The translations under genes were made by a program, and so were the position numbers. This document shows positions 1 to 64,000 of a stretch of 64,000 nt of DNA, one piece after another. How positions within the stretch are numbered: the first letter of the stretch is position 1; each line of letters starts with the position of its first letter. Source of the DNA: Pilasporangium apinafurcum. Lineage: Eukaryota > Oomycota > Peronosporomycetes > Pythiales > Pythiaceae. Below the pieces are notes generated by a model. The model had not been told where the DNA came from. It did no database searches and saw only the letters and a list, made by a program, of their open reading frames with translations. The stretch covers positions 18,946 to 82,945 of the forward strand of contig BCKE01000074.1 in NCBI GenBank assembly GCA_001600495.1, read 5' to 3'.

Positions 1-1985
1 ATTGGTGCCATCGGAGACGAAATCTCATGGGACCCACCGATCCCGTATTTGTCCGAATTATTTTCAATGTAGACGAACGTGATGATGGTACAGGCCATTG
101 CAATGGCGATTTTTCCAGCACTCAAAAGCAAGAAGCTGACCGTGGACACCGTCCCCACTTGGGCAATATTCGATAAGATGATTTTGAAGGCATCTTTCGC
201 TGACGCACAAAAGCTTTTACCAGTCATGGCGATCATAATGTACGCGTTCTTGGAGAGGAAGCGGAGACATTTCTCAAGGCACCACATGCAACACTGCAAG
301 ATCTTCATGATAACTTTGACGACGAGATTGGTCTTCTGGATATTTTGAGTTTGATTGTCAATATACAGCAAAATGGCGCGGATGAATTGCACAACAGCAA
401 TGATGAATGACCCAAACGCGAGTGACCCAAAATGGTACCGAAAACAGTTTTTGAACGAATATAGGATCGGGAACCGACCCATCTCAGCGGCCGTTTTCTC
501 ACGGCTCCAGTAGTATCGACAAACTGCACCAGCGATCGTGCACATACTGATGGCGTTAATAAGCTGATTTGTCCACAAGAAGCCAAAGAAATGATATGCA
601 AACAGGATCCGCATAGTATCGTTGGAGTTGACTTTACTGAGCATCGTATCAGTAGCATTGGTAGATGCACCAACCGCGTCACTGATAGCATCCAATTTGA
701 TCTCACCACTGCTATAAATGAAGGCAGCAATGATGGTGGAGTAGATAAACAGCACGAGGATCATCAAAAATGGCCAAATCGGAAACAACATGAGTAAAGG
801 TAGCCGTTGAATAACACGAGAGGCTTCTTTAATGATTCCAACCGCAATACGGATCTTCTTCTGAAAAAAACAAACGAGCAAAAACGCCACACCGGAAAGA
901 GCATAGAAGACATATGCTACCACAGCATATACCTTCTTCTTGTCCTTGCTGGCTTGCAAGTTTTCAGGGATCTGCATCCCATTCTGCGCAGCAGTAATGA
1001 GTCCAGCATCCTCCAGACTATCTGATAACTTTTCAATGCTAGAATCCGTGATAATCCCGGCTTTGGTACTCAACATCAGCGCAAACAGCAGTAGTATCAA
1101 CACGAACAGCCACAGCGTCATCCAAACAAAGCATCCAGCACAATATTTCAACAGGATGAGAAACACAAAGCCAAAACCCAGCGCGATAGCACCACCACAA
1201 AGCAACACAATGGGCCATGTGTGTTCAATATCGCCAATGCACCTGCCCACTATAGCAGCTACAGTCTGCAAATTATCATACAGCGGATTGCTCTGCGCTG
1301 GACCCGTCGCATCCGAGATTGTCCGTATTTGCTTGGTTTGGCATTTGTCATTGGGTGTCTTGACACCATCAACGATGTCGTAGTATTCGTCGGAATCCGC
1401 GGGATAGATGCATTTTTCGATTGAAGTAGAATTGGACTCGGTTACTTGAATGCAACGATAGAAGACGTTCTCACTTCGCATGGCGACAAACCAGCACTCG
1501 TCCTCGCCGAACAAGTTGTCGGCACGATCTTTTCGTTCTTGCTCGCGCTCTTCATCCGTAGTTAATGAGGTATCGCTTTGAATCTCGGCCTCAGCTTCGT
1601 AGTTGCAAAAGTATGTGTATTTCTCAGGACAGGAAGCGACACAAACACCATAGAACGTGTAATCAGTTGGAGAAAGCGAGGTATCGCGCGCTTGTTCCAG
1701 TAAATCCTGGCTGATTCGCGGATAAAATGTCAATGGCTTGTCCTCAAAGTCCCCCGTGCCACAAGTTGTTCCATTGTAGTCTGTTCCATATAGCAGACGC
1801 TTGGGCTGACCGTTGATCAAACCCACAATTGCGACGACGATCATCCCAATCCAAAACACCAAGAATAACAGACAACAAAAGCAGTCGCGACATTTACGTG
1901 AGCTCGCAGGGGTGACAGCGCTTTTCGTTCCATTACCATCTTTCGATGGGAGGTCGTTCACCGGTTTCTTTGAGAAGCAACCCAT
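1..1985 (-). CDS. Choline transporter-like protein (CTL/SLC44 family), 3' end cut by the window
   Basis: One uninterrupted reading frame runs from an ATG at 1985 to the window edge, giving 661 residues with no stop, so the C terminus lies outside. The layout is typical of SLC44: a short cytosolic N terminus, a first membrane helix at about residues 36-58 (LLFLVFWIGMIVVAIVG), then a large Cys-rich extracellular loop with several N-x-S/T sites, followed by a run of hydrophobic helices from about residue 255 (PIVLLCGGAIALGFGFVFLI) to the edge. The conserved region around WTNQLINAISMCTIAGAVC and the later Cys-rich ILQCCMWCLEKCLRFLSKNA stretch are family hallmarks. The start MGCFSKK has Gly2-Cys3, which could be myristoylated and palmitoylated (inference). 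The family moves choline or related amines across the plasma or organelle membrane. The gene diverges from the ankyrin-like gene at 2298. Confidence 0.88.
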   Translation of the reverse strand, partial: MGCFSKKPVNDLPSKDGNGTKSAVTPASSRKCRDCFCCLLFLVFWIGMIVVAIVGLINGQPKRLLYGTDYNGTTCGTGDFEDKPLTFYPRISQDLLEQARDTSLSPTDYTFYGVCVASCPEKYTYFCNYEAEAEIQSDTSLTTDEEREQERKDRADNLFGEDECWFVAMRSENVFYRCIQVTESNSTSIEKCIYPADSDEYYDIVDGVKTPNDKCQTKQIRTISDATGPAQSNPLYDNLQTVAAIVGRCIGDIEHTWPIVLLCGGAIALGFGFVFLILLKYCAGCFVWMTLWLFVLILLLFALMLSTKAGIITDSSIEKLSDSLEDAGLITAAQNGMQIPENLQASKDKKKVYAVVAYVFYALSGVAFLLVCFFQKKIRIAVGIIKEASRVIQRLPLLMLFPIWPFLMILVLFIYSTIIAAFIYSSGEIKLDAISDAVGASTNATDTMLSKVNSNDTMRILFAYHFFGFLWTNQLINAISMCTIAGAVCRYYWSREKTAAEMGRFPILYSFKNCFRYHFGSLAFGSFIIAVVQFIRAILLYIDNQTQNIQKTNLVVKVIMKILQCCMWCLEKCLRFLSKNAYIMIAMTGKSFCASAKDAFKIILSNIAQVGTVSTVSFLLLSAGKIAIAMACTIITFVYIENNSDKYGIGGSHEISSPMAP

Positions 1986-2297
1986 TTCATGCGCCGCGGC
2001 AATACCCAAGAGGAGAAAATGAAGCTTACCAAAAATCCAAGGCGTTGTTTTGAAACGGATGTAGAGTGAAAGCGAATTACGAAAGTTTGTCACCAGTTTT
2101 CGGTATGATCACAGACGGCAATTAATGAAACTGATATGGTGCTATACGAATATGAGGGTTCCACAACACGCCACCACACGCGGAAGTAACCGCCCATGAC
2201 TTTTCAAGGTCCAACCAGTTGAGCCCGTTTCGGTAAGAACTACTGATGAGTTTGACACGATTCTTCGTCTATCTGAAGCTATTCCATCGCAAACTAG

Positions 2298-3076
2298 ATG
2301 TGCGCTGGTCTCGCTGCTGAAGATGTCAAACTGATACCACATCGATGGTTTATGCACGCCATTCAAGCTCTATCTAATAGAGACTATAAGCTATTGAATC
2401 GGGTGTTTATAGAAATCGATTTACCGAAGACAAGCATAGACACTCAGGTGCAAGCTTTTGGTCTTGGCGCTCCCTTGCAATATCATTCTTTCGGTCAGCC
2501 ATTATATTTTTTTTGCTTGGTCGCCGTTGCTGACTCATTCTTTTTTCGTTCATCTTGTTTACACATGAAGGTTTTTTTGACGCAAAGAGTGCTGGATATG
2601 GCTTAGCCCTCTTCCAGCACGTACAGCATGGTGGCACACTTCTTCACATTGCTTTACGTCACAATGACCCCAAATCCGCTGCAGTTCTTATTGTCAACGG
2701 GGCATCGCTTACACTTACAAATGTTGCCATGGAAACACCGATTCATCTTCTATATAATGCGAATGCATTGGTCAACCTCTGCCATAAGGAAGAGCAAACA
2801 GGCACTACCGTCAAATTGCCCACTGAAATGGAACGGATCAAATCTCATGTGCTACCGAAGCAGGAAGACTACCATGCACTCTTTGGATTGGTTGAACAGG
2901 AATTGCTCCAGTTTCATGACAACCTTAAAGCGCAAGTGCAGCGCGACCTCATCGCTATCTACACTGAGTTCGCTCCCGAACGCATCAGCAAGGTGACGAT
3001 GCAACTGCAAGATTTTGAATATCGAGAATTGCTTTTATTGGACAGTGTCAAACGGAAATACATTTTACCCGAGTGA
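2298..3076 (+). CDS. Small ankyrin-repeat-like protein, 5' end uncertain
   Basis: Exons 2298-2447 and 2588-3076 join in phase 0 and would encode 212 residues. The intron 2448-2587 runs GTGCAA..CAAAG. The segment HGGTLLHIALRHNDPKSAAV followed by LIVNGASLTLTNVAMETPIH is a good ankyrin-repeat pair. The C-terminal half is a charged, probably helical region with no domain I recognise. A TAG lies directly before the ATG at 2298 and could instead be the end of an intron (AACTAG), so coding exons upstream in 2120-2290 are possible; I could not find a set whose phases close. The stop at 3076 lies 40 bp from the convergent gene ending at 3117. Confidence 0.55.
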
Positions 3077-3116
3077 TTAAAGTGCGCCTGACTCTCTTAC
3101 TTTTATATCGCTGTGC

Positions 3117-5038
3117 TCAAGCGCCGTTGAGATCCACTCTAAACAATTTGTTAATTTCCTGCTCTACCAATGCGCCTCGGGTGAGGCATCCTGTTTCCAT
3201 CTGCCAAATCAAAAATCTAACCTCCTCGATTTTGTGGTGCACCACCTGTACTCGAAATACTGATTCCGTAAGAGAGATTTGCAACACCTTTATCGTACGA
3301 GTTGACGTCTCTTCATCAAACCATAGATCCACCAAATAGTACATACCGTTCATCTGCAGTCCATATTTGCGTTTCCCATCATTTATGAGCAACCCTAGCG
3401 TGCTACTCAGAGATCGGTGTACACTTTCATTCAACGTTGCTTCTTCGCCAAGATCTTCGCTGTGCTTTGAACTGCTCGGCATAGTCGATGGGCATGTTCT
3501 TGGCCGAGAGCACTGTTGTCGATGCTGCATGTTGCCATCAAAATCGCTTGAACTAGCTTCATTCATAGCTGCAAGTTTGGCATAGCCGTGAGGTGCCCTT
3601 GCTGGACATGTTTCGATCAGTAACTTCTTCCTATTTTCTAGAATTTCCACTCTTGTTCGTTGCACGAGTCTCAGGAGCAGCTTTTCAAGTTCTTCGTCGG
3701 TTAATAGCGTCGATAGCCTTGGAAAATTACCTATTCCTGATAAATGAGTAACTGTTTCCAGTTTGATCCTGCAGAGAACGACGGAGCGAAGCAAATATGA
3801 GAGTAGTTCAAAATGTCAAACAAAGCAAGTACATACATCATATCTAGATCATCTAGCTCGTGAGCAGTTTGCTGCAGCGTTGCTAACCCGACCAGGCACT
3901 CCCCTTGGATGTGGTCTTCTCCCCATTCCCCACGAATCAACAAGCCTCTGTATCGAGATGTTAGCAATTTTCTCGAGTTATACCAGCAAATTAATCTAGA
4001 TAGAGTATACCTGTCTCCGAGACCTGTCGTATGAGAGTTGGTCACTCCTATACTCTCAATTTGAAGCTCTTTGACTGTCAACTCAACACCTGAGCGGGTT
4101 GTAGCCTCGAGTAGCACACACGGTGGACATTCGACAACCTGAAGCATATCTTCGTCGCCATCTAGATCATCCTCCATGTCTTGACTCGATTGTATGGTAT
4201 TCTGTGGACCCAGCTTCATTAATTCCTGTTTCTGCTGTTGTTGAGCTGCTCGGTTGGTATGCCCACCTTCTCGCTTGATCGAAGGAAGCCTATGGTGACT
4301 CACATGTTTCTTCCGACTCCCTACGGACGTCTGTGGCTTTCGTGAGGTGAGCAGTTTACCTCTTGTCGTTGGTGGTGGTGGTAGCAAATATCCGACGGTG
4401 CCATTTTGTCGCAAATGCTGAAATTTGTGTGCATGGTGTTGCCACTCGATATCCCATTTCTTGGTGTCGTAAAATGGTTTCAAGTTTTGCACACGCTGCT
4501 TCAAGCGTCGGTTTTCCTGCAAGATGCGGTGCTGTTCGCGCTTCTGCACGGTTTTGCTAACCAGCGATTGCTTCGTGCAGGCATTACCTCTGCCCATCGA
4601 GAGCTCTGGTGACAAGTAACAATCCACGAGCGGGGTCTGTGTGGCGTCCAGACGCATCCCTGGCATATGCACGTGTGCCAGGCTATGGACGAGTTTCCGA
4701 GGTGAAATATGTTCACGTGAGGGCGGAAGTGGCGTTCGTGCAGTCGATGCTGCGGCCAAGACGACATTCTCTTGACGATGTAGAATCTGGTTCATCCTGT
4801 GAGCGAGGCGTTGGTTCTGCAGATAGATGAGCATCTGTTTCTCCTTTTCAGTCTGCAACCGTTTAGCGTTCGTCGCGAGATGTGGTTGTTTAGATGGTGC
4901 ATTGTTGTCCAAGTAGACTTTGGACGGTGATTGGCAGGTTGGAAGTATGGACTGGAGCTTCTGGTGGTGGATAGCATGTTGTCGAGCCACCTCTCGCTCG
5001 TAACAAAGGCGATTATCGAACGCTAACGATTTGTTCAT
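3117..5038 (-). CDS. CFAP97/hemingway-like protein, probably ciliary
   Basis: Two exons, 5038-3837 and 3768-3117, joined across a 68-bp intron (GTATGT..CTGCAG) with phases that close, give 617 residues. The N-terminal third carries two copies of the signature seen in CFAP97/KIAA1430 proteins: NQRLAHRMNQILHRQENV at about residue 75, and ENRRLKQRVQNLKPFYDTKK followed by WDIEWQHHAHKF at about 175. These are N..L..R(I/V) helices followed by a P-Y..KKW..E motif. The rest has no recognised domain: a basic and Gln-rich linker, an acidic patch (DMEDDLDGDEDM), then a region that looks like a ligand or C2-type beta domain. Family members are linked to flagellar axonemes, which suits a zoospore-forming protist. 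The assignment rests on motif resemblance only. Confidence 0.6.
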
Positions 5039-5949
5039 GTGGTAATATTCGTGCAGTTTTTATATGTGCTGCGTGAAGAGAAGAAGGAGGCCTGGGTAGC
5101 CATATGAGTACATTAGGTTCAAATTTTGATGTGGTCCCGCAGAATCAAAATAGCATACCAACGGCTAGGAATAGCGCCAAAAACAGTAGAAAGAACAGCG
5201 ACAAGCGAATCAATTAGCTGTCGCGATGACGACAGGTGGGTTATCTGTGTCACAGCGTAGGATAGCCGAATAAAATCGCAGGAATTCACTATGAATTTAA
5301 TCGTCGCCACGCTACGATTGTCTTCGTTTCCTTCATATATAGTCAAGTTGCGCACGAGCTAAAAGCAAATCTCGAATATGATGTATACAACTGTAAGATT
5401 ACGGTTCAATGAAATGCATATTGCATTTGCGTACATCTTTGCCTATCAGGCTAGCTCTACCTGTCATGTAGTCCGATTAAATACTTAATCTGTTGCACCG
5501 CGAATAGATTTTTCATCCACATCATCTAGACGTTGTATGCCGCCCAGAAGCTGTCCGCTTACATGTTCTCACGAATTTATCGTCTATAATCATTCATCAG
5601 AGAATCAAGCACAGTCGGAAACGTTGATGAATTTTAGGAAGCAAATTAGTATCACAAGCTTCCACGCATGTGCTACAGCTTATGTTTTGTATGTAGGTCT
5701 GCCTACTCAATTGCACATTTGCATGTTCAATGTGCAGTAGCGTTTATTGCGGCGACCATTTTGTGGAACTGATTTGGCGAGCTGACTATACATACATTCT
5801 GTGCGGCAAGCTCAACATTCATTCACACTAATTTAGTATACGTTGAAATCGCAAAATTCCTAATTAGTTCGTCAGATAAATTATACCGAAATTACCAAAA
5901 TGAACGCATCGCCTTCACTTCAGCAGTTGAACTTCTTGTGCTTTTGAAC
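5039..5949. other. Intergenic region, nothing recognised
   Basis: This stretch of about 910 bp separates the divergent starts of the CFAP97-like gene (5038) and ALG12 (5950). Only short open frames without family motifs are present. It should hold both promoters. I see no repeat or RNA gene. Confidence 0.5.
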
Positions 5950-8219
5950 ATGATGATGCTGCCACGTATGATCACCGCGTATGCGGCGGAGCTTCTGGTC
6001 GCGGCAATCGTAACCCTGCACGTCGTACGCTGTCCGTATACGAAAGTAGAAGAGAGTTTCAACCTCCAAGCTACACACGACATCCTGATCCATGGCCTCT
6101 TTGGGGTCGACAACTACGACCACATCGTCTTCCCTGGTGTGGTGCCACGAACGTTCATTGGTGCACTGGCGGTCTCAGTAGTTTCCAGTCCCATTGTCTT
6201 TCTACTTCGAGTAGTCGGTGTGAAGAAGATTGTATTGCAATATGTCGTGCGGTGGGTGTTGGCGATGATGAGTGTCGCGGCGCTCACAGTCTTCAGTCGT
6301 GCAATTGCAACCAAATTTGGACGGGTATGATGAATGTATTGAAAGAAGGAGTTAAGCATTCGTTGTTGGTCAATACGGATCAATTCTATCTTGGGAATGT
6401 ATTTGTGATGTCTGTAGGACGTAGCGCGCTTCTTTTTGTTGATCTGTGCGTCGCAATTCCATTTGATGTTCTACTTTGGTCGAACCCTGCCCAACACCTA
6501 CGCTTTGGTACATCATGAATACTACTGCGAATAGCTTTAATGGTATAATGGGGTGAGGTCAATTTGTGTTTATTCCTTTGGGCTTTGCTGTGTAGATTCT
6601 TGTGATGTTGGCTTTGGCAGCTTGGGTTCAGGTAAATCCCATCATCACTCTTATCTACTTCCCTTTTCATCCCTCTGCGTGCTAAATTTGTGTGTTATCT
6701 TGCTTAGGATAATTACAAACGCACTATCCATGTGCTAACATTCACAACGATCGTCTTCCGGGGTGACACGGCGGTCTTGTTCGCGCCCATCCTCCTTCTA
6801 ATCCTTTTTTCACGCCGAGTCTCCATGCTAAGTATTATCTGGTGGGGGCTCTCAGCCTCTGTGCTGTCGCTCGCATTCACCGTCGCAGTGGATTCTTACT
6901 TCTGGTACAACCTATATCCAAGTTTGAACTGCACGCAAATCTATAAAGCTAATTGCCATGATGTTCTCATGGATACGTATAAAGGCAGCGATGGTTGTGG
7001 CCAGAAGGTGAAGTGCTATGGTTTAACACTGTGCAGAACAAGAGTCATGAATGGGGTGTTCATCCTCCGCTATGGTACTTTTACTCGGCCCTACCTCGTG
7101 CATTGTTAGCCACTGGGCTACTCATTCCAGTTGGGGGCAGGTGCGCGCGCTTTTATTACCGTAGTTTACTCCGAGATTATTCCACTTCTAACTTTCCTTG
7201 GTTAAAGCATGTTGCTGCCAGCGCTCATCAAAGCCAGGTCGTTCAGTGCATGGCTTAGTGCATTGAATACGGCTCCAGTGATTGATCGCAGCGTCTGGAC
7301 GTACCTATGGCCAACGCTTCTCTATTTATCCCTGTTCTCGTTTTTACCACACAAAGAGTTGCGGTTTATCTTCAATGCCATCCCGCTGCTTAACATGGTG
7401 TCTGCTGTGGTATGCCATGCGTCCGTTGTTAAACGTTTTTTAGTGATATGTGTGCGATCTAACATTGATGATGCGGACTTTGACTGCCAATTTTTTGACA
7501 GGGCGCGGCTAAATTTTATCGAGACAGGAAGAAAGTAAGATGACATTCCAATTCCATCGAAGGAATTGCATTTATGTAATGACGCGCTTGGAAAATGCTT
7601 ATATTTTTGGTGGCATATATGTTGTAGGTATGGCTCCCATTTCTCGGTGTTATCGGATGCATTCTGATCTCTTTTGTTGGATCAACGATGTTTACTATGG
7701 CTTCTCGAGAAAACTACCCTGGTGAATTGTAGTTGCCATCTTTTCTCGTTTCATTCTTTAAATTTACGTTATGATTGTGCAATTTGTAGGTGGCAATGCA
7801 TTTGCGCACTTGCATGAGCGTTTCAGCAACGAAAAGCATATCGTGCGAAGTGTTCATATTGATGTACCAGCGGCGATGACTGGAGTGTCGCGGTTCGGAG
7901 AAGAGTTTTCACTGTGGAAGTATGAAATGCTTTCTTTTGTGTTCTTTTTTCATACTGGAGTTAGAAATATTTAATGAATATCTATTTTGTACTGTACTGC
8001 AGCTACTCCAAGGACGAATCGATATTGACTGTGGAACAACTAATGGAATTCGATTATCTGCTCACAGCAACAAAGTCCAGCACGTTGGAAACAAAATTTG
8101 AACTCTTGGCAACTTTTGATACATTTGAACAAGCAAGATTGACAACAAGCGGCGTAAACATCAAAACCCGACCATATATTTTTCTTCTGCGAAATCGAAA
8201 GACACGTAGTACCACGTAA
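5950..8219 (+). CDS. ALG12: Dol-P-Man:Man7GlcNAc2-PP-Dol alpha-1,6-mannosyltransferase
   Basis: Ten exons whose phases all close: 5950-6324, 6418-6507, 6596-6631, 6708-6904, 6985-7140, 7208-7409, 7502-7534, 7628-7721, 7790-7919 and 8003-8219, giving 509 residues (human ALG12 is close to 490). The enzyme adds the eighth mannose to the lipid-linked oligosaccharide on the lumenal side of the ER. Diagnostic GT-C family motifs are [19 protein letters not shown] near residue 30 with the catalytic-type acidic pair, [66 protein letters not shown] and [18 protein letters not shown]. Hydrophobic helices separate them. The second exon pair resolves only if the introns are removed, because every intron carries stops. 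The start is the first ATG of an ATG triplet at 5950; an earlier ATG at 5900 opens a short frame that ends quickly. Confidence 0.93.
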
Positions 8220-8281
8220 ACACAAGCAAAAGCAAGTTCAGAATTTTTGTCTCAATTATTTGGCGTATTGACGTAATTGTG

Positions 8282-11200
8282 CTAATGGATCTTCACTGTG
8301 GAAATATAACCAACATAGCTGAGAAAACGCAGCACATATTTAGCCGCTTCCTCGCTCACATGGTCTCCAATGTCCATCTTATTCTCTTTCAGCATTCCCG
8401 AAGCATCTGACACTTGAAAGCAATCCGCTCCTTTGCTTCGAATCCACTCGATCAATGCACTTTGAACTGGATTGCAATGAAATCTGACATGAATCCTTGA
8501 GTGGAAGCTTTCGTTGCCGAATCCGACATGCAATATATACTGATTTTCATCGGTTCGACTCAAAGCACTGAGTAAATTCTTTCGCCTGGGCTTCTTCTTG
8601 AGTGCTTTCTTCGTGGGAGTTGGCGTGCCACCCACAGGAGCTACCACTGGTAATAGATGGGCATGCGGAATCTCATCATGTCGCATCAAGACCGCCAGTG
8701 GATTTACACGAAACATTGTGCCTTTAAACACCTTCACATGTTTGCCAGCTTTGAAACCATTCGTTGCCAAGTCAATCTCCAAATACTTTCCAGCACGAGA
8801 TGTGCCATCGTAGGTTTCGTCACCTGGTGTGTTGGTAAACAGATACTCTGGTAGCAGATCAGCCGGTTGCAGCCGTGCGACTTTACGTTTCAAGTCATCC
8901 AGCAAGACATTAAAGTGGCGACGCGCTACGCTGCTGTCTTGCGTCGCCAAAATGCTCGCTCGCCATTTGTCCTCCGCCCACATGAGTTGCTTCATGCCAT
9001 CGCTCACCAGTTCTGCGTAATTTGTGGCTGAAAGTTTGACTTCTAACCACAGCGCGTTCTCTCTACCTTCTACTTCAAACCACGTCCCCGCTGGTAAATA
9101 AACGACCGATCCGGAATCGAGTAACACTTCATAGACATCATCATCATCAGGATCATTATCAACTTCTGCAAGATGGGAGTTGTCAAAGGGTGGAGCAAGT
9201 GGAACCACCTTGTCAGAGCCAACACAAGCGCGATGGACTTTTACATATTCTGCTGCGGTTTCCAGCGATTTGGAAAGAGAAGGATGGAAGCATCGTATCG
9301 GATTCTGTATAGAACCTTTCTTGATTTTCCAAAATGCCTTCCCGCCGAACTGAAATACAAAACAGTCCATGCGGTGAAATTGCCAGCTCAAGATCTTCCC
9401 GGAGCGACAGCACACCAAAGTGGCTTCGTGCATGGATGGCGCAACTAACGGGGTCACCCCCAAATCCTTGGCGAGTGGTGGCACAACCGCATTCTTCAGC
9501 AATGTCGGCGCACCAAATGCAAGCGATTCACCCATTCCATAAAGCTCTTTTGCCTTTGCGACCGAATCGATCACCACCGTCTCCATGTGCTGCATGCCCT
9601 GGAAGTGAGAAGTCAAGAGCAACCTCATCGGTTGCTCATGTGATGCATGTTCTAGCAGCGTGTGGACATCCAAACCACATAATCCGTCATCTTGTAGTTG
9701 CTGGAAGCGATTCATCGAACCATGAATTGCCAGTGGAACGCGCCGATAGTGCGCCTTCATGCTGTCTACGTTTTCCAAGGATCCAAAGAGCCACACCAGC
9801 CCCGCAAGATCATCCACAGACACATCATCTACTGGACTGCCTCGCTCTGATACATCCGAGCCTATAAATGACTTCACGTCCTCTTCATCAGCACTCAATT
9901 GTTTCAACTTTGTGGCAAGTTCCTTTGCACGTGCGGAGCGTTTGCCAGCAGCTGGACAAATTAATTGGTGTTTCTCCATACTATCCGATCGCCAAGGGAC
10001 TTCTGCACCACAATACGTGCAGCACAGTTTCTTCCGTTTACTGTCGTTGACTTGATCAAAATGTTCAAGCATGCTGCCATCGTTACTATTCACATCGTCA
10101 TTCATATGAGGAGCCATCTTTGCCGATTCTTTTAGCACAGCTTGGATCGTCTGATCCGCTTGAATGCGCTTGGAGCGGCGAGGTGTATGAGGTGATAGCT
10201 GCTCATTGTCTTCCGTTTCTTTAGATGGTTGCTCTTCATTATGTTGCTTGGCGATCTGCCTGGTTTGCTTCTGAATTTTCTTCTTTTTAGATGGTGGTAT
10301 CCTTGGCTTGGTGGCACTCTGGGCAGCCTCACTTTCCTTCGCACGCTTGCGCTTGCCACATACGTTTGTGTGCCGATGCATCCTGCCGCTGTCTAGGATG
10401 AATTTGGCACCACAATGTCGACATTCTGCGCGTGAGTTCAGGCTTTTGTCGGAAAATACGCGGTAATCGGTCAAAGTGGGTTCATCACCACCGCTTTGGC
10501 TACACCTCTGGGTTTGTTGCGCATTCTTTTTTGACGTCTTCTTTGGAGCTTTGGGACTTTGTCGCCGTTGACTTCGGCGTTTAGGAGTCGCTGCTTTATT
10601 TTTTGCAGGCTCAGCTTCAGCTGCAGTAGCTTCAATAAAGTCTTGATTTGGATTATTGCTGTCTTGATCCGTAGATTGGGTGACTGGATACTCTGCATCA
10701 TCATTATTCTCAGCAGAACCAACGTCATTATCTGATGTATCACCTCTATTGTCTATGCTATCTGCATCATCGCTGGCACCAACTGTAACCGTGGGAGGTA
10801 GTTCCTCATCCTTTTGCTCATCCAAATCCATGTCCACGTCCTTACTCTCCGCCGGCGATGATACAGGAGGTACTTGTGCTGGCTCATTTTCGTCCTCACC
10901 CTCATTGAGCTGTTGGGTACCTGGATAATCTTGTTCGCGCTTTATTATCTCGTTCATATTGGCACCAGAACATTTGCACACACAAGTTTCTTCATCTGAT
11001 TCAATTTGGTCCTGTGGTGTTCTTTGCTGCCTTTCTTTGAGTGACGGAAAACTTGGCGGTCGTTCCTCAGCATTCCCATCTTCTTCGTCTATTTCTATCT
11101 CGGCAGCTGACTCAGATTCCGCTACCTCCGTAGTCACTGAAACAATTGTGGTAGTTGTCTCCACAACTGTCACTGTCTCCCCCACTTTCACCATCAAAGA

Positions 11201-11524
11201 AGTCGCTGAATCACTTGATTCCATGGTATTTTCTGTTTTGTCTTGACGCTCCTCTGGTGGTGTTAAAGGAGTTGGTTGTTCCTTATCCGCTTCTCCGAGG
11301 TCCACAACTTCGTTGACTCTTTCTTCTTTGGTGATGTTCTCTACCACTTCAACGTCATCGTTGGCAACACTCAAGTCAGAAGCTTTCGTATCCGATGCTA
11401 CTGTTGGGATCGCTGGTTGTGTTTCTCCCGATTTCTCTTGCTTCTTGATATAATCTGGGGTCAAGTCCATACCTATGCTGGCTGCTTTCGACGCTTTCGA
11501 CATCAAACAGTGCACCACCTCCAT
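8282..11524 (-). CDS. Nuclear-type protein with two zinc knuckles and a degenerate JmjC/ribosomal-oxygenase-like domain
   Basis: A single intronless frame of 1080 residues. Residues 1-320 are acidic and low in complexity. A basic stretch follows (AATPKRRSQRRQSPKAPKK, nuclear-localisation-like), then two related zinc knuckles of the form C-x2-C-x12-H-x4/5-C: CRHCGAKFILDSGRMHRH..C at about 367, and CTYCGAEVPWRSDSMEKHQ..C at about 500. Residues 640-860 match the fold pattern of the NO66/MINA53 cupin-JmjC group: FHRMDCFVFQFGGKAFWKI near 713 corresponds to the usual H-x-D..D-x-F-x-x-Q..G-x-K-x-W block, and SGSVVYLPAGTWFEVEGREN near 811 corresponds to GDxLYxPxGxxHxA. The three metal-binding residues (H, D and distal H) are not in place. 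The C-terminal winged-helix-like part is also present. It may bind chromatin or ribosomal protein without catalysis (inference). Confidence 0.7.
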   Translation of the reverse strand: MEVVHCLMSKASKAASIGMDLTPDYIKKQEKSGETQPAIPTVASDTKASDLSVANDDVEVVENITKEERVNEVVDLGEADKEQPTPLTPPEERQDKTENTMESSDSATSLMVKVGETVTVVETTTTIVSVTTEVAESESAAEIEIDEEDGNAEERPPSFPSLKERQQRTPQDQIESDEETCVCKCSGANMNEIIKREQDYPGTQQLNEGEDENEPAQVPPVSSPAESKDVDMDLDEQKDEELPPTVTVGASDDADSIDNRGDTSDNDVGSAENNDDAEYPVTQSTDQDSNNPNQDFIEATAAEAEPAKNKAATPKRRSQRRQSPKAPKKTSKKNAQQTQRCSQSGGDEPTLTDYRVFSDKSLNSRAECRHCGAKFILDSGRMHRHTNVCGKRKRAKESEAAQSATKPRIPPSKKKKIQKQTRQIAKQHNEEQPSKETEDNEQLSPHTPRRSKRIQADQTIQAVLKESAKMAPHMNDDVNSNDGSMLEHFDQVNDSKRKKLCCTYCGAEVPWRSDSMEKHQLICPAAGKRSARAKELATKLKQLSADEEDVKSFIGSDVSERGSPVDDVSVDDLAGLVWLFGSLENVDSMKAHYRRVPLAIHGSMNRFQQLQDDGLCGLDVHTLLEHASHEQPMRLLLTSHFQGMQHMETVVIDSVAKAKELYGMGESLAFGAPTLLKNAVVPPLAKDLGVTPLVAPSMHEATLVCCRSGKILSWQFHRMDCFVFQFGGKAFWKIKKGSIQNPIRCFHPSLSKSLETAAEYVKVHRACVGSDKVVPLAPPFDNSHLAEVDNDPDDDDVYEVLLDSGSVVYLPAGTWFEVEGRENALWLEVKLSATNYAELVSDGMKQLMWAEDKWRASILATQDSSVARRHFNVLLDDLKRKVARLQPADLLPEYLFTNTPGDETYDGTSRAGKYLEIDLATNGFKAGKHVKVFKGTMFRVNPLAVLMRHDEIPHAHLLPVVAPVGGTPTPTKKALKKKPRRKNLLSALSRTDENQYILHVGFGNESFHSRIHVRFHCNPVQSALIEWIRSKGADCFQVSDASGMLKENKMDIGDHVSEEAAKYVLRFLSYVGYISTVKIH

Positions 11525-11864
11525 CTCGATCTGCTTAGTTCACAAGGATCACGTTGTTGTCTTGAGATGCTCTGTGTACATGAATGGATTGATGTCAAGA
11601 GATGTGGCAGTTGTCAGCCATCATACCGTTAAAAGGGAAACCGTGAACAACGCAGCAATATACTTTTCTCACATTTTTTTTCTTTTTTTTGCTCAATATT
11701 TGTTGGTTGGGTTGATAAATAAGGCTAAAGAAAAAAAACTCTTGCAAGTGACACTTACAGATACGCGACTTCCAGGGAGAGAGAGGAGGAGGACAGACTC
11801 AAACACAAACTCCTGTTCCTTTTCCCCTCCTCTATCGCTCTCTTCACTTTACTCTTTGTACAAT
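11525..11864. other. Intergenic region with pyrimidine/purine-rich tracts
   Basis: About 340 bp between the 5' end of the degenerate JmjC gene and the 3' end of the C2H2 gene. It contains T-rich runs near 11670-11700 and a GA-rich run near 11775-11800. It should hold the promoter of the gene starting at 11524. No other feature is seen. Confidence 0.45.
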
Positions 11865-13361
11865 TTAGCAATAGGAATCCTTCATAAGTTCCAGGACGAC
11901 GCTCAGCTCTTCGCCCGTAAACTCTGGTGCGGCGGGATTCATCGGTGGAGGGACAGCAAAGCCGCCAAACTTCATGTCTTCGCCCTGTGGCGGAGGTCGC
12001 AATACGTGGTGTGGAGGAGCATGGTGATGGTGGTGACGGTATCCTACATTGGGGCTCTCGTCGTTGGCATCTTCGTCCGACCGTGAGTGGCTATAGTGAC
12101 CACCGTAAGATGAGCGATGATGGTGGGTGCTAGCGGACGAAGCGTATGTGCTTTCAGAGCTGATAGAGAATGCCGGCATAGAGGAACTGACATCCGTTGC
12201 ACGCGAGTAGGAGGGGAAAGCGCTTGAAGTTGGCTTCATCCGGTGCGGTTCTGAATAAACGTGGTCAATCTCTTGCACCTTTTTTTGGTCTTTTTGTAGC
12301 ATCGGCAAACTAGCGAGGTTCAGCTCCCCTGCACCACCAAAGAATTGCCCCATTAGTTTGCGTGGCGGCTGGGCAGATGGTGCCTTGTTCTTATCAGGGT
12401 AGCCGCCATAGAGGAAGCTGCCTGTGGGGTGTGTATGGTGGTGATGTGGGGGAGGTTGTGAGTGGTGATGCTGGGATACTTGGGTATCGTACTCGGGACG
12501 GGCTGGGTGATCCGCGGGGGAAAAGTAGTCACTGGTGTCCTTGGTAGCCACACTGGTCCGCGCAGATGTCCCCATTGTGGACGAAGAACCATTGCTGGAG
12601 GAGTTTGTGGAAGCAGACTCTTGTTGTGCTCCCACAATAATGTTATGGTGTAGTTTTTGGTGTTGAGCAAACTCCTTGTAATTATCGCAGCTCCAGGAGC
12701 AATTAACACCGATACAACGGAATAGATTTTGTCCCTCAGGGAAGTGGATGCGCATGTGGCGCTTGAGCTTGGTACTGGTGTTGAAACGTTTGCCACAGGT
12801 CGCGAAGATACACGGGTACGGCCGTTCGCCGCTGTGGATGCGCTTGTGACGACTGAGATTTCCCGAGGTGTTGAACCGCTGTGAGCAGCCTTCGTAGTCA
12901 CACGCATATGGCTTGGTGCCAGTGTGGATACGCATGTGGCGTCGCAGCGCAAATGATCGTGGGAATTGCTTGCCGCAATGCACTTCCGCACAGATGAAAA
13001 CATCCTTCTTCGTTTTCTTCTTCTTGATTTCGGAGTTTCCAGCGCCGACATTCATGGTTGAGCTGGGGGTTGGCATGACGCTGATGGCACCGACGGGTTC
13101 GTCGCTGTCAACGTCATCCTGCCAGCTGCCCATGTCATCATGAACATCGTCGTGGTGGTTGTTGCTGCTGCTGTGTTGCCACGGCATATGGTTGGAAGTG
13201 GAGTTGGTGTGGAAGTCGTGGTTACTGTGGTTATGGCTCCCTCCTCCCGTTGCCCCTCCTCCTCTTCCTGGTTGTTTAAGGAACCCCACAGGATGGTCCA
13301 GATCGCCTCCGCTCTCAACGATGTGGATTAGCATACTGTAGAAAGTTGCAAAGTGAACCAT
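11865..13361 (-). CDS. C2H2 zinc-finger protein, probable DNA-binding regulator
   Basis: An intronless frame of 498 residues. Three classical TFIIIA-type fingers lie in tandem at about residues 122-215: CAEVHCGKQFPRSFALRRH..H, CDYEGCSQRFNTSGNLSRH..H and CIFATCGKRFNTSTKLKRH..H. They are joined by the standard TG(T/E)(K/R)PY linkers. A fourth, looser finger follows (CIGVNCSWSCDNYKEFAQHQ..H). All have the long C-x4-C spacing seen in Zic/Gli/YY1-type fingers. The N terminus is rich in Gly, His and Asn. The C-terminal 280 residues are low-complexity Ser/His/Pro with runs such as HHHHTHP and RHHHHHAPPHH, ending in an acidic FTGEELSVVLELMKDS helix that could be an interaction motif. A nuclear transcription regulator is the likely role. 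The promoter side (13362-13440) is strongly CT-rich. Confidence 0.8.
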   Translation of the reverse strand: MVHFATFYSMLIHIVESGGDLDHPVGFLKQPGRGGGATGGGSHNHSNHDFHTNSTSNHMPWQHSSSNNHHDDVHDDMGSWQDDVDSDEPVGAISVMPTPSSTMNVGAGNSEIKKKKTKKDVFICAEVHCGKQFPRSFALRRHMRIHTGTKPYACDYEGCSQRFNTSGNLSRHKRIHSGERPYPCIFATCGKRFNTSTKLKRHMRIHFPEGQNLFRCIGVNCSWSCDNYKEFAQHQKLHHNIIVGAQQESASTNSSSNGSSSTMGTSARTSVATKDTSDYFSPADHPARPEYDTQVSQHHHSQPPPHHHHTHPTGSFLYGGYPDKNKAPSAQPPRKLMGQFFGGAGELNLASLPMLQKDQKKVQEIDHVYSEPHRMKPTSSAFPSYSRATDVSSSMPAFSISSESTYASSASTHHHRSSYGGHYSHSRSDEDANDESPNVGYRHHHHHAPPHHVLRPPPQGEDMKFGGFAVPPPMNPAAPEFTGEELSVVLELMKDSYC

Positions 13362-14642
13362 CGTTTATCCACTTTTTTACATTGCTCCTCCTGCTAGCTC
13401 TCCTCTCCCCTCTCTCTCCTCCCACTTGGCTTTTGTTTGACACTCACACACACATACTCGCTCATCCCCCAAAAGGTTGAAATGCCACTTTTTTATCCCA
13501 AAAAAGAAGATACACGCGCAGAAAAGAGAGCTGGAAGAATGCCAGCTTGCCCCCAACTCGTGATTTTACACCCACAGAAGCGTAATTTACCACAAAAAAT
13601 ATTTGAATTTTATACAGGAGCAAAAAACGTCAATGTTATTTTTCGAAAATGCCTCCATTACGCAAAACCGAATAATAATAAAAGAATTGTAAAACACTCT
13701 TTCACGCATCGTTGACAGAAGATCAGACTAGAAATGGATGGATCTTAGTTACATTCTCGTTCGATCCGTGAATCAACTCAACACATAAAACAACAAACGT
13801 ATTTCATGAATGATACCAATTGTTGAACATAAGAAATGTAACAGCTTCGACCGATCAGTAAGTGAATATGTATGTGGCGGATACAGTGCCACTATTTCTA
13901 AAATTCGAAAAAGATTCCTGCCGAGAAAAATTGTTGAGCAATGAAATTGACCTCAGCATATTAAGCCGTTGAATATTATACTGTTCGGCATAAGCCACAA
14001 AGAAATACGAAAATCGAATAGACGAAAAGGGAGTTGGGATCCGTTGGCATCCATGTCAGCATTCCTTGGATGAGTTTCTCGGAAGCAGGTGCTCATGTCG
14101 GATATTAATCGGCAATAGTGCGGAGATGTGCATGCAAAATTTACAAAAAAGGTGATAGCTGTCACAGAAACGAGTCCATTCGATTATGGGAAAGAAAACA
14201 TTTTCTTGGGGAAGTAGGTATGCACCGATTTGTATAATTGGCCTGTCTCCAAAGCTCATTTGTAGGTTCACCCGAGATGCTAGAATGGTAGCGACAAAAT
14301 AATGCCGAAGAAGTTATTATCGTAATGAGTCAGAACGAGCACATGTAAAACGAATAATCCGAATCGCTACAGGACGATTGATTCATCATTTTCTTGATCT
14401 TATTCGACAATGACTGGCATCGTGGAACGTGTTACCGACATGTATCATTTCTCGAAGTAATATGTGGGAGAAGCAACTGAATTTGGTCTTTTTGTACACT
14501 CACGAATGCCACTCTTTCATGTCTGGTTAGTGATCCGATGGGTACCTATCTGAACGCAAAAGTGAGGGCAAGTCAGCTGGACCGAAGGGGAAGATCGACC
14601 GCGAAGAAAACGAATCCATAAAATTTCATCACTTGATTAGTC
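13362..14642. other. Non-coding, AT-rich stretch
   Basis: Nothing recognisable beyond a CT-rich tract at about 13380-13430 upstream of the C2H2 gene. Small open frames here show no family motifs. No RNA gene or repeat was identified. Confidence 0.4.
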
Positions 14643-14978
14643 CTAATGTCTACATGGTTGTGCGGTCAAATGATCACCTGGAGTTTGATGCTGAAGCTTA
14701 TTCAACAGATGAAAATCAGAGTCAACATCAACCACACATATAAAGTATACTTTCTCTCCATAATCACGAATCCCCAATGAATCAAGTGTGCCACACTGCG
14801 ATATAAATTTCCTAAAACCTTGAAACGTATCCATAATTTCAGGCAGTTTTACAAACACAGAATTCCATTTTTCTTCTGCTTCTTCTTCACTTCTGTGTAC
14901 CGTAAAATGGTAAACTTGGTCATCCAAAGCATAGTGCGCACACTGCATGCATTGACTTTGCACACAAGATACCCCCAA
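14643..14978 (-). CDS. Hypothetical 111-residue open frame, possibly a gene fragment
   Basis: An open frame with reasonable amino-acid composition (FVKLPEIMDTFQGFRKFI, EEEAEEKWNSVF, GEKVYFICVVDVDSDFHLL). Its size and alternating strand/helix look resemble a dimeric alpha-beta barrel protein, but I cannot name a family. It lies alone in gene-poor DNA. A partly open frame lies just upstream (to 15070) and could be an extra exon or random. Confidence 0.25.
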   Translation of the reverse strand: MGVSCVQSQCMQCAHYALDDQVYHFTVHRSEEEAEEKWNSVFVKLPEIMDTFQGFRKFISQCGTLDSLGIRDYGEKVYFICVVDVDSDFHLLNKLQHQTPGDHLTAQPCRH

Positions 14979-16459
14979 GTTCGTTCACATAGACAAGAAG
15001 GCGAACCTATTTGAGTCTGAGAGGAGATGAGCATTATTTTGCAATCAACTCGCGCCTGTACCATTTTCAAACTTGGTTCCAGACGTTTTTTATGTGAAGA
15101 AATTCAGCTTGTCAAAGCCCACTGAAGAATAATAACGCTGCAAAACATAAGCTAGTGCGGCGAATGAAGTTAAACTATTGTATCATTATTATAATCAATT
15201 GCTACTTCAATTATTAAACTGAGCGGTTATGATGGGCATGTGCACATTGTAAAGACCTTAGCTGTCCCAGTTGTTTTATGGCAGAGGGATTGTACATACA
15301 CATTTGATTGCACATCTTCCTTCAACGATTTTCATCTCCCTTTTTCTTACCTTAAATCAGCTCATCACATGATCTGTCAGTTATTCACAACCAGATGGGT
15401 GAGATAGGATGAGAATGAGTCAAAGACAAGTCTCTTTGTTGCAAAGTAGGTAGGACTGAGATTCTACGTCGAACCCATGTTGACGAAGTTGCCAAGACAT
15501 CAAATTCTTCCAGAGCAAGCTGGTATAGCGAAATAAGCGGGATTTATTGCGTTGCTATACCGCATTACACTGGGGCCAATTGGTCGCATGAAGCCCAGTC
15601 ATCTTCGTGTTCTTTCGCATGAGCAGTTGATGACTCTGGATTAGGCATGAAGAACTTTGTATATGCACTGTACACGTGGATAATGTTCAAGTTAAGTAAC
15701 AAATTCGATTGATATTGGTAGTTGAACGCAATTGTAGCTGAGCAGTGACCGATGTGTATCCATGAGAACTCGGAAACGACAGTATGTTACGTTTACAATT
15801 AATACATACGCAAAAGGGACATGACTTAGTTGATATGGCGATGCGAAGACGTCAGATGCAGATGATATGATGGCTTCAGCAACATCTTCATTGGTCAAGA
15901 CCTGTCCACACGCGGTGTGATGCTAGTACAAAAGCCCATCAACCCGAGATGACATAGCCGAGCTGGTCGATGACGTTCATGACGTGATGGATACCTCACC
16001 GAAACGTTCCGGATTTGTATTTTGAAACGTTCATAACCCGTCAATGCATCTTATCACAGGAAGCGGCATTATATCTTTACAAAATGTTAAACTTCGTTGG
16101 TCGCTGTCATCCCACTATCATAAATTGTCCGACACTCTTCGCATTATGCGTTATCGAGAAGTAAGAAGCTCGTAACCAAAGATTTACTACAAAATCAGTG
16201 CTGTATCTCCTACGATACAGCGGGATTGCCAGTTGTAGCCGCATCGAGCCATCCTAGTCACACACACGCCTAGTTTAGATATAAAACTAGAGCGCGATGA
16301 ATTCTAGAGGCCCAGCAGTTTTGGCACGATATAGCAAACGATGATCATTTTGTATTCATTTACACCAAATTCGACCGTGCCAGAAACAGTGTTCTACTGT
16401 GCAGGTTTCTATAGATCATTGTCATGAGGGCGTCATAGAGCAACATCGATTACGACAAA
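14979..16459. other. Gene-poor region, nothing recognised
   Basis: About 1.5 kb of mixed-composition DNA with no frame that shows family motifs on either strand and no recognisable repeat. Confidence 0.4.
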
Positions 16460-18030
16460 TCACACCCATATTAATGCTGTCACCAGTTGGCAATAGTGGA
16501 AGTGAATATTTATAACTTGACGTCGTATACTTAGTAAAGAAGCTTGATTCCTCGCATTTGCGTAGATTTCTTTGGTCGTGGTACCAATGATGTCAAACGA
16601 GTTTGTTTTAATGAAGATACGCTTTTCATTGTGCGTGAGGACGATACATATGAACCGACGAGAACAAGATTTTCCCAATCATGTAGCCATCTTCCATAAA
16701 TACTGTAATGGGTTTCGGTTAATTTTGTAATTACGACACGACGTGCTTTTTCTGAACGATTCGACCAGTCAAACACTTCAAACGATCGTTCTTGGTTGTG
16801 CTTGGCAACAAGTCTGAAGCAAATATAAGAATCCAAAATGCTGCTAATGATCATATAAGAAGCTAGTTCTTCGAGTGTTTGGTTCTAATGTGAATCACAT
16901 CCTTCTCTTTGGAGATCAAATGCATAAAAAGTGGTTACAGTGAGTTCTTAGCAAATCACAGCATTGAAGTGATCACACTCTGATCGCTGTCTCATCACAA
17001 TGCCCTTCGCATGTTCCACTAAACTTAGTGAAGATGCAAGTTAATTGATAGTAAGGAAAGACTACGCTGTGATGGAAGACACATCGTCAATACCTGGAGG
17101 AACTAGGATGGGCAACTTGCCCATCTTAATATTACAATGGGACGGCCAACCAAATATGGTCTTAAGAAGTGTATCAGCGACTGTCCCAGCGCAAATTGGA
17201 CCATAAATCCAAGCGACATAGCATGCCCGCTAAGACAGTGCAAATTTTTGTGGACAAGTTCCATGGTAAATTCCGATATTTTGATATAGGGTATTAAATA
17301 ATCCAATGTTTTAACAAGCAATCCGCGAGCCAACGGTGCCAGTTTTCAGTTGTTTTCCTAAACTCAAAAAATCCGCAACTGCCTTTTAGCACATAATATT
17401 TTGGCATAGGATAGTTTTTTATTTGTAATGATGAACAAAGCAAACAGCGTTCAAATCGAACTAGTGGTTGTCGAGTAATTAGCAGTCAAAGATGAGTATT
17501 CGCTTCCATTTTGGCATTGTTTTAGCTTGATGGTCATCGTTTTTATTTCTTTTGATTCATAATTCGTTTCATATATGTCATTTACCCTAACCATATTGAA
17601 TAAAATGAGCTCTAATATTGTCAAGAGTGTTTGTCGTCCAAGTAATTTGGCGGCAATCTTCGAGTTATTGGTGCAATACTGTTGGTGTCTTAAGCCACTC
17701 TTCAGCACTTGAGTTCCATACTATGTGCTACAGAGTATATCATTGGACAAAAATGGTATTGTGGTATTTTTTATGTTCTGAACGACCTTGAGAATCGCAA
17801 AATCGATGACCATCTGACAGAAAATGCAAATTTTGTCGTACCAGTTCTCCTCTCTGGATGCTACGACTTGGATAATAATCACGGGAAACAAGTTTTCTTG
17901 GACGGATCTGTTTCGAACTGCCACACATTTTCGTAGAGCACGAATAGCGGATTTTTTGGATTTTGGCCAACCTAAGAATTAGGCTGTTTTTGGCTCCCTT
18001 GACTTGCGGATTGCTTGTTAATAAATTCAA
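16460..18030 (-). pseudogene. Possible eroded membrane-protein pseudogene
   Basis: Several short frames on the minus strand, interrupted by stops and frame changes, read like pieces of one polytopic membrane protein. Examples are ENLFPVIIIQVVASREENWY and IDFAILKVVQNIKN (17.75-17.92 kb), LLTILELILFNMVRVNDIYE (about 17.6 kb), LGFMVQFALGQSLIHFLRPY (about 17.2 kb), and overlapping frames at 16.53-16.85 kb that share DNA but shift frame. No family could be named. The alternative is chance hydrophobic frames in AT-rich DNA. Confidence 0.28.
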
Positions 18031-18572
18031 AATATAAATTTAATCGTCAAAGGATGATAGCGCATGTCGAATCTTCATGCCATCAGTGAGCAAAGCAGTA
18101 GAAGACATTTGTCTCTCCGCTGTCACAACTCCTGTATGTTACTGACATTGCCTTTCATAATAGTAAAAGCTACGTTGTCGCCTTTCCTCGCTGGTGACGA
18201 TGGATTGGTCATACTCGCCTCGATGTGCCGTCACCGCCTGCATTTTGTTCGCGCGAATTGTGACAAAACGCGGCCAGCGTGGGATCCCCGATGCCCCAAC
18301 TCCTTGTTGAAAGAACGACAAAGTGCCGATCCGTATAGCAGAGAAGTCTAAAAGTCAACGTTAGCTAATCACATACACGTCTTTTTCTTTGCCAGTTCTT
18401 CGTACTGAAGTCAGTGGATGGCAGGAATCAGCATCAAAGATTCCTTTCTGCAAATGTCTCTGTTCTCAATTTCGGCAGATCCCTTTCAAGATTCACTTCC
18501 GAATTCGCCACTTTCAGCCCAAACTCGAGTATCAAAACTCAATAAACCAACTTCCATTCATATAGAAGAAAG
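18031..18572. other. Upstream region of the first GDPD copy
   Basis: No coding region is supported. The segment near 18437 (AAAGATTCCTTTC) recurs near 21822 ahead of the broken third GDPD copy, so it probably belongs to an ancestral upstream region of this gene family. Confidence 0.4.
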
Positions 18573-19760
18573 ATGGTGCAAATTTGGTATGCAAGTGCGC
18601 TCTTACTAGCGCTAGCCGCACTTTCTCCAGCAAATGCCGCCACCTGTGATGATGGCACCCCTACGACAGCCCCAAAGAACCGCCCATTGGTCGTGGGTCA
18701 TCGTGGCGCGCCAGGATACTTGCCTGATCACACGATCGAAGGTTACACGCTTGCGATTGAAACAGGTGTCGATATCATCGAACCAGATCTTGTATCTACG
18801 AAAGATGGCGTCCTGATCTGTCGCCATGAGCCTAACATTATCGCTACTACTAACGTCGCAGACCATCCGGAATTTGCTGATCGCAAGAAGACCGTCGCAC
18901 TTGATGGGGTCAACACGACTGGGTACTTCGTCAGCGACTTCACTTTGGAAGAGATCAAGACGCTGCGTGCCGTGCAGCCACTCTCAGAACGAGATCAAAG
19001 CTACAACGGTCTCTATCAAATCCCCACGTTTGATGAAGTCATTGCGCTGGCACAAACCAAGGCTAAGGAAGTTGGACGCACGATTGGTATCTATCCAGAA
19101 ACCAAGCATCCAACTTACCACAAACAATTGGGTCTGCCGTTGGAAGACAAATTATTGGAATCGCTTGATGCGGCTGGTTGGAATCATGCGGATGCACCTG
19201 TGTACATCCAGTCGTTTGAGCAAAGTAACCTGAAGGAATTGAACACCAAAACTAATGTTACGCTTGTGCAGCTCGTGAGCGGATCGGGAAATGACCCTGT
19301 CACGGGTGAAGTCACATTTGTCGCTCCGAACGATCGTCCATATGACTGGANNNTNGCNGGNCGAACNGANNNNTNNNGNTACNTGGTNANTCCNGAAGGA
19401 CTGGCGGAAGTGGCGGAATATGCCCAGATTATTTCACCTTGGAAGCGCTACATTCTGAAGGCACTACCTGCTGCTGTGGATGAGAACGGTAGTCCTGTGG
19501 ATTTCGATGGCGATGGCAAAATTGCCGATTCGGACTACACAATCATTGAATACCCTCAGATTATTGAAGATGCGCATACCGCTGGCTTGAAGGTACACAC
19601 GTGGACGTTCCGTGATGAAGCATACCGTTTGGCTGTTAACTACTCAAGCGATCCGACCGAAGAATACTTGGAGATTTTCCGATTGGGCATTGATGGTGTG
19701 TTCAGTGATAACTGCAAGACTGCTGTGCCTGCACGTGACGCCTACCTCGCAGAGGAATAA
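18573..19760 (+). CDS. Secreted glycerophosphodiester phosphodiesterase, copy 1
   Basis: A single-exon frame of 395 residues. A signal peptide is clear ([20 protein letters not shown], cleavage likely after NAA). The GDPD catalytic set is intact: HRG at 43-45 in [19 protein letters not shown], the E-x-D metal site at 70/72 in [20 protein letters not shown], and the second histidine at 85. The C-terminal GLKVHTWTF and [10 protein letters not shown] blocks are also present. The enzyme hydrolyses glycerophosphodiesters to glycerol-3-phosphate and an alcohol and would act outside the cell or in the secretory path. A block of ambiguous bases lies at 19351-19396. The coding DNA is nearly identical to copy 2 (20033-21217) from the ATG to the IADSDY codons and then diverges sharply. 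The two genes converge tail to tail. Confidence 0.92.
19351..19396. other. Scattered ambiguous bases inside GDPD copy 1
   Basis: The Ns are interspersed with called bases rather than forming a gap. The called bases all agree with copy 2, and most Ns fall on third codon positions. This is the pattern expected when reads from diverged paralogs or alleles were merged into one consensus. Confidence 0.85.
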
Positions 19761-20032
19761 GCAGCAAGCCATGTTGTAGATTGTCGCTGATACTCTTTGT
19801 TTTTGCAGTCTGTATTAAATGAATCCAAACTCAGCTATTTGTATGTTTCTTGGCCATGTAAATTTGTGTTTTATTTACTACACCATAAATCACCAACCGA
19901 ACACTGGCAGAGGGTGACAAGACAGAGCCAATGTGGATATTTTTGCTCTTAGACAGGAAACATGATAGAGTCGCTCAAATGGCTCAGATTAGTAAGTGTT
20001 AAACGCGTGTGATGATGCAAAAATTCAACTAT

Positions 20033-21217
20033 CTACATCGTCATGTACACATCACGCGCTGCGACGGCCGTCTTACCATTGTCGCTGAACAATCCGTCAA
20101 TCCCCAAGTTGAAAAACTCTAAGTACTCGGCAATCGGATTGCCCGAGTAATTCAGCGCCAGGCGGTAACCTTCATCTCGGAACGTCCAACAATGCACCTT
20201 CAAGCCAGCGGTATGCGCATCCTCGACGAGTTGCGGATTCATAAAGACCTTGTAGTCCGAGTCGGCAATTTTGCCATCGCCATCGAAATCCACAGGACTA
20301 CCGTTCTCATCCACAGCAGCAGGTAGTGCCTTCAGAATGTAGCGCTTCCAAGGTGAAATAATCTGGGCATATTCCGCCACTTCCGCCAGTCCTTCGGGAC
20401 TAACCATGTAACTGTACAGGTCAGTTCGCCCCGCAATTATCCAGTCATATGGACGATCGNNNGGNGCNNCAAANNTGANNTCNCCNGTGACAGGGTCANT
20501 NNCNNANCCNNNNANGAGCTGCACAAGCGTAACATTAGTTTTGGTGTTCAATTCCTTCAGGTTACTTTGCTCAAACGACTGGATGTACACAGGTGCATCC
20601 GCATGATTCCAACCAGCCGCATCAAGCGATTCCAATAATTTGTCTTCCAACGGCAGACCCAATTGTTTGTGGTAAGTTGGATGCTTGGTTTCTGGATAGA
20701 TACCAATCGTGCGTCCAACTTCCTTAGCCTTGGTTTGTGCCAGCGCAATGACTTCATCAAACGTGGGGATTTGATAGAGACCGTTGTAGCTTTGATCTCG
20801 TTCTGAGAGTGGCTGCACGGCACGCAGCGTCTTGATCTCTTCCAAAGTGAAGTCGCTGACGAAGTACCCAGTCGTGTTGACCCCATCAAGTGCGACGGTC
20901 TTCTTGCGATCAGCAAATTCCGGATGGTCTGCGACGTTAGTAGTAGCGATAATGTTAGGCTCATGGCGACAGATCAGGACGCCATCTTTCGTAGATACAA
21001 GATCTGGTTCGATGATATCGACACCTTGTTCGATAGCGAGTGTATACCCCTCAATCGTGTGATCAGGCAAGTATCCTGGCGCGCCACGATGACCCACGAC
21101 CAATGGGCGGTTCTTTGGGGCTGTCGTAGGGGTGCCATCATCACAGGTGGCGGCATTTGCTGGAGAAAGTGCGGCTAGCGCTAGTAAGAGCGCACTTGCA
21201 TACCAAATTTGCACCAT
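20033..21217 (-). CDS. Secreted glycerophosphodiester phosphodiesterase, copy 2
   Basis: A single-exon frame of 394 residues in inverted orientation to copy 1, with the same signal peptide and the same HRG, E-x-D and His catalytic residues. Residues 1 to about 310 are the same as copy 1 apart from one ET to EQ change and the ambiguous positions. From IADSDY onward the tail differs at many sites ([20 protein letters not shown] against [20 protein letters not shown] in copy 1) and ends [10 protein letters not shown]. Upstream of the ATG the two copies have no similarity. The near-identity therefore covers just the first three quarters of the coding region. Ambiguous bases lie at 20460-20516. 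The function is presumably as for copy 1, with possible differences from the C-terminal part. Confidence 0.92.
20460..20516. other. Scattered ambiguous bases inside GDPD copy 2
   Basis: As in copy 1, Ns alternate with called bases that match the partner copy. They affect the codons immediately upstream of those affected in copy 1, so the two masked blocks are adjacent in the protein (about residues 235-261 here and 260-279 in copy 1). Confidence 0.85.
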
Positions 21218-21819
21218 TATTACTGGATCGGTTCTTTTTGACCTTAGGTTGGTGCGATGGCGATGGTGAAAATGAAAGTGAATCTCTTCAGCGCTGACCT
21301 TAGAGAATATCCTATGGGTGCTTGATAGCCACTGTCAGTCTAGTTCGGCGTTGGTACGAGCGGAAAGAGCCACTGACATCATCAATCATCAGGTGTGCCA
21401 ATCATTGCAGATAAAGATTCTGGTTGAAGTCCCACTTCCTTGGGGAATAAGTGACAAGTGAAATTAATTATTAAAAATTAAAGGAAGCCTCTTAATTTCT
21501 ACAACCCTGTGACATCAATGAAGGAAATAAACCGAATCTTCAAATTCATGACGATGCATCTATACTCCAACACGTACTGGTGTCATTTTGTTGATGAAGT
21601 AAATGCAACTTTATCTCGTACAGATGTGTTTATGGAAGTCGTGACAGTAGTGGTTTCATTGACGCGGTGTGAAAGATGGAGAACGACTATATCTTTACTT
21701 GGTAATAACATGAATTACTACTTTGCCTTAGAGCGAATCTTGACAGTCCTAAACGAATCTCTCATCGCCTAGAATCAGACATTTCAATACTTGCGAACCG
21801 CTACATATAGTTGTACGGC
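21218..21819. other. Intergenic, upstream of GDPD copy 2
   Basis: About 600 bp without supported coding sequence. It should hold the promoter of copy 2. One open frame at 21509-21772 shows no motif. Confidence 0.4.
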
Positions 21820-22206
21820 CATCACTAAAGATTCCTTTCCATTGTGTGTCCTCGATGAAGCAACGTTAGCACAGGGGAAGCAATTGCATCGACTATACGT
21901 AGATCAGGTGATCTGGGTGCGACTTAACTAGTCTCGACAGGCTCTGTGATGCTGTTGATGAGAGTCTCACTATGGATGTTTTTAGTGGGCAAATTAACGT
22001 GCTGAGTGATTACGGTAAAATATGTGCTGGTGAACACCCAAGGCAGAGTACTGGTAGTATAATATCAAAGTGCACATTTGGATGTTCCGTGATAAACCAT
22101 ACTGCTTGGCATTAAACTACTCTGGTAATCTTCCGACTTGGTATTGATGTTTTCAGCGATGCTTGTAAGATGGTCGTCCCTACACATGATGCATAGATGG
22201 GGGAAT
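21820..22206 (+). pseudogene. Third GDPD copy, broken
   Basis: The DNA at about 22070-22206 aligns with the last 130 bp of the intact copies: CATTTGGATGTTCCGTGATA matches the WTFRDE codons, and later bases match LGIDG, FSD and the final codons. The stretch at about 21955-22010 aligns with the [19 protein letters not shown] codons with many substitutions. Stops and small deletions break every frame. A copy of the upstream motif AAAGATTCCTTTC lies near 21822, so most of the coding region has been lost in between. Same orientation as copy 1. Confidence 0.65.
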
Positions 22207-22388
22207 AAACAGAGAGTGATTCATGTTTCTTGTATGTGATCGAAAAGGTGACCGGCATATCCCCTAATACGAAATGTATAACGTCAATGACGCAGCTTTA
22301 TGTGTGGAAAATATCACCGCGCTATTCGTCATTTGCAAGACTCGAAAAGACGCGTCTGCTCGTATTTCTATCGTTTGAACATAGTTGA

Positions 22389-23661
22389 ATGCGAATGAAT
22401 ATGGAGCTTGTTAAGGCGGCGTTTCAATCGTCATTCGATTCGCAAGTAGGGCGACTGAACGAGCATGAACTCGACGATCTTCGCGCGGTATGACTGGGCG
22501 ATTGCGTTTCTGTTCATTGCGTAGCGTCTAATCCAAAGGTGTGCTGACTGAAGCTGATACTGTAGATGTTTCGATACTTCGACACCGATGGCGACGGGAC
22601 TATTGCCGCCGAACAAGTTTGTCGAATGTTTAGTCTCGTATGACCAAATAGCGTAAATGTTGTGACACTTAGCGCTTTTATAGTCTTAGTGGTTTGTTCG
22701 TTACCGTGAATGATGTAGTTAGGTCTTGATGTCAACCCGGTGCATGTCAAAGACTTAGGCGAAGTGTATTTATCAGGTACGTACACGATCAGGCTCGTGT
22801 TTAATGCAGTGTGTATGCACTGAAGCCTTGTTCCTTGTAGAGTTTATCAAAATCGTCGACAGTCATGTACCGATGTCTCTACCTTCTCTAACAACGGATC
22901 AAGCTGACGACGACAGAGTAGACAACAGCAGAACGAGACGAATCGGTAACACATCCATCAATCCACATCTTTCCAGCCCAACCCCCGGTTTGCACTTAGA
23001 AGAAGCAAATAATGGAGGAGCAGGCAGCAACGAAGATCTCGGAAATGCAGATAAAGAAGGTGCGATTCAAGAGCTCGACGAAGCCGCGATCCAAGAAAGA
23101 AACCGTAAATTGTGGGAAGATGAGTGGAAGCTGCTCGATACATACCGCCGAGGCTATGTGACCTTTGACGAATTGCGACTCTTTCTAGTTAGTTGTGCAT
23201 CAGAAATACCTGTCGCTGATCTCCTGCGAATGCTTGAGCTCTATGGCGAACTGTCCAGCACGCAGTCTGAGGAGTTCATTTTCACAAAAGTGGGGTTTCT
23301 CAAGTTTCGTCAGGAATATACCGCCAATGATCTCGTACATTCGGATAGAGACTTTTCCTCGGATGAGGATGACGGTGAGAATGCAGTGGAAGTGCCTGAT
23401 TACACTGCACGTGGGTCTATGGGTGATGAGGTAGTTGCAACTGGTAGGGAAAATGATGACAAACCCCAGGTACGGCTGGTGCGTCGCAGCAGTGAGGTGA
23501 ACAGTTCTAATGAAGCAGTGGTGCCGAGTTCCAGAGACGAAATTGTTGTCGATCCAAGTGCAATTGACCAGAGCGATGACGAAGACGAGAACGAAAATAA
23601 ACCAGAAGACAAAGAAGATGTAGACGGTGGGGACATAGGGAGGAATGATGAGGATGATTAA
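22389..23661 (+). CDS. EF-hand calcium-binding protein with acidic tail
   Basis: Four exons with closing phases: 22389-22487, 22566-22637, 22719-22776 and 22841-23661, giving 349 residues. The ATG at 22389 is preceded directly by an in-frame TGA. The N-terminal half resembles the calmodulin/centrin pattern: a first loop DTDGDGTIAAEQ (helix FRYFD before it; position 12 is Gln instead of Glu, so weaker binding is possible), then SLLGLDVNPVHVKDL. A second, looser EF-hand lies around residue 180 (LLDTYRRGYVTFDELRLFL) with only part of the ligands. The C-terminal 120 residues are Asp/Glu-rich (DDEDENENKPEDKEDVDGGD). The role is unknown; it could be a calcium sensor or scaffold. Confidence 0.75.
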
Positions 23662-24074
23662 AGTCTATATGTGGGTAAAGGTGGACTATGACTTATTCGT
23701 ATCCAACAACCCTCCAAGATCCATGTTTTTCAAAAAGCATGATACTGTGGCACAATAGTAAAGTCCTCATCCGATCACACAAAGTTGTAAATACATCTTC
23801 GTCGACATCCAGAGCATGCTATGTGAGTGCCATTATGAAGCCAATCTTGATGTGATTTCATTCCAGAAATGCGCCATTTTTCTTCTCTGTGACAAGGGTT
23901 ACTCTTATCATTCATTGGTTGAAATTTCGCAAGTGCACCTAACTGTAGAAATTTTTCAGCATCGCTGCCCATCTTTGCTGTTTTGTGTCCGACGTTCGAG
24001 TGAATATGCGCCAGTTGAAAAATCAGATTATGCAGTGAGGAGCTACACACAACCGATTAAGAAGAGAAAAAGCA
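23662..24074. other. Intergenic, nothing recognised
   Basis: About 410 bp between the EF-hand gene and the zinc-ribbon gene. Short frames only, no motifs. Confidence 0.4.
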
Positions 24075-24544
24075 ATGAACCAACCGCGTTACCCCTCCGA
24101 CTTCCATACCCAAGATCCACAAGGTCACCGTGATAAGGTAGGCTACTCTGATATGGTATAAAGGCAGTTGTTTGCATGGTAAACTGACATTTATGTGGTG
24201 TGCTTTGATGAAATTGAAGAAAGATACGTCACAGGACGAAGCGCTGGCACGGCAGCTGCAGTACCAATACAGCCAAGAACAGGGATATGTAATGGCACAG
24301 CCACAGCCAGTGGCAGAGCTCCCGTATAGCTGTGGCGCGTGTCGAACAACACATATCGTCCGCAATGCGGTGGACGGTGCAGCCTTTCGGTGCACGACCT
24401 GTGGTGCTGAGAACCGCATTTCATTGCGATCACAGCGACCGATTGTCGTCGTGTACGTTCGTTATATTGAGTGGGTTTCGATAAAGCAAAAGGTGACATG
24501 CGTGCTGACATGTGGTTATTTGTTTTGTTTTGGTGTAGCGATGA
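24075..24544 (+). CDS. Small zinc-ribbon protein, 3' end uncertain
   Basis: Exon 1 is 24075-24137 and exon 2 begins at 24220, joined in phase 0 (GTAGGC..TTGAAG). The core is a zinc ribbon: YSCGACRTTHIVRNAVDGAA followed by FRCTTCGAENRIS, with two C-x2-C pairs 20 residues apart, preceded by a helix DEALARQLQYQYSQEQGY that looks like a ubiquitin-interacting or coiled segment. If exon 2 ends at 24450 (GTC|GTGTAC) and a last tiny exon starts at 24539 (TGTAG|CGATGA) the protein has 99 residues. Reading through instead would extend the frame to 24666 with an implausible tail. The function is unknown; the ribbon resembles LSD1/plant-type or ubiquitin-pathway zinc ribbons. Confidence 0.5.
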
Positions 24545-24788
24545 CACACGTTCGTCGTTTTGCATTCCAATTCCGCTTATCTGCACCATTATGTAAGAAG
24601 AAATCTCGCCTCAGGCTTATCTGTTTTCCTGGCCAAACGACTTCGTCAGCCATGAACTACGAATGATATTCGAGTCATATTCGACAGAGATGCCATTTAT
24701 TCACTATCAGTAGTCGTAACATTGCGAACACGTAGCAACTATGTATATTCTTGCCATGTTTCTTCGACTCGTTGGTCTTCGTTTTGAA

Positions 24789-26044
24789 TTACGAATGTTT
24801 TCGCCTATGCAACATGAAGACAATCACAACCACTACACCATACACCAGCGCGACTAATTTCGTGTCAAATCCATCCAACATCGCAATTGGATTGCGTTCC
24901 ACGTGAATCACATCTCCTCCGCCTGTTCCACCTGAATGAGCATCGCATGTACTACGACAGGCGCCGCAGGGGCATTGCTTCACCTCTGTTTCCGATGCGA
25001 TCGACGGCAGGAGCTGCGCCTGCATGGGCAAAGTCGAGCGCGCATTCTCCACCTCTGAGTAATTTTCGCATCGATACATGTGATGATCAAAGGCTGTGGT
25101 GTTAGTTAACGGGAAATCCAAATGAATGTATTCCCCATGACCCACTGCGCCAACCTGCATTTGGAAATTGAGGAACCCGAGCGACGACTTCATCGCTGCG
25201 ACGGTTGATGCCATGGCTGTGTTCTTGCATGAATCAAAGAGCGAGCATGTCATTTCCTTTGTGAGTGAGACGTTGAGTTCTAGCACCTTGACATGGTCTT
25301 TGCCTGACATGGGATCAGGACGGTAGTTGATACTCGGATAGGGCAAATGAAGATGCATGAACTCCGATTGGCGAGGAGAACAAACGATGCCACACCAAAG
25401 ATTGAGTAGATTGGTCGCGCAGGCATCACAACCACCGCCACTGTTTTTCCCAAACACACTAGCGATTAACTTGAAGTTTTCGGCCATGCCGCGGTTCTGC
25501 TGCCATGAGCAGCAGGCATTGTCTTTATATTCAGGACACTGAATCGCGTACTCATCACAGTGCGAACCGGCAACCATGCCGTCGTTTCGGCAAACACATT
25601 TACCATCCACACATTTGCCTTTATTATTGCAATCCGTCGCATTGGTGCACTCTCCACCGCCAGTTACTATGAGCAAGAGATGGAAAAACAGAATTTGATG
25701 TTAACATCACAGCCACATATGGTTGGTAATCCGAAACGAGAAACTTCACCTGTGGGCCAGCCTTCTCCACTCATCTGCATGCAAACCCCACACAACCAAA
25801 CAACATCCGTCAGCATAACCTACACCAATACGTTGCTACTCGGCAATGCATTAATGAAAACTACCGGCAGTGGATCGACCGGTGCTGGGTGTGCTTCAGG
25901 AATACATGCATCATAATCCGGAACATTTCCAGGATTGACACAGGTCTGTGTCATCACACACTTGGCGGCTGTCTCTCCATACAGGAAAACCATGCATAAC
26001 AGCACAGCTGTCACGTGCCAAGAGACTCTCAAACTCGTATTCAT
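24789..26044 (-). CDS. Stand-alone NPC1 N-terminal-domain protein with one C-terminal membrane helix
   Basis: Three exons with closing phases: 26044-25865, a 25-nt microexon 25774-25750, and 25666-24789, giving 360 residues. There is a signal peptide (WHVTAVLLCMVFLYGETAA), then the Cys-rich N-terminal domain of Niemann-Pick C1: an EGF-like insert CTNATDCNNKGKCVDGKCVC, then CPEYKDNACCSWQQN, CDACATNLLNLWCGIVCSPR followed by QSEF, and the closing CPCGACRSTC. In NPC1 this domain binds cholesterol in the lysosome lumen and hands it to the membrane. Here the chain ends after one helix, LVALVYGVVVVIVFMLHRRK, with no sterol-sensing or RND transporter part. It may be a sterol carrier or receptor tethered to a membrane (inference). 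It diverges from recA across 218 bp. Confidence 0.82.
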
Positions 26045-26262
26045 TCAACCAACTTCTCTGCCGATGGACCAAGCAGCTCCCTTCTTTTGTCCCTTTTGAC
26101 TACCTTGAAGATTGAACTAGTATCTCACCTTCTTGCAACATTCAATGGGGAGCTCCTTCAAACAACATTCTATAATAATGTCACGCGAAGGTAACGCTGC
26201 AACATTTTGGTTGATTTCGCAACTTGTCAATTAGTGCATTGGCTGAGCATTGCAAGAGGAAG

Positions 26263-27931
26263 ATGCTGCGTTTCCGTGCACCGTTGCGTGCGCTGCAAGG
26301 CCGTAAGCTCGTAAACCAATGCGTGCGCGGGAAGCGAACATCCTCAAAAGGATCAGTTGGTAATGGTGGCGGTGACAGAAGCGCGGCGTTGGCCATGGCA
26401 ATCCGCCAGATCGAGAGCAGCTTTGGCAAAGGATCGGTCATGCAATTGGGTTCAACGTACGTGCAGTTGTGCCCACTTCATATACTTATAACTTTTATTG
26501 CTTATGCGATGAATGTCCTGGTAGAACCATAACATGTTTATTCACTTTCTTCTCACGAATGTGGTTAGGAAAATCGCAGAAAAAGTAGAAGTCATCTCTT
26601 CGGGTTCGTTGTCGCTTGATGTGGCCTTAGGCATTGGCGGCTTGCCGAAAGGGTGCGAACGCAACAAAGATTAAGCAATCTACATTTGTGTCAAAATACT
26701 CACCTATCCATATTGCGTTTTACTTTTGTTTATTATATAGACGCGTAGTGGAAATTTATGGTCCAGAAAGCTCAGGCAAAACAACACTGGCATTGAGTTG
26801 CATCGCAGAAGCACAAAAACAGGTGCAAAGCTTGTCATGTAATCGGCCATATGCAACTGATTATGATGCGCTGACATTGTAATCCATAATTTAGGACGGC
26901 GTTTGTGCATTTATTGATGCTGAACATGCCATTGATGCGCACTACGCCAAGGCGCTGGGCGTCAATATCGACGAGCTTTATATTTCGCAACCAGACTCCG
27001 GTGAGCAAGCCCTGGAAATCGCAGACACGCTCATTCGGTCAGGAGCAGTGGATTTGGTGGTGCTCGACAGTGTGGCTGCGTTGGTGCCCCGTGCAGAGCT
27101 TGAAGGAGAGATGGGTGATCAGCAAATTGCTCTACAGGCTCGACTCATGAGTCAAGCTCTTCGGAAACTCACCGGCTCGCTTTCAAAATCCAATTGCACG
27201 ATCATTTTTCTTAACCAGATCCGTCAGAAAGTCGGAATCATATTTGGGTCACCTGAAGTCACGTCAGGTGGCACGGCATTGCGATATTACGCCTCGGTAC
27301 GGCTGGATATCCGGCGGAAAGCAGCGATCAAAGAAGGCGATAAAGTGGTAGGGAATGAAACTGTGGTCAAAGTGGCCAAGAACAAGCTCGCCTCACCGTT
27401 CAAAGTCGCGACGTTCGACATGATGTTTGGAAAAGGCATTGATCGATACTCGGAGCTGGTAGGGTGATATGTGTGTTTAATAATTATACTGACGATGATG
27501 AATTGACATCCTTATAATTGTTTTGCTGCAACTGGCAGCTAGATTTAGGCATTCAGCTAGGGTTATTGAAGCGGTCTGGGGCCTGGTACAACATCGTTGG
27601 ACGAGAAGGTACATATACAGTAGCGATATCTTGTTCTATGAACCAGTACTGACATGATCATTCTGTATATTTAATGACAGATCCAATTGGACAGGGGAAG
27701 ACCAAGGCAAAGCTGTTCTTGGAGGCAAACCCAGAGATCGCACAGGAGATAGAAGACAAGATACGCAAATCACTTTTTGAGCCACACGACAGCAATGCTA
27801 CGAATCTAGAGTCCCAAGATGAACCACACGAAGTTACACATGTTGGAAAAGATTTGACGCTCAAAGAAAGTGATGCCATCAGTCATGATATTAGCGTGGA
27901 AGATCCATATGATGACGAAGTAAATCCTTAA
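26263..27931 (+). CDS. Mitochondrial RecA recombinase (bacterial type)
   Basis: Six exons with closing phases: 26263-26456, 26569-26652, 26741-26822, 26895-27458, 27539-27608 and 27681-27931, giving 414 residues. The first 28 residues are Arg/Lys-rich with no acidic residue ([20 protein letters not shown]), as expected for a mitochondrial presequence. The RecA core is complete: Walker [11 protein letters not shown], Walker B region [20 protein letters not shown], the glutamate of the AFIDAEHA block, L1 and L2 DNA-binding loops (EGEMGDQQ and [18 protein letters not shown]), and the C-terminal KAGAWY-like SGAWYNI and GQGK motifs. The tail is acidic ([11 protein letters not shown]). The protein would pair and exchange homologous DNA in organelle repair. 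A bacterial RecA in the nucleus is known for oomycetes, plants and some protists and reflects endosymbiont gene transfer. Confidence 0.95.
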
Positions 27932-27981
27932 GCTTTTTTGGTAAGATTTCATGGAGGTATATGTGTTGCATTCGTTTTGTG

Positions 27982-30900
27982 TTAAGCCCACAAGGGCTGC
28001 TTATGCGACAGCACATATAGCAAATCATTTCCTGTGAGAACATCGCCAGGAAATGGATTGACATACACGTATCCAAACGGTACACTACGCTCACTTTCAG
28101 GCAATTCTACTCGTGCTGCAGGTCGTCCCGAATGGACGAGAAGCGTTACATCTGGTCGACATCGATAGACTCCAAGCGCCAGGATTCCGTCAGACGATAG
28201 TAGATAATGAAAAACGTAGTCGAAGGTTTTACCCACAAAGTCGAGTGGCACTTCCACTGCAAAAAGCGAGCTGCGTTTAATGCTGTGTGGCGACGCGATA
28301 GATGAACTAGTTGGAGAACCTGTAGCGCCAAATGGGGTCGAGCTCGATGCCTGTGGAGGTGAGGTGGGCATCGTCAGGTAGTCCTTCTGCATATATAAGA
28401 ACAGGGACATTGTAAGCATTCATTTTATATAGATGACGCATACAGACAAGAGGGGCACGTACATCTTTCCACGACGCGAAGATGAATTCGCGCAGGATGC
28501 TTTTGATCATCGAATTGAAGTACTGGTTGATGAGCAAACTGTCGCAAAGCGACGTACTGTACGTCAATCCAGACGCAAATGCTGGTGACATAAAGAAGTT
28601 CCTTGCAAACGCCATCGATGATGTCGATGAGAGCATGCGTTGTTGATTCTCATCGAATGACGGAAACCATTCACTCGCAAGCAGGTTCTGCGAAATGAAG
28701 TGCACGTTGGCTCGGTTGATCAGCTCCGTGATGATACGAGGTGCGCGCTGAGGGCCAATGAACGTTGCAATTGCCTTGTGAAGAGCAATGCAGGACTGAT
28801 GTAGATATTCAAACAGGCAGTTAGTGCGTTATTGTCAATTTGATGGAGAGTACAAAAGTAGTGAATCAATGTATACTTACAGCGTCAGCAAGTAGTTCAG
28901 ACGACCCTGACTCGGATATCTCTCCCTCACCGTACGTGATGACGATCTTGAACGCTTTCTCAAACCCAGCACGCTCCAAGGTTGACCTGTGGAACGGATT
29001 ACCCACAACAAAATTGACACGACGAAAGTGGCGAAATGTCTCGTATATTTCAGCGCTCGGCAAAATGGAGGTGACAATGATCACAGGACGATGCTGGCGA
29101 AGTGCTTTGACTCGCAATGGTCCAAGTAAGTACTCCAAATGGTTCGGGAAGGAGGTGGCGGACAATACACACACTATAATCGGGGCTATGGTCAGGTTAA
29201 GTTGTTGTACATCTTCCACAACAGCATCATCGATACTCTTGATCCTGCGTAATTGGCCGTCAACGCTACTATCGGAATCTAATTTCACCTGCCAATCGAC
29301 AATCTTGGATCTCCTTCGCGTAGTCTCACCTGGTGAATGCTGGTCGCTGCTTGTGTCAGTCGTGACCGATCCACCAACGCTCATGACGCGGATATCGATA
29401 TTATTATTTTTATTGTTAGTAGTATTATTGTTTTGCCGATGAGATGTCCATGCTGTGTGCATCTTGTCTGCGCTGCACGGGTACATGAACGTTACTGCAT
29501 TCGCGGCTCGTCGGTCTTTTGCAATGACGAACACCGTTTCATCCCCCACACACGAGTATGAATTGCCTGGATTCAAAAGAATCTTCCCCTCACTGAACGA
29601 CATAGCTCCTTCATGCGAACGTGAAAGAACAGCAAAAACAATCACACCAGCGCATTGCGAGTATGCCAGTGAAGCAACTTCCGCAAAAGTTTTACCAAGC
29701 ACGACCGATGATGAAGGTAACGGCACTGAGTAGACTTCGAGGCTGGAGCCACGAAGATACCGTTCTTCCCAAGAATCATTATCGCTGTACGCTGCGCTTT
29801 CTGGCCCATCGTAGCTAGATGTGGACGTGAGGTTGTACAAGAAGGTCGAGAACCCTGGACAGACGCAGTTTTGACCCATGAGTGAGAGCATGACTTCGGA
29901 AAAGTAGAGTATATTCTTCACGTCCAAGTCCTCCATCAAGTGACGATTACTTGAAAGATGCATCTGCGCGTAGATCTTGGCGTGCGGAGCCAGTCGTTTT
30001 GCGGCCATGACGCGCATAAGTGTGCGGTGGTCGCTTGCCTGATTGTCTTCCTGCCCGCATCGCCGCGAGAGAATGAAAATGGCATCAGCACAATCGCAGG
30101 CAGCGCGTTGCGCATCATCAACATCCAATATCGACCCTTGAAGGAAGCTTGCGCGTTTCTCGAAAAACGGATCCATAAGTAATGCGATCATGGACGTAGA
30201 TGGCTCGTCTTCACTCAGCACAACAACGTTAAGATCGACCATATCGTGATCATCGTGGAAAACTTCGCTGAAGAAATGATCGATCCGTGAGGGCGTGAGG
30301 TCTCCACAGAGCACGATGTGCTTCGTGGTTTTTGAAGGTTTAAATACCATCAATTCGTACTGCGAAAACGATTTGCCCAAGTCTAGTATACGTGAAATCT
30401 GATACGGAACTATCAAGATCAAGACGATGACCAGTACACCGACAAAAACTTTGGCGAGAACGTTGTCTGCGGGTGGCGTTTGGATTGTCACAAACACCAG
30501 CACGGAGTTGAAAAACGAATTGAAAAACGTCCAATCGCCCATATGCGTAACGCTGAGTTTACCGTCGGAAGTTTCTGCGATCTGGATGATTCCTGCAGCG
30601 CCAGCGATAATTAATACGATTTGTAGATAACAGAGCATGGCGAATTGCCGCATGGGCGTCATGAGCGCGTGGCAGCGACTGAGAATCGATTTGGTTTCGA
30701 TATAACACTTGACGAAGCGTACCGGGTAGACGAATCGCCAGTACGAAGCATCATACCACATTGTACTACGCAGAAGACAAGGTAAGAAAGTGACTGTCTA
30801 TGTTTGATGTGGTTTAGTCGGTATTGATCAATTGAACAATAATACTCAACTGGTATTTCAGGAAGAATGATGTTGGAAGCACCGGCAGGATCACGATGGC

Positions 30901-31638
30901 ACTCACGAGACCATTTAGAGAAAGGATATAGTCGATCCGATGATCCGAGAGGTAGACGCCCCGAAAGAGATAATCGAGTGTGAAGCATGACGCACAGAAG
31001 AGTTCGGTCATCCAGAGCCACGTTGGCAGCTAATCATATTTGAATGTAAGGAACACTAGATAAATGGAGCAAGCAATTGATACTTACGTCATTGACAGGG
31101 ATATACGTATTGACGATGTAGGATGCTACATACACCAACGAGACAATGGCCAAGAACAAGTCCAGTCCAACCCCAAATGTACTGTGGTCTAGGAAGCTGT
31201 AGATAAAACATCGAAATAGGCATAAATGGCAATGGTATAAAGATACTCAGCTTCGTGTAAGACGTACCGACTGATGCGGTCGCGGCTGTGGTACGCTTTT
31301 CCTCCAGTGATGAAACGCACATTCGTAGTCAATGACGCACTTTCCGGTTCTACATATTCCACAAGGGCACACAGTTTAGCCATTCAATTGTAGATCCTGC
31401 CATCTTTGAGTAGACTAGATAAACATACCAAAGTCACCTGCGGGCTGGTGGCTAGGAGACAACATTGCATGATGCTTCATCCGCTTGACCTAGGCACAGA
31501 AAGAGATCGTGCATGATTGCATGGAAGGATTCATACTTGGAAATTACACCCAATAATCCTAGAGACGCCTACCATGGAGATGCTGCCATAGTGGGCAGAC
31601 GGCTGCGACTTCTTCTCGACTAAATGGTGCTGCTCCAT
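27982..31638 (-). CDS. Slo/BK-family RCK-domain ion channel with altered pore filter
   Basis: Eight exons with closing phases: 31638-31573, 31489-31429, 31349-31268, 31196-31088, 31029-30851, 30765-28881, 28795-28463 and 28386-27982, giving 1039 residues. The topology follows Slo channels: several helices from about residue 80, an S4-like YWRFVYPVRFVKCYIETKSI at about 175, a pore region at about 245-300, then RCK1 starting at KHIVLCGDLTPSRIDHFFSE (about 312) and a second RCK. The Slo-type end YVYVNPFPGDVLTGNDLLYV is also there. At the place where K+ channels have TVGYGD this protein has TIQTPPAD (residues 259-266). An upstream exon at about 31866-31816 (DASSSADSDDDIHIEHV) can join in phase 0, so the true N terminus may be longer. 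The gene ends 50 bp from the convergent recA. Confidence 0.85.
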
Positions 31639-32124
31639 GAAAGTGATAGATGTTCACGTTGCTCTTTGTAAATGCACGTCCTGCAACCAACCAAGAGCAA
31701 CGAAGTTCTGAAAATGAAAAAAACGAAAGATTGCAGCGGTCGTCTGCGACGGACGCAACGATCGAAGATCCGCTTCTGTATTCATGAACCGTTAACCGGT
31801 TTGAAAGAAATTACTTGCATGTACCACATGTTCGATATGGATGTCATCGTCAGAATCAGCTGAGGAAGAAGCATCTGAATAGAAATTGTTGATGGTTGGA
31901 AACGGTTAATGGATGCCATTGATGGATCATAGGTGCGGCTGACTCATAGAAGATGAAGCATACTGTGTGTTAGTATGCGGTGCTATTGATGATTCTCAAT
32001 ATATTATCGCAATTCCTAATGCGAGGTCGTGCAGATACGGAAGCGAATGGAATGAGCACGTGCGCTCAAAGAGAAACTAAACCAGCAGGAAGACTCAATG
32101 ATGCTGATGATAGAAGTAGTATGT
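31639..32124. other. Region between the channel gene and the decayed Fanzor element
   Basis: It contains the possible extra 5' exon of the channel gene near 31816-31866 and probably its promoter. By analogy with TnpB elements the DNA just past the 3' end of the nuclease frame (below 32125) is where a guide RNA (omega RNA) would have been encoded. No conserved structure could be established by eye. Confidence 0.35.
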
Positions 32125-33356
32125 TTACTGGCGATTACTAGAATACGGCCTAACCGTGTGGACACGTTTGAAAAGCTGATTGACTCCCTCACTGTCCACG
32201 GATACTTTTCCTACATTCTTTTCTCCTCGTCGTAACTCTGGTGGTCTTGGAAGTCCATGTAGGAGACATATAGCGAGTGTAAGCATGTTCTTCGACGTAT
32301 TCACATCTCGCTCCCACGTGATTCTGCACTCGCTGTTGTTACAGTGGAAAACCTGGTAGGAAAACTTGACGTTTGCGCTCCCATCAGCTTTTTTATCGGA
32401 ATGGCGTCTCCTCAAGCTGCTGATAGCATTCGGAGCATTACTGACTCGTGCAGTACTCGTCAATCTGCAGCACGGTCGCGCGCTTTGCCAGCTCATATGT
32501 AAATCGCTTCATGGATCCATGAGCGTGATCTTTGACGAAGTCCTGTTGATTCCAGTCACTGAGGTCAATGCAAACCTGAGGACTTGGTGTGGGTACCAAC
32601 CGCTTTGTCAGATGTACCAACGTCTTCCGACTAAATCTAGACTGAAGGAAACGCCATTTACGAAATGGATGCGATGCACAAAAGCTCACCAAGAAATCGA
32701 GATGCCTTCACACATGCTTGACGTTTGTCATATACTGGTCATACGACACTTTCTTGAACGAAGGCATCTCCCGGATAATCCTTCCGTGCTCATGTTCTCG
32801 CTGCTTCAAGTTCTCGTGCCAGAACATACACTTGTTCATTCCGGCGAGATGCCTGTACTCTCACATAGATATCTGTTGAATGTCGTACTGCTGCTTACTG
32901 GCTCGCTTGCGTCGAACACCGTGCTTGTGTCTCCTCTTCCTTTTCTTCTTCCGCTTCTTTCGCCTTTTCTGCTTCGACTCTTTCACCTGATTCTACTTGG
33001 ATTTCCTTCCGTTGCATTTCGCTTTCTTCTCTTCCACATCAACTTTTCGCACACGAATGGCAGTGTAGAGCGACCGCATACCAGGGTCGATCGCAACGAC
33101 AGTATCGGGAGCGCAATTGTCAGGAGATATCATCATGCCTTTGTCTTTCTCTTTCACGGGACGCTGCTGGAGGTGTTCATTCTTGAAGAAGATGTGTTCT
33201 GGCAGCGTTGACATCTCTCTCAGTGAGGACACTCCAAGACTTTCTGATACCAAACATCTCGTTGAGAAGTTGCTTCTGTTCCTTTGTTGGATACAATCTT
33301 ACTTTCAAGCTGCTGTTTGGACTTGGTTTATCTATCTTGCATCGTTTGATCAGCAT
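32125..33356 (-). pseudogene. Fanzor (eukaryotic TnpB/OrfB-like RNA-guided nuclease) pseudogene
   Basis: Starting at ATG 33356 the frame reads the TnpB N-terminal motif LKVRLYPTKEQKQLLNEMFG, after which sequence normally present between this motif and the nuclease core is missing and the frame shifts near 33250. The next frame gives the RuvC-I motif VVAIDPGMRSLYTAIRV (catalytic Asp kept), a Lys/Arg-rich stretch that looks like a nuclear signal, and the conserved block ending VLQIDEYCTSQ. This frame is broken by stops at 32995, 32863, 32710 and 32440. Just past the last stop it gives CSEC, the first zinc-finger pair. A second frameshift then leads to FHCNNSECRITWERDVNTSK, the second zinc-finger pair and RuvC-III with its Asp. 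The gene is inactive. Intact relatives cut DNA under guidance of an element-encoded RNA. An IS200/IS605-type OrfB is the alternative family, but the neighbouring serine recombinase argues for IS607. Confidence 0.72.
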
Positions 33357-33534
33357 GAACCACGATTTGGATACTATGCTCTTTACACATTTGTGCAAAG
33401 AGTCCATACTCAAATCAGTCTTGAACGGTAACCGCAATCCTCGAGATCTGCTTTTTACGTGCCATTTCTACCAATCTGGACAGTCTTGGCTTTCTGTCCT
33501 TGAGATCGGAATCAATGTCAATCTCCTCGGGCAT
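33328..33534 (-). pseudogene. IS607-type serine recombinase (TnpA) remnant
   Basis: From an ATG at 33534 the frame reads SDLKDRKPRLSRLVEMARKK, then QISRIAVTVQD, a TGA, and FEYGLFAQMCKEHSIQIVVH. This parallels the SGLN.KR..L..LL region and the V(V/A)..KDRL.RFGFE.....C...G.EIVV block of small serine recombinases. The TGA sits where the invariant Arg of the DR(L) motif is expected, as if CGA had mutated to TGA. The frame is open upstream to about 33660 apart from another TGA at 33543, but no catalytic-serine motif is clear there. The end overlaps the Fanzor start by 29 bp. Confidence 0.55.
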
Positions 33535-33801
33535 GTACTGTCATCGACTTGCATCCTTTCCTGAAAAGAAGGATAGTAGAGGAAACATCTCATTGTGGAG
33601 AATTGAAAACAAGTTTCTATCGATACGGAGAAAAAAACATGTCAAAGTATATCCCATTGGTGGGAGAAATGGGAGAATAAAGGCTAATGACTTTGGACGG
33701 GAGCTGGACGATTGATTGTTTATATTTGCCTTAAAACTGCCATATATCTTCCTATCTATTCATTGATCTATTATGCTCATATTTTAACTTAGCTTTCGTC
33801 A

Positions 33802-36008
33802 TTACTCCTCACTAAACTCGGTCAACTCCATCTCCAAAACCGTGAAGAGTGCGTCTTCGAGCTCCTGTTTGGTCTGATAAAGCGGAAGTTCCACGCGATT
33901 AAAACACGTGTGCACTTTTGGAAACCCTTTGGTTTGCTGCAGCAGCGGTCGTAACGCAAACGGACAAATCCGGCCGTCGTAGCTCGTCAGTCCTTTGAAC
34001 CCTTGCACAGGTACCCGCGATGAACCCGTGGAAAATTGCAAAAATCGTGCACGTTCTTCTTCACTAAAACTCGCAATCACTTCCCAGAACCATTGCACCA
34101 CGGGCGAGTCACCAAACGACGGTGCAACAATCGTATTCCGCCGCCAGTCGTGGATGTCAATCTCTTGTAGTCCACAGAGCACGAGTTCTAGTTCTTGATA
34201 GTCAAATATCATAAGCGTTTCTTGAGGAATAACCTCGAACAGCCCTAGTGACAACGCCTGCAATTGTTCTGCGTACCGGTCGAGCATCAAATATCGTAGC
34301 TTCAGATGTAAATACTCAAGTTTATTCGCATCTGTCACCACAATATCGCGTCCACCGGGGATTAAATCGATGATGAGTGGTTGGCCATCGCGAATCTCAG
34401 ACACACAGAATGTCAACTCCAGCGCTTCAACCTCATCGTTTTCTCGTATCCATTTCATGCTGTTATAAATCTCCGGATCAACGTACTGGAGGTCGGAAAA
34501 CGTGATCGGTACACCAAGAAAGTGCTTGAGGATTGGCAAACAGAGTCGTGCCTGCATGGCTTGACCCTCAAGCAGCGCACGACCGATGAGTCGTCCAATG
34601 CCTCGAAAGTACAGTAGATGGTCAGCCGTACACTCGATCGAATTCGGATTGATCGCGACCGATTGATTATTGCGATGACAATTCATAAATAAGCCCAGTG
34701 AATCATCCAGCAACTTGCTAAATAGAATCGAAAACCATTCGCGCTGCAATCCGCCGGCATCAATGCCCACTTCGCCAATAAATTCAATCCGCAATGGAAA
34801 GTGAATATGTTCGACCTGGATGCCCAGCAATTGTTCCATAGACTCAACCAAAATGTTTTCTCGGTGCACACTGAGCTTGATCCGTCCTTCTTCCCAGCTC
34901 TTGAGCAAGCCGTTCATGCGTTCTAGAAACCAGGTGTATTTGCGCTGGAAGGGAAGCTGACAGATGTGGTCGATCAATTGGAGCTCCTCAGCACGGATGC
35001 GATAGCCACCGATGGTCGTAGCGGCATCAGCCTGTGTGGACTCGGCAAACGTCAGCCGCCCTTCACTATGAACCGAGGACCGCACCATGAACGTGATAAA
35101 GCCTGTGGATGGACGATATGCAACCTTATCTCCTGAAGAAGAATTACGAGAATTATGATGAAAGGAGTGGCTGGNGGAGTGAAGCATATCCTGGCGAGTC
35201 CAGTAGGCGGAGCCATCGGGACCAATGCGTCTTACCCATTCCTTGCGTTTCCTAAACGACCAAACGGCAAAATGGCGTAAGTACATAGCACAATAGCGTA
35301 AACAAGTACAGGTAAAAAGGCTTATGCCATTTTTGTTGTTGTATGGGTATATACCTAGCGTATCGCTGGCGTGGGTTGAGTGTACTCAGTCGAAGACTTG
35401 TGGATGGCTGGGATAAGGACGCACTCAGTCGCGTGTGTGTGCGCTTGATGACGCGGATTTCCTCCAAGTCGATGGGCTGAGAACCTGATGAGAGAAATAA
35501 TAGGCTTAACAACTACTGATTAGGCTCAAGTAACGAACAGTCGGGCGTACCACTGCGCGCGACATTCCGCTTGGTGCCGCATAAAATGCAGGCGCGTTTC
35601 TCCATGGAGTTACTAAACTCACATACCAGACACTTCCACCGCTCCTCGCTCTCTCCACTGTCCACAGAGAAACACACATCGATGCACATAAGCCTTTTCA
35701 TTCAACTCATCCATCATTTAACCATAAAATCACTTACTTTCGCTCCAAATCTAAGCGCGTGATGGTCTCGCTCTCTGCTAACAAGATTCTATAAATTGAT
35801 CCACTCACATCAGCTTTCACTTCTCCATTGCTAAAGTGTAACAAATGTCGTACCTGGCTAAAAAGGAACGCGACATGTTATCACTTCCCAGTCGTGCACG
35901 GTCTCGGAGGAGATAAAGACCGCCGATAAGCAACAGCAGCATAACGATCGCCATGAGCGCCAGGAAGACCTCCATGGACGCGCCGCCCATATTCCCTGGA
36001 TCCGACAT
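33802..36008 (-). CDS. HECT-type E3 ubiquitin ligase with N-terminal membrane helix and RanBP2 zinc finger
   Basis: Five exons with closing phases: 36008-35885, 35777-35738, 35657-35551, 35484-35355 and 35251-33802, giving 616 residues. Residues 12-33 form one hydrophobic helix (VFLALMAIVMLLLLIGGLYL). A RanBP2-type zinc finger follows at about 62-85 (WKCLVCEFSNSMEKRACILC). Next comes a short WW-like patch, EWVRRIGPDGSAYW. Residues about 270-616 are the HECT domain: IEFIGEVGIDAGGLQREWFS, a conserved NPNS, and the catalytic cysteine 583 in KVHTCFNRVELPLY. The enzyme takes ubiquitin from an E2 on that Cys and passes it to substrates, here probably at a membrane. One N lies near 35175. Exon 1 to exon 2 uses donor A|GTGATA, the only choice found that keeps frame into the zinc finger; a GTACGA donor nearby does not. 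Confidence 0.85.
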
Positions 36009-37360
36009 GCGGACGAATGTGGAGCCTGCACCACAGTTGCGTCCACAAACAAAATTTTACGGTACTTTTGTTGACTGACTGTCTTTATCAACTGTGGATC
36101 TTTGTGGATTTTATGGATCGGTGCGGATTTGCAGATCGGCCGCTACACTTCCACTTCACTTCGGTTTACAATACGCGACAGCTGTGTGGCCGCGACTCAC
36201 CGCCTATCGTACGCACGAGTGATACCTTTTTTCTTTTTTCTTTTGACCGAGATGGCTATCGAGGCGGGCGCCGTAAAACAACTTGGACAACGTCACGAAG
36301 CTTCCCCGTTTCTACCATTCCTACCAGACACACAGTTCAAACGCAGAACTCGGCACGATCCCAGCCGTTTCTTAAACCTAACTTTAGGTCCCACATCTGT
36401 GTTCTCTGTGTTCGCAGGGAAAGAGAACATTCAGAAAAAAATACCGCATAAAAGAACACTGTGGACATGCGTTTAGGGGTCTACTCTCTTCTGGCACCAG
36501 CTGCAATCTTTTACTATCACCAAAGCTACGCTTTATTGCTAATTTGCTGGAATTTGACTAATATATAGTAATATTTACAAAAACAGCATTTATTTATTGT
36601 TTTGTAAATGGATTGTAGTAAAACAACCGAGCGTCGTGATGAGAGCGGCCGCAATTCCTGATTAGGTATCATTGGAGATCAACAGTAGAAAACTGGGCTA
36701 TTTTGTTGAAGGCATGGGAAGCAATGAGTGGCGCTGTTGGGTCTTTTGCATCTTCAATCTCTTTTTCTTTATGATCTTCTTCCAGCGACCAGCTCACAGC
36801 AAACTTGGAGACGTGTGCTTCCCGCCGAATTCCATCAAGGCTATCTGTCGTTTTTATTCTTTGGATATCTGTAGAAGCGCTGCACAAGTGCATGTCTCCT
36901 CTTGCATCTTAGAGACACGTGTATTTCCAAGATTCTACAGGATATTGTCCCTTTACATGGATTCACGAAGCTGGAAACCAATTTGGGGCCGACTATGCAC
37001 TATGTGAACGTGCACTTGCTGTTGTGACATAGTAAGAGTTTTACAAACCCGTTTGGGTATAATTGTCCATGAGAAAGTGGGATGCAAATCGTAAAACTGG
37101 GCATTATTGTCCGAAGACGACAAGCGCTGTTGATACTGGTTCCAGACAATCTATGCGATGATCGATGGCTTGTTTTGACTACATAACCATCACATCTTAG
37201 ATGCTTTGATCTCGAATTCGATGAAGGCTTATATAATCGATCGTACTTCTGATCACGTACAATTATATTTTTCACATGCAATATACACATACTATTTCTC
37301 TAACTATCCATTCCTTCTATTCGTACACATATGTAACACGCACAAACTTGTTTTAACTGC
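36009..37360. other. Intergenic region between HECT and midasin genes
   Basis: About 1.35 kb with no supported gene. A minus-strand frame at 36669-36893 (KFAVSWSLEEDHKEKEIEDA..) has protein-like composition and could be a gene remnant, but no family is recognised. The stretch at 36480-36640 is AT-rich. Confidence 0.4.
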
Positions 37361-40300
37361 TTAGCTCTTCATCTGGAGCATCTCGAACCATTGGCGCAGA
37401 GAATCGGACAAAATTTCGGGCAGCAGTGTCGACGTTGGAAGCAACACGTAGTATGGGAACGGATAGTTTTCCAAGTATGGTACCATTGTCACTTTGCCCT
37501 TGGTGAACGTTACGCTTTTCGTCTCCAAGATTGATGTGTCTTTGCTTTTCTCGGATTGATCATCAACAATTAGCAGCACAATCAATTGTTGCTGCTCCAG
37601 TGCTGTTTCAATCAGTTTCTTGATCCGTACGCGGCCGTCCGTGTCGAAGCGACCGTCTGAGATCAGGAAAACAATCTGCGTAAACTCGACGTTTGAAGCA
37701 TTACTCGCCGCAGTTGAGGCGTTCTTGGCGTTTTCCAAAATCTGCAAAATGGCGTCTAATGTCTGCACCATGTTGGTTTTCTTCTGCTGGAAGCCAAATT
37801 GCGAGATGATGCGACTGCCTGCATCATCTGTGAACGGCGTGTCAAATGAGTGCAGCAGCTGCAGCGTCTGACCGAACTTTACGACCGAGATCTCGCCTAC
37901 TTCCAATTGCGTCATGCCTTTACACAACGTTGTCATCGCCTCCAATGCTAACCGTCCTGCATGGTTATCAGCCATAGACTCTGAGTCATCAATCGCCACC
38001 ATCACCTGGTACTGCCGCTTTGATGGACGTGTCCGACGCATCCAGATCTTGTCCTTACGAAATTGACTCGCGATGTACGGGATTACCTTGCGCATGTTAA
38101 TGCGCTTGCCGGTCCTGAAATCGCCTTCGAGTTTTGCGCGCAGCATCGGCTCCAACACTAGCCGCAATTGTTCACACAACCGTTGAGCGGATGCACTTGT
38201 GACAGCCGTGTACTTGGACCAGAGATCAGCACCATGCAATGCCAATGAGCTGTCGTCACGCGACCAGTTCGCGATGAAAGTGTCCAATTCGTCACGTAGA
38301 GCAGCCACCTCTTCGGGACTCAGCAGTTTTGGTGGAGGACGAGTGCTCTCATCAGCCGATTCTTCATCTTGCTTCGTGAGTTTCTTTTCAAGATCAGACT
38401 GGTGAACAACCGTCGGAAAAGCATTCGCTTCTTCTTGCTCTTCGTCAATGTCCATGTTCACATTGTCGTCCGTACGAATAGGTTCATCGCCGTTCTTGTC
38501 CTTCTCTTGCTCACTTTGAGGATCCAACATGTCAGCGTTTGCCTCGTGATCGCGGTTTGCGTTCGTTTCTTTTTTGATCGGTGGTTGTTTATCTTCGTCC
38601 TTGGCTGCCTCTTCCTCTTTTTTCACGCTCTCATCATCGTCTACATCCATCATACCAGCACCCACGGGATCCGTTTGCTCATCGTCTTCATTATCTTGAC
38701 CTTCCATCTCATCTTCATCAAGATTTTGATTCTGGTTCATGATTTGATTCTCGTCTGCCGCTGCAAGCGCGTGCTGTACGTCGTCCATATTGATGTCATC
38801 ATCATCCACAAACTCAGCTGTGCTCATATCGTTGTGCTGGTCTTGGTCATTATGAGGATCCTCATTGGAGTTATTACTATCTTGTTCACGCTCAATCATC
38901 TCTACACGCCGCTTCCAGTGCTCCTGCGTATTTTGCGGATTTCGATACGGATTCGGTTCGTTCTGGCGCCGATTGCGTCGCTTTTCTTCTTGTTGTTGGT
39001 TTTCTTGAGCATTTGAGACTTGTGACTGCGGTTTCCATTCTGCCTTTTCATCGTCATCGTTGCTATTACTCTGCTGCTGCGCACTACTACTGCTTCGATC
39101 TTGTTCTTTAGATTCGTTTTTGTCATCATTTGCGCTAGACTCGTCCATTTCTTGGTCTTCCTTCTCTTCTTCGTCGTGCTCCAATTCGTCCTGACCATCC
39201 TTCGAACGGGAACCAGCAACAGTTGACGCCGCTTTTTCTTGTTCTTGGGATGGATCCTCCTGATCAACCTGGTCTTGGTCATTATGGTCGTCCGCTTCCT
39301 CTTCTTGTTGCTCGTCGTCTAAACCGCCGGCACCCATCTGAACAGCACTATCTATCGGTTCTTCTTCCTCCTTGTCTTGATTTTCATCTTTTTCGCCGTC
39401 GACATTGTCATCACCACCTTCATCTTTCTCTTCATCCATGTCTTCGTCATCCAGTTGATCCATGTCGTGATCGCCGTCTTCATCTTCGCCTTCGCCTTCA
39501 TCGCCACCGTCATTTCCCTCATCCATTTGCATGTTCTCTGGCAATTGGCCGTCGTCTTCTTGCTCCTCATTATCCTCACCACCGTCTTCACGATTCTGGG
39601 GATCAACATCGTTGTTCTCCTCGTACTTGTCTTCAAAATCGTCGTTCACTTGCCCTTCTTTATCAGCCTCGTCGCCATTTTCTTCTTCGGAGTCGTCTCC
39701 TGCTCCGCCATCTTCTTGCTGTTTCTCTGGCTGTTGCTTCTCGTTCTTCTTTTCTTCGTCCTTCTTCGCGTCATCCTTCTCTTTGTTGTCATCATCATCA
39801 TCTTTGCCGCGAATCTCATCTTCTAATGCTTCTCCCTCGACTTTTGAATCTTCTTCAAATTTCTCATTCTCCTTGTCGATTTTATCTTCGTCGTCGTCTG
39901 AATCTTCTCCCCACATCTTTTCGTCTACGACATTTTCATCCTCTTGGTCGAAATCACCCATTTCGCGATCGAGTTCTTCTTTTTCATCGTCGTCCTGATC
40001 GTCCTCATTTTCGTTCTGTTCATCATCTGGCAGGTCCTGCATCGTGCCATCAAAATCGTTCTGCATTTCCAGCCCAGTGTCCTGTGGCGGTTGATCTTGC
40101 TTTTCAGGCTGTTCTGGTTGCTGATCGCCTTGCAAGCCCAGCAATTGTTCTTCGTCTTCAATCTCGTGACTCACGTCCTTCTTGCCTTCACCCTCGCCCA
40201 TGCCTGTGCCTTCAACATCATCTTGGAATTGCATCTTCCCGTCTCCGCTGCTTTCGCCATCTTCTTCCTTCTGCTCATCCGCACGGCAGAAACCGTGTTG

Positions 40301-43300
40301 ATACAAATTTCGGAAGATTCGAATGAGAACAAAATCTAATTTCGTCACACTCTTGTGTGTCACGAGGAAATCAACCAACAATTGTCGGCTGATGCCACGA
40401 ACATCCAATAAACTCGGTTCAAATCGTTCCAGCAGTGATAAAGAATAAACGAACACCTGGCGCCAGTCGCTCGACTCGGTATTCACAAGTTGATTCTGCT
40501 GTTGCGCAAGCAACTCCAGCAAATTCGCAAGCTGCAAAGCAATTTGATTCACACGCGAATCTTTCACAACTGTGTTCAAATGACTTAACTGGTCTCGAAG
40601 CGATTGCTGCTCTCTCTCGTCCATATTGTCGTCTGCCTCAGATTTGTTCATCTTCTCCTGCGATTTCTTTGTCAAATCCTGAATCGCCACCAACACCGTC
40701 TCCACTAACGCGTTATAAGATCCAATAAACGTCTCCATCACCTTTTTAGATTCAGCGGCAGCATATTTGATGTTCTTCTGAGCAATTGACGACTTTTTCT
40801 TCTGCGCTAATGTCATTAGATTTTGGTCATGCTCCACTACACTTGACAGTTGCGGCATGATTAGGTTAAAACAGGTAGATGGTGCCACTTGACCAAAGAG
40901 AGCAGAGATATTCTCCAACAAGGACTTGATTTCGAGAAAATGTGTCGAATTGGCTTTCAGAATGTCCAATTTCATCGGGAAAAGATTAGGCTTCTGCTGT
41001 TTTGCTGATTCATCTGCATCAATCGAAGCCAAAGGAGAAATACCAAACACGCGTTGGGATGGGTGGGCAAAAGCGGTCAGCGTTGGTTCCCCATTAACAT
41101 CTTCGCTGGATTTCACGGACTGGTATGGGATTGCAGGTACACCCAATGTTCGTCTAGTACCCGAATGCACCACAAACGAGCTGTGGATGTTTTCCAAAAG
41201 TTCAAACACTCTTCTAAACTTCTCGCTGATGGTTGAGACTGACGGCGTACTAGATGATGCTCGCAGAACCTCCACAACGGTGATTTCGAGCTCGCGTAAT
41301 GGTTTTCGCAGTGCCAACACTGCTTCTCCCTGATGCTCTTGCCATTTGGTGACTGCCTTCAATGACACATTGACATCGTTCGATAGATAATTAGTCTTGA
41401 ACTCCTTCATTCTCATCAGAGAATCAAGCCCAGCAATGAGTTTCTCGTGGTTTAACGCCGTCGCATGCAAAACTTGACGCTGATGAAGCATGCTATAAAG
41501 CATATTTTCCGCGTATCCATTCATCCGATCTACCTCACTCGATGATAAGTCGTGCGAGAAATTCGTTTGTGCGCTAAACCGTAGCGAGGTAATCTGGCTT
41601 AGGAACCGATAATAATATCCATCTGCACGTTGCCATAGCCACGACGGCGATTTCTTCCCCGATGGCGCTGCGTGTGTCACAACTTGGTCAGTCTTCGTTT
41701 TACCGTTTTTCTTGCTCCGTTTTGTCTTCTTAAGCTTGTCAGGTACAATAGAACCCTCATCTGCGTCCACTAAATCATCCAAACCATCAACTTGCAAGCA
41801 ATTATCCACATCGGGAACGTCCAATTCAAACAATTGTTGCATCTGCTGTTGTTGAGGCGGCAAGTGCATGCGATGATACGATATCCCCTGTGCCTTCAAT
41901 TCGCTAAGCAGATCAATCAATGCTTTTTTCTTCGCTCCTTTCGGCAGATTGGTCGATTTCTGTAGCATGGTCATCCGGTAGAAAATCGTTTCGCAAAGAT
42001 CTTCACAGATTTCGCGTGGCTGTTGTCGTAATTCAATCTGATCTCGAGAAAGAATGTGTCGTTGCGTAAATTTCGAGATACGTTTTGCTAATATTTCAAC
42101 CTTGTCTGCATAAGGAGACAACTCGGAGATTTCTGGAATCGGACTTATGCCAATGCTTTCCAACGATACACCTTTGTGGACAAGTACCAAGGGAGACGCT
42201 TTCTCAATAATCTCTTCCTCTTCTGCTGGGGACTCTTTTTTGACGTTGGGTAGCTCTTCTTCATCTTCATCCTTGTCTTTTACGCTCTCATTAACCATCT
42301 TTGGAATTTCCACACCATCATTAATGTTGTCCAACTCTGCTTTTGTAGCATGAATACCCACAAAGCCACCTTCTTTAGTGATTCCGCTGTCAGTGGAGGC
42401 GTCAATGACGGTTTGCATAGATACTGCTAGCACTGCATCGTAGTCACGAACAAACTTCATGAGCTTGCGATGAGACTTCTCTGCCGATTCCGCCAATGAA
42501 TAGTATGTCTGTTCGTCCCATCGACAAATTTTGACAAACTCGATCAACTTCTGCTGAATAGGGGCTTTCAATCCGCTCCATTGCCGCTCCAAGTAGCCCA
42601 AATGTTGCCCGTAATAGCGATACAAATGGTAAAGCATATTCGCAAGTGCGTAACTCGTCTTCTTGTTCTCGGAAGTCGAAATTTCTCTGCGTTCCAAGTT
42701 CCAAAACTCCATGAACAATTGTGAACAGAAAGAGTAGACAATCAGTAGCCTCGTTTCGTACTGTCCAATCGGACAAGTGCGGATGTATGCATCCAATGTA
42801 GAAAAAAGCTGACTCATCCATTCAAAACGTTTTTGCTTCACTTCACTCATCATGTCTTCGTTCTCTGCTTCACCCTTTCGAGACGATGGGAACAACCAAT
42901 GTGAAATGCTATTTAGATGAAGCCATTTAAGCTCATTCTTGTCATGTGCATACAGCAATTCTTCCGAGCCATATTCTTGTGCATCTGCTTCAAATTGACC
43001 TGTTAAGAGTGAGTACATGTGAAACCACGTTTTCTGCGCAGTCAATTGATGTTGCTTCTCTTTCACGTATAGCAAATGGGGCCACGAATACAACTCAAGT
43101 TTTCTCCACCGTGTCACAAGCGCGGAAAGTGCCGCCAATTCGTTCGCGATGGAGTAATCTCGAGCAGCATATGCTTCCCATTCCTGAGCCTTTCGGAGAA
43201 GCAATTCAACACCAGTTAATGTTCGTGCTAATGGCGAACTAATTGGGAAATTTCGAATTCGGTCTGCAATCATCACCAATTGCTGTAAAATGGCGTGCTC

Positions 43301-46300
43301 TGGCCACAAAGATAGTAATGACTGTAGTTTAATCATCAACTCCTGCAGAGGTTTCGCAACCAAGACGACTTCCTTTACGAGAGGATCACGATGGAAATCA
43401 ATGCCACGAATATAGTCAGCACTCAATGACTGAAGAGATGGAACAGCACTTCTGGTATCACTGCTGCCAAGACGAGAATGCACAAGTGAAGCAGCAAAAA
43501 CACCCGAAGACACAATAGCTTCCTCGACAGCGGACGAGCTCATGGCATTGATCGTTGAGCGCATGAGCACTGTCAAAAAGAAAGCCCGCGCAAACGCATT
43601 CACAATTTCTTGCTTTGTCACATTGACTTTAGAATTAGCGCTCGCAGCGTACAACTTCACGTGCGCTTCACAGATTTGCCGCATCATGGTGTCAGTAATC
43701 AACACATCGGCATCTGCAGCATTAGAGATAGCAGAACTGATTGCATTCTGCCCAGCTTGATCAGGAGAAAGGAAAGCTTGGAAATCCTGAACGGTGTAAT
43801 CTGGAAATTGTTGGCGGTACTCCTCTTCAAGTAGTTGTTCCTCTGACTCGATATCCAAGTGGCGTGTTTTATACTTGAACATTTCTTCTGCTTCTTTTCT
43901 TTTTTGTTCCTCGCGTTCTTTCTGTTCCTGCCATTTTGCTAAAAACAAGTCAAACAACGATTTGCTACTTTGCAACGCCGCTTCTACAACAGCTTCTGAA
44001 ATCGACGAATCACTAAACGTGGAATAGATGGACACAGTTTCACGAAAAAGGAATTCCAACTTTGCCAACCCGACATCTAGCAGCGCTAGTTCACTCTTTC
44101 GTTGGTTACGAGAACCACCAAAGATAATGGATGACGCCTTGGATCCAACAGTTTGGAGCAAGAGCTGAATTCCACGCCAAGGGTCTTCTATTGCTCCACG
44201 CAAGCGATGATTTATTGCCGATGGAAACTGCACTAGCGTTAGTACCAACGCCGACTTTTCCTGGTTCTTCACGCTCTGATCCTGGAGATGTTGGCGAATG
44301 GACCATGAAAGTAATGCCACACCTTCTTTCACAGCATACACTGTAGCAGCTACGGGTTCCACAATGTCACTGAAACTGACCCCGTACTTCTTCGAAATCT
44401 GTGCCAAGAAACTCTCCGATGTTTGTTGAAACATTTCCAATTCACGTAGCATTTGACGACACTTTTGCTGACTAGTCAATGACGAAAGAACAGTTCCAAG
44501 AAGCGATAGCATTTTTCCGGTTGGCATGATTGTCGCTTGAAATTTTAAGAGATCTCGAAAAAAGTCTCCAAAGACCGAAACAGTCACCGGTTGAAGTGGT
44601 TCTTGCTCAGGGTTATACCGTTGAAAAGCGTGAGCAGAAACTTCGGTAACTTCGTTGGCAAGAATTGTCATAGCCTCGTTGGCAGCCACATGATGTTGTT
44701 TTGATCCTGCTGGCAGTGGATTCATGCGATTCATTGCAATATCCGCTGCCTTTTGCATTGTCAGCATAGCCAACCGATTCATCAACAGTTCCCGTTTAAC
44801 AATCGGCTTCGTTACTGGATCCACCGGAGATGATGGGATCATCAGAGCAAACCGCCACAGACCCAACAATATAAAACATTCTCCAAAAGAAGAAAGTTTT
44901 GAGCCATTGGATTGTGATTTTTGCAACGATGTGAAGAATGGTATGATATATTGTTCAACTGACGCAGAAAATGTCGGATCTTGGGAATGTTTCATGGCTA
45001 CAATCAGTTGATTTTTGGACGTCAGCATAAAATCATTGGAGCCAAAATGCTGTAATAACTGCTGAACAGCCACCCATTGTTCTAGAGAAAATGTCGATTC
45101 AAACGCCAGTACTGTAGAGACAAACAGTTCCTTTACCAGCGTCCATGTCGTAGCCATCATCTGATCAATCGATTTTAATTGTGTTGACGCAAAATGTTGC
45201 TTAATCTTCTCCAATCGTACCTGCCGCACTTGAGCTTCAACCGTGGCACACGTAGAGTCATGCAAATCGACCTCAGCAATGCTTTTCAGCACGACTGCGC
45301 TTTCAACACTTTGGAAGAGGCGCGGATAGCCAAACACAACTTGCGTTTGGTCTTCTTCGTCCCGAGAAGCAGTTTTCTTTGTATACTGCTTCGCAGCTTG
45401 GCGTAACTTTTTCTGTGTGTCGAATATCTCATAAGAAATGGCATCAATGTCATTGAAGCTGTTGCAGCGCAAAAATTGGTGGAATCCGTACAGAATACCA
45501 TTCATATGCGTTTTAACAAGCGCAACAAATACTTCAAGCTCGGTCTCTATATCTGCCTTCGATATCTTGTTCACGGACGAAGAAGTGAGAAACTTGTGGC
45601 CGCACCATACAATATCCTGGTAGGCATGGAAAGTTGTTGGATCACGTGTTCCAACATTCAAGAGATCTTCAACAAGTAACTCCATGGTCGATAGCAGTTC
45701 AGTCACTAGTTCAAGGATCTCTTGATGGTGTTGATGCTCATTATGTCCGTGATAAAGTTGATACACGTTCACAACACGGATAAGTTGAGATATAACGTGA
45801 ACTTCTACTCGTGCAAGCGAATGCTCGAATAATGGACTCAATTGGAAGTTCACTAGTTGATCCATCAATTTTGCACCTTCTTGCATGTCAAAAAGCAAAA
45901 TAGGTGCGTCTTTGCCGATTTGCCGATCTTCGTCAGTTAAGAGATCAAGATGGGTCTCACCATTGTCTTCAATCTCACTGAGATACAGAGTCTTTTGCAT
46001 AATCATTGCAGTAACATCACGTTTCTTGGTCTCCAGCTTCTTCAACAAGACTTCTGGAAGTTTAAATAGTTCTTCCGCCATCATTGCATAGGGATTGTTC
46101 AAAGGAACATCATTGTGCTTTCTTCGTTTAGTGTTTACTTGCTGCTGAGCGAGATAAGAGAATGCACACAGTGCGTATAAAACCTCTTTGCGAGCCTCCA
46201 CATCCACGAAAAAAAGCGAAGAAATGTCAAGTTGGCCAATCTTCATAGCTGCCTCCATCGATGCTGTACCACCAAACAAAAGTGCCAAGACATCGACTTG

Positions 46301-49300
46301 CTGAGTCTTTCCAGAGCCCATTTGTGTAGATGAGAAACAAGTATCGACATGCATAAACGTGCTCGTAAGTCGTTCAAGTAAGTATTTTGCACGCCAAAGC
46401 TTTGGGCTACTCGGCAGCAAAGTGTGCCCACCTCTCTTCCACAAAACATTTTTTTTCGATCCACATCCGATTGTCCTGTCAATCGCGTCTTGCATGCGCT
46501 GTATCATATTCACTAGATCTTCCAAAGATTTTTCCCACTTTCCTTCAATCATATTTTGATGTTCAAGATTAGAGCAAAGTCGCATAAGAGATTTGCTCGT
46601 CCATTGCCAATGGATCAAGAAATGCATCCAATCAAATGTTGGTTCGCGCAGTTGAATCGAAAACTCAAATCGATCGCGAAGTGCAGTCTTTACAACTTGG
46701 AATAACTCGTCTTGCACTGTTATTCCCGCAAAATCACGAACAAACGCGGTTAAAAAAGTGTCAAATGTTGTGAGCAAGGGGTAAACAAGAAGAACAAGTT
46801 CGTTCTCAACACTTGACCGATCGGCATGAAACCGATGAATGGCGTATGATTGCTGCAACACCGAATAGCGGCTAAGGTCACTTTCTAGATTGGTCTTGTG
46901 CTGTTTCTTTTTACGATCGCTAATTGAAGAGAAAAGTGTATCAACTTGTCGATACTGTTCATCTTCACAAAAGCGGAGCCATTCAATGCCATCTAAGAGC
47001 TCCAAATTTTTTGAATGTTCAAGCACAGACAGCCATATTGGTTCGATTTCTGCCTTCTGTACAGGATTCGCGGTGATTGTCTTATATACTAACGACCTGG
47101 CATGTTTAAACGCCGCATCATTAGCTGTTAGGAAGACAGGATAACTGCTTTTCGCCGTTTCTTCATCACCAGCAGCAACAAGCGTCAATAAACGCCCCAT
47201 GTTTACCTTCACTTGAGAAGCAATACTCACGTAGATGCTGTTGTTTAGCAAGGATCGAAGATATCGCACCAGTAAATCCACAGAATCACCAACATTATAA
47301 CTGGTTTTGGCAACCGAAGCGATCATTTCCAAAACAAAAAGAAGACGATCTTCAGTCACTGTAGTACCAGAAACTGTTGACGATACCTGTACAAGCCGAC
47401 GCAACGCGAATGGCGCAAGAGTCATTGATAGGGACGACGCAGCAAAGAATCTCTGTGTCGTCAAATATTGCTTCACAGAATCCAACATGTCCTGAGTGAT
47501 GAGTTCATATTTTCGAGCAGCAAGGCAATCGAGCCATTTCCTTTCTGACACACCAGCTGAGTTAAGCAGGCTGGATTCGACTGATGCATTGGATGCCAAG
47601 AACGCTAACAGGAGATCTTCTTCTTTTTCCACGTCGGCAGTATTTGGCTCTTCTAACGAGAATGTGATGAGAAATTCAAGGTATGCACAATCACGTTCGA
47701 GTACATGCGATTCTGCACGTTGACAAAGTTCAAGAGTTGTAGTATTTAACGCCAACACACGCTGCTTGTTTGGACTGGCCAATGAAGACTTTAAAGCTCC
47801 AAGGAAAAGTTGGAGAACTTCGTTGCCCAGTTCCAAATGCATCAATAATCCTTCTCCATACACCTGCTGAAAAGAAGTCGCAATAGCATTGAGGGGCGAT
47901 ACCCCACGATTCAATTCTGCAGATGCCAATAGAGACCAATTCTCCAAGTGTCGGCGGTTGATTTTCGAATACTTGGTTCCAACCATGCGTTCCGACAATT
48001 TCTCCATCACTTGTTTATGTACTTGTTGGAATGCGTGACACAGCGCGAATCCAGGGATGCCAGCCGCTAATGAAATCTTGATTAGGTCAAAGTTTTGCTC
48101 CTCTTCCGGCAATAGAGCGATTTCCACACACCGATTCCGCATAGCACGCGACACTTCACCGAACTGAGGATCCATTGCCAAAAAAACACGGAAGTTCGGG
48201 TGAGGCTTGATCACACGCAGTTTACCATCGATCACACCACATTCATTGATGAGCAGCTCACCACCAGTTTCCAACAAAGAATTGAGACGATCCAATACAG
48301 AAGAGCTGCAGAAATTGACGTTATCGAGCAAGATCCATTCCCCATTTTCCATTGCTTGAATCAACGTACCATCCACCCATTCAAAATTACTTGCAATGGA
48401 AGGAGACTTACTCAGTGCCACAACGTTGTCGACCGCGCTCCCCAACGCTATAAGTGATGCAATAGTCTCCTCAACAAACGGCTTATCCTTTTCTTCGATA
48501 AGCAACATAACTGCCTTCTTCAGCGTCGACAAGATGTCTTTCATTAAGTCCACTGCAACATTATCTAGTTGTCCCTTAGCCAAATATTTCTTTCTCTTGT
48601 TTCCAGAAGCGTTGTCAACATCATCATTGCTCTGGCGTCGAGATAAAGTCCACCACGTACTAGTTAGCCGATTAATATGCTTCAGCGAAGCCGACTTTGA
48701 TTGCTGTGACGTCGTTGCAACGAATAAAATCACTTTTTGCTGCACTCGAGCATATACTTCCCCAATCTTGGTCTGAATCTCACGCAGTTTTCGACCAACA
48801 TCAACTTGTTCAAAGCATCCAAGCAGTTCAGTAGCGTCGGTACCAGCACTCATACCTAATTCGTGGAGAGTGTTACCACTCAGAGCGGCCAAAAGACGCA
48901 CAGACGATGTTTTACCACTAGCAGGGGGACCCACAAGAAGTGCTGGCCAGTTCATATTCACACAATGCACGAGTGCCTCCATCGGTTTTAGCAGAAAGCT
49001 AAACAAAGGTGGAGTCACACGACCAACACGGATCTCGGAACGCCTTACGAGGAATGCATTCCCCACTTGTAAGTCATTCCCAGAAAGTCGAAGTACTACA
49101 TTGGTTAAATCCATGGGCTTCACACCAAAAAACTCTTCAAATCGACGAGAGATCATAGCTCGATCACGCAACGAACGCATTCGGTCAACATAAATGAAGT
49201 TCACAAAGTAGCTGAGGGCTTGAAGTTCTGCTTCTGGAGTGGCTTCGATATACTGCCGCTGCAGCAGTTCACAAAAACGAAAAACATCACGTAAATTGAA

Positions 49301-52300
49301 CTCCCACGGAGCTCCAAGACGTCCATATTTACAATCAATCATAGTGTCTTCATGCACCGCACTATTAAAGGCAATCATTCGCTCAATCAAACTCTTCAGC
49401 TCGTACCCATTAATTGTAGCAGTAGAATTAAGCGTTGGATACATGGACGTTGCAATATGAATGAGATCCTGTTCGTGAAGTGTTTCCACGAACACACGCG
49501 TGAATCGATTAAGAAATGATTTTGGCAACCCCTTCCGTCCACCACCTTGACGCAACGGGTTTTGAGCTGCAAAAACGCGAAAAGTAGATGGACACTCAAA
49601 CTCCCTGTCCAATTCTGGGATATACACACTTCCACGATGATCGAGGCAAGAGTTCAGACCTTCCAGCACCGATTGAGATGCGAGATTGAGTTCATCTAGC
49701 AATACCCAATCACCCGCTTTCAACGCGCGCAAGAATACACCATCGCACCATTCAAACATACCACTCGATGAAGCTGTTTTCTTACTTGTATGGTCAGCAT
49801 CAGATGAAGATGAAGCCGCAGGTAAATCGGATCCAAATAAATCCGATATATCGGTTTGCTCTGACAGATTAATACGCACGAGGCGATGACCAGACGCTGC
49901 AGCTAGCGCGCTAATCAAGCTGGTCTTTCCCACACCAGGTGAGCCTTCCAAAATGATCGGTCGACTCACTTGCATTGCACGTAATACCCGATAGAGATTT
50001 GACATCGTGGTTGGAGCTTTTAATGAAAACGATGGCTTTCGCATCGGCTCTGGGCCACTTGGAATCATAAACGGATTAATACCAAAAGAAGTGCGATCAG
50101 CGGAGTTCAAACTGTCGATCTTGTCATCAATGGCTTGCTTAGCCGCATTCAAGGACTTTAATACTTGCTCTTTTGCGTGTTTATCGGCATCAGGCACCAA
50201 CTCTAATAAATAAGTGTATGCATCTTCGCGTGCTTTTAATGCAGAGTGTAGTGCTTTGTCAGATCCAAGACCCAAACCATCCAAAACTGAAAGTGCCGCT
50301 CCCTGTACAAATGCAGTCCAGATATCAGCTTCCGACCAAGCAGCATTCTTTTTTATGACCGAGCAAATAAAGTTGATCCAACTCAGTATATCTCGGAGAG
50401 TGACTACACCACATCCACCAACTCCATCATTTGCTGCGTTGAATGTTCTCACAAAGTTCAATATTGGGTCGCAGAGAATTGCTAAGCTGCTGTGGACGCT
50501 TGAAGTAGGATCGCTCAAAACAGTGCGAGCAGGATTCCCAATCAATCGATCATGAATAATCGTAGCAATATCCTCGAGGTCTGAAATAGCAGGTACCCAG
50601 ATCTCTGTAAATCGATTTCGCAGTGCAGGCGACAGCTCACGTTTTCCAAAGTCACCACCTGGGTTCATCGTCGCCATTACGCGCCACTTTGGATGAGCCA
50701 CAATTTCTTCAACTTGATCACCACCTTTTTCTGCAAGCAAAAGTGTTCGTGACGGCTCTAGCACGCTATTTAAACGCTCCAGCACGGCATCTTCAGCTAA
50801 GTTAACTTCGTCAATCAAAATCAAATCACCCTTCTTCATTGATTCCACCAAAGGACCATCACACCACTCAAATATGGATTGAAAACGGCGCTTCAGCTGA
50901 TCAACTCGTTCGATAAGATCACGGATTTCACATTGTTTCTCGTCTGGAAAGTCGTTCAACTTTTTCAATACGGTAGAACGATGAGAATCATACATAGTTA
51001 GCATATCGATCAGCGACAATTCCTCCGAATCCGGCTTAAATTCATCACAATGCAGACACAGAAACTCGCTTAGGGAGCTTTGTAGCTCATGAGCAATTTT
51101 TTCTTTACCGCGAACGGGGCGAAGACAACCAAGGAAGTCTGATGTCTCTGTGTGTTGATGACAGTTCAGAATGTGCAATGTCTGGCCGAAAAGCAGCGAA
51201 TACAACTGACACACGGTGGTTTTACCGCAACCAGTTTCACCGACAAGTAGTACAGGTTCTTCATGTTGTAAACACCGTCCGACAAGAGCAAATAGTCGTC
51301 GAAGAGATTTAGTAACACTGATCTTTTCTAGACCTGCAGCATTTCCTTCAATTTTGCCTGTTCCATTCTCTGTTGCAATTTCCATTGCTTGCTCCACCAT
51401 TTGCTGGACTTTTTCGAATTGTTCTGTCGTTCCCCAAACAGTTTCTTCTTCGATCTCACCATTTTCATTCAGCAAATTTGACGCACGCGGCTTTCCGCTG
51501 TAATAAAGAGCGTCAAGGTCAATCTTCACATTGCATTTTTGCTCCAAAACCTGCTTCACCACCTGTTTTTCTTCTTCTTTGCGTAACCTTTCGGCTAAAA
51601 GGCAGTAACCTTCTTCTGCAAGTGCCTGCTTGGTTGCAGGTTGACGTTCCGCCCATCGCAGCAAATCTCGTGTGGTAATGAAACCGGCTTTCCCAGCAAA
51701 AATGGATGACTGCTGACGGATCAGCTGCAATTGCCGCATAATGTCAATCAATATCGCACAATATGATGGTGGTAACGAGCTTCGTTCTTGGAGAATTGTC
51801 TGTAGCTCCTGAGATCCCACCTCATCTACTTGAATCTCAAGAAAACGATTTCGGAACGCTCGTGATAACACCTTTCGTCCACCATAAAGACCTGGAGGAT
51901 TTTGCGTGGCAAAAAGCATGAACTTTGGATGTGGTTTGACGGTTTCTTGGGTTTCAGGCAAGAAAAGTTCACGATTGTCATCCAAAAGACGATTTAATGC
52001 TTCCAAAACTTCTGACGGCGCCAAGTTCAGTTCGTCCAAAATGATCCACCAGCCATTACGAACAGCCTCCACCAGTACACCTTCTTTAAAAGCCAATTTC
52101 CCATTGGAATCGGAAACATAACTGCCTAGATACTCCTGAATATCGGTGTGCTCATGATTGTTAATGCGAACACACTTTTGCCCGATTCGGGCCGCCAAAT
52201 ACGAGATTAAAGACGTTTTTCCTGCAGATGTGGGTCCTTGTAGTAGCACAGGATACTTGCCTATCAGCGCTGCTCGCGATAAATGCCGCAAATTCTCTTC

Positions 52301-55300
52301 CACGGACTTTGTAAGTACAAACTTTTTTCTTGCTGTAACTGGATCAGGCAATGAGTCATCACGCGGCTTGAAATATCCGCCTTCGCGAACCCAATATGAG
52401 CTCACAAGGATAAACTCATTTGCCATCGCCTTTCCGCCTGGTCGTGGTGGCGCACGCGTCAGTTCCTTTGCCTTCATGTTCTTCGCAAATGTGTTCTTGA
52501 TTAGTTTTTCGAGATATTGACGTGAATCCATGTCTAATTGGGTGCAAAAACTTGAAGAAAACCCTTCGTACATGGCACGAGAGATCCCGTATCCACGCTG
52601 AATTAATATTCGCGTAATATGTAACGCTTGGCTTAGCGTACGCAAGGAATATCGCGGTTTATGTCGAGCTCCATCACTTAATCGCTCTTCAGAGAGTTTT
52701 CGTGCTTCCAGGTAGAACCCTACTGTCTCAGTTACCGGAGCTCCAGCAATTGCTTTAAATTGGTGCTGGACCACCATTTGTAAATCAGTCGGGCAAACAC
52801 ATTCATCCACATAGATTTCAGTGAAGCGATTACGAAGTGAAGGTGGAAGATCCTTTTTACCAACATCGGTGGAAGGATTCATGGCGCCGAAAATGCGGAA
52901 ATTTGGATGTGGTCGAATAATTTCAACGTCTCCACGCTCAGTGATGGAGAACGCACTGGTTTCGTGCTCAAGTAAAGTACTAATACGTTCCAACGTATCA
53001 GAAGATGCCAAGTTGATTTCGTCAAGAAGTACCCAATGCCCTTCACGAAGCGCCTTCACCAGCACGCCTTCCACAAATGCAAACGCGAAATGCGACTCGA
53101 CTTGCTCCTTCTGACGTTCAAATCGACCCAGCTCATCATCAAATTCATCCCATTTAGTTCCAAGTGCACTTGGCGATGCACCTTTAGACGACATTTTGCT
53201 GGTACCTGTTGCTTCTTTCTTCTCTTTCCCCTTATCAAATTTGGATTGTGCCATTTGAATCGCCTTCCGCATCCCTTTGACCATCTTCTTCCAGTCTTTA
53301 TGCTCAAATGCAATCCGCACGATATTTAGAAAACTCGCATTGCTTTCTTGTGAAAAGGTTGCTGTGAACAAATCCACAAACATCATATACACTGGACGTG
53401 CAAGTAGATGGATTTCCACCGGCTTGAATCCGCCAACGAGATCAGAACTATCACTCTGAATGTTAAGGTTTTGGACGACTAACCTTTGGCCCATCGATGC
53501 TGCGAGATGCTGGATTATGGTAGTTTTACCACAACCAGTTTCACCAATCAATAATGCTGGTTCGCGGGTGTACACAATGGCAGCCAGTTTTTCTAATAGC
53601 CGGAGTACATGCCCAGTCATAACAACTGAAGATGGAGATTGGGCATTTTGATTTTCTTGTTGATCGTGAGTGGAAAGGGTTGGCAAATGCACACGACCAA
53701 ATTCGACTTCATGGGCATTGAAACTAACATGAGGCTTGTGCTGTTCTACTATGTACCGGATCTTCTCGTCTTGTACCTCCCAAATGGCACCAATAGCATA
53801 TGCTGCACAAAGTCGAGTATTAAGATCGCGAATGCCTGCACAAAAGACATCGAATGCTTCAACTAAGATGCGGAGGCGTTCATCTTCTGTGATGTACTGA
53901 TTATGGTCAGTGTGTTCATTAATAGACGTATTTGCTGAATAGCAGAATGAGTAAATGCGTGAGCACCACTTGAGTAAATCCCGCAAACCGAAATCTCGTC
54001 CATAATTGCGTCGGGTTTCTCTCCACAAATGCGCCATTGCTGCTGCAGAAGCACCACTACTTTCAATAATGGATTGCGGCACATTACCAGATACGACGTT
54101 GTAAGTCGTCATGATCTTCGTGATCAAATGCCGTGGAATTCTATCAAATCTAGTCTGCATAATTTCTTGAATTTCGTCATCATGAAGTGGAACAATATCG
54201 ACACTCGTCCAAATAGATTCTTGAAAACCTTTTGGCATCTGATGCCCATGACTAGTGGTCCCGAAAATCTGGAAGTTTGAATGTGCCACCAGTAATTCGC
54301 CTCGTCCTGGTAAAACCATCTCACGAGTTTCAAGCAGTGACATGAGTGCAGCCAACACTTCGAACGGTGCTCGATCAATATCTTCGATTACAACCCATCG
54401 ACCTTTCAGAACAGCAGTTGTCAATGCACCCGGCTGCCATGTGAATTCACCTGGAATATCTGTGCACACATACGAGCCTAGCAGCGTTTTGCTATCAATT
54501 TGATCGTCCAAGTGCAATTCTACCATGTCGCTATTGCCCGATAGTCGAGCTAATTCACGAATGATGGCAGTTTTCCCGCAGCCTCCAGATCCTGAAACAA
54601 GAATTGGACGTTTCAGCCCCAATGCAATCGCAAGTGATCGAAGATTACGTTTTGTTGACGAGGTTGGAACTAATGGTTCCACTGAAGGTGAGGTATCAAA
54701 TCGTGGATTTCGATAACGCTTATTTGTCGGTATAATAACGCCACAAATATTCGTTAGTGACTCATGAAATGGAACAATGCGCGACGAATTTCTGCTTGCA
54801 CCATCGAGCATCGAGTCATCATCGTTTTGTTTTACATTGTGTTCGTGGACGCTCATGACGATTCGTTGTTCCTGTCTTGTCACTGCATGCACGTGTTCGT
54901 CTAATTCCAGCCTGGATACAATCGTGTTTTTTCCACTTATTGCTGTCTCTTCACTGATTCCAAGACCGTTAAGAAAGGCGTTGCGTTGCGTATTCCCCAT
55001 TCGTAAGACTAGTGTTGTCGTACGCGCGGCATACCATCGAACGTGGGTATCCTCGTGGAAACACAATGGGAAGAAACTGGACCAATTCCACATTTCAATA
55101 AACTCGTGTGGATGGCTATTTAGCAATCGATACGCTGTCTCTACGATCCGGTGCAATCGCACAAGGGCATCCGGTCGTGTTTGTTTCTGTGCCGCTGCAA
55201 CATCAACAAACTCAAAGAAGCACGGCGAGCGCAGGAAAAATTGCTGTACGACCGTCACTGTCTGCGGTGCAAATGTCAACAGCGTTGTCAGTGCTTCTGC

Positions 55301-55729
55301 GATTCGTTCGTTTCGTTGCATCGGGTTTGTCACCACTCGATACAATGGCTGCGACATTGCATCGTCGCGATCGTATATTTCTAGTGCAGGATCCATGACT
55401 CGCACCATGAAATCCAGTAGAAACGGACGTAAATACTTGAGCAACAACAACAAAAAATCTTCATGCACTAAACAGGCTGCTAATGCCTGCAAATATTCGC
55501 GTAGCGTGGCATCATCCTCTTCCATTCCTTTCTCAAAATGTTGTTGCCGTGCCATTACTACTTGTTGCATGGCTGGATGGAGTTGGATGGCGGCATTTTC
55601 GGCCAACACCTGGCTGAGACCGGTCTGAAGCTGGTCGACACTAACCATCACAGTCAAGTCGCAACCGTCTTTGTCTTCTTCGTGTCGATGTTGTTGCAGC
55701 TGCCCTTCGCGCATCGCATGCATCTTCAC
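37361..55729 (-). CDS. MDN1: Midasin, dynein-like AAA+ ATPase of 60S ribosome assembly
   Basis: One intronless frame of 6122 residues, longer than yeast Rea1 (about 4900) and human MDN1 (about 5600). Six AAA+ modules carry Walker A motifs: GSGGCGKT near 380, GETGCGKTT near 731, GPTSAGKTS near 1168, GETGCGKTT near 1500, GSPGVGKTS near 1930 and GPPASGKTS near 2270. Walker B-type DE motifs (VLLDEINLA, IILDELNLA, ILIDEVNLA, VLLDELNLA) follow. After a long linker comes an Asp/Glu/Gln-rich arm at about residues 5150-5780. The C-terminal MIDAS/VWA domain carries the metal site D-x-S-x-S in AIDDSESMADN near 5913. Midasin pulls assembly factors such as Ytm1 and Rsa4 off pre-60S particles in the nucleus. 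The start at 55729 is the first ATG in a frame that begins with family-like sequence soon after; a second in-frame ATG lies two codons on. Confidence 0.97.
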   Translation of the reverse strand: MKMHAMREGQLQQHRHEEDKDGCDLTVMVSVDQLQTGLSQVLAENAAIQLHPAMQQVVMARQQHFEKGMEEDDATLREYLQALAACLVHEDFLLLLLKYLRPFLLDFMVRVMDPALEIYDRDDAMSQPLYRVVTNPMQRNERIAEALTTLLTFAPQTVTVVQQFFLRSPCFFEFVDVAAAQKQTRPDALVRLHRIVETAYRLLNSHPHEFIEMWNWSSFFPLCFHEDTHVRWYAARTTTLVLRMGNTQRNAFLNGLGISEETAISGKNTIVSRLELDEHVHAVTRQEQRIVMSVHEHNVKQNDDDSMLDGASRNSSRIVPFHESLTNICGVIIPTNKRYRNPRFDTSPSVEPLVPTSSTKRNLRSLAIALGLKRPILVSGSGGCGKTAIIRELARLSGNSDMVELHLDDQIDSKTLLGSYVCTDIPGEFTWQPGALTTAVLKGRWVVIEDIDRAPFEVLAALMSLLETREMVLPGRGELLVAHSNFQIFGTTSHGHQMPKGFQESIWTSVDIVPLHDDEIQEIMQTRFDRIPRHLITKIMTTYNVVSGNVPQSIIESSGASAAAMAHLWRETRRNYGRDFGLRDLLKWCSRIYSFCYSANTSINEHTDHNQYITEDERLRILVEAFDVFCAGIRDLNTRLCAAYAIGAIWEVQDEKIRYIVEQHKPHVSFNAHEVEFGRVHLPTLSTHDQQENQNAQSPSSVVMTGHVLRLLEKLAAIVYTREPALLIGETGCGKTTIIQHLAASMGQRLVVQNLNIQSDSSDLVGGFKPVEIHLLARPVYMMFVDLFTATFSQESNASFLNIVRIAFEHKDWKKMVKGMRKAIQMAQSKFDKGKEKKEATGTSKMSSKGASPSALGTKWDEFDDELGRFERQKEQVESHFAFAFVEGVLVKALREGHWVLLDEINLASSDTLERISTLLEHETSAFSITERGDVEIIRPHPNFRIFGAMNPSTDVGKKDLPPSLRNRFTEIYVDECVCPTDLQMVVQHQFKAIAGAPVTETVGFYLEARKLSEERLSDGARHKPRYSLRTLSQALHITRILIQRGYGISRAMYEGFSSSFCTQLDMDSRQYLEKLIKNTFAKNMKAKELTRAPPRPGGKAMANEFILVSSYWVREGGYFKPRDDSLPDPVTARKKFVLTKSVEENLRHLSRAALIGKYPVLLQGPTSAGKTSLISYLAARIGQKCVRINNHEHTDIQEYLGSYVSDSNGKLAFKEGVLVEAVRNGWWIILDELNLAPSEVLEALNRLLDDNRELFLPETQETVKPHPKFMLFATQNPPGLYGGRKVLSRAFRNRFLEIQVDEVGSQELQTILQERSSLPPSYCAILIDIMRQLQLIRQQSSIFAGKAGFITTRDLLRWAERQPATKQALAEEGYCLLAERLRKEEEKQVVKQVLEQKCNVKIDLDALYYSGKPRASNLLNENGEIEEETVWGTTEQFEKVQQMVEQAMEIATENGTGKIEGNAAGLEKISVTKSLRRLFALVGRCLQHEEPVLLVGETGCGKTTVCQLYSLLFGQTLHILNCHQHTETSDFLGCLRPVRGKEKIAHELQSSLSEFLCLHCDEFKPDSEELSLIDMLTMYDSHRSTVLKKLNDFPDEKQCEIRDLIERVDQLKRRFQSIFEWCDGPLVESMKKGDLILIDEVNLAEDAVLERLNSVLEPSRTLLLAEKGGDQVEEIVAHPKWRVMATMNPGGDFGKRELSPALRNRFTEIWVPAISDLEDIATIIHDRLIGNPARTVLSDPTSSVHSSLAILCDPILNFVRTFNAANDGVGGCGVVTLRDILSWINFICSVIKKNAAWSEADIWTAFVQGAALSVLDGLGLGSDKALHSALKAREDAYTYLLELVPDADKHAKEQVLKSLNAAKQAIDDKIDSLNSADRTSFGINPFMIPSGPEPMRKPSFSLKAPTTMSNLYRVLRAMQVSRPIILEGSPGVGKTSLISALAAASGHRLVRINLSEQTDISDLFGSDLPAASSSSDADHTSKKTASSSGMFEWCDGVFLRALKAGDWVLLDELNLASQSVLEGLNSCLDHRGSVYIPELDREFECPSTFRVFAAQNPLRQGGGRKGLPKSFLNRFTRVFVETLHEQDLIHIATSMYPTLNSTATINGYELKSLIERMIAFNSAVHEDTMIDCKYGRLGAPWEFNLRDVFRFCELLQRQYIEATPEAELQALSYFVNFIYVDRMRSLRDRAMISRRFEEFFGVKPMDLTNVVLRLSGNDLQVGNAFLVRRSEIRVGRVTPPLFSFLLKPMEALVHCVNMNWPALLVGPPASGKTSSVRLLAALSGNTLHELGMSAGTDATELLGCFEQVDVGRKLREIQTKIGEVYARVQQKVILFVATTSQQSKSASLKHINRLTSTWWTLSRRQSNDDVDNASGNKRKKYLAKGQLDNVAVDLMKDILSTLKKAVMLLIEEKDKPFVEETIASLIALGSAVDNVVALSKSPSIASNFEWVDGTLIQAMENGEWILLDNVNFCSSSVLDRLNSLLETGGELLINECGVIDGKLRVIKPHPNFRVFLAMDPQFGEVSRAMRNRCVEIALLPEEEQNFDLIKISLAAGIPGFALCHAFQQVHKQVMEKLSERMVGTKYSKINRRHLENWSLLASAELNRGVSPLNAIATSFQQVYGEGLLMHLELGNEVLQLFLGALKSSLASPNKQRVLALNTTTLELCQRAESHVLERDCAYLEFLITFSLEEPNTADVEKEEDLLLAFLASNASVESSLLNSAGVSERKWLDCLAARKYELITQDMLDSVKQYLTTQRFFAASSLSMTLAPFALRRLVQVSSTVSGTTVTEDRLLFVLEMIASVAKTSYNVGDSVDLLVRYLRSLLNNSIYVSIASQVKVNMGRLLTLVAAGDEETAKSSYPVFLTANDAAFKHARSLVYKTITANPVQKAEIEPIWLSVLEHSKNLELLDGIEWLRFCEDEQYRQVDTLFSSISDRKKKQHKTNLESDLSRYSVLQQSYAIHRFHADRSSVENELVLLVYPLLTTFDTFLTAFVRDFAGITVQDELFQVVKTALRDRFEFSIQLREPTFDWMHFLIHWQWTSKSLMRLCSNLEHQNMIEGKWEKSLEDLVNMIQRMQDAIDRTIGCGSKKNVLWKRGGHTLLPSSPKLWRAKYLLERLTSTFMHVDTCFSSTQMGSGKTQQVDVLALLFGGTASMEAAMKIGQLDISSLFFVDVEARKEVLYALCAFSYLAQQQVNTKRRKHNDVPLNNPYAMMAEELFKLPEVLLKKLETKKRDVTAMIMQKTLYLSEIEDNGETHLDLLTDEDRQIGKDAPILLFDMQEGAKLMDQLVNFQLSPLFEHSLARVEVHVISQLIRVVNVYQLYHGHNEHQHHQEILELVTELLSTMELLVEDLLNVGTRDPTTFHAYQDIVWCGHKFLTSSSVNKISKADIETELEVFVALVKTHMNGILYGFHQFLRCNSFNDIDAISYEIFDTQKKLRQAAKQYTKKTASRDEEDQTQVVFGYPRLFQSVESAVVLKSIAEVDLHDSTCATVEAQVRQVRLEKIKQHFASTQLKSIDQMMATTWTLVKELFVSTVLAFESTFSLEQWVAVQQLLQHFGSNDFMLTSKNQLIVAMKHSQDPTFSASVEQYIIPFFTSLQKSQSNGSKLSSFGECFILLGLWRFALMIPSSPVDPVTKPIVKRELLMNRLAMLTMQKAADIAMNRMNPLPAGSKQHHVAANEAMTILANEVTEVSAHAFQRYNPEQEPLQPVTVSVFGDFFRDLLKFQATIMPTGKMLSLLGTVLSSLTSQQKCRQMLRELEMFQQTSESFLAQISKKYGVSFSDIVEPVAATVYAVKEGVALLSWSIRQHLQDQSVKNQEKSALVLTLVQFPSAINHRLRGAIEDPWRGIQLLLQTVGSKASSIIFGGSRNQRKSELALLDVGLAKLEFLFRETVSIYSTFSDSSISEAVVEAALQSSKSLFDLFLAKWQEQKEREEQKRKEAEEMFKYKTRHLDIESEEQLLEEEYRQQFPDYTVQDFQAFLSPDQAGQNAISSAISNAADADVLITDTMMRQICEAHVKLYAASANSKVNVTKQEIVNAFARAFFLTVLMRSTINAMSSSAVEEAIVSSGVFAASLVHSRLGSSDTRSAVPSLQSLSADYIRGIDFHRDPLVKEVVLVAKPLQELMIKLQSLLSLWPEHAILQQLVMIADRIRNFPISSPLARTLTGVELLLRKAQEWEAYAARDYSIANELAALSALVTRWRKLELYSWPHLLYVKEKQHQLTAQKTWFHMYSLLTGQFEADAQEYGSEELLYAHDKNELKWLHLNSISHWLFPSSRKGEAENEDMMSEVKQKRFEWMSQLFSTLDAYIRTCPIGQYETRLLIVYSFCSQLFMEFWNLERREISTSENKKTSYALANMLYHLYRYYGQHLGYLERQWSGLKAPIQQKLIEFVKICRWDEQTYYSLAESAEKSHRKLMKFVRDYDAVLAVSMQTVIDASTDSGITKEGGFVGIHATKAELDNINDGVEIPKMVNESVKDKDEDEEELPNVKKESPAEEEEIIEKASPLVLVHKGVSLESIGISPIPEISELSPYADKVEILAKRISKFTQRHILSRDQIELRQQPREICEDLCETIFYRMTMLQKSTNLPKGAKKKALIDLLSELKAQGISYHRMHLPPQQQQMQQLFELDVPDVDNCLQVDGLDDLVDADEGSIVPDKLKKTKRSKKNGKTKTDQVVTHAAPSGKKSPSWLWQRADGYYYRFLSQITSLRFSAQTNFSHDLSSSEVDRMNGYAENMLYSMLHQRQVLHATALNHEKLIAGLDSLMRMKEFKTNYLSNDVNVSLKAVTKWQEHQGEAVLALRKPLRELEITVVEVLRASSSTPSVSTISEKFRRVFELLENIHSSFVVHSGTRRTLGVPAIPYQSVKSSEDVNGEPTLTAFAHPSQRVFGISPLASIDADESAKQQKPNLFPMKLDILKANSTHFLEIKSLLENISALFGQVAPSTCFNLIMPQLSSVVEHDQNLMTLAQKKKSSIAQKNIKYAAAESKKVMETFIGSYNALVETVLVAIQDLTKKSQEKMNKSEADDNMDEREQQSLRDQLSHLNTVVKDSRVNQIALQLANLLELLAQQQNQLVNTESSDWRQVFVYSLSLLERFEPSLLDVRGISRQLLVDFLVTHKSVTKLDFVLIRIFRNLYQHGFCRADEQKEEDGESSGDGKMQFQDDVEGTGMGEGEGKKDVSHEIEDEEQLLGLQGDQQPEQPEKQDQPPQDTGLEMQNDFDGTMQDLPDDEQNENEDDQDDDEKEELDREMGDFDQEDENVVDEKMWGEDSDDDEDKIDKENEKFEEDSKVEGEALEDEIRGKDDDDDNKEKDDAKKDEEKKNEKQQPEKQQEDGGAGDDSEEENGDEADKEGQVNDDFEDKYEENNDVDPQNREDGGEDNEEQEDDGQLPENMQMDEGNDGGDEGEGEDEDGDHDMDQLDDEDMDEEKDEGGDDNVDGEKDENQDKEEEEPIDSAVQMGAGGLDDEQQEEEADDHNDQDQVDQEDPSQEQEKAASTVAGSRSKDGQDELEHDEEEKEDQEMDESSANDDKNESKEQDRSSSSAQQQSNSNDDDEKAEWKPQSQVSNAQENQQQEEKRRNRRQNEPNPYRNPQNTQEHWKRRVEMIEREQDSNNSNEDPHNDQDQHNDMSTAEFVDDDDINMDDVQHALAAADENQIMNQNQNLDEDEMEGQDNEDDEQTDPVGAGMMDVDDDESVKKEEEAAKDEDKQPPIKKETNANRDHEANADMLDPQSEQEKDKNGDEPIRTDDNVNMDIDEEQEEANAFPTVVHQSDLEKKLTKQDEESADESTRPPPKLLSPEEVAALRDELDTFIANWSRDDSSLALHGADLWSKYTAVTSASAQRLCEQLRLVLEPMLRAKLEGDFRTGKRINMRKVIPYIASQFRKDKIWMRRTRPSKRQYQVMVAIDDSESMADNHAGRLALEAMTTLCKGMTQLEVGEISVVKFGQTLQLLHSFDTPFTDDAGSRIISQFGFQQKKTNMVQTLDAILQILENAKNASTAASNASNVEFTQIVFLISDGRFDTDGRVRIKKLIETALEQQQLIVLLIVDDQSEKSKDTSILETKSVTFTKGKVTMVPYLENYPFPYYVLLPTSTLLPEILSDSLRQWFEMLQMKS

Positions 55730-56093
55730 CAGCCAATTAATGCGGGTAAGTTCACTTGCCCCGAAACGGTGTCATGTTGATGATGTCAATTCAAAGAATT
55801 GAATATTCAATTTATTGAATTGATATCTGTCACCATTCCGCCAATCAGCCAAACAAACCTATCAAACAGAATATCTTATTAAAACCGGAAATTATAATCG
55901 CCAAGAGCCCCAAACCAGTCGTTTGGCAGCAAGCGAGCTTGAAGGGCTACAAGTTTCAAATATTATTATGTCTTTTAATGAACTACAACGATGATCACCA
56001 TGACTAGCTCATTAATTGGTGCCGGGGTGGATGCAATTGTGACCAGTACCTTTGCTTTCCGTCCTCTAGCTGTGTTGATCTATATTGTTCAGG
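55730..56093. promoter_or_regulatory. Shared upstream region of midasin and PWP1
   Basis: About 364 bp between the two divergent starts. It must hold both promoters unless they lie in coding DNA. It contains an AT-rich part with ATTCAATTTATTGAATTGA near 55800 (an imperfect palindrome). No known core element was identified with confidence. Confidence 0.45.
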
Positions 56094-57838
56094 ATGATCT
56101 CTGCGATAGCATGGGTGCCCAAGGGCGCGTCTAAGCGCATGCCGGACAAGCTCAAGTTGACTCCGGAGGAGATGCAAATGATGCAGCAACTGGCTGCGGA
56201 CGAGGCGGCTGAAGAGAATGAGGCGATGCAAGCCGCCATGGCTGAAGAAAATGACGGCAGCGATGATGATAATGGTACACCTGAAGATAATGGCGCTGAA
56301 AATGCTGCCGATGGTTTGCCGGCATCATTCAAGATGGACGAGTACGATGATGAAGATGATGATGTCGCCATCACGAACTACATTGGTCAAGGTGGTGCAA
56401 TTGACGAAGAAGTTGAATCTGGAGACGACGATGAACCACAGCAACAGGATTCCGACGGCAACGTTGATATGGAAGACGAGGGTGAAGAAGATGACGAATT
56501 AGAGCAGGACGATGAATTAGAAGCTGACAAAGAGGATGTCGAAATTTTACCAACCGACGCCGTGATTTTGGTGGCCAACACCGAAGAAGAGTTTAGCAAT
56601 TTGGAGGTGCAGGTTTACGATGAAAATAACGGATCGTTGTACGTTCACCACGAAATCAATCTGCCAGCGTTCCCACTGTGCTTGGCATGGATGGATTGTG
56701 CACCAGTGCCACTGGACCCAACCAAAGGACCAGTCGATGGCAGTTTTGTCGCTGTTGGTACATTTAAAACAGGCATTGAGATTTGGGATCTAGACGTGCT
56801 TGATGTGTTGGAACCATCCGTTACGCTTGGTGGAGAAGTTGATGAGAATTTGCGTGATGTTGCGATGCCCAAAATTGCTAAACGTCGTAAGAATAAAAAC
56901 AAACAAGTGCAATTGAAGCCCGGCAGTCACCAGGATGCGGTTATGTCACTCGATTGGAATAGCAGCCATCGCAATATGTTGGCCAGTGGGTCGGCTGATT
57001 CAACTGTCAAAGTGTGGGATGTGACCACGCAGGCGTGCTTGTATACCATGACGCATCATTCCAACAAAGTACAAAGCGTGCGATGGAACCCAGCTGAGAC
57101 TACCGTGTTAGCCAGTGCATCTTTTGACCGTACGATTGTCGTATTGGATGGACGGCAACCGGAAGCATTTTCTAAGTTCCCACTCAGTGCTGAGGTGGAG
57201 AGTATCACATGGGCTCCTCACAACCCTAGTACAATTGTCGCTTCGACAGAGGACGGTGTCGTCGTTGGTTATGATGTGCGGATGAATGGCTCCTCGCCGT
57301 TGTTCCGCTTTGACGCGCACGCGGGGGCTGTGTCGGCAGTATCGTTTTCTGCGCAGATCCCAGGGCTGTTTGCGACTGCTGGTGTAGACAAGACGGTCAA
57401 GATTTGGGATCTCAAGGATAACACACCCGTGTGTATCACATCGAAGGAGATGAATGTGGTATATATTTGTATACTAAGGCTATTCTATTGTTGTGGTTTC
57501 TATTAATCACTGACCTGAATGTTTTATTATTGTTGTAGGGCGAGCTGTTCACCATGTCGTTCTACCAGGATTCACCATATATGCTAGCTGTCGGTGGCTC
57601 AAAGGGTATCTTGGCATTGTGGGACACTTCAGAAAATGAAGGTGTTGAGCGTCGTTTCGGCTCACGCGCTCCTGTTACTGCAAGTGCTGCGACTTCCAAT
57701 GACATTTCGTCTTCATTCAAGTCGCCGTATCAATTGGGAGAAGAATTGGCAAGAGAAGAAGAACAGGAACAAACGATTCAACAACAGACGAGCGGCAAGA
57801 AACGCTCCAGCAAGAGCAAAAACAAGTCCAAAAAGTAG
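56094..57838 (+). CDS. PWP1: PWP1, WD40 ribosome-biogenesis protein
   Basis: Two exons, 56094-57458 and 57539-57838, joined in phase 0 across an 80-bp intron (GTATAT..TTGTAG), give 554 residues (human about 500). The start MISAIAWVPKGASK is the family signature and fixes the ATG at 56094. Residues 35-160 are acidic (EDDDVAITNYIGQGGAIDEE and DEGEEDDELEQDDELE). The WD40 repeats follow from about 275: HQDAVMSLDWNSSHRNMLAS, GSADSTVKVWDVTTQACLYT, SASFDRTIVVLDGRQ, and AGVDKTVKIWDLKD, with the last one in exon 2 (MLAVGGSKGILALWDTSE). The tail is Lys/Ser-rich. PWP1 (periodic tryptophan protein) works in pre-rRNA processing in the nucleolus. Convergence of role with its divergent neighbour midasin is notable. 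Confidence 0.94.
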
Positions 57839-58184
57839 ATTTCTACCTCTTTCTTGGATGCACACAAACGTTTTTAACCTATAGATATATCTTCTCATGT
57901 CCATCGCAGCGTGTCATCATCATGCCAATCATACCACACACGGACATATCCTTGTTGTTCGTAGATATGGATACTTAATAAAGTGTAAGAGATACTTATT
58001 CAAGACTGTCACAGATCCTTTGCAATTCAGTTTTTGAATTGCACCTGCTCTGGTTGAATTTAGAAGAAAAGATCGCGCGATTCATCTTTGTCTTCATTTT
58101 CATACGTGGCACTTCCCATCGAACAAGTAGCTGCTCAATCCCATTAGCCCCCCCTTTCCCCCTCCCTCTCTGTTTCTCATCAGC
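57839..58184. other. Intergenic between PWP1 and Tudor-SN
   Basis: About 346 bp, with an apparent AATAAA-like signal (TTAATAAAGTG near 57974) for the PWP1 transcript and a CT-rich tract (58148-58178) directly before the Tudor-SN start. Confidence 0.45.
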
Positions 58185-60902
58185 ATGGCCTCTGGAACTG
58201 CCACCGTCAAAGCTGTCATCTCTGGCGACACGATTGTACTTGTGGGGGCCGCCACGAATGGCCCCCCGCCGGAGCTCGTGCTCACGCTGGCATCACTCCA
58301 GGCACCGCGGCTTGCACGGTCATCCGAACAGACGAACGAACCGTACGCGTGGGCAAGCCGCGAATTCTTGCGCAAGCTCTGTATCGGCAAACAAGTGCGC
58401 TTTAAAGTCGAATACCGTGTAGCCGCCATCAATCGCGACTTTGGGTCGGTCTGGTTGCCACCGAACAAACGTGGCGTGGAGGAGAATTTATGTGTAATTG
58501 TCGCGCGCGAAGGGCTTGCAAAGGTCAAGCCGCTTGAGCAATCCCGCGATGGGGTATGTTGCGACCACGAAAAGATGCTGAAAGTCGAGGCAGTTGCGAT
58601 TAGCGAGAAACGTGGGATGTATAAAGACACGGACGAGCTATCGAATGCCGCGGTCAAGTGGACAGGTGCTGATGGATCCACGCTGTTGGCGGAACACAAA
58701 GGAAAATTGGTGCCAGCAATTGTGGAATCTGTGCGTGATGGTGCGTCGATGCGTGTGATTCTGCAACCGAGTTTGCAGATAGTCAACTTTGCTCTCGCCG
58801 GTGTGCAATGCCCGCGTGTAGCACCACCACCTTCGTCCGAAGGAGCTACAGCCGAACAACCAGCGGGTCCTGCGCCATTTTCACGGGAGGCCAAACATTT
58901 TACCGAGATGCGATTGTTGCATCGTGATGTTGATTTGAAGTTGGAAGGCGTGGACAAGTACGGTAACCTTTATGGTAGCGTGGTGCACAGCTCAGGAAGA
59001 AACATTAGCGTGGAATTGCTTAAGAATGGATTGGCGCGCATGGCGGATTGGAGTAGTGCATTTACGAGCAGCACGGCTCGCGCTGCAATGCGTACAGCGG
59101 AAAAAGAAGCGAAAGCGGCCAATCTCCGCGTCTGGCGAGATTACCAAGCACCTGTCCTGCAATCTGACAAACACCTGCGTGGTGTGGTCGTCGAAATCAT
59201 CAGTGGCGACTGCGTTGTGGTGTATCTACCGGAGAAAAACGAAGAGAAACGTATTTACTTATCATCACTACGTGCTCCACGTTTGGGTAATGCACGACGA
59301 AATGAACCAAATGCACCATTTGCTGTTGATGCGAAAGAGTACCTGCGTCAGAAAGCGATTGGTAAAACTGTGAAAGTAGAAGTTGAATACGAAAAAACTA
59401 ACCCAACACTGGGCGACAATTCATTGATGACGTTTGCCAGCTTGATTTTGGAGCCTACGGGTGCTAAGAAGACCCCGAACGCAAAGGGAGTGAATTTGGC
59501 AGTCGATATCGTTGCCGCTGGGTTGGCAGAAGTTGTGCGCCATCGCCCTGACGAAGAAAAATCTGAGTATTATGACGATCTCGTGACTGCGGAGACCAAG
59601 GCACAAACACAAAAAAAAGGGATTTACTCAGGCAAAGAATCGCCAGAGCGTCGCTTTACGGACTTGTGTTTTGATGCGACGAAAGCACGTCAGTATTTGC
59701 CGTTTTTGACGCGTGAAAAAGTCACGCGAGCGGTGGTCGAATACATTTATTCTGGTACACGCGTGAAGTTGTTTATCCCTAAGGAAAACTGCATGATTAA
59801 CTTTGTAGTGGCGGGGATCAAGTGCCCCCAGCCGACTCGATATGGTGGACAAGGTGTGGTTGCTTCGCCAGCCGAACCATTTGGTGAAGAAGCCAAGCTG
59901 TTTACCAAGCGTAACATCAATCAACGCAATGTGGTCATTGAGATTGAAGATATGGATCGTGGTGGCAACGCATTTGGTCCATTATACGTTGGTGGTACAA
60001 AGGATGACCGTAGCAACTTTGGAGCGATGCTTCTTGCCGAAGGGCTCGCCTGGGTGGACGGGTTCTCTGTGGAGCGCACGAATTCTGCTGCACTTCTCCA
60101 ACGCACGGAAGAAACGGCTAAGCAGGCGAAGAAGAATTACTGGAAGAACCACGACGCCAAAGCTGCGGCTGTACAGACTCAAACCACTCAATCGAAGAAT
60201 GCCGATGATGTTCTGCCGTGCGTGAAGCTTTCAGAGATAATCCATGGTGCACATTTCTTTATTCAAAATGTTGCCGATCGCACATGTGCCACTGTTGAAG
60301 AGAAGATGAAAGAGTTTACACGTCTCCACGGCACCAGTGGCAAAGCGTTTGAGATTCGACGCAATGCTGCATGTGCAGGTCTTTATGATGACGGAAACGG
60401 ACCGGTGTGGAATCGCGCCAAGGTGGAATTTGTTAATGCAGATGGCACGGTCCGCGTGCGCTTCATCGATTACGGGAATGTGGCAACATTGCCACCAAGT
60501 CGGCTGCGTCCGTTAGACGCGGATGTCATTCAGTTCCCTCCACAGGCAAAAGAATGTGTCTTTGGATTCCTCAAACCATTACCACCAACCGAAGAGTTTG
60601 GTGCCGATGCTGCACAGATGTTAGGCGATATCGCATGGGGCCACACACTCTCGGCACGTATTCACGGTGTCGACGAACAAAATCGCCTCAAGGTCTCGCT
60701 TTACAAAAACAACCAGAGTGTGTCAGAATCGCTGTTGGAAGCCGGTATACTTCGAACGGATCGAAAAGCACTGTTGCAAGCCGCTCCACATCAAAAGGCA
60801 GTTGTGGACGGTTTATTGAACGCACAGAGCATTGCCAAGAAGAAGCGTATCTGCATGTGGCGATACGGTGACGTTGAGTCAGACGAAGAAAGCCGTTTCT
60901 AA
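58185..60902 (+). CDS. SND1: Tudor staphylococcal nuclease (SND1/p100/TSN)
   Basis: An intronless frame of 905 residues, the standard family length. Four staphylococcal-nuclease-like repeats come in order: residues about 5-160 (TVKAVISGDTIVLVG, LTLASLQAPRLA), 175-320 (KLVPAIVESVRDGASMRVIL), 325-480 (RGVVVEIISGDCVVVYLPEK) and 505-660 (VTRAVVEYIYSGTRVKLFIP). A Tudor domain lies around 740-775 (AKVEFVNADGTVRVRFIDYG, with the aromatic-cage Tyr/Phe) followed by the split fifth SN segment. The protein binds RNA and methyl-arginine proteins, acting in mRNA stability, splicing and stress granules. The repeats seen lack the full set of bacterial nuclease catalytic residues, as is normal for the family. 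The ATG at 58185 follows a CT-rich leader. Confidence 0.95.
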   Translation: MASGTATVKAVISGDTIVLVGAATNGPPPELVLTLASLQAPRLARSSEQTNEPYAWASREFLRKLCIGKQVRFKVEYRVAAINRDFGSVWLPPNKRGVEENLCVIVAREGLAKVKPLEQSRDGVCCDHEKMLKVEAVAISEKRGMYKDTDELSNAAVKWTGADGSTLLAEHKGKLVPAIVESVRDGASMRVILQPSLQIVNFALAGVQCPRVAPPPSSEGATAEQPAGPAPFSREAKHFTEMRLLHRDVDLKLEGVDKYGNLYGSVVHSSGRNISVELLKNGLARMADWSSAFTSSTARAAMRTAEKEAKAANLRVWRDYQAPVLQSDKHLRGVVVEIISGDCVVVYLPEKNEEKRIYLSSLRAPRLGNARRNEPNAPFAVDAKEYLRQKAIGKTVKVEVEYEKTNPTLGDNSLMTFASLILEPTGAKKTPNAKGVNLAVDIVAAGLAEVVRHRPDEEKSEYYDDLVTAETKAQTQKKGIYSGKESPERRFTDLCFDATKARQYLPFLTREKVTRAVVEYIYSGTRVKLFIPKENCMINFVVAGIKCPQPTRYGGQGVVASPAEPFGEEAKLFTKRNINQRNVVIEIEDMDRGGNAFGPLYVGGTKDDRSNFGAMLLAEGLAWVDGFSVERTNSAALLQRTEETAKQAKKNYWKNHDAKAAAVQTQTTQSKNADDVLPCVKLSEIIHGAHFFIQNVADRTCATVEEKMKEFTRLHGTSGKAFEIRRNAACAGLYDDGNGPVWNRAKVEFVNADGTVRVRFIDYGNVATLPPSRLRPLDADVIQFPPQAKECVFGFLKPLPPTEEFGADAAQMLGDIAWGHTLSARIHGVDEQNRLKVSLYKNNQSVSESLLEAGILRTDRKALLQAAPHQKAVVDGLLNAQSIAKKKRICMWRYGDVESDEESRF

Positions 60903-61126
60903 GCAAGCAACGTTATCGTCGTTGTAGGTCAGTCCGATATCAATAGTTGGGTTCTAAATGAAAATGAACAAGGGAGCATTTAAGCATTTAATTGTTGCTT
61001 TTATTAATGTGCATGAGTAAATTCAATTGAAGATATTTACAGCAAGTACGAAAAGAAAGATAGATGTCAGGGAATGATCAAACTTAATAAGCACATCTAC
61101 TTATCCCATTGAAGATGAGTGGTATC
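60903..61126. other. Short convergent intergenic spacer
   Basis: 224 bp between the ends of Tudor-SN and FKBP-TPR; AT-rich, probably both 3' untranslated regions. Confidence 0.4.
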
Positions 61127-63370
61127 TCATTCTAATGCAGGCATCTCGTCAAATTCTTCAGCAAGCGCCTTTTGCTTTTCTTGTTCCTGCAAGATCTTGT
61201 TCTTTGCCTGCATTCTATCAAAAATCTTTTCTTTGTACAATTTTTTCTCGTCTTCCTTATACTTCAGTGCGTACTTGTTCAATAATATCTAAGATGCACC
61301 GACGTATGAGTACGAAAGGACATTGCAATCACAATGTAGAAAGGAAATTTGCAAAATAACTTACTTGGCAACGCTTTAAGTCGGCATTCGCCCGAAGAAT
61401 CTGTGGATCTGATGTGGAAATCAATTCCATGGCCTTTTGGAGACTCTTTTCAGCTTCGTGCACAAAGTCAAACGCTTTGTCGATAATCCAAAATTCGCGC
61501 TTCTTTTCCTTTTCAAGCTCTCCTTTGAGCTTTTCGATATAGACCAATCCACGACGAAAGTGGCCTTTTCCGTTCTTTGCATCTAGCAAAATCGCCTATA
61601 CAGTAATTATAAAAGCATGAATAAGGCTGTCATTTTATTCGGAGTGCCTGACAGTGCGAGTCATCGTACTTGATCACAATCCCATAGTGCGTCTTCAATT
61701 TTGCCCAGTTTAATCTTGCACAAGCTTCTGTTGAGATACAAGACGAGCTATAACGCAATAAGATCAATAGAGTTGCTTATTAGCGCCAAAATGGAATATT
61801 TGGTTTCCCCACGTACCTTCACTGCGTTTATTTTATCTTTATCAGCTTGCGGAACAAGACTTTCCCATTCATCTTTTGCAAAGAAGATGCTGACGAATCC
61901 CTGTGTGTGTCACCAATAATAATAATAATAATATCCAGAGTAGTAAGTATACTTGCTTGTGGCAGGAGAACAGCCTGAAGTATGAATAGTGTACCGAATC
62001 GTAACACTTTTGGGCTTGTTCGTAATCTTTGTTGGCCACAAACGTGTTGCCCTTTTCTTTTTCTTCCAGCGCTGCTACAATTCGTTCATCTTGTAGTGCG
62101 TATAACCTCAGCAATTTACGTAGAGAAAGGGATGAAAGTGCAGTCGTGTGGTTTTCTTACCTATCGTTGGTGGTGGGTTTTCTTCCAGCATTTTTTTTTC
62201 TTCTTCATATTGCTTCTTGCGCGATTCAGCCAGCTCTGCTTGCGTGGGGAAACGAGGCAAAGGATCCTACAAAATATTAATAAAATAGTCTTGAGTATTA
62301 TGCACTCTATTCATAAATCGTTCAATTCTGCTTTGCTTTGTTGAGAAGAAATGGACCTTAAAGCTGACAAGTTCGATCTCGAAATCCAGTGTCTCATCAG
62401 GCTCAACCTACGCAAGCATACACAACACGTATTCATGAACGTGAGTGAGATGATAAACAGCTATTCATCGGTAGCCGTTGACTGACTCACCTTTGGCGCA
62501 AATCCTTCAGAACCATACGCGTATTGTGGAGCGATAATAAATCGTGCGATTTCGCCCACAGTCATCGTCGCCACACCAATATCCCACCCCTTAATCACTT
62601 TTTCTGTATGTCATAGTCATAAAACAAATATGCAGCTGTTATGGAGCATGCGAAGGAATTCGATCGCAGGCTAATCTGGCTACTTACCGCGCCCTAATTG
62701 AAACTCCATGGGATCGTCTGTCCCACCGACGTGCTTTCCGTCGATAACATCTCGCCTAAAAATGACGAAATCGACATTAGTATCACCTCATAGTAAACCA
62801 ATACTTGCGTATGTATTGATGGCGCAAATCTTACGTTGTATCAAAAATGGATCCATCCAACAGCCGACCAATGTATTGCACTGGTTATCGTAGGACACGT
62901 CAGCAATCGCATGTCATTCTCAGTCTCGGTAAACCGACACAAAACCTTTTTTTTACATACCAAAAGTCGGACAGCCTTCTTCAACGTGCCGCTTCTCGAA
63001 ATTACCTTCCCGGATCACCTGGCGAGTACACATAAGCAATGACAATCAGCAACGACAAATGGAGACAGAAACTAGAGTTCAAAGCGAGAGCACTATAGAA
63101 CCTTCTTCAGCACACCACCATCAGCAGCTGGTGATATATCCACAAATCCTTCTTCTTTGCAGAATTTGTTAGTATCTGGGTCGAAGAACGCACGAGTTTG
63201 CCTAGGTTAAAGGCAAGTGCAACGTCATTTGCCAGTCCACTTTACAAAGTAAATAGACAAAATCCCACTACCGACCTTGCACAGTGTGTACAGATACGCT
63301 GCGGATTCGTTACGAGGCCCACACCAAAGCCACCACACACTTTACAACGCGGAAGATCCTTGTTCGACAT
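61127..63370 (-). CDS. FKBP-type peptidyl-prolyl isomerase with zinc ribbon and TPR domain
   Basis: Thirteen exons whose phases all close: 63370-63276, 63201-63102, 63018-62961, 62880-62835, 62755-62688, 62597-62491, 62407-62357, 62266-62161, 62089-61995, 61900-61817, 61747-61670, 61595-61365 and 61288-61127, giving 426 residues. An N-terminal zinc ribbon ([20 protein letters not shown] + HC) is followed by an FKBP domain ([16 protein letters not shown], then [49 protein letters not shown]), then a charged linker. TPR helices include [38 protein letters not shown] and [15 protein letters not shown]. This plan (FKBP + TPR) belongs to Hsp90 co-chaperones such as FKBP51/52 and AIP. An upstream frame (MEETKPIMAVGERCYSGSSF..., 63682) can join in phase to a site just before the ATG, so the N terminus may be longer. 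Confidence 0.9.
61915..61935. repeat. (AAT)n microsatellite in an FKBP intron
   Basis: About six AAT units in tandem within the intron between exons 9 and 10 of the FKBP-TPR gene. Confidence 0.8.
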
Positions 63371-63733
63371 GCTCAACTTTGTCTTTTCGCAATTGTTCTA
63401 GAGCTTTTACGATACGGAAATCGAAGCCATCCCAAGAACAGAACACAAAAGTGGACCACACCATAAATACAAAATCGTACTTAATTAAATCGTACTTAAA
63501 CCGATAGAACTTAGCTTGGAGTTGCCAGAAGCGAGCAATAGAAAAGCGGAAATCGAACATCGCCAATGGTCGTTTCGAAGTTTTCTCCTTTGTTCCTCAA
63601 CTGTTCTCACTGCATTCACATGGAAACTTGAGCCAGAATAGCAGCGCTCTCCTACAGCCATTATTGGCTTCGTTTCTTCCATATCATCTTTTTTTTGGTA
63701 CCAGGGTTACAACGTTACAAACCCACCTTAAAT
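63371..63733. other. Upstream region of the FKBP-TPR gene
   Basis: It may contain a further 5' exon of that gene (see there) and its promoter. A short tandem duplication (AAATCGTACTTAATT then AAATCGTACTTAAAC) is visible near 63471-63500. Otherwise nothing is recognised. Confidence 0.4.
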
Positions 63734-64000
63734 ACAGTGCGCGCCATAAATAACTGGACACGAAAAAAAACGTTATTTTCTGAAATAACTTTTTGAATTC
63801 TAAAACTTAGAGGCTGAAACTTGGTATATATATAATATGAAATGCTTGAATACTGGTGACAAACTTTGAAACACTAACTCACAATATTCACGGCACTAGA
63901 GCAATATATAAATTTAGAGAGTGCGCCATAAGTGTATGGACATTTTAAGAATTGCGCTTGGGGGAGCATTTTATTAGCGAAATGGCGGAGAAAAGCGGAT
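63734..64000 (+). mobile_element. 5' end of a Tc1/mariner-like transposon (IR/DR type), truncated by the window
   Basis: After a TA at 63732-63733 begins CAGTGCGCGCCATAAATAAC, and a second related copy GAGTGCGCCATAAGTGTATG lies about 185 bp further in, in the same orientation. A terminal and an internal repeat of this kind, next to a TA target, is the IR/DR arrangement of Tc1-family elements, whose ends usually start CAGT. An ATG at 63982 (ATGGCGGAGAAAAGCGGA) is where the transposase frame would be expected to begin. The rest lies outside the window. Confidence 0.6.

What the first reader, a model, noticed from the sequence alone, without database searches (positions are those of the whole stretch)
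32125..33720. Fossil Fanzor RNA-guided nuclease with its own IS607-type serine recombinase
Seen: a TnpB N-terminal motif, RuvC-I (AIDPGMRSL), two zinc-finger Cys pairs and RuvC-III (ERDVN) in order on one strand, next to a serine-recombinase block with a conserved (Q)D-[stop]-F-E-Y-G-L core. Known: Fanzors are eukaryotic TnpB relatives that use an element-encoded guide RNA, and IS607 elements pair TnpA with TnpB. A linked TnpA in a eukaryotic nucleus would show this copy still mobilised as an IS607 unit rather than as a passenger of another transposon. The copy is dead, but its coherence suggests intact relatives elsewhere in the genome.
Basis: partly seen in the sequence, partly recalled or inferred. 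Interest (0 to 1): 0.88.

Follow-up and report, generated by a model that had tools for sequence, protein, structure and literature searches.

The report
Fossil Fanzor with overlapping recombinase ghost
A dead copy of a eukaryotic RNA-guided DNA-cutting gene that seems to show, in an overlapping reading frame, the faint remains of the bacterial-type recombinase gene its ancestor travelled with; similar elements are already known, and no working recombinase is visible here.

Summary
The reported motifs are real. On the minus strand, 33540-32290, lie decayed pieces of a TnpB/Fanzor nuclease: N-terminal extension, helix-turn-helix (Pfam HTH_OrfB, above cut-off), RuvC-I, four zinc-finger cysteines, RuvC-III. 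Chained matches to a Fanzor2/pro-Fanzor profile score 33.8 bits; the best of 100 simulated windows scores 11.5. The serine-recombinase block is weak alone (1 of 100 simulations reaches it) but sits in the frame and codon register in which tnpA and tnpB overlap in 27 of 27 cyanobacterial and viral-contig IS607 elements compared. It is not a recombinase gene: the catalytic half is not detected, the DRLxRF core is lost, and a stop interrupts it. So the locus descends from an IS607-type element, but nothing shows that this copy carried a working TnpA. The C-terminal half departs from Fanzor2 (about 70 extra residues between RuvC-I and RuvC-II, longer zinc-finger loop); I call it Fanzor1-like partly from memory, having reached no Fanzor1 reference. 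A second RuvC-III-like motif 900 bases away suggests a rearranged or composite fossil. Fanzor2 in Phytophthora and TnpA-bearing Fanzor2 elements in eukaryotes are published. New member of a known kind; modest interest.

The parts
33331..33540 (-). fossil of the IS607 TnpA (serine recombinase) frame: two pieces, 33418-33540 and 33331-33414, split by a stop; conserved DRLxRF core and C-terminal part missing
   Evidence: NCBIfam NF033518 E 0.029, PHROG 6620 E 0.024; top two TnpA-HMM segments of 2404, hmm 96-129 and 134-157; rank 1 in ungapped scans; about zero with a sharper matrix
33348..33458 (-). Fanzor/TnpB N-terminal extension (SWF motif), +1 frame over the TnpA fossil
   Evidence: F2 HMM 89-128, 10.3 bits; offsets +1/-8/-5 nt to TnpA, same as 27 of 27 references (window values worked out by hand from its maps)
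33246..33320 (-). helix-turn-helix HTH_OrfB_IS605 of the nuclease
   Evidence: PF12323 E 1.6e-7, 31.1 bits, cut-off 21; 39.8 against a reference mean of 42.0
33198..33221 (-). second RuvC-III-like motif ERDVNAAR, same open frame as the HTH: internally deleted copy, second fragment, or chance
   Evidence: strict pattern in 1 of 200 simulated windows, two in the window; F2 block 481-508 rank 1 here; negative with the sharper matrix
33059..33127 (-). RuvC-I (SPDNCAPDTVVAIDPGMRSLYTA)
   Evidence: F2 318-340 rank 1, 25.0 bits against next 14.5
32864..32992 (-). lysine/arginine-rich stretch between RuvC-I and RuvC-II
   Evidence: translation; RuvC-I D to RuvC-II E about 210 codons against 132-143 in 32 references
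32441..32860 (-). RuvC middle part (two open pieces, 32711-32860 and 32441-32707) ending in the RuvC-II region RATVLQIDEYCTSQ
   Evidence: RuvC-II identity rests on position, the following Cys pair and recall; the Fanzor2 profile does not recognise it
32326..32437 (-). C4 zinc finger CSEC ... CNNSEC across a frameshift, about 27 codons between the pairs
   Evidence: PF07282 E 0.16 only, below cut-off; 10 references that match the pattern have 13-14 residues between pairs
32290..32313 (-). RuvC-III ERDVNTSK
   Evidence: F2 488-513 rank 8; negative with the sharper matrix

Best explanation
The locus is the decayed remains, in the nuclear genome of a eukaryotic protist, of a Fanzor (eukaryotic TnpB) mobile element of IS607 ancestry. 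When alive, the ancestor encoded TnpA and, in the +1 frame over TnpA, the N-terminal extension of the RNA-guided nuclease. TnpA would have moved the element as a circle, and the nuclease with its guide RNA would have cut the empty site and so favoured retention (inferred from known IS607/TnpB biology, not shown here). In this copy both frames are dead. The recombinase is visible only as a ghost frame under the Fanzor N-terminus, so the copy is best read as a Fanzor relic whose recombinase was lost before it or with it. The C-terminal half belongs to a subfamily longer than the Fanzor2 references and resembles Fanzor1; the fossil may combine pieces of two copies.
For: Pfam HTH_OrfB above cut-off. 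Nuclease chain 33.8 bits against at most 11.5 in 100 simulated windows. Same overlap register as 27 of 27 references. Top-ranked TnpA and Fanzor blocks. The published Fanzor motif D-X(125,275)-[TS][TS]-XX-C4-X(5,50)-RD (PMC3627910, section read) is met when coordinates are read across the lesions: about 212 residues from D to TS, 5 from the last Cys to RD (worked out). TnpA catalytic half not detected. N-extension keeps 0.22-0.38 of the reference score, TnpA blocks about zero. In decay simulations a TnpA score as low as the window's, at the window's N-extension score, arose in 0% of 81 runs under TnpA-only selection, 10% without selection and 90% under Fanzor-only selection. RuvC spacing and zinc-finger loop longer than references.
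Against: The TnpA signal alone is modest: 1 of 100 simulated windows reaches its chained score, and both TnpA blocks and both RuvC-III sites score at or below zero with the sharper matrix. The two overlapping signals come from the same DNA and are not independent. The decay simulation does not separate 'both decayed together' from 'Fanzor outlived TnpA'. The Fanzor frame also carries a stop, at 33468-33470. No Fanzor1 or oomycete Fanzor2 reference was reached, so the subfamily call rests on spacing and recall. Single pieces other than the HTH found no significant match in PDB, phage, plasmid or viral collections.
Confidence: 0.7

Rival explanations
1. Composite: two adjacent remnants on one strand. 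A is an internally deleted IS607/Fanzor2 copy (tnpA overlap, N-extension, HTH, then RuvC-III at 33221); B is a 5'-truncated Fanzor1-like copy running from RuvC-I (33127) to RuvC-III (32290). It overlaps with the best explanation rather than excluding it.
For: Two strict RuvC-III motifs in the window against one in 200 simulated windows; ERDVNAAR lies in the same open frame as the HTH and F2 block 481-508 ranks first there; the HTH keeps 0.95 of the reference score while the profile does not recognise the RuvC middle part.
Against: RuvC-I of the supposed copy B matches the Fanzor2 profile at rank 1; DNA around the two RuvC-III sites is no more alike than shuffled sequence (80 of 300 shuffles score as high); the site scores -11.8 with the sharper matrix; the pattern was framed after seeing the motif.
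Confidence: 0.45
2. One reading: a single IS607 unit with its own TnpA that was mobilised by that recombinase in this genome and then died.
For: tnpA-like DNA in the right place and register; TnpA-bearing Fanzor2 elements are named in Acanthamoeba and viruses (PMC3627910, passages).
Against: No catalytic half, lost core and C-terminal part; TnpA frame more decayed than the Fanzor frame by one scoring; no ends or second copy seen.
Confidence: 0.2
3. The recombinase block is a chance match; only a Fanzor fossil is present.
For: Chained TnpA score reached by 1 of 100 simulated windows; near-zero score with the sharper matrix; no plasmid or PDB hit for the piece.
Against: 24.8 bits against next best 12.1 in the window; three offsets match 27 of 27 references; three serine-recombinase models in two libraries hit it, each weakly: NF033518, XisF, PHROG 6620.
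Confidence: 0.05

Closest known systems
Fanzor2 in IS607-type elements of eukaryotes and viruses (Bao and Jurka 2013, PMC3627910); mimivirus-type L79, PDB 9b0l (source organism of L79 recalled)
   Same: HTH_OrfB, N-terminal SWF extension, tnpA before and overlapping tnpB, DPG RuvC-I; the only PDB hit of the window's HTH piece at E up to 10 is L79 (E 0.13)
   Different: window has about 70 more residues between RuvC-I and RuvC-II, a longer zinc-finger loop with C-x4-C, and no detectable catalytic TnpA; it is dead
Fanzor1 (PMC10711439, PMC11423790)
   Same: insertions in RuvC and zinc-finger regions, as described for larger Fanzor1s; WERDVN and other motifs resemble Fanzor1 from memory
   Different: published survey found no Fanzor1 in IS607 transposons; no Fanzor1 reference could be aligned here; the WED TDG motif cannot be judged because that region is mostly missing
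Cyanobacterial pro-Fanzor IS607 elements (PMC10711439)
   Same: same tnpA/tnpB overlap register and DPG motif
   Different: bacterial; many are intact; C-x2-C zinc knuckles

Membership tests
Fanzor/TnpB superfamily | D-X(125,275)-[TS][TS]-XX-C4-X(5,50)-RD | tested here: met
   D 33088, TS about 212 residues on, CSEC/CNNSEC, 5 residues, RD; coordinates read across stops and a frameshift (motif)
Fanzor2 | HTH_OrfB_IS605 at the N-terminus | tested here: met
   PF12323 1.6e-7
Fanzor2 | compact RuvC as in the references used here | tested here: not met
   RuvC-I D to RuvC-II E about 210 codons against 132-143 in 32 references
Fanzor1 | TDG motif and extra helix in WED | tested here: inconclusive
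   WED region mostly missing: about 70 residues HTH to RuvC-I against 156-189 in references
Fanzor1 | sequence clustering with Fanzor1 references | not testable with these tools
   no Fanzor1 reference reached by scans of IMG/VR or PDB searches
IS607 element | TnpA serine recombinase with catalytic domain | tested here: not met
   hmm 60-95 (YxRVS) local best rank 92; only hmm 96-157 visible
IS607 element | tnpA-tnpB order and overlap as in Fanzor-lineage IS607 | tested here: met
   offsets +1, -8, -5 nt as in 27 of 27 references
IS607 element | no terminal inverted repeats or target duplication, GG crossover ends | tested here: inconclusive
   no convincing terminal repeats in 31500-34000; ends cannot be fixed without a second copy

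The most novel reading that the evidence does not exclude
A Fanzor1-like nuclease whose N-terminus still carries the overprinted tnpA frame of an IS607 element: a direct fossil of the IS607 ancestry proposed for Fanzor1, of the kind a published survey looked for and did not find.
Probability: 0.18. Interest if true: 0.7.

Novelty: new member of a known kind. Interest (0 to 1): 0.36.

Why it matters
Fanzor nucleases are thought to descend from bacterial IS607 elements, but the 2023 survey found Fanzor1s only in other transposons. A relic that joins a tnpA ghost frame to a longer, Fanzor1-like C-terminal half would tie the two together. The comparison also indicates that in this lineage the nuclease N-terminus and the recombinase are encoded by the same DNA in two frames, which may help explain why the nuclease travelled with this recombinase.

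Tried and rejected
Searches with single window pieces other than the HTH (viral contigs, plasmids, phages, PDB) found no significant relatives, as expected for a decayed copy. Two scans of viral contigs for Fanzor1-type patterns returned 1 and 3 loci; the first had no nuclease among its ORFs near the hit and the three others I take for phage terminase-like genes by eye. A scan with an alignment that included a window piece returned the same 38 contigs as before. The profiles found no second Fanzor copy elsewhere in the window. No convincing terminal inverted repeats. The idea that TnpA alone was kept is not supported by the decay simulation (0 of 81 runs). Contamination by bacterial or viral DNA is unlikely: the pieces lie between a HECT gene and a BK-channel gene and are heavily decayed. 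Gilbert and Cordaux 2013 (IS607 in eukaryotes, stramenopiles included) is recalled; it is cited in PMC6188088 but not held.

Full report
Setting. No whole genome is held for this window. Neighbouring genes are eukaryotic: midasin-type AAA domains in a 6122-codon open frame, a Hemingway/CFAP97 protein, a BK-type potassium channel, a HECT ligase and a staphylococcal-nuclease/Tudor protein. I infer a flagellated protist, probably an oomycete (long uninterrupted frames, GC mostly 44-48%), but no tool named it. The finding lies between the channel gene (28869-30761) and the HECT gene (33805-35286), both on the minus strand like the finding.

Checking the observation. Translation of 31900-34000 shows the reported motifs on the minus strand. 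Pfam recognises HTH_OrfB_IS605 at 1.6e-7, above its cut-off. NCBIfam and PHROGs give weak hits to serine recombinases in the recombinase piece (NF033518 IS607 0.029, XisF 0.032, PHROG 6620 0.024). The C-terminal piece has PHROG 32404 (unknown function, 0.0044) and 506 (transposase, 0.02), and Pfam PF07282 at 0.16 only. Direct searches with single pieces gave nothing significant. The best was the HTH piece: in plasmids 107 records at E up to 10, best E 0.1; of the 20 listed, 12 had a named feature, 10 of them TnpB and 2 transposases. Its only PDB hit was the TnpB-like protein L79 (E 0.13).

Building references. From a plasmid TnpB I reached cyanobacterial genomes, found IS607 TnpA loci and among them DPG-type pro-Fanzors. 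An alignment of five (A1) has L79 as its best PDB match (6.9e-42) and found 38 loci in IMG/VR. I take many of these contigs for giant viruses, but no call checked that. I kept 36 nuclease proteins (profile score over 300, at least 440 residues, identical ones removed; of 81 rows) and 27 TnpAs (185-225 residues, identical ones removed, one second TnpA of locus L174 left out). Several references are close relatives of each other.

Statistics. Against 2404 six-frame segments of the window, the best two segments for each profile are the reported pieces. Chaining collinear hits, the nuclease profile gives 33.8 bits against at most 11.5 in 100 simulated windows; TnpA gives 12.4, reached by 1 of 100. 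In ungapped scans of the window, TnpA 96-129 (24.8 bits, next 12.1), TnpA 134-157 (19.0, next 17.2), N-extension 89-104 (13.9, next 12.9) and 108-128 (16.3, next 13.7), HTH (35.6, next 16.3) and RuvC-I (25.0, next 14.5) rank first; RuvC-III ranks second (at 33260) and eighth (at 32352); RuvC-II, TnpA 60-95 (catalytic) and TnpA 20-60 do not stand out. Against my reading: with a sharper matrix, in which each reference was scored without its close relatives, the two TnpA blocks of the window score -0.8 and 0.8 against reference means of 82.3 and 52.9, and the two RuvC-III sites -11.8 and -17.6 against 49.3, while N-extension, HTH and RuvC-I score 11.7 of 30.3, 8.2 of 37.6, 39.8 of 42.0 and 11.5 of 54.2.

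The overlap. In the 27 reference elements with both proteins in the sets (of 36), the nuclease N-terminal extension is read in the +1 frame over tnpA with the same offsets in each (TnpA hmm 129, 150, 157 to nuclease hmm 102, 120, 128: +1, -8, -5 nt). From the same call's maps the window gives 33420 to 33419, 33366 to 33374 and 33345 to 33350: the same three offsets. The two signals come from one stretch of DNA and are not independent, but their agreement identifies it as the IS607 tnpA/tnpB overlap. Relative to references, 3 codons are missing at the DRLxRF core, and the distance from TnpA 150 to the HTH is 64 nt against 121-187 (mostly 127). Simulated decay by substitutions only gives a TnpA score as low as the window's in 10% of 81 runs without selection, 90% of 81 under selection on the nuclease frame only, and 0% of 81 under selection on TnpA only; the window lies between the first two.

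The C-terminal half. The published Fanzor motif is met when coordinates are read across the lesions. But RuvC-I D to RuvC-II E is about 210 codons against 132-143 (32 references), and the zinc-finger loop is about 27 codons against 13-14 (the 10 of 36 references that match the pattern). The Fanzor2 profile does not pick out this part of the locus at hmm 341-460. Larger Fanzor1s have insertions in REC, RuvC and zinc-finger domains (PMC10711439, section read), so I lean to Fanzor1-like; the resemblance of PSFKK, KRATV..DEY and C-x4-C..WERDVN to Fanzor1 is recalled, not tested. No Fanzor1 reference was reached.

A second RuvC-III. ERDVNAAR at 33221 follows the HTH in the same open frame. A strict pattern occurs twice in the window, once in 200 simulated windows, and a Fanzor2 block ranks first there. 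Either an internally deleted copy sits beside a second fragment, or the copy is rearranged, or this is chance. I give the composite 0.45.

What is known. Bao and Jurka 2013 (passages and one section read) list, as I read the columns of their Table 1, one Fanzor2 each in Phytophthora sojae, capsici and ramorum, and name TnpA-bearing Fanzor2 elements in Acanthamoeba and viruses. The 2023 NAR paper (passages and two sections read) found no Fanzor1 in IS607 transposons. That IS607 ORFs often overlap is known (PMC6188088 and PMC9956272, passages). The nine paper searches (listings) showed me no title or abstract start about a locus like this one. Words for overlap or frames do not occur in PMC10711439, 'overlap' does not occur in PMC3627910, and no held paper has both TnpB and overprinting; that is no proof that the dual coding is undescribed.

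Verdict. A real fossil of IS607-lineage Fanzor origin, correctly spotted. The claim of a linked recombinase should be reduced to a recombinase ghost in a dual-coded overlap.

Noticed in passing
cyanobacterial loci L105, L111, L113, L133, L135, L137, L143 and IMG/VR loci among L145-L182: In Fanzor-lineage IS607 elements the +1 frame of tnpA is stop-free over 115 codons in 26 of 28 loci (mean 0.2 stops; exceptions L176 and L174), against a mean of 10.3 in 32 other IS607 TnpA loci; 5 of those 32 are also stop-free and carry short pro-Fanzor hits. Fourfold sites of tnpA at 50-60% protein identity are 0.53 identical in the stop-free group (31) and 0.34 in the rest (29; few sites, base composition not controlled). 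This points to true dual coding of recombinase and nuclease N-terminus. AlphaFold gives part of the extension (about residues 81-100) moderate confidence and most of it low.
   Followed up: partly
Fanzor2-like proteins of IMG/VR loci, e.g. L155, L160, L173: Many lack the zinc-finger cysteines: only 10 of 36 references match the C-x2-C ... C-x2-5-C pattern; L170 and L171 keep altered ones.
   Followed up: no
window 18573-19745 and 20045-21217: Inverted, 90% complementary pair of GDPD (glycerophosphodiester phosphodiesterase) genes 299 bases apart.
   Followed up: no
window 37361-55729: Uninterrupted 6122-codon open frame with midasin AAA domains.
   Followed up: no
window 32864-33040, minus strand: Low-complexity stretch rich in K/R in one frame and E in another; it produces high local scores in ungapped scans at several unrelated profile positions.
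   Followed up: no
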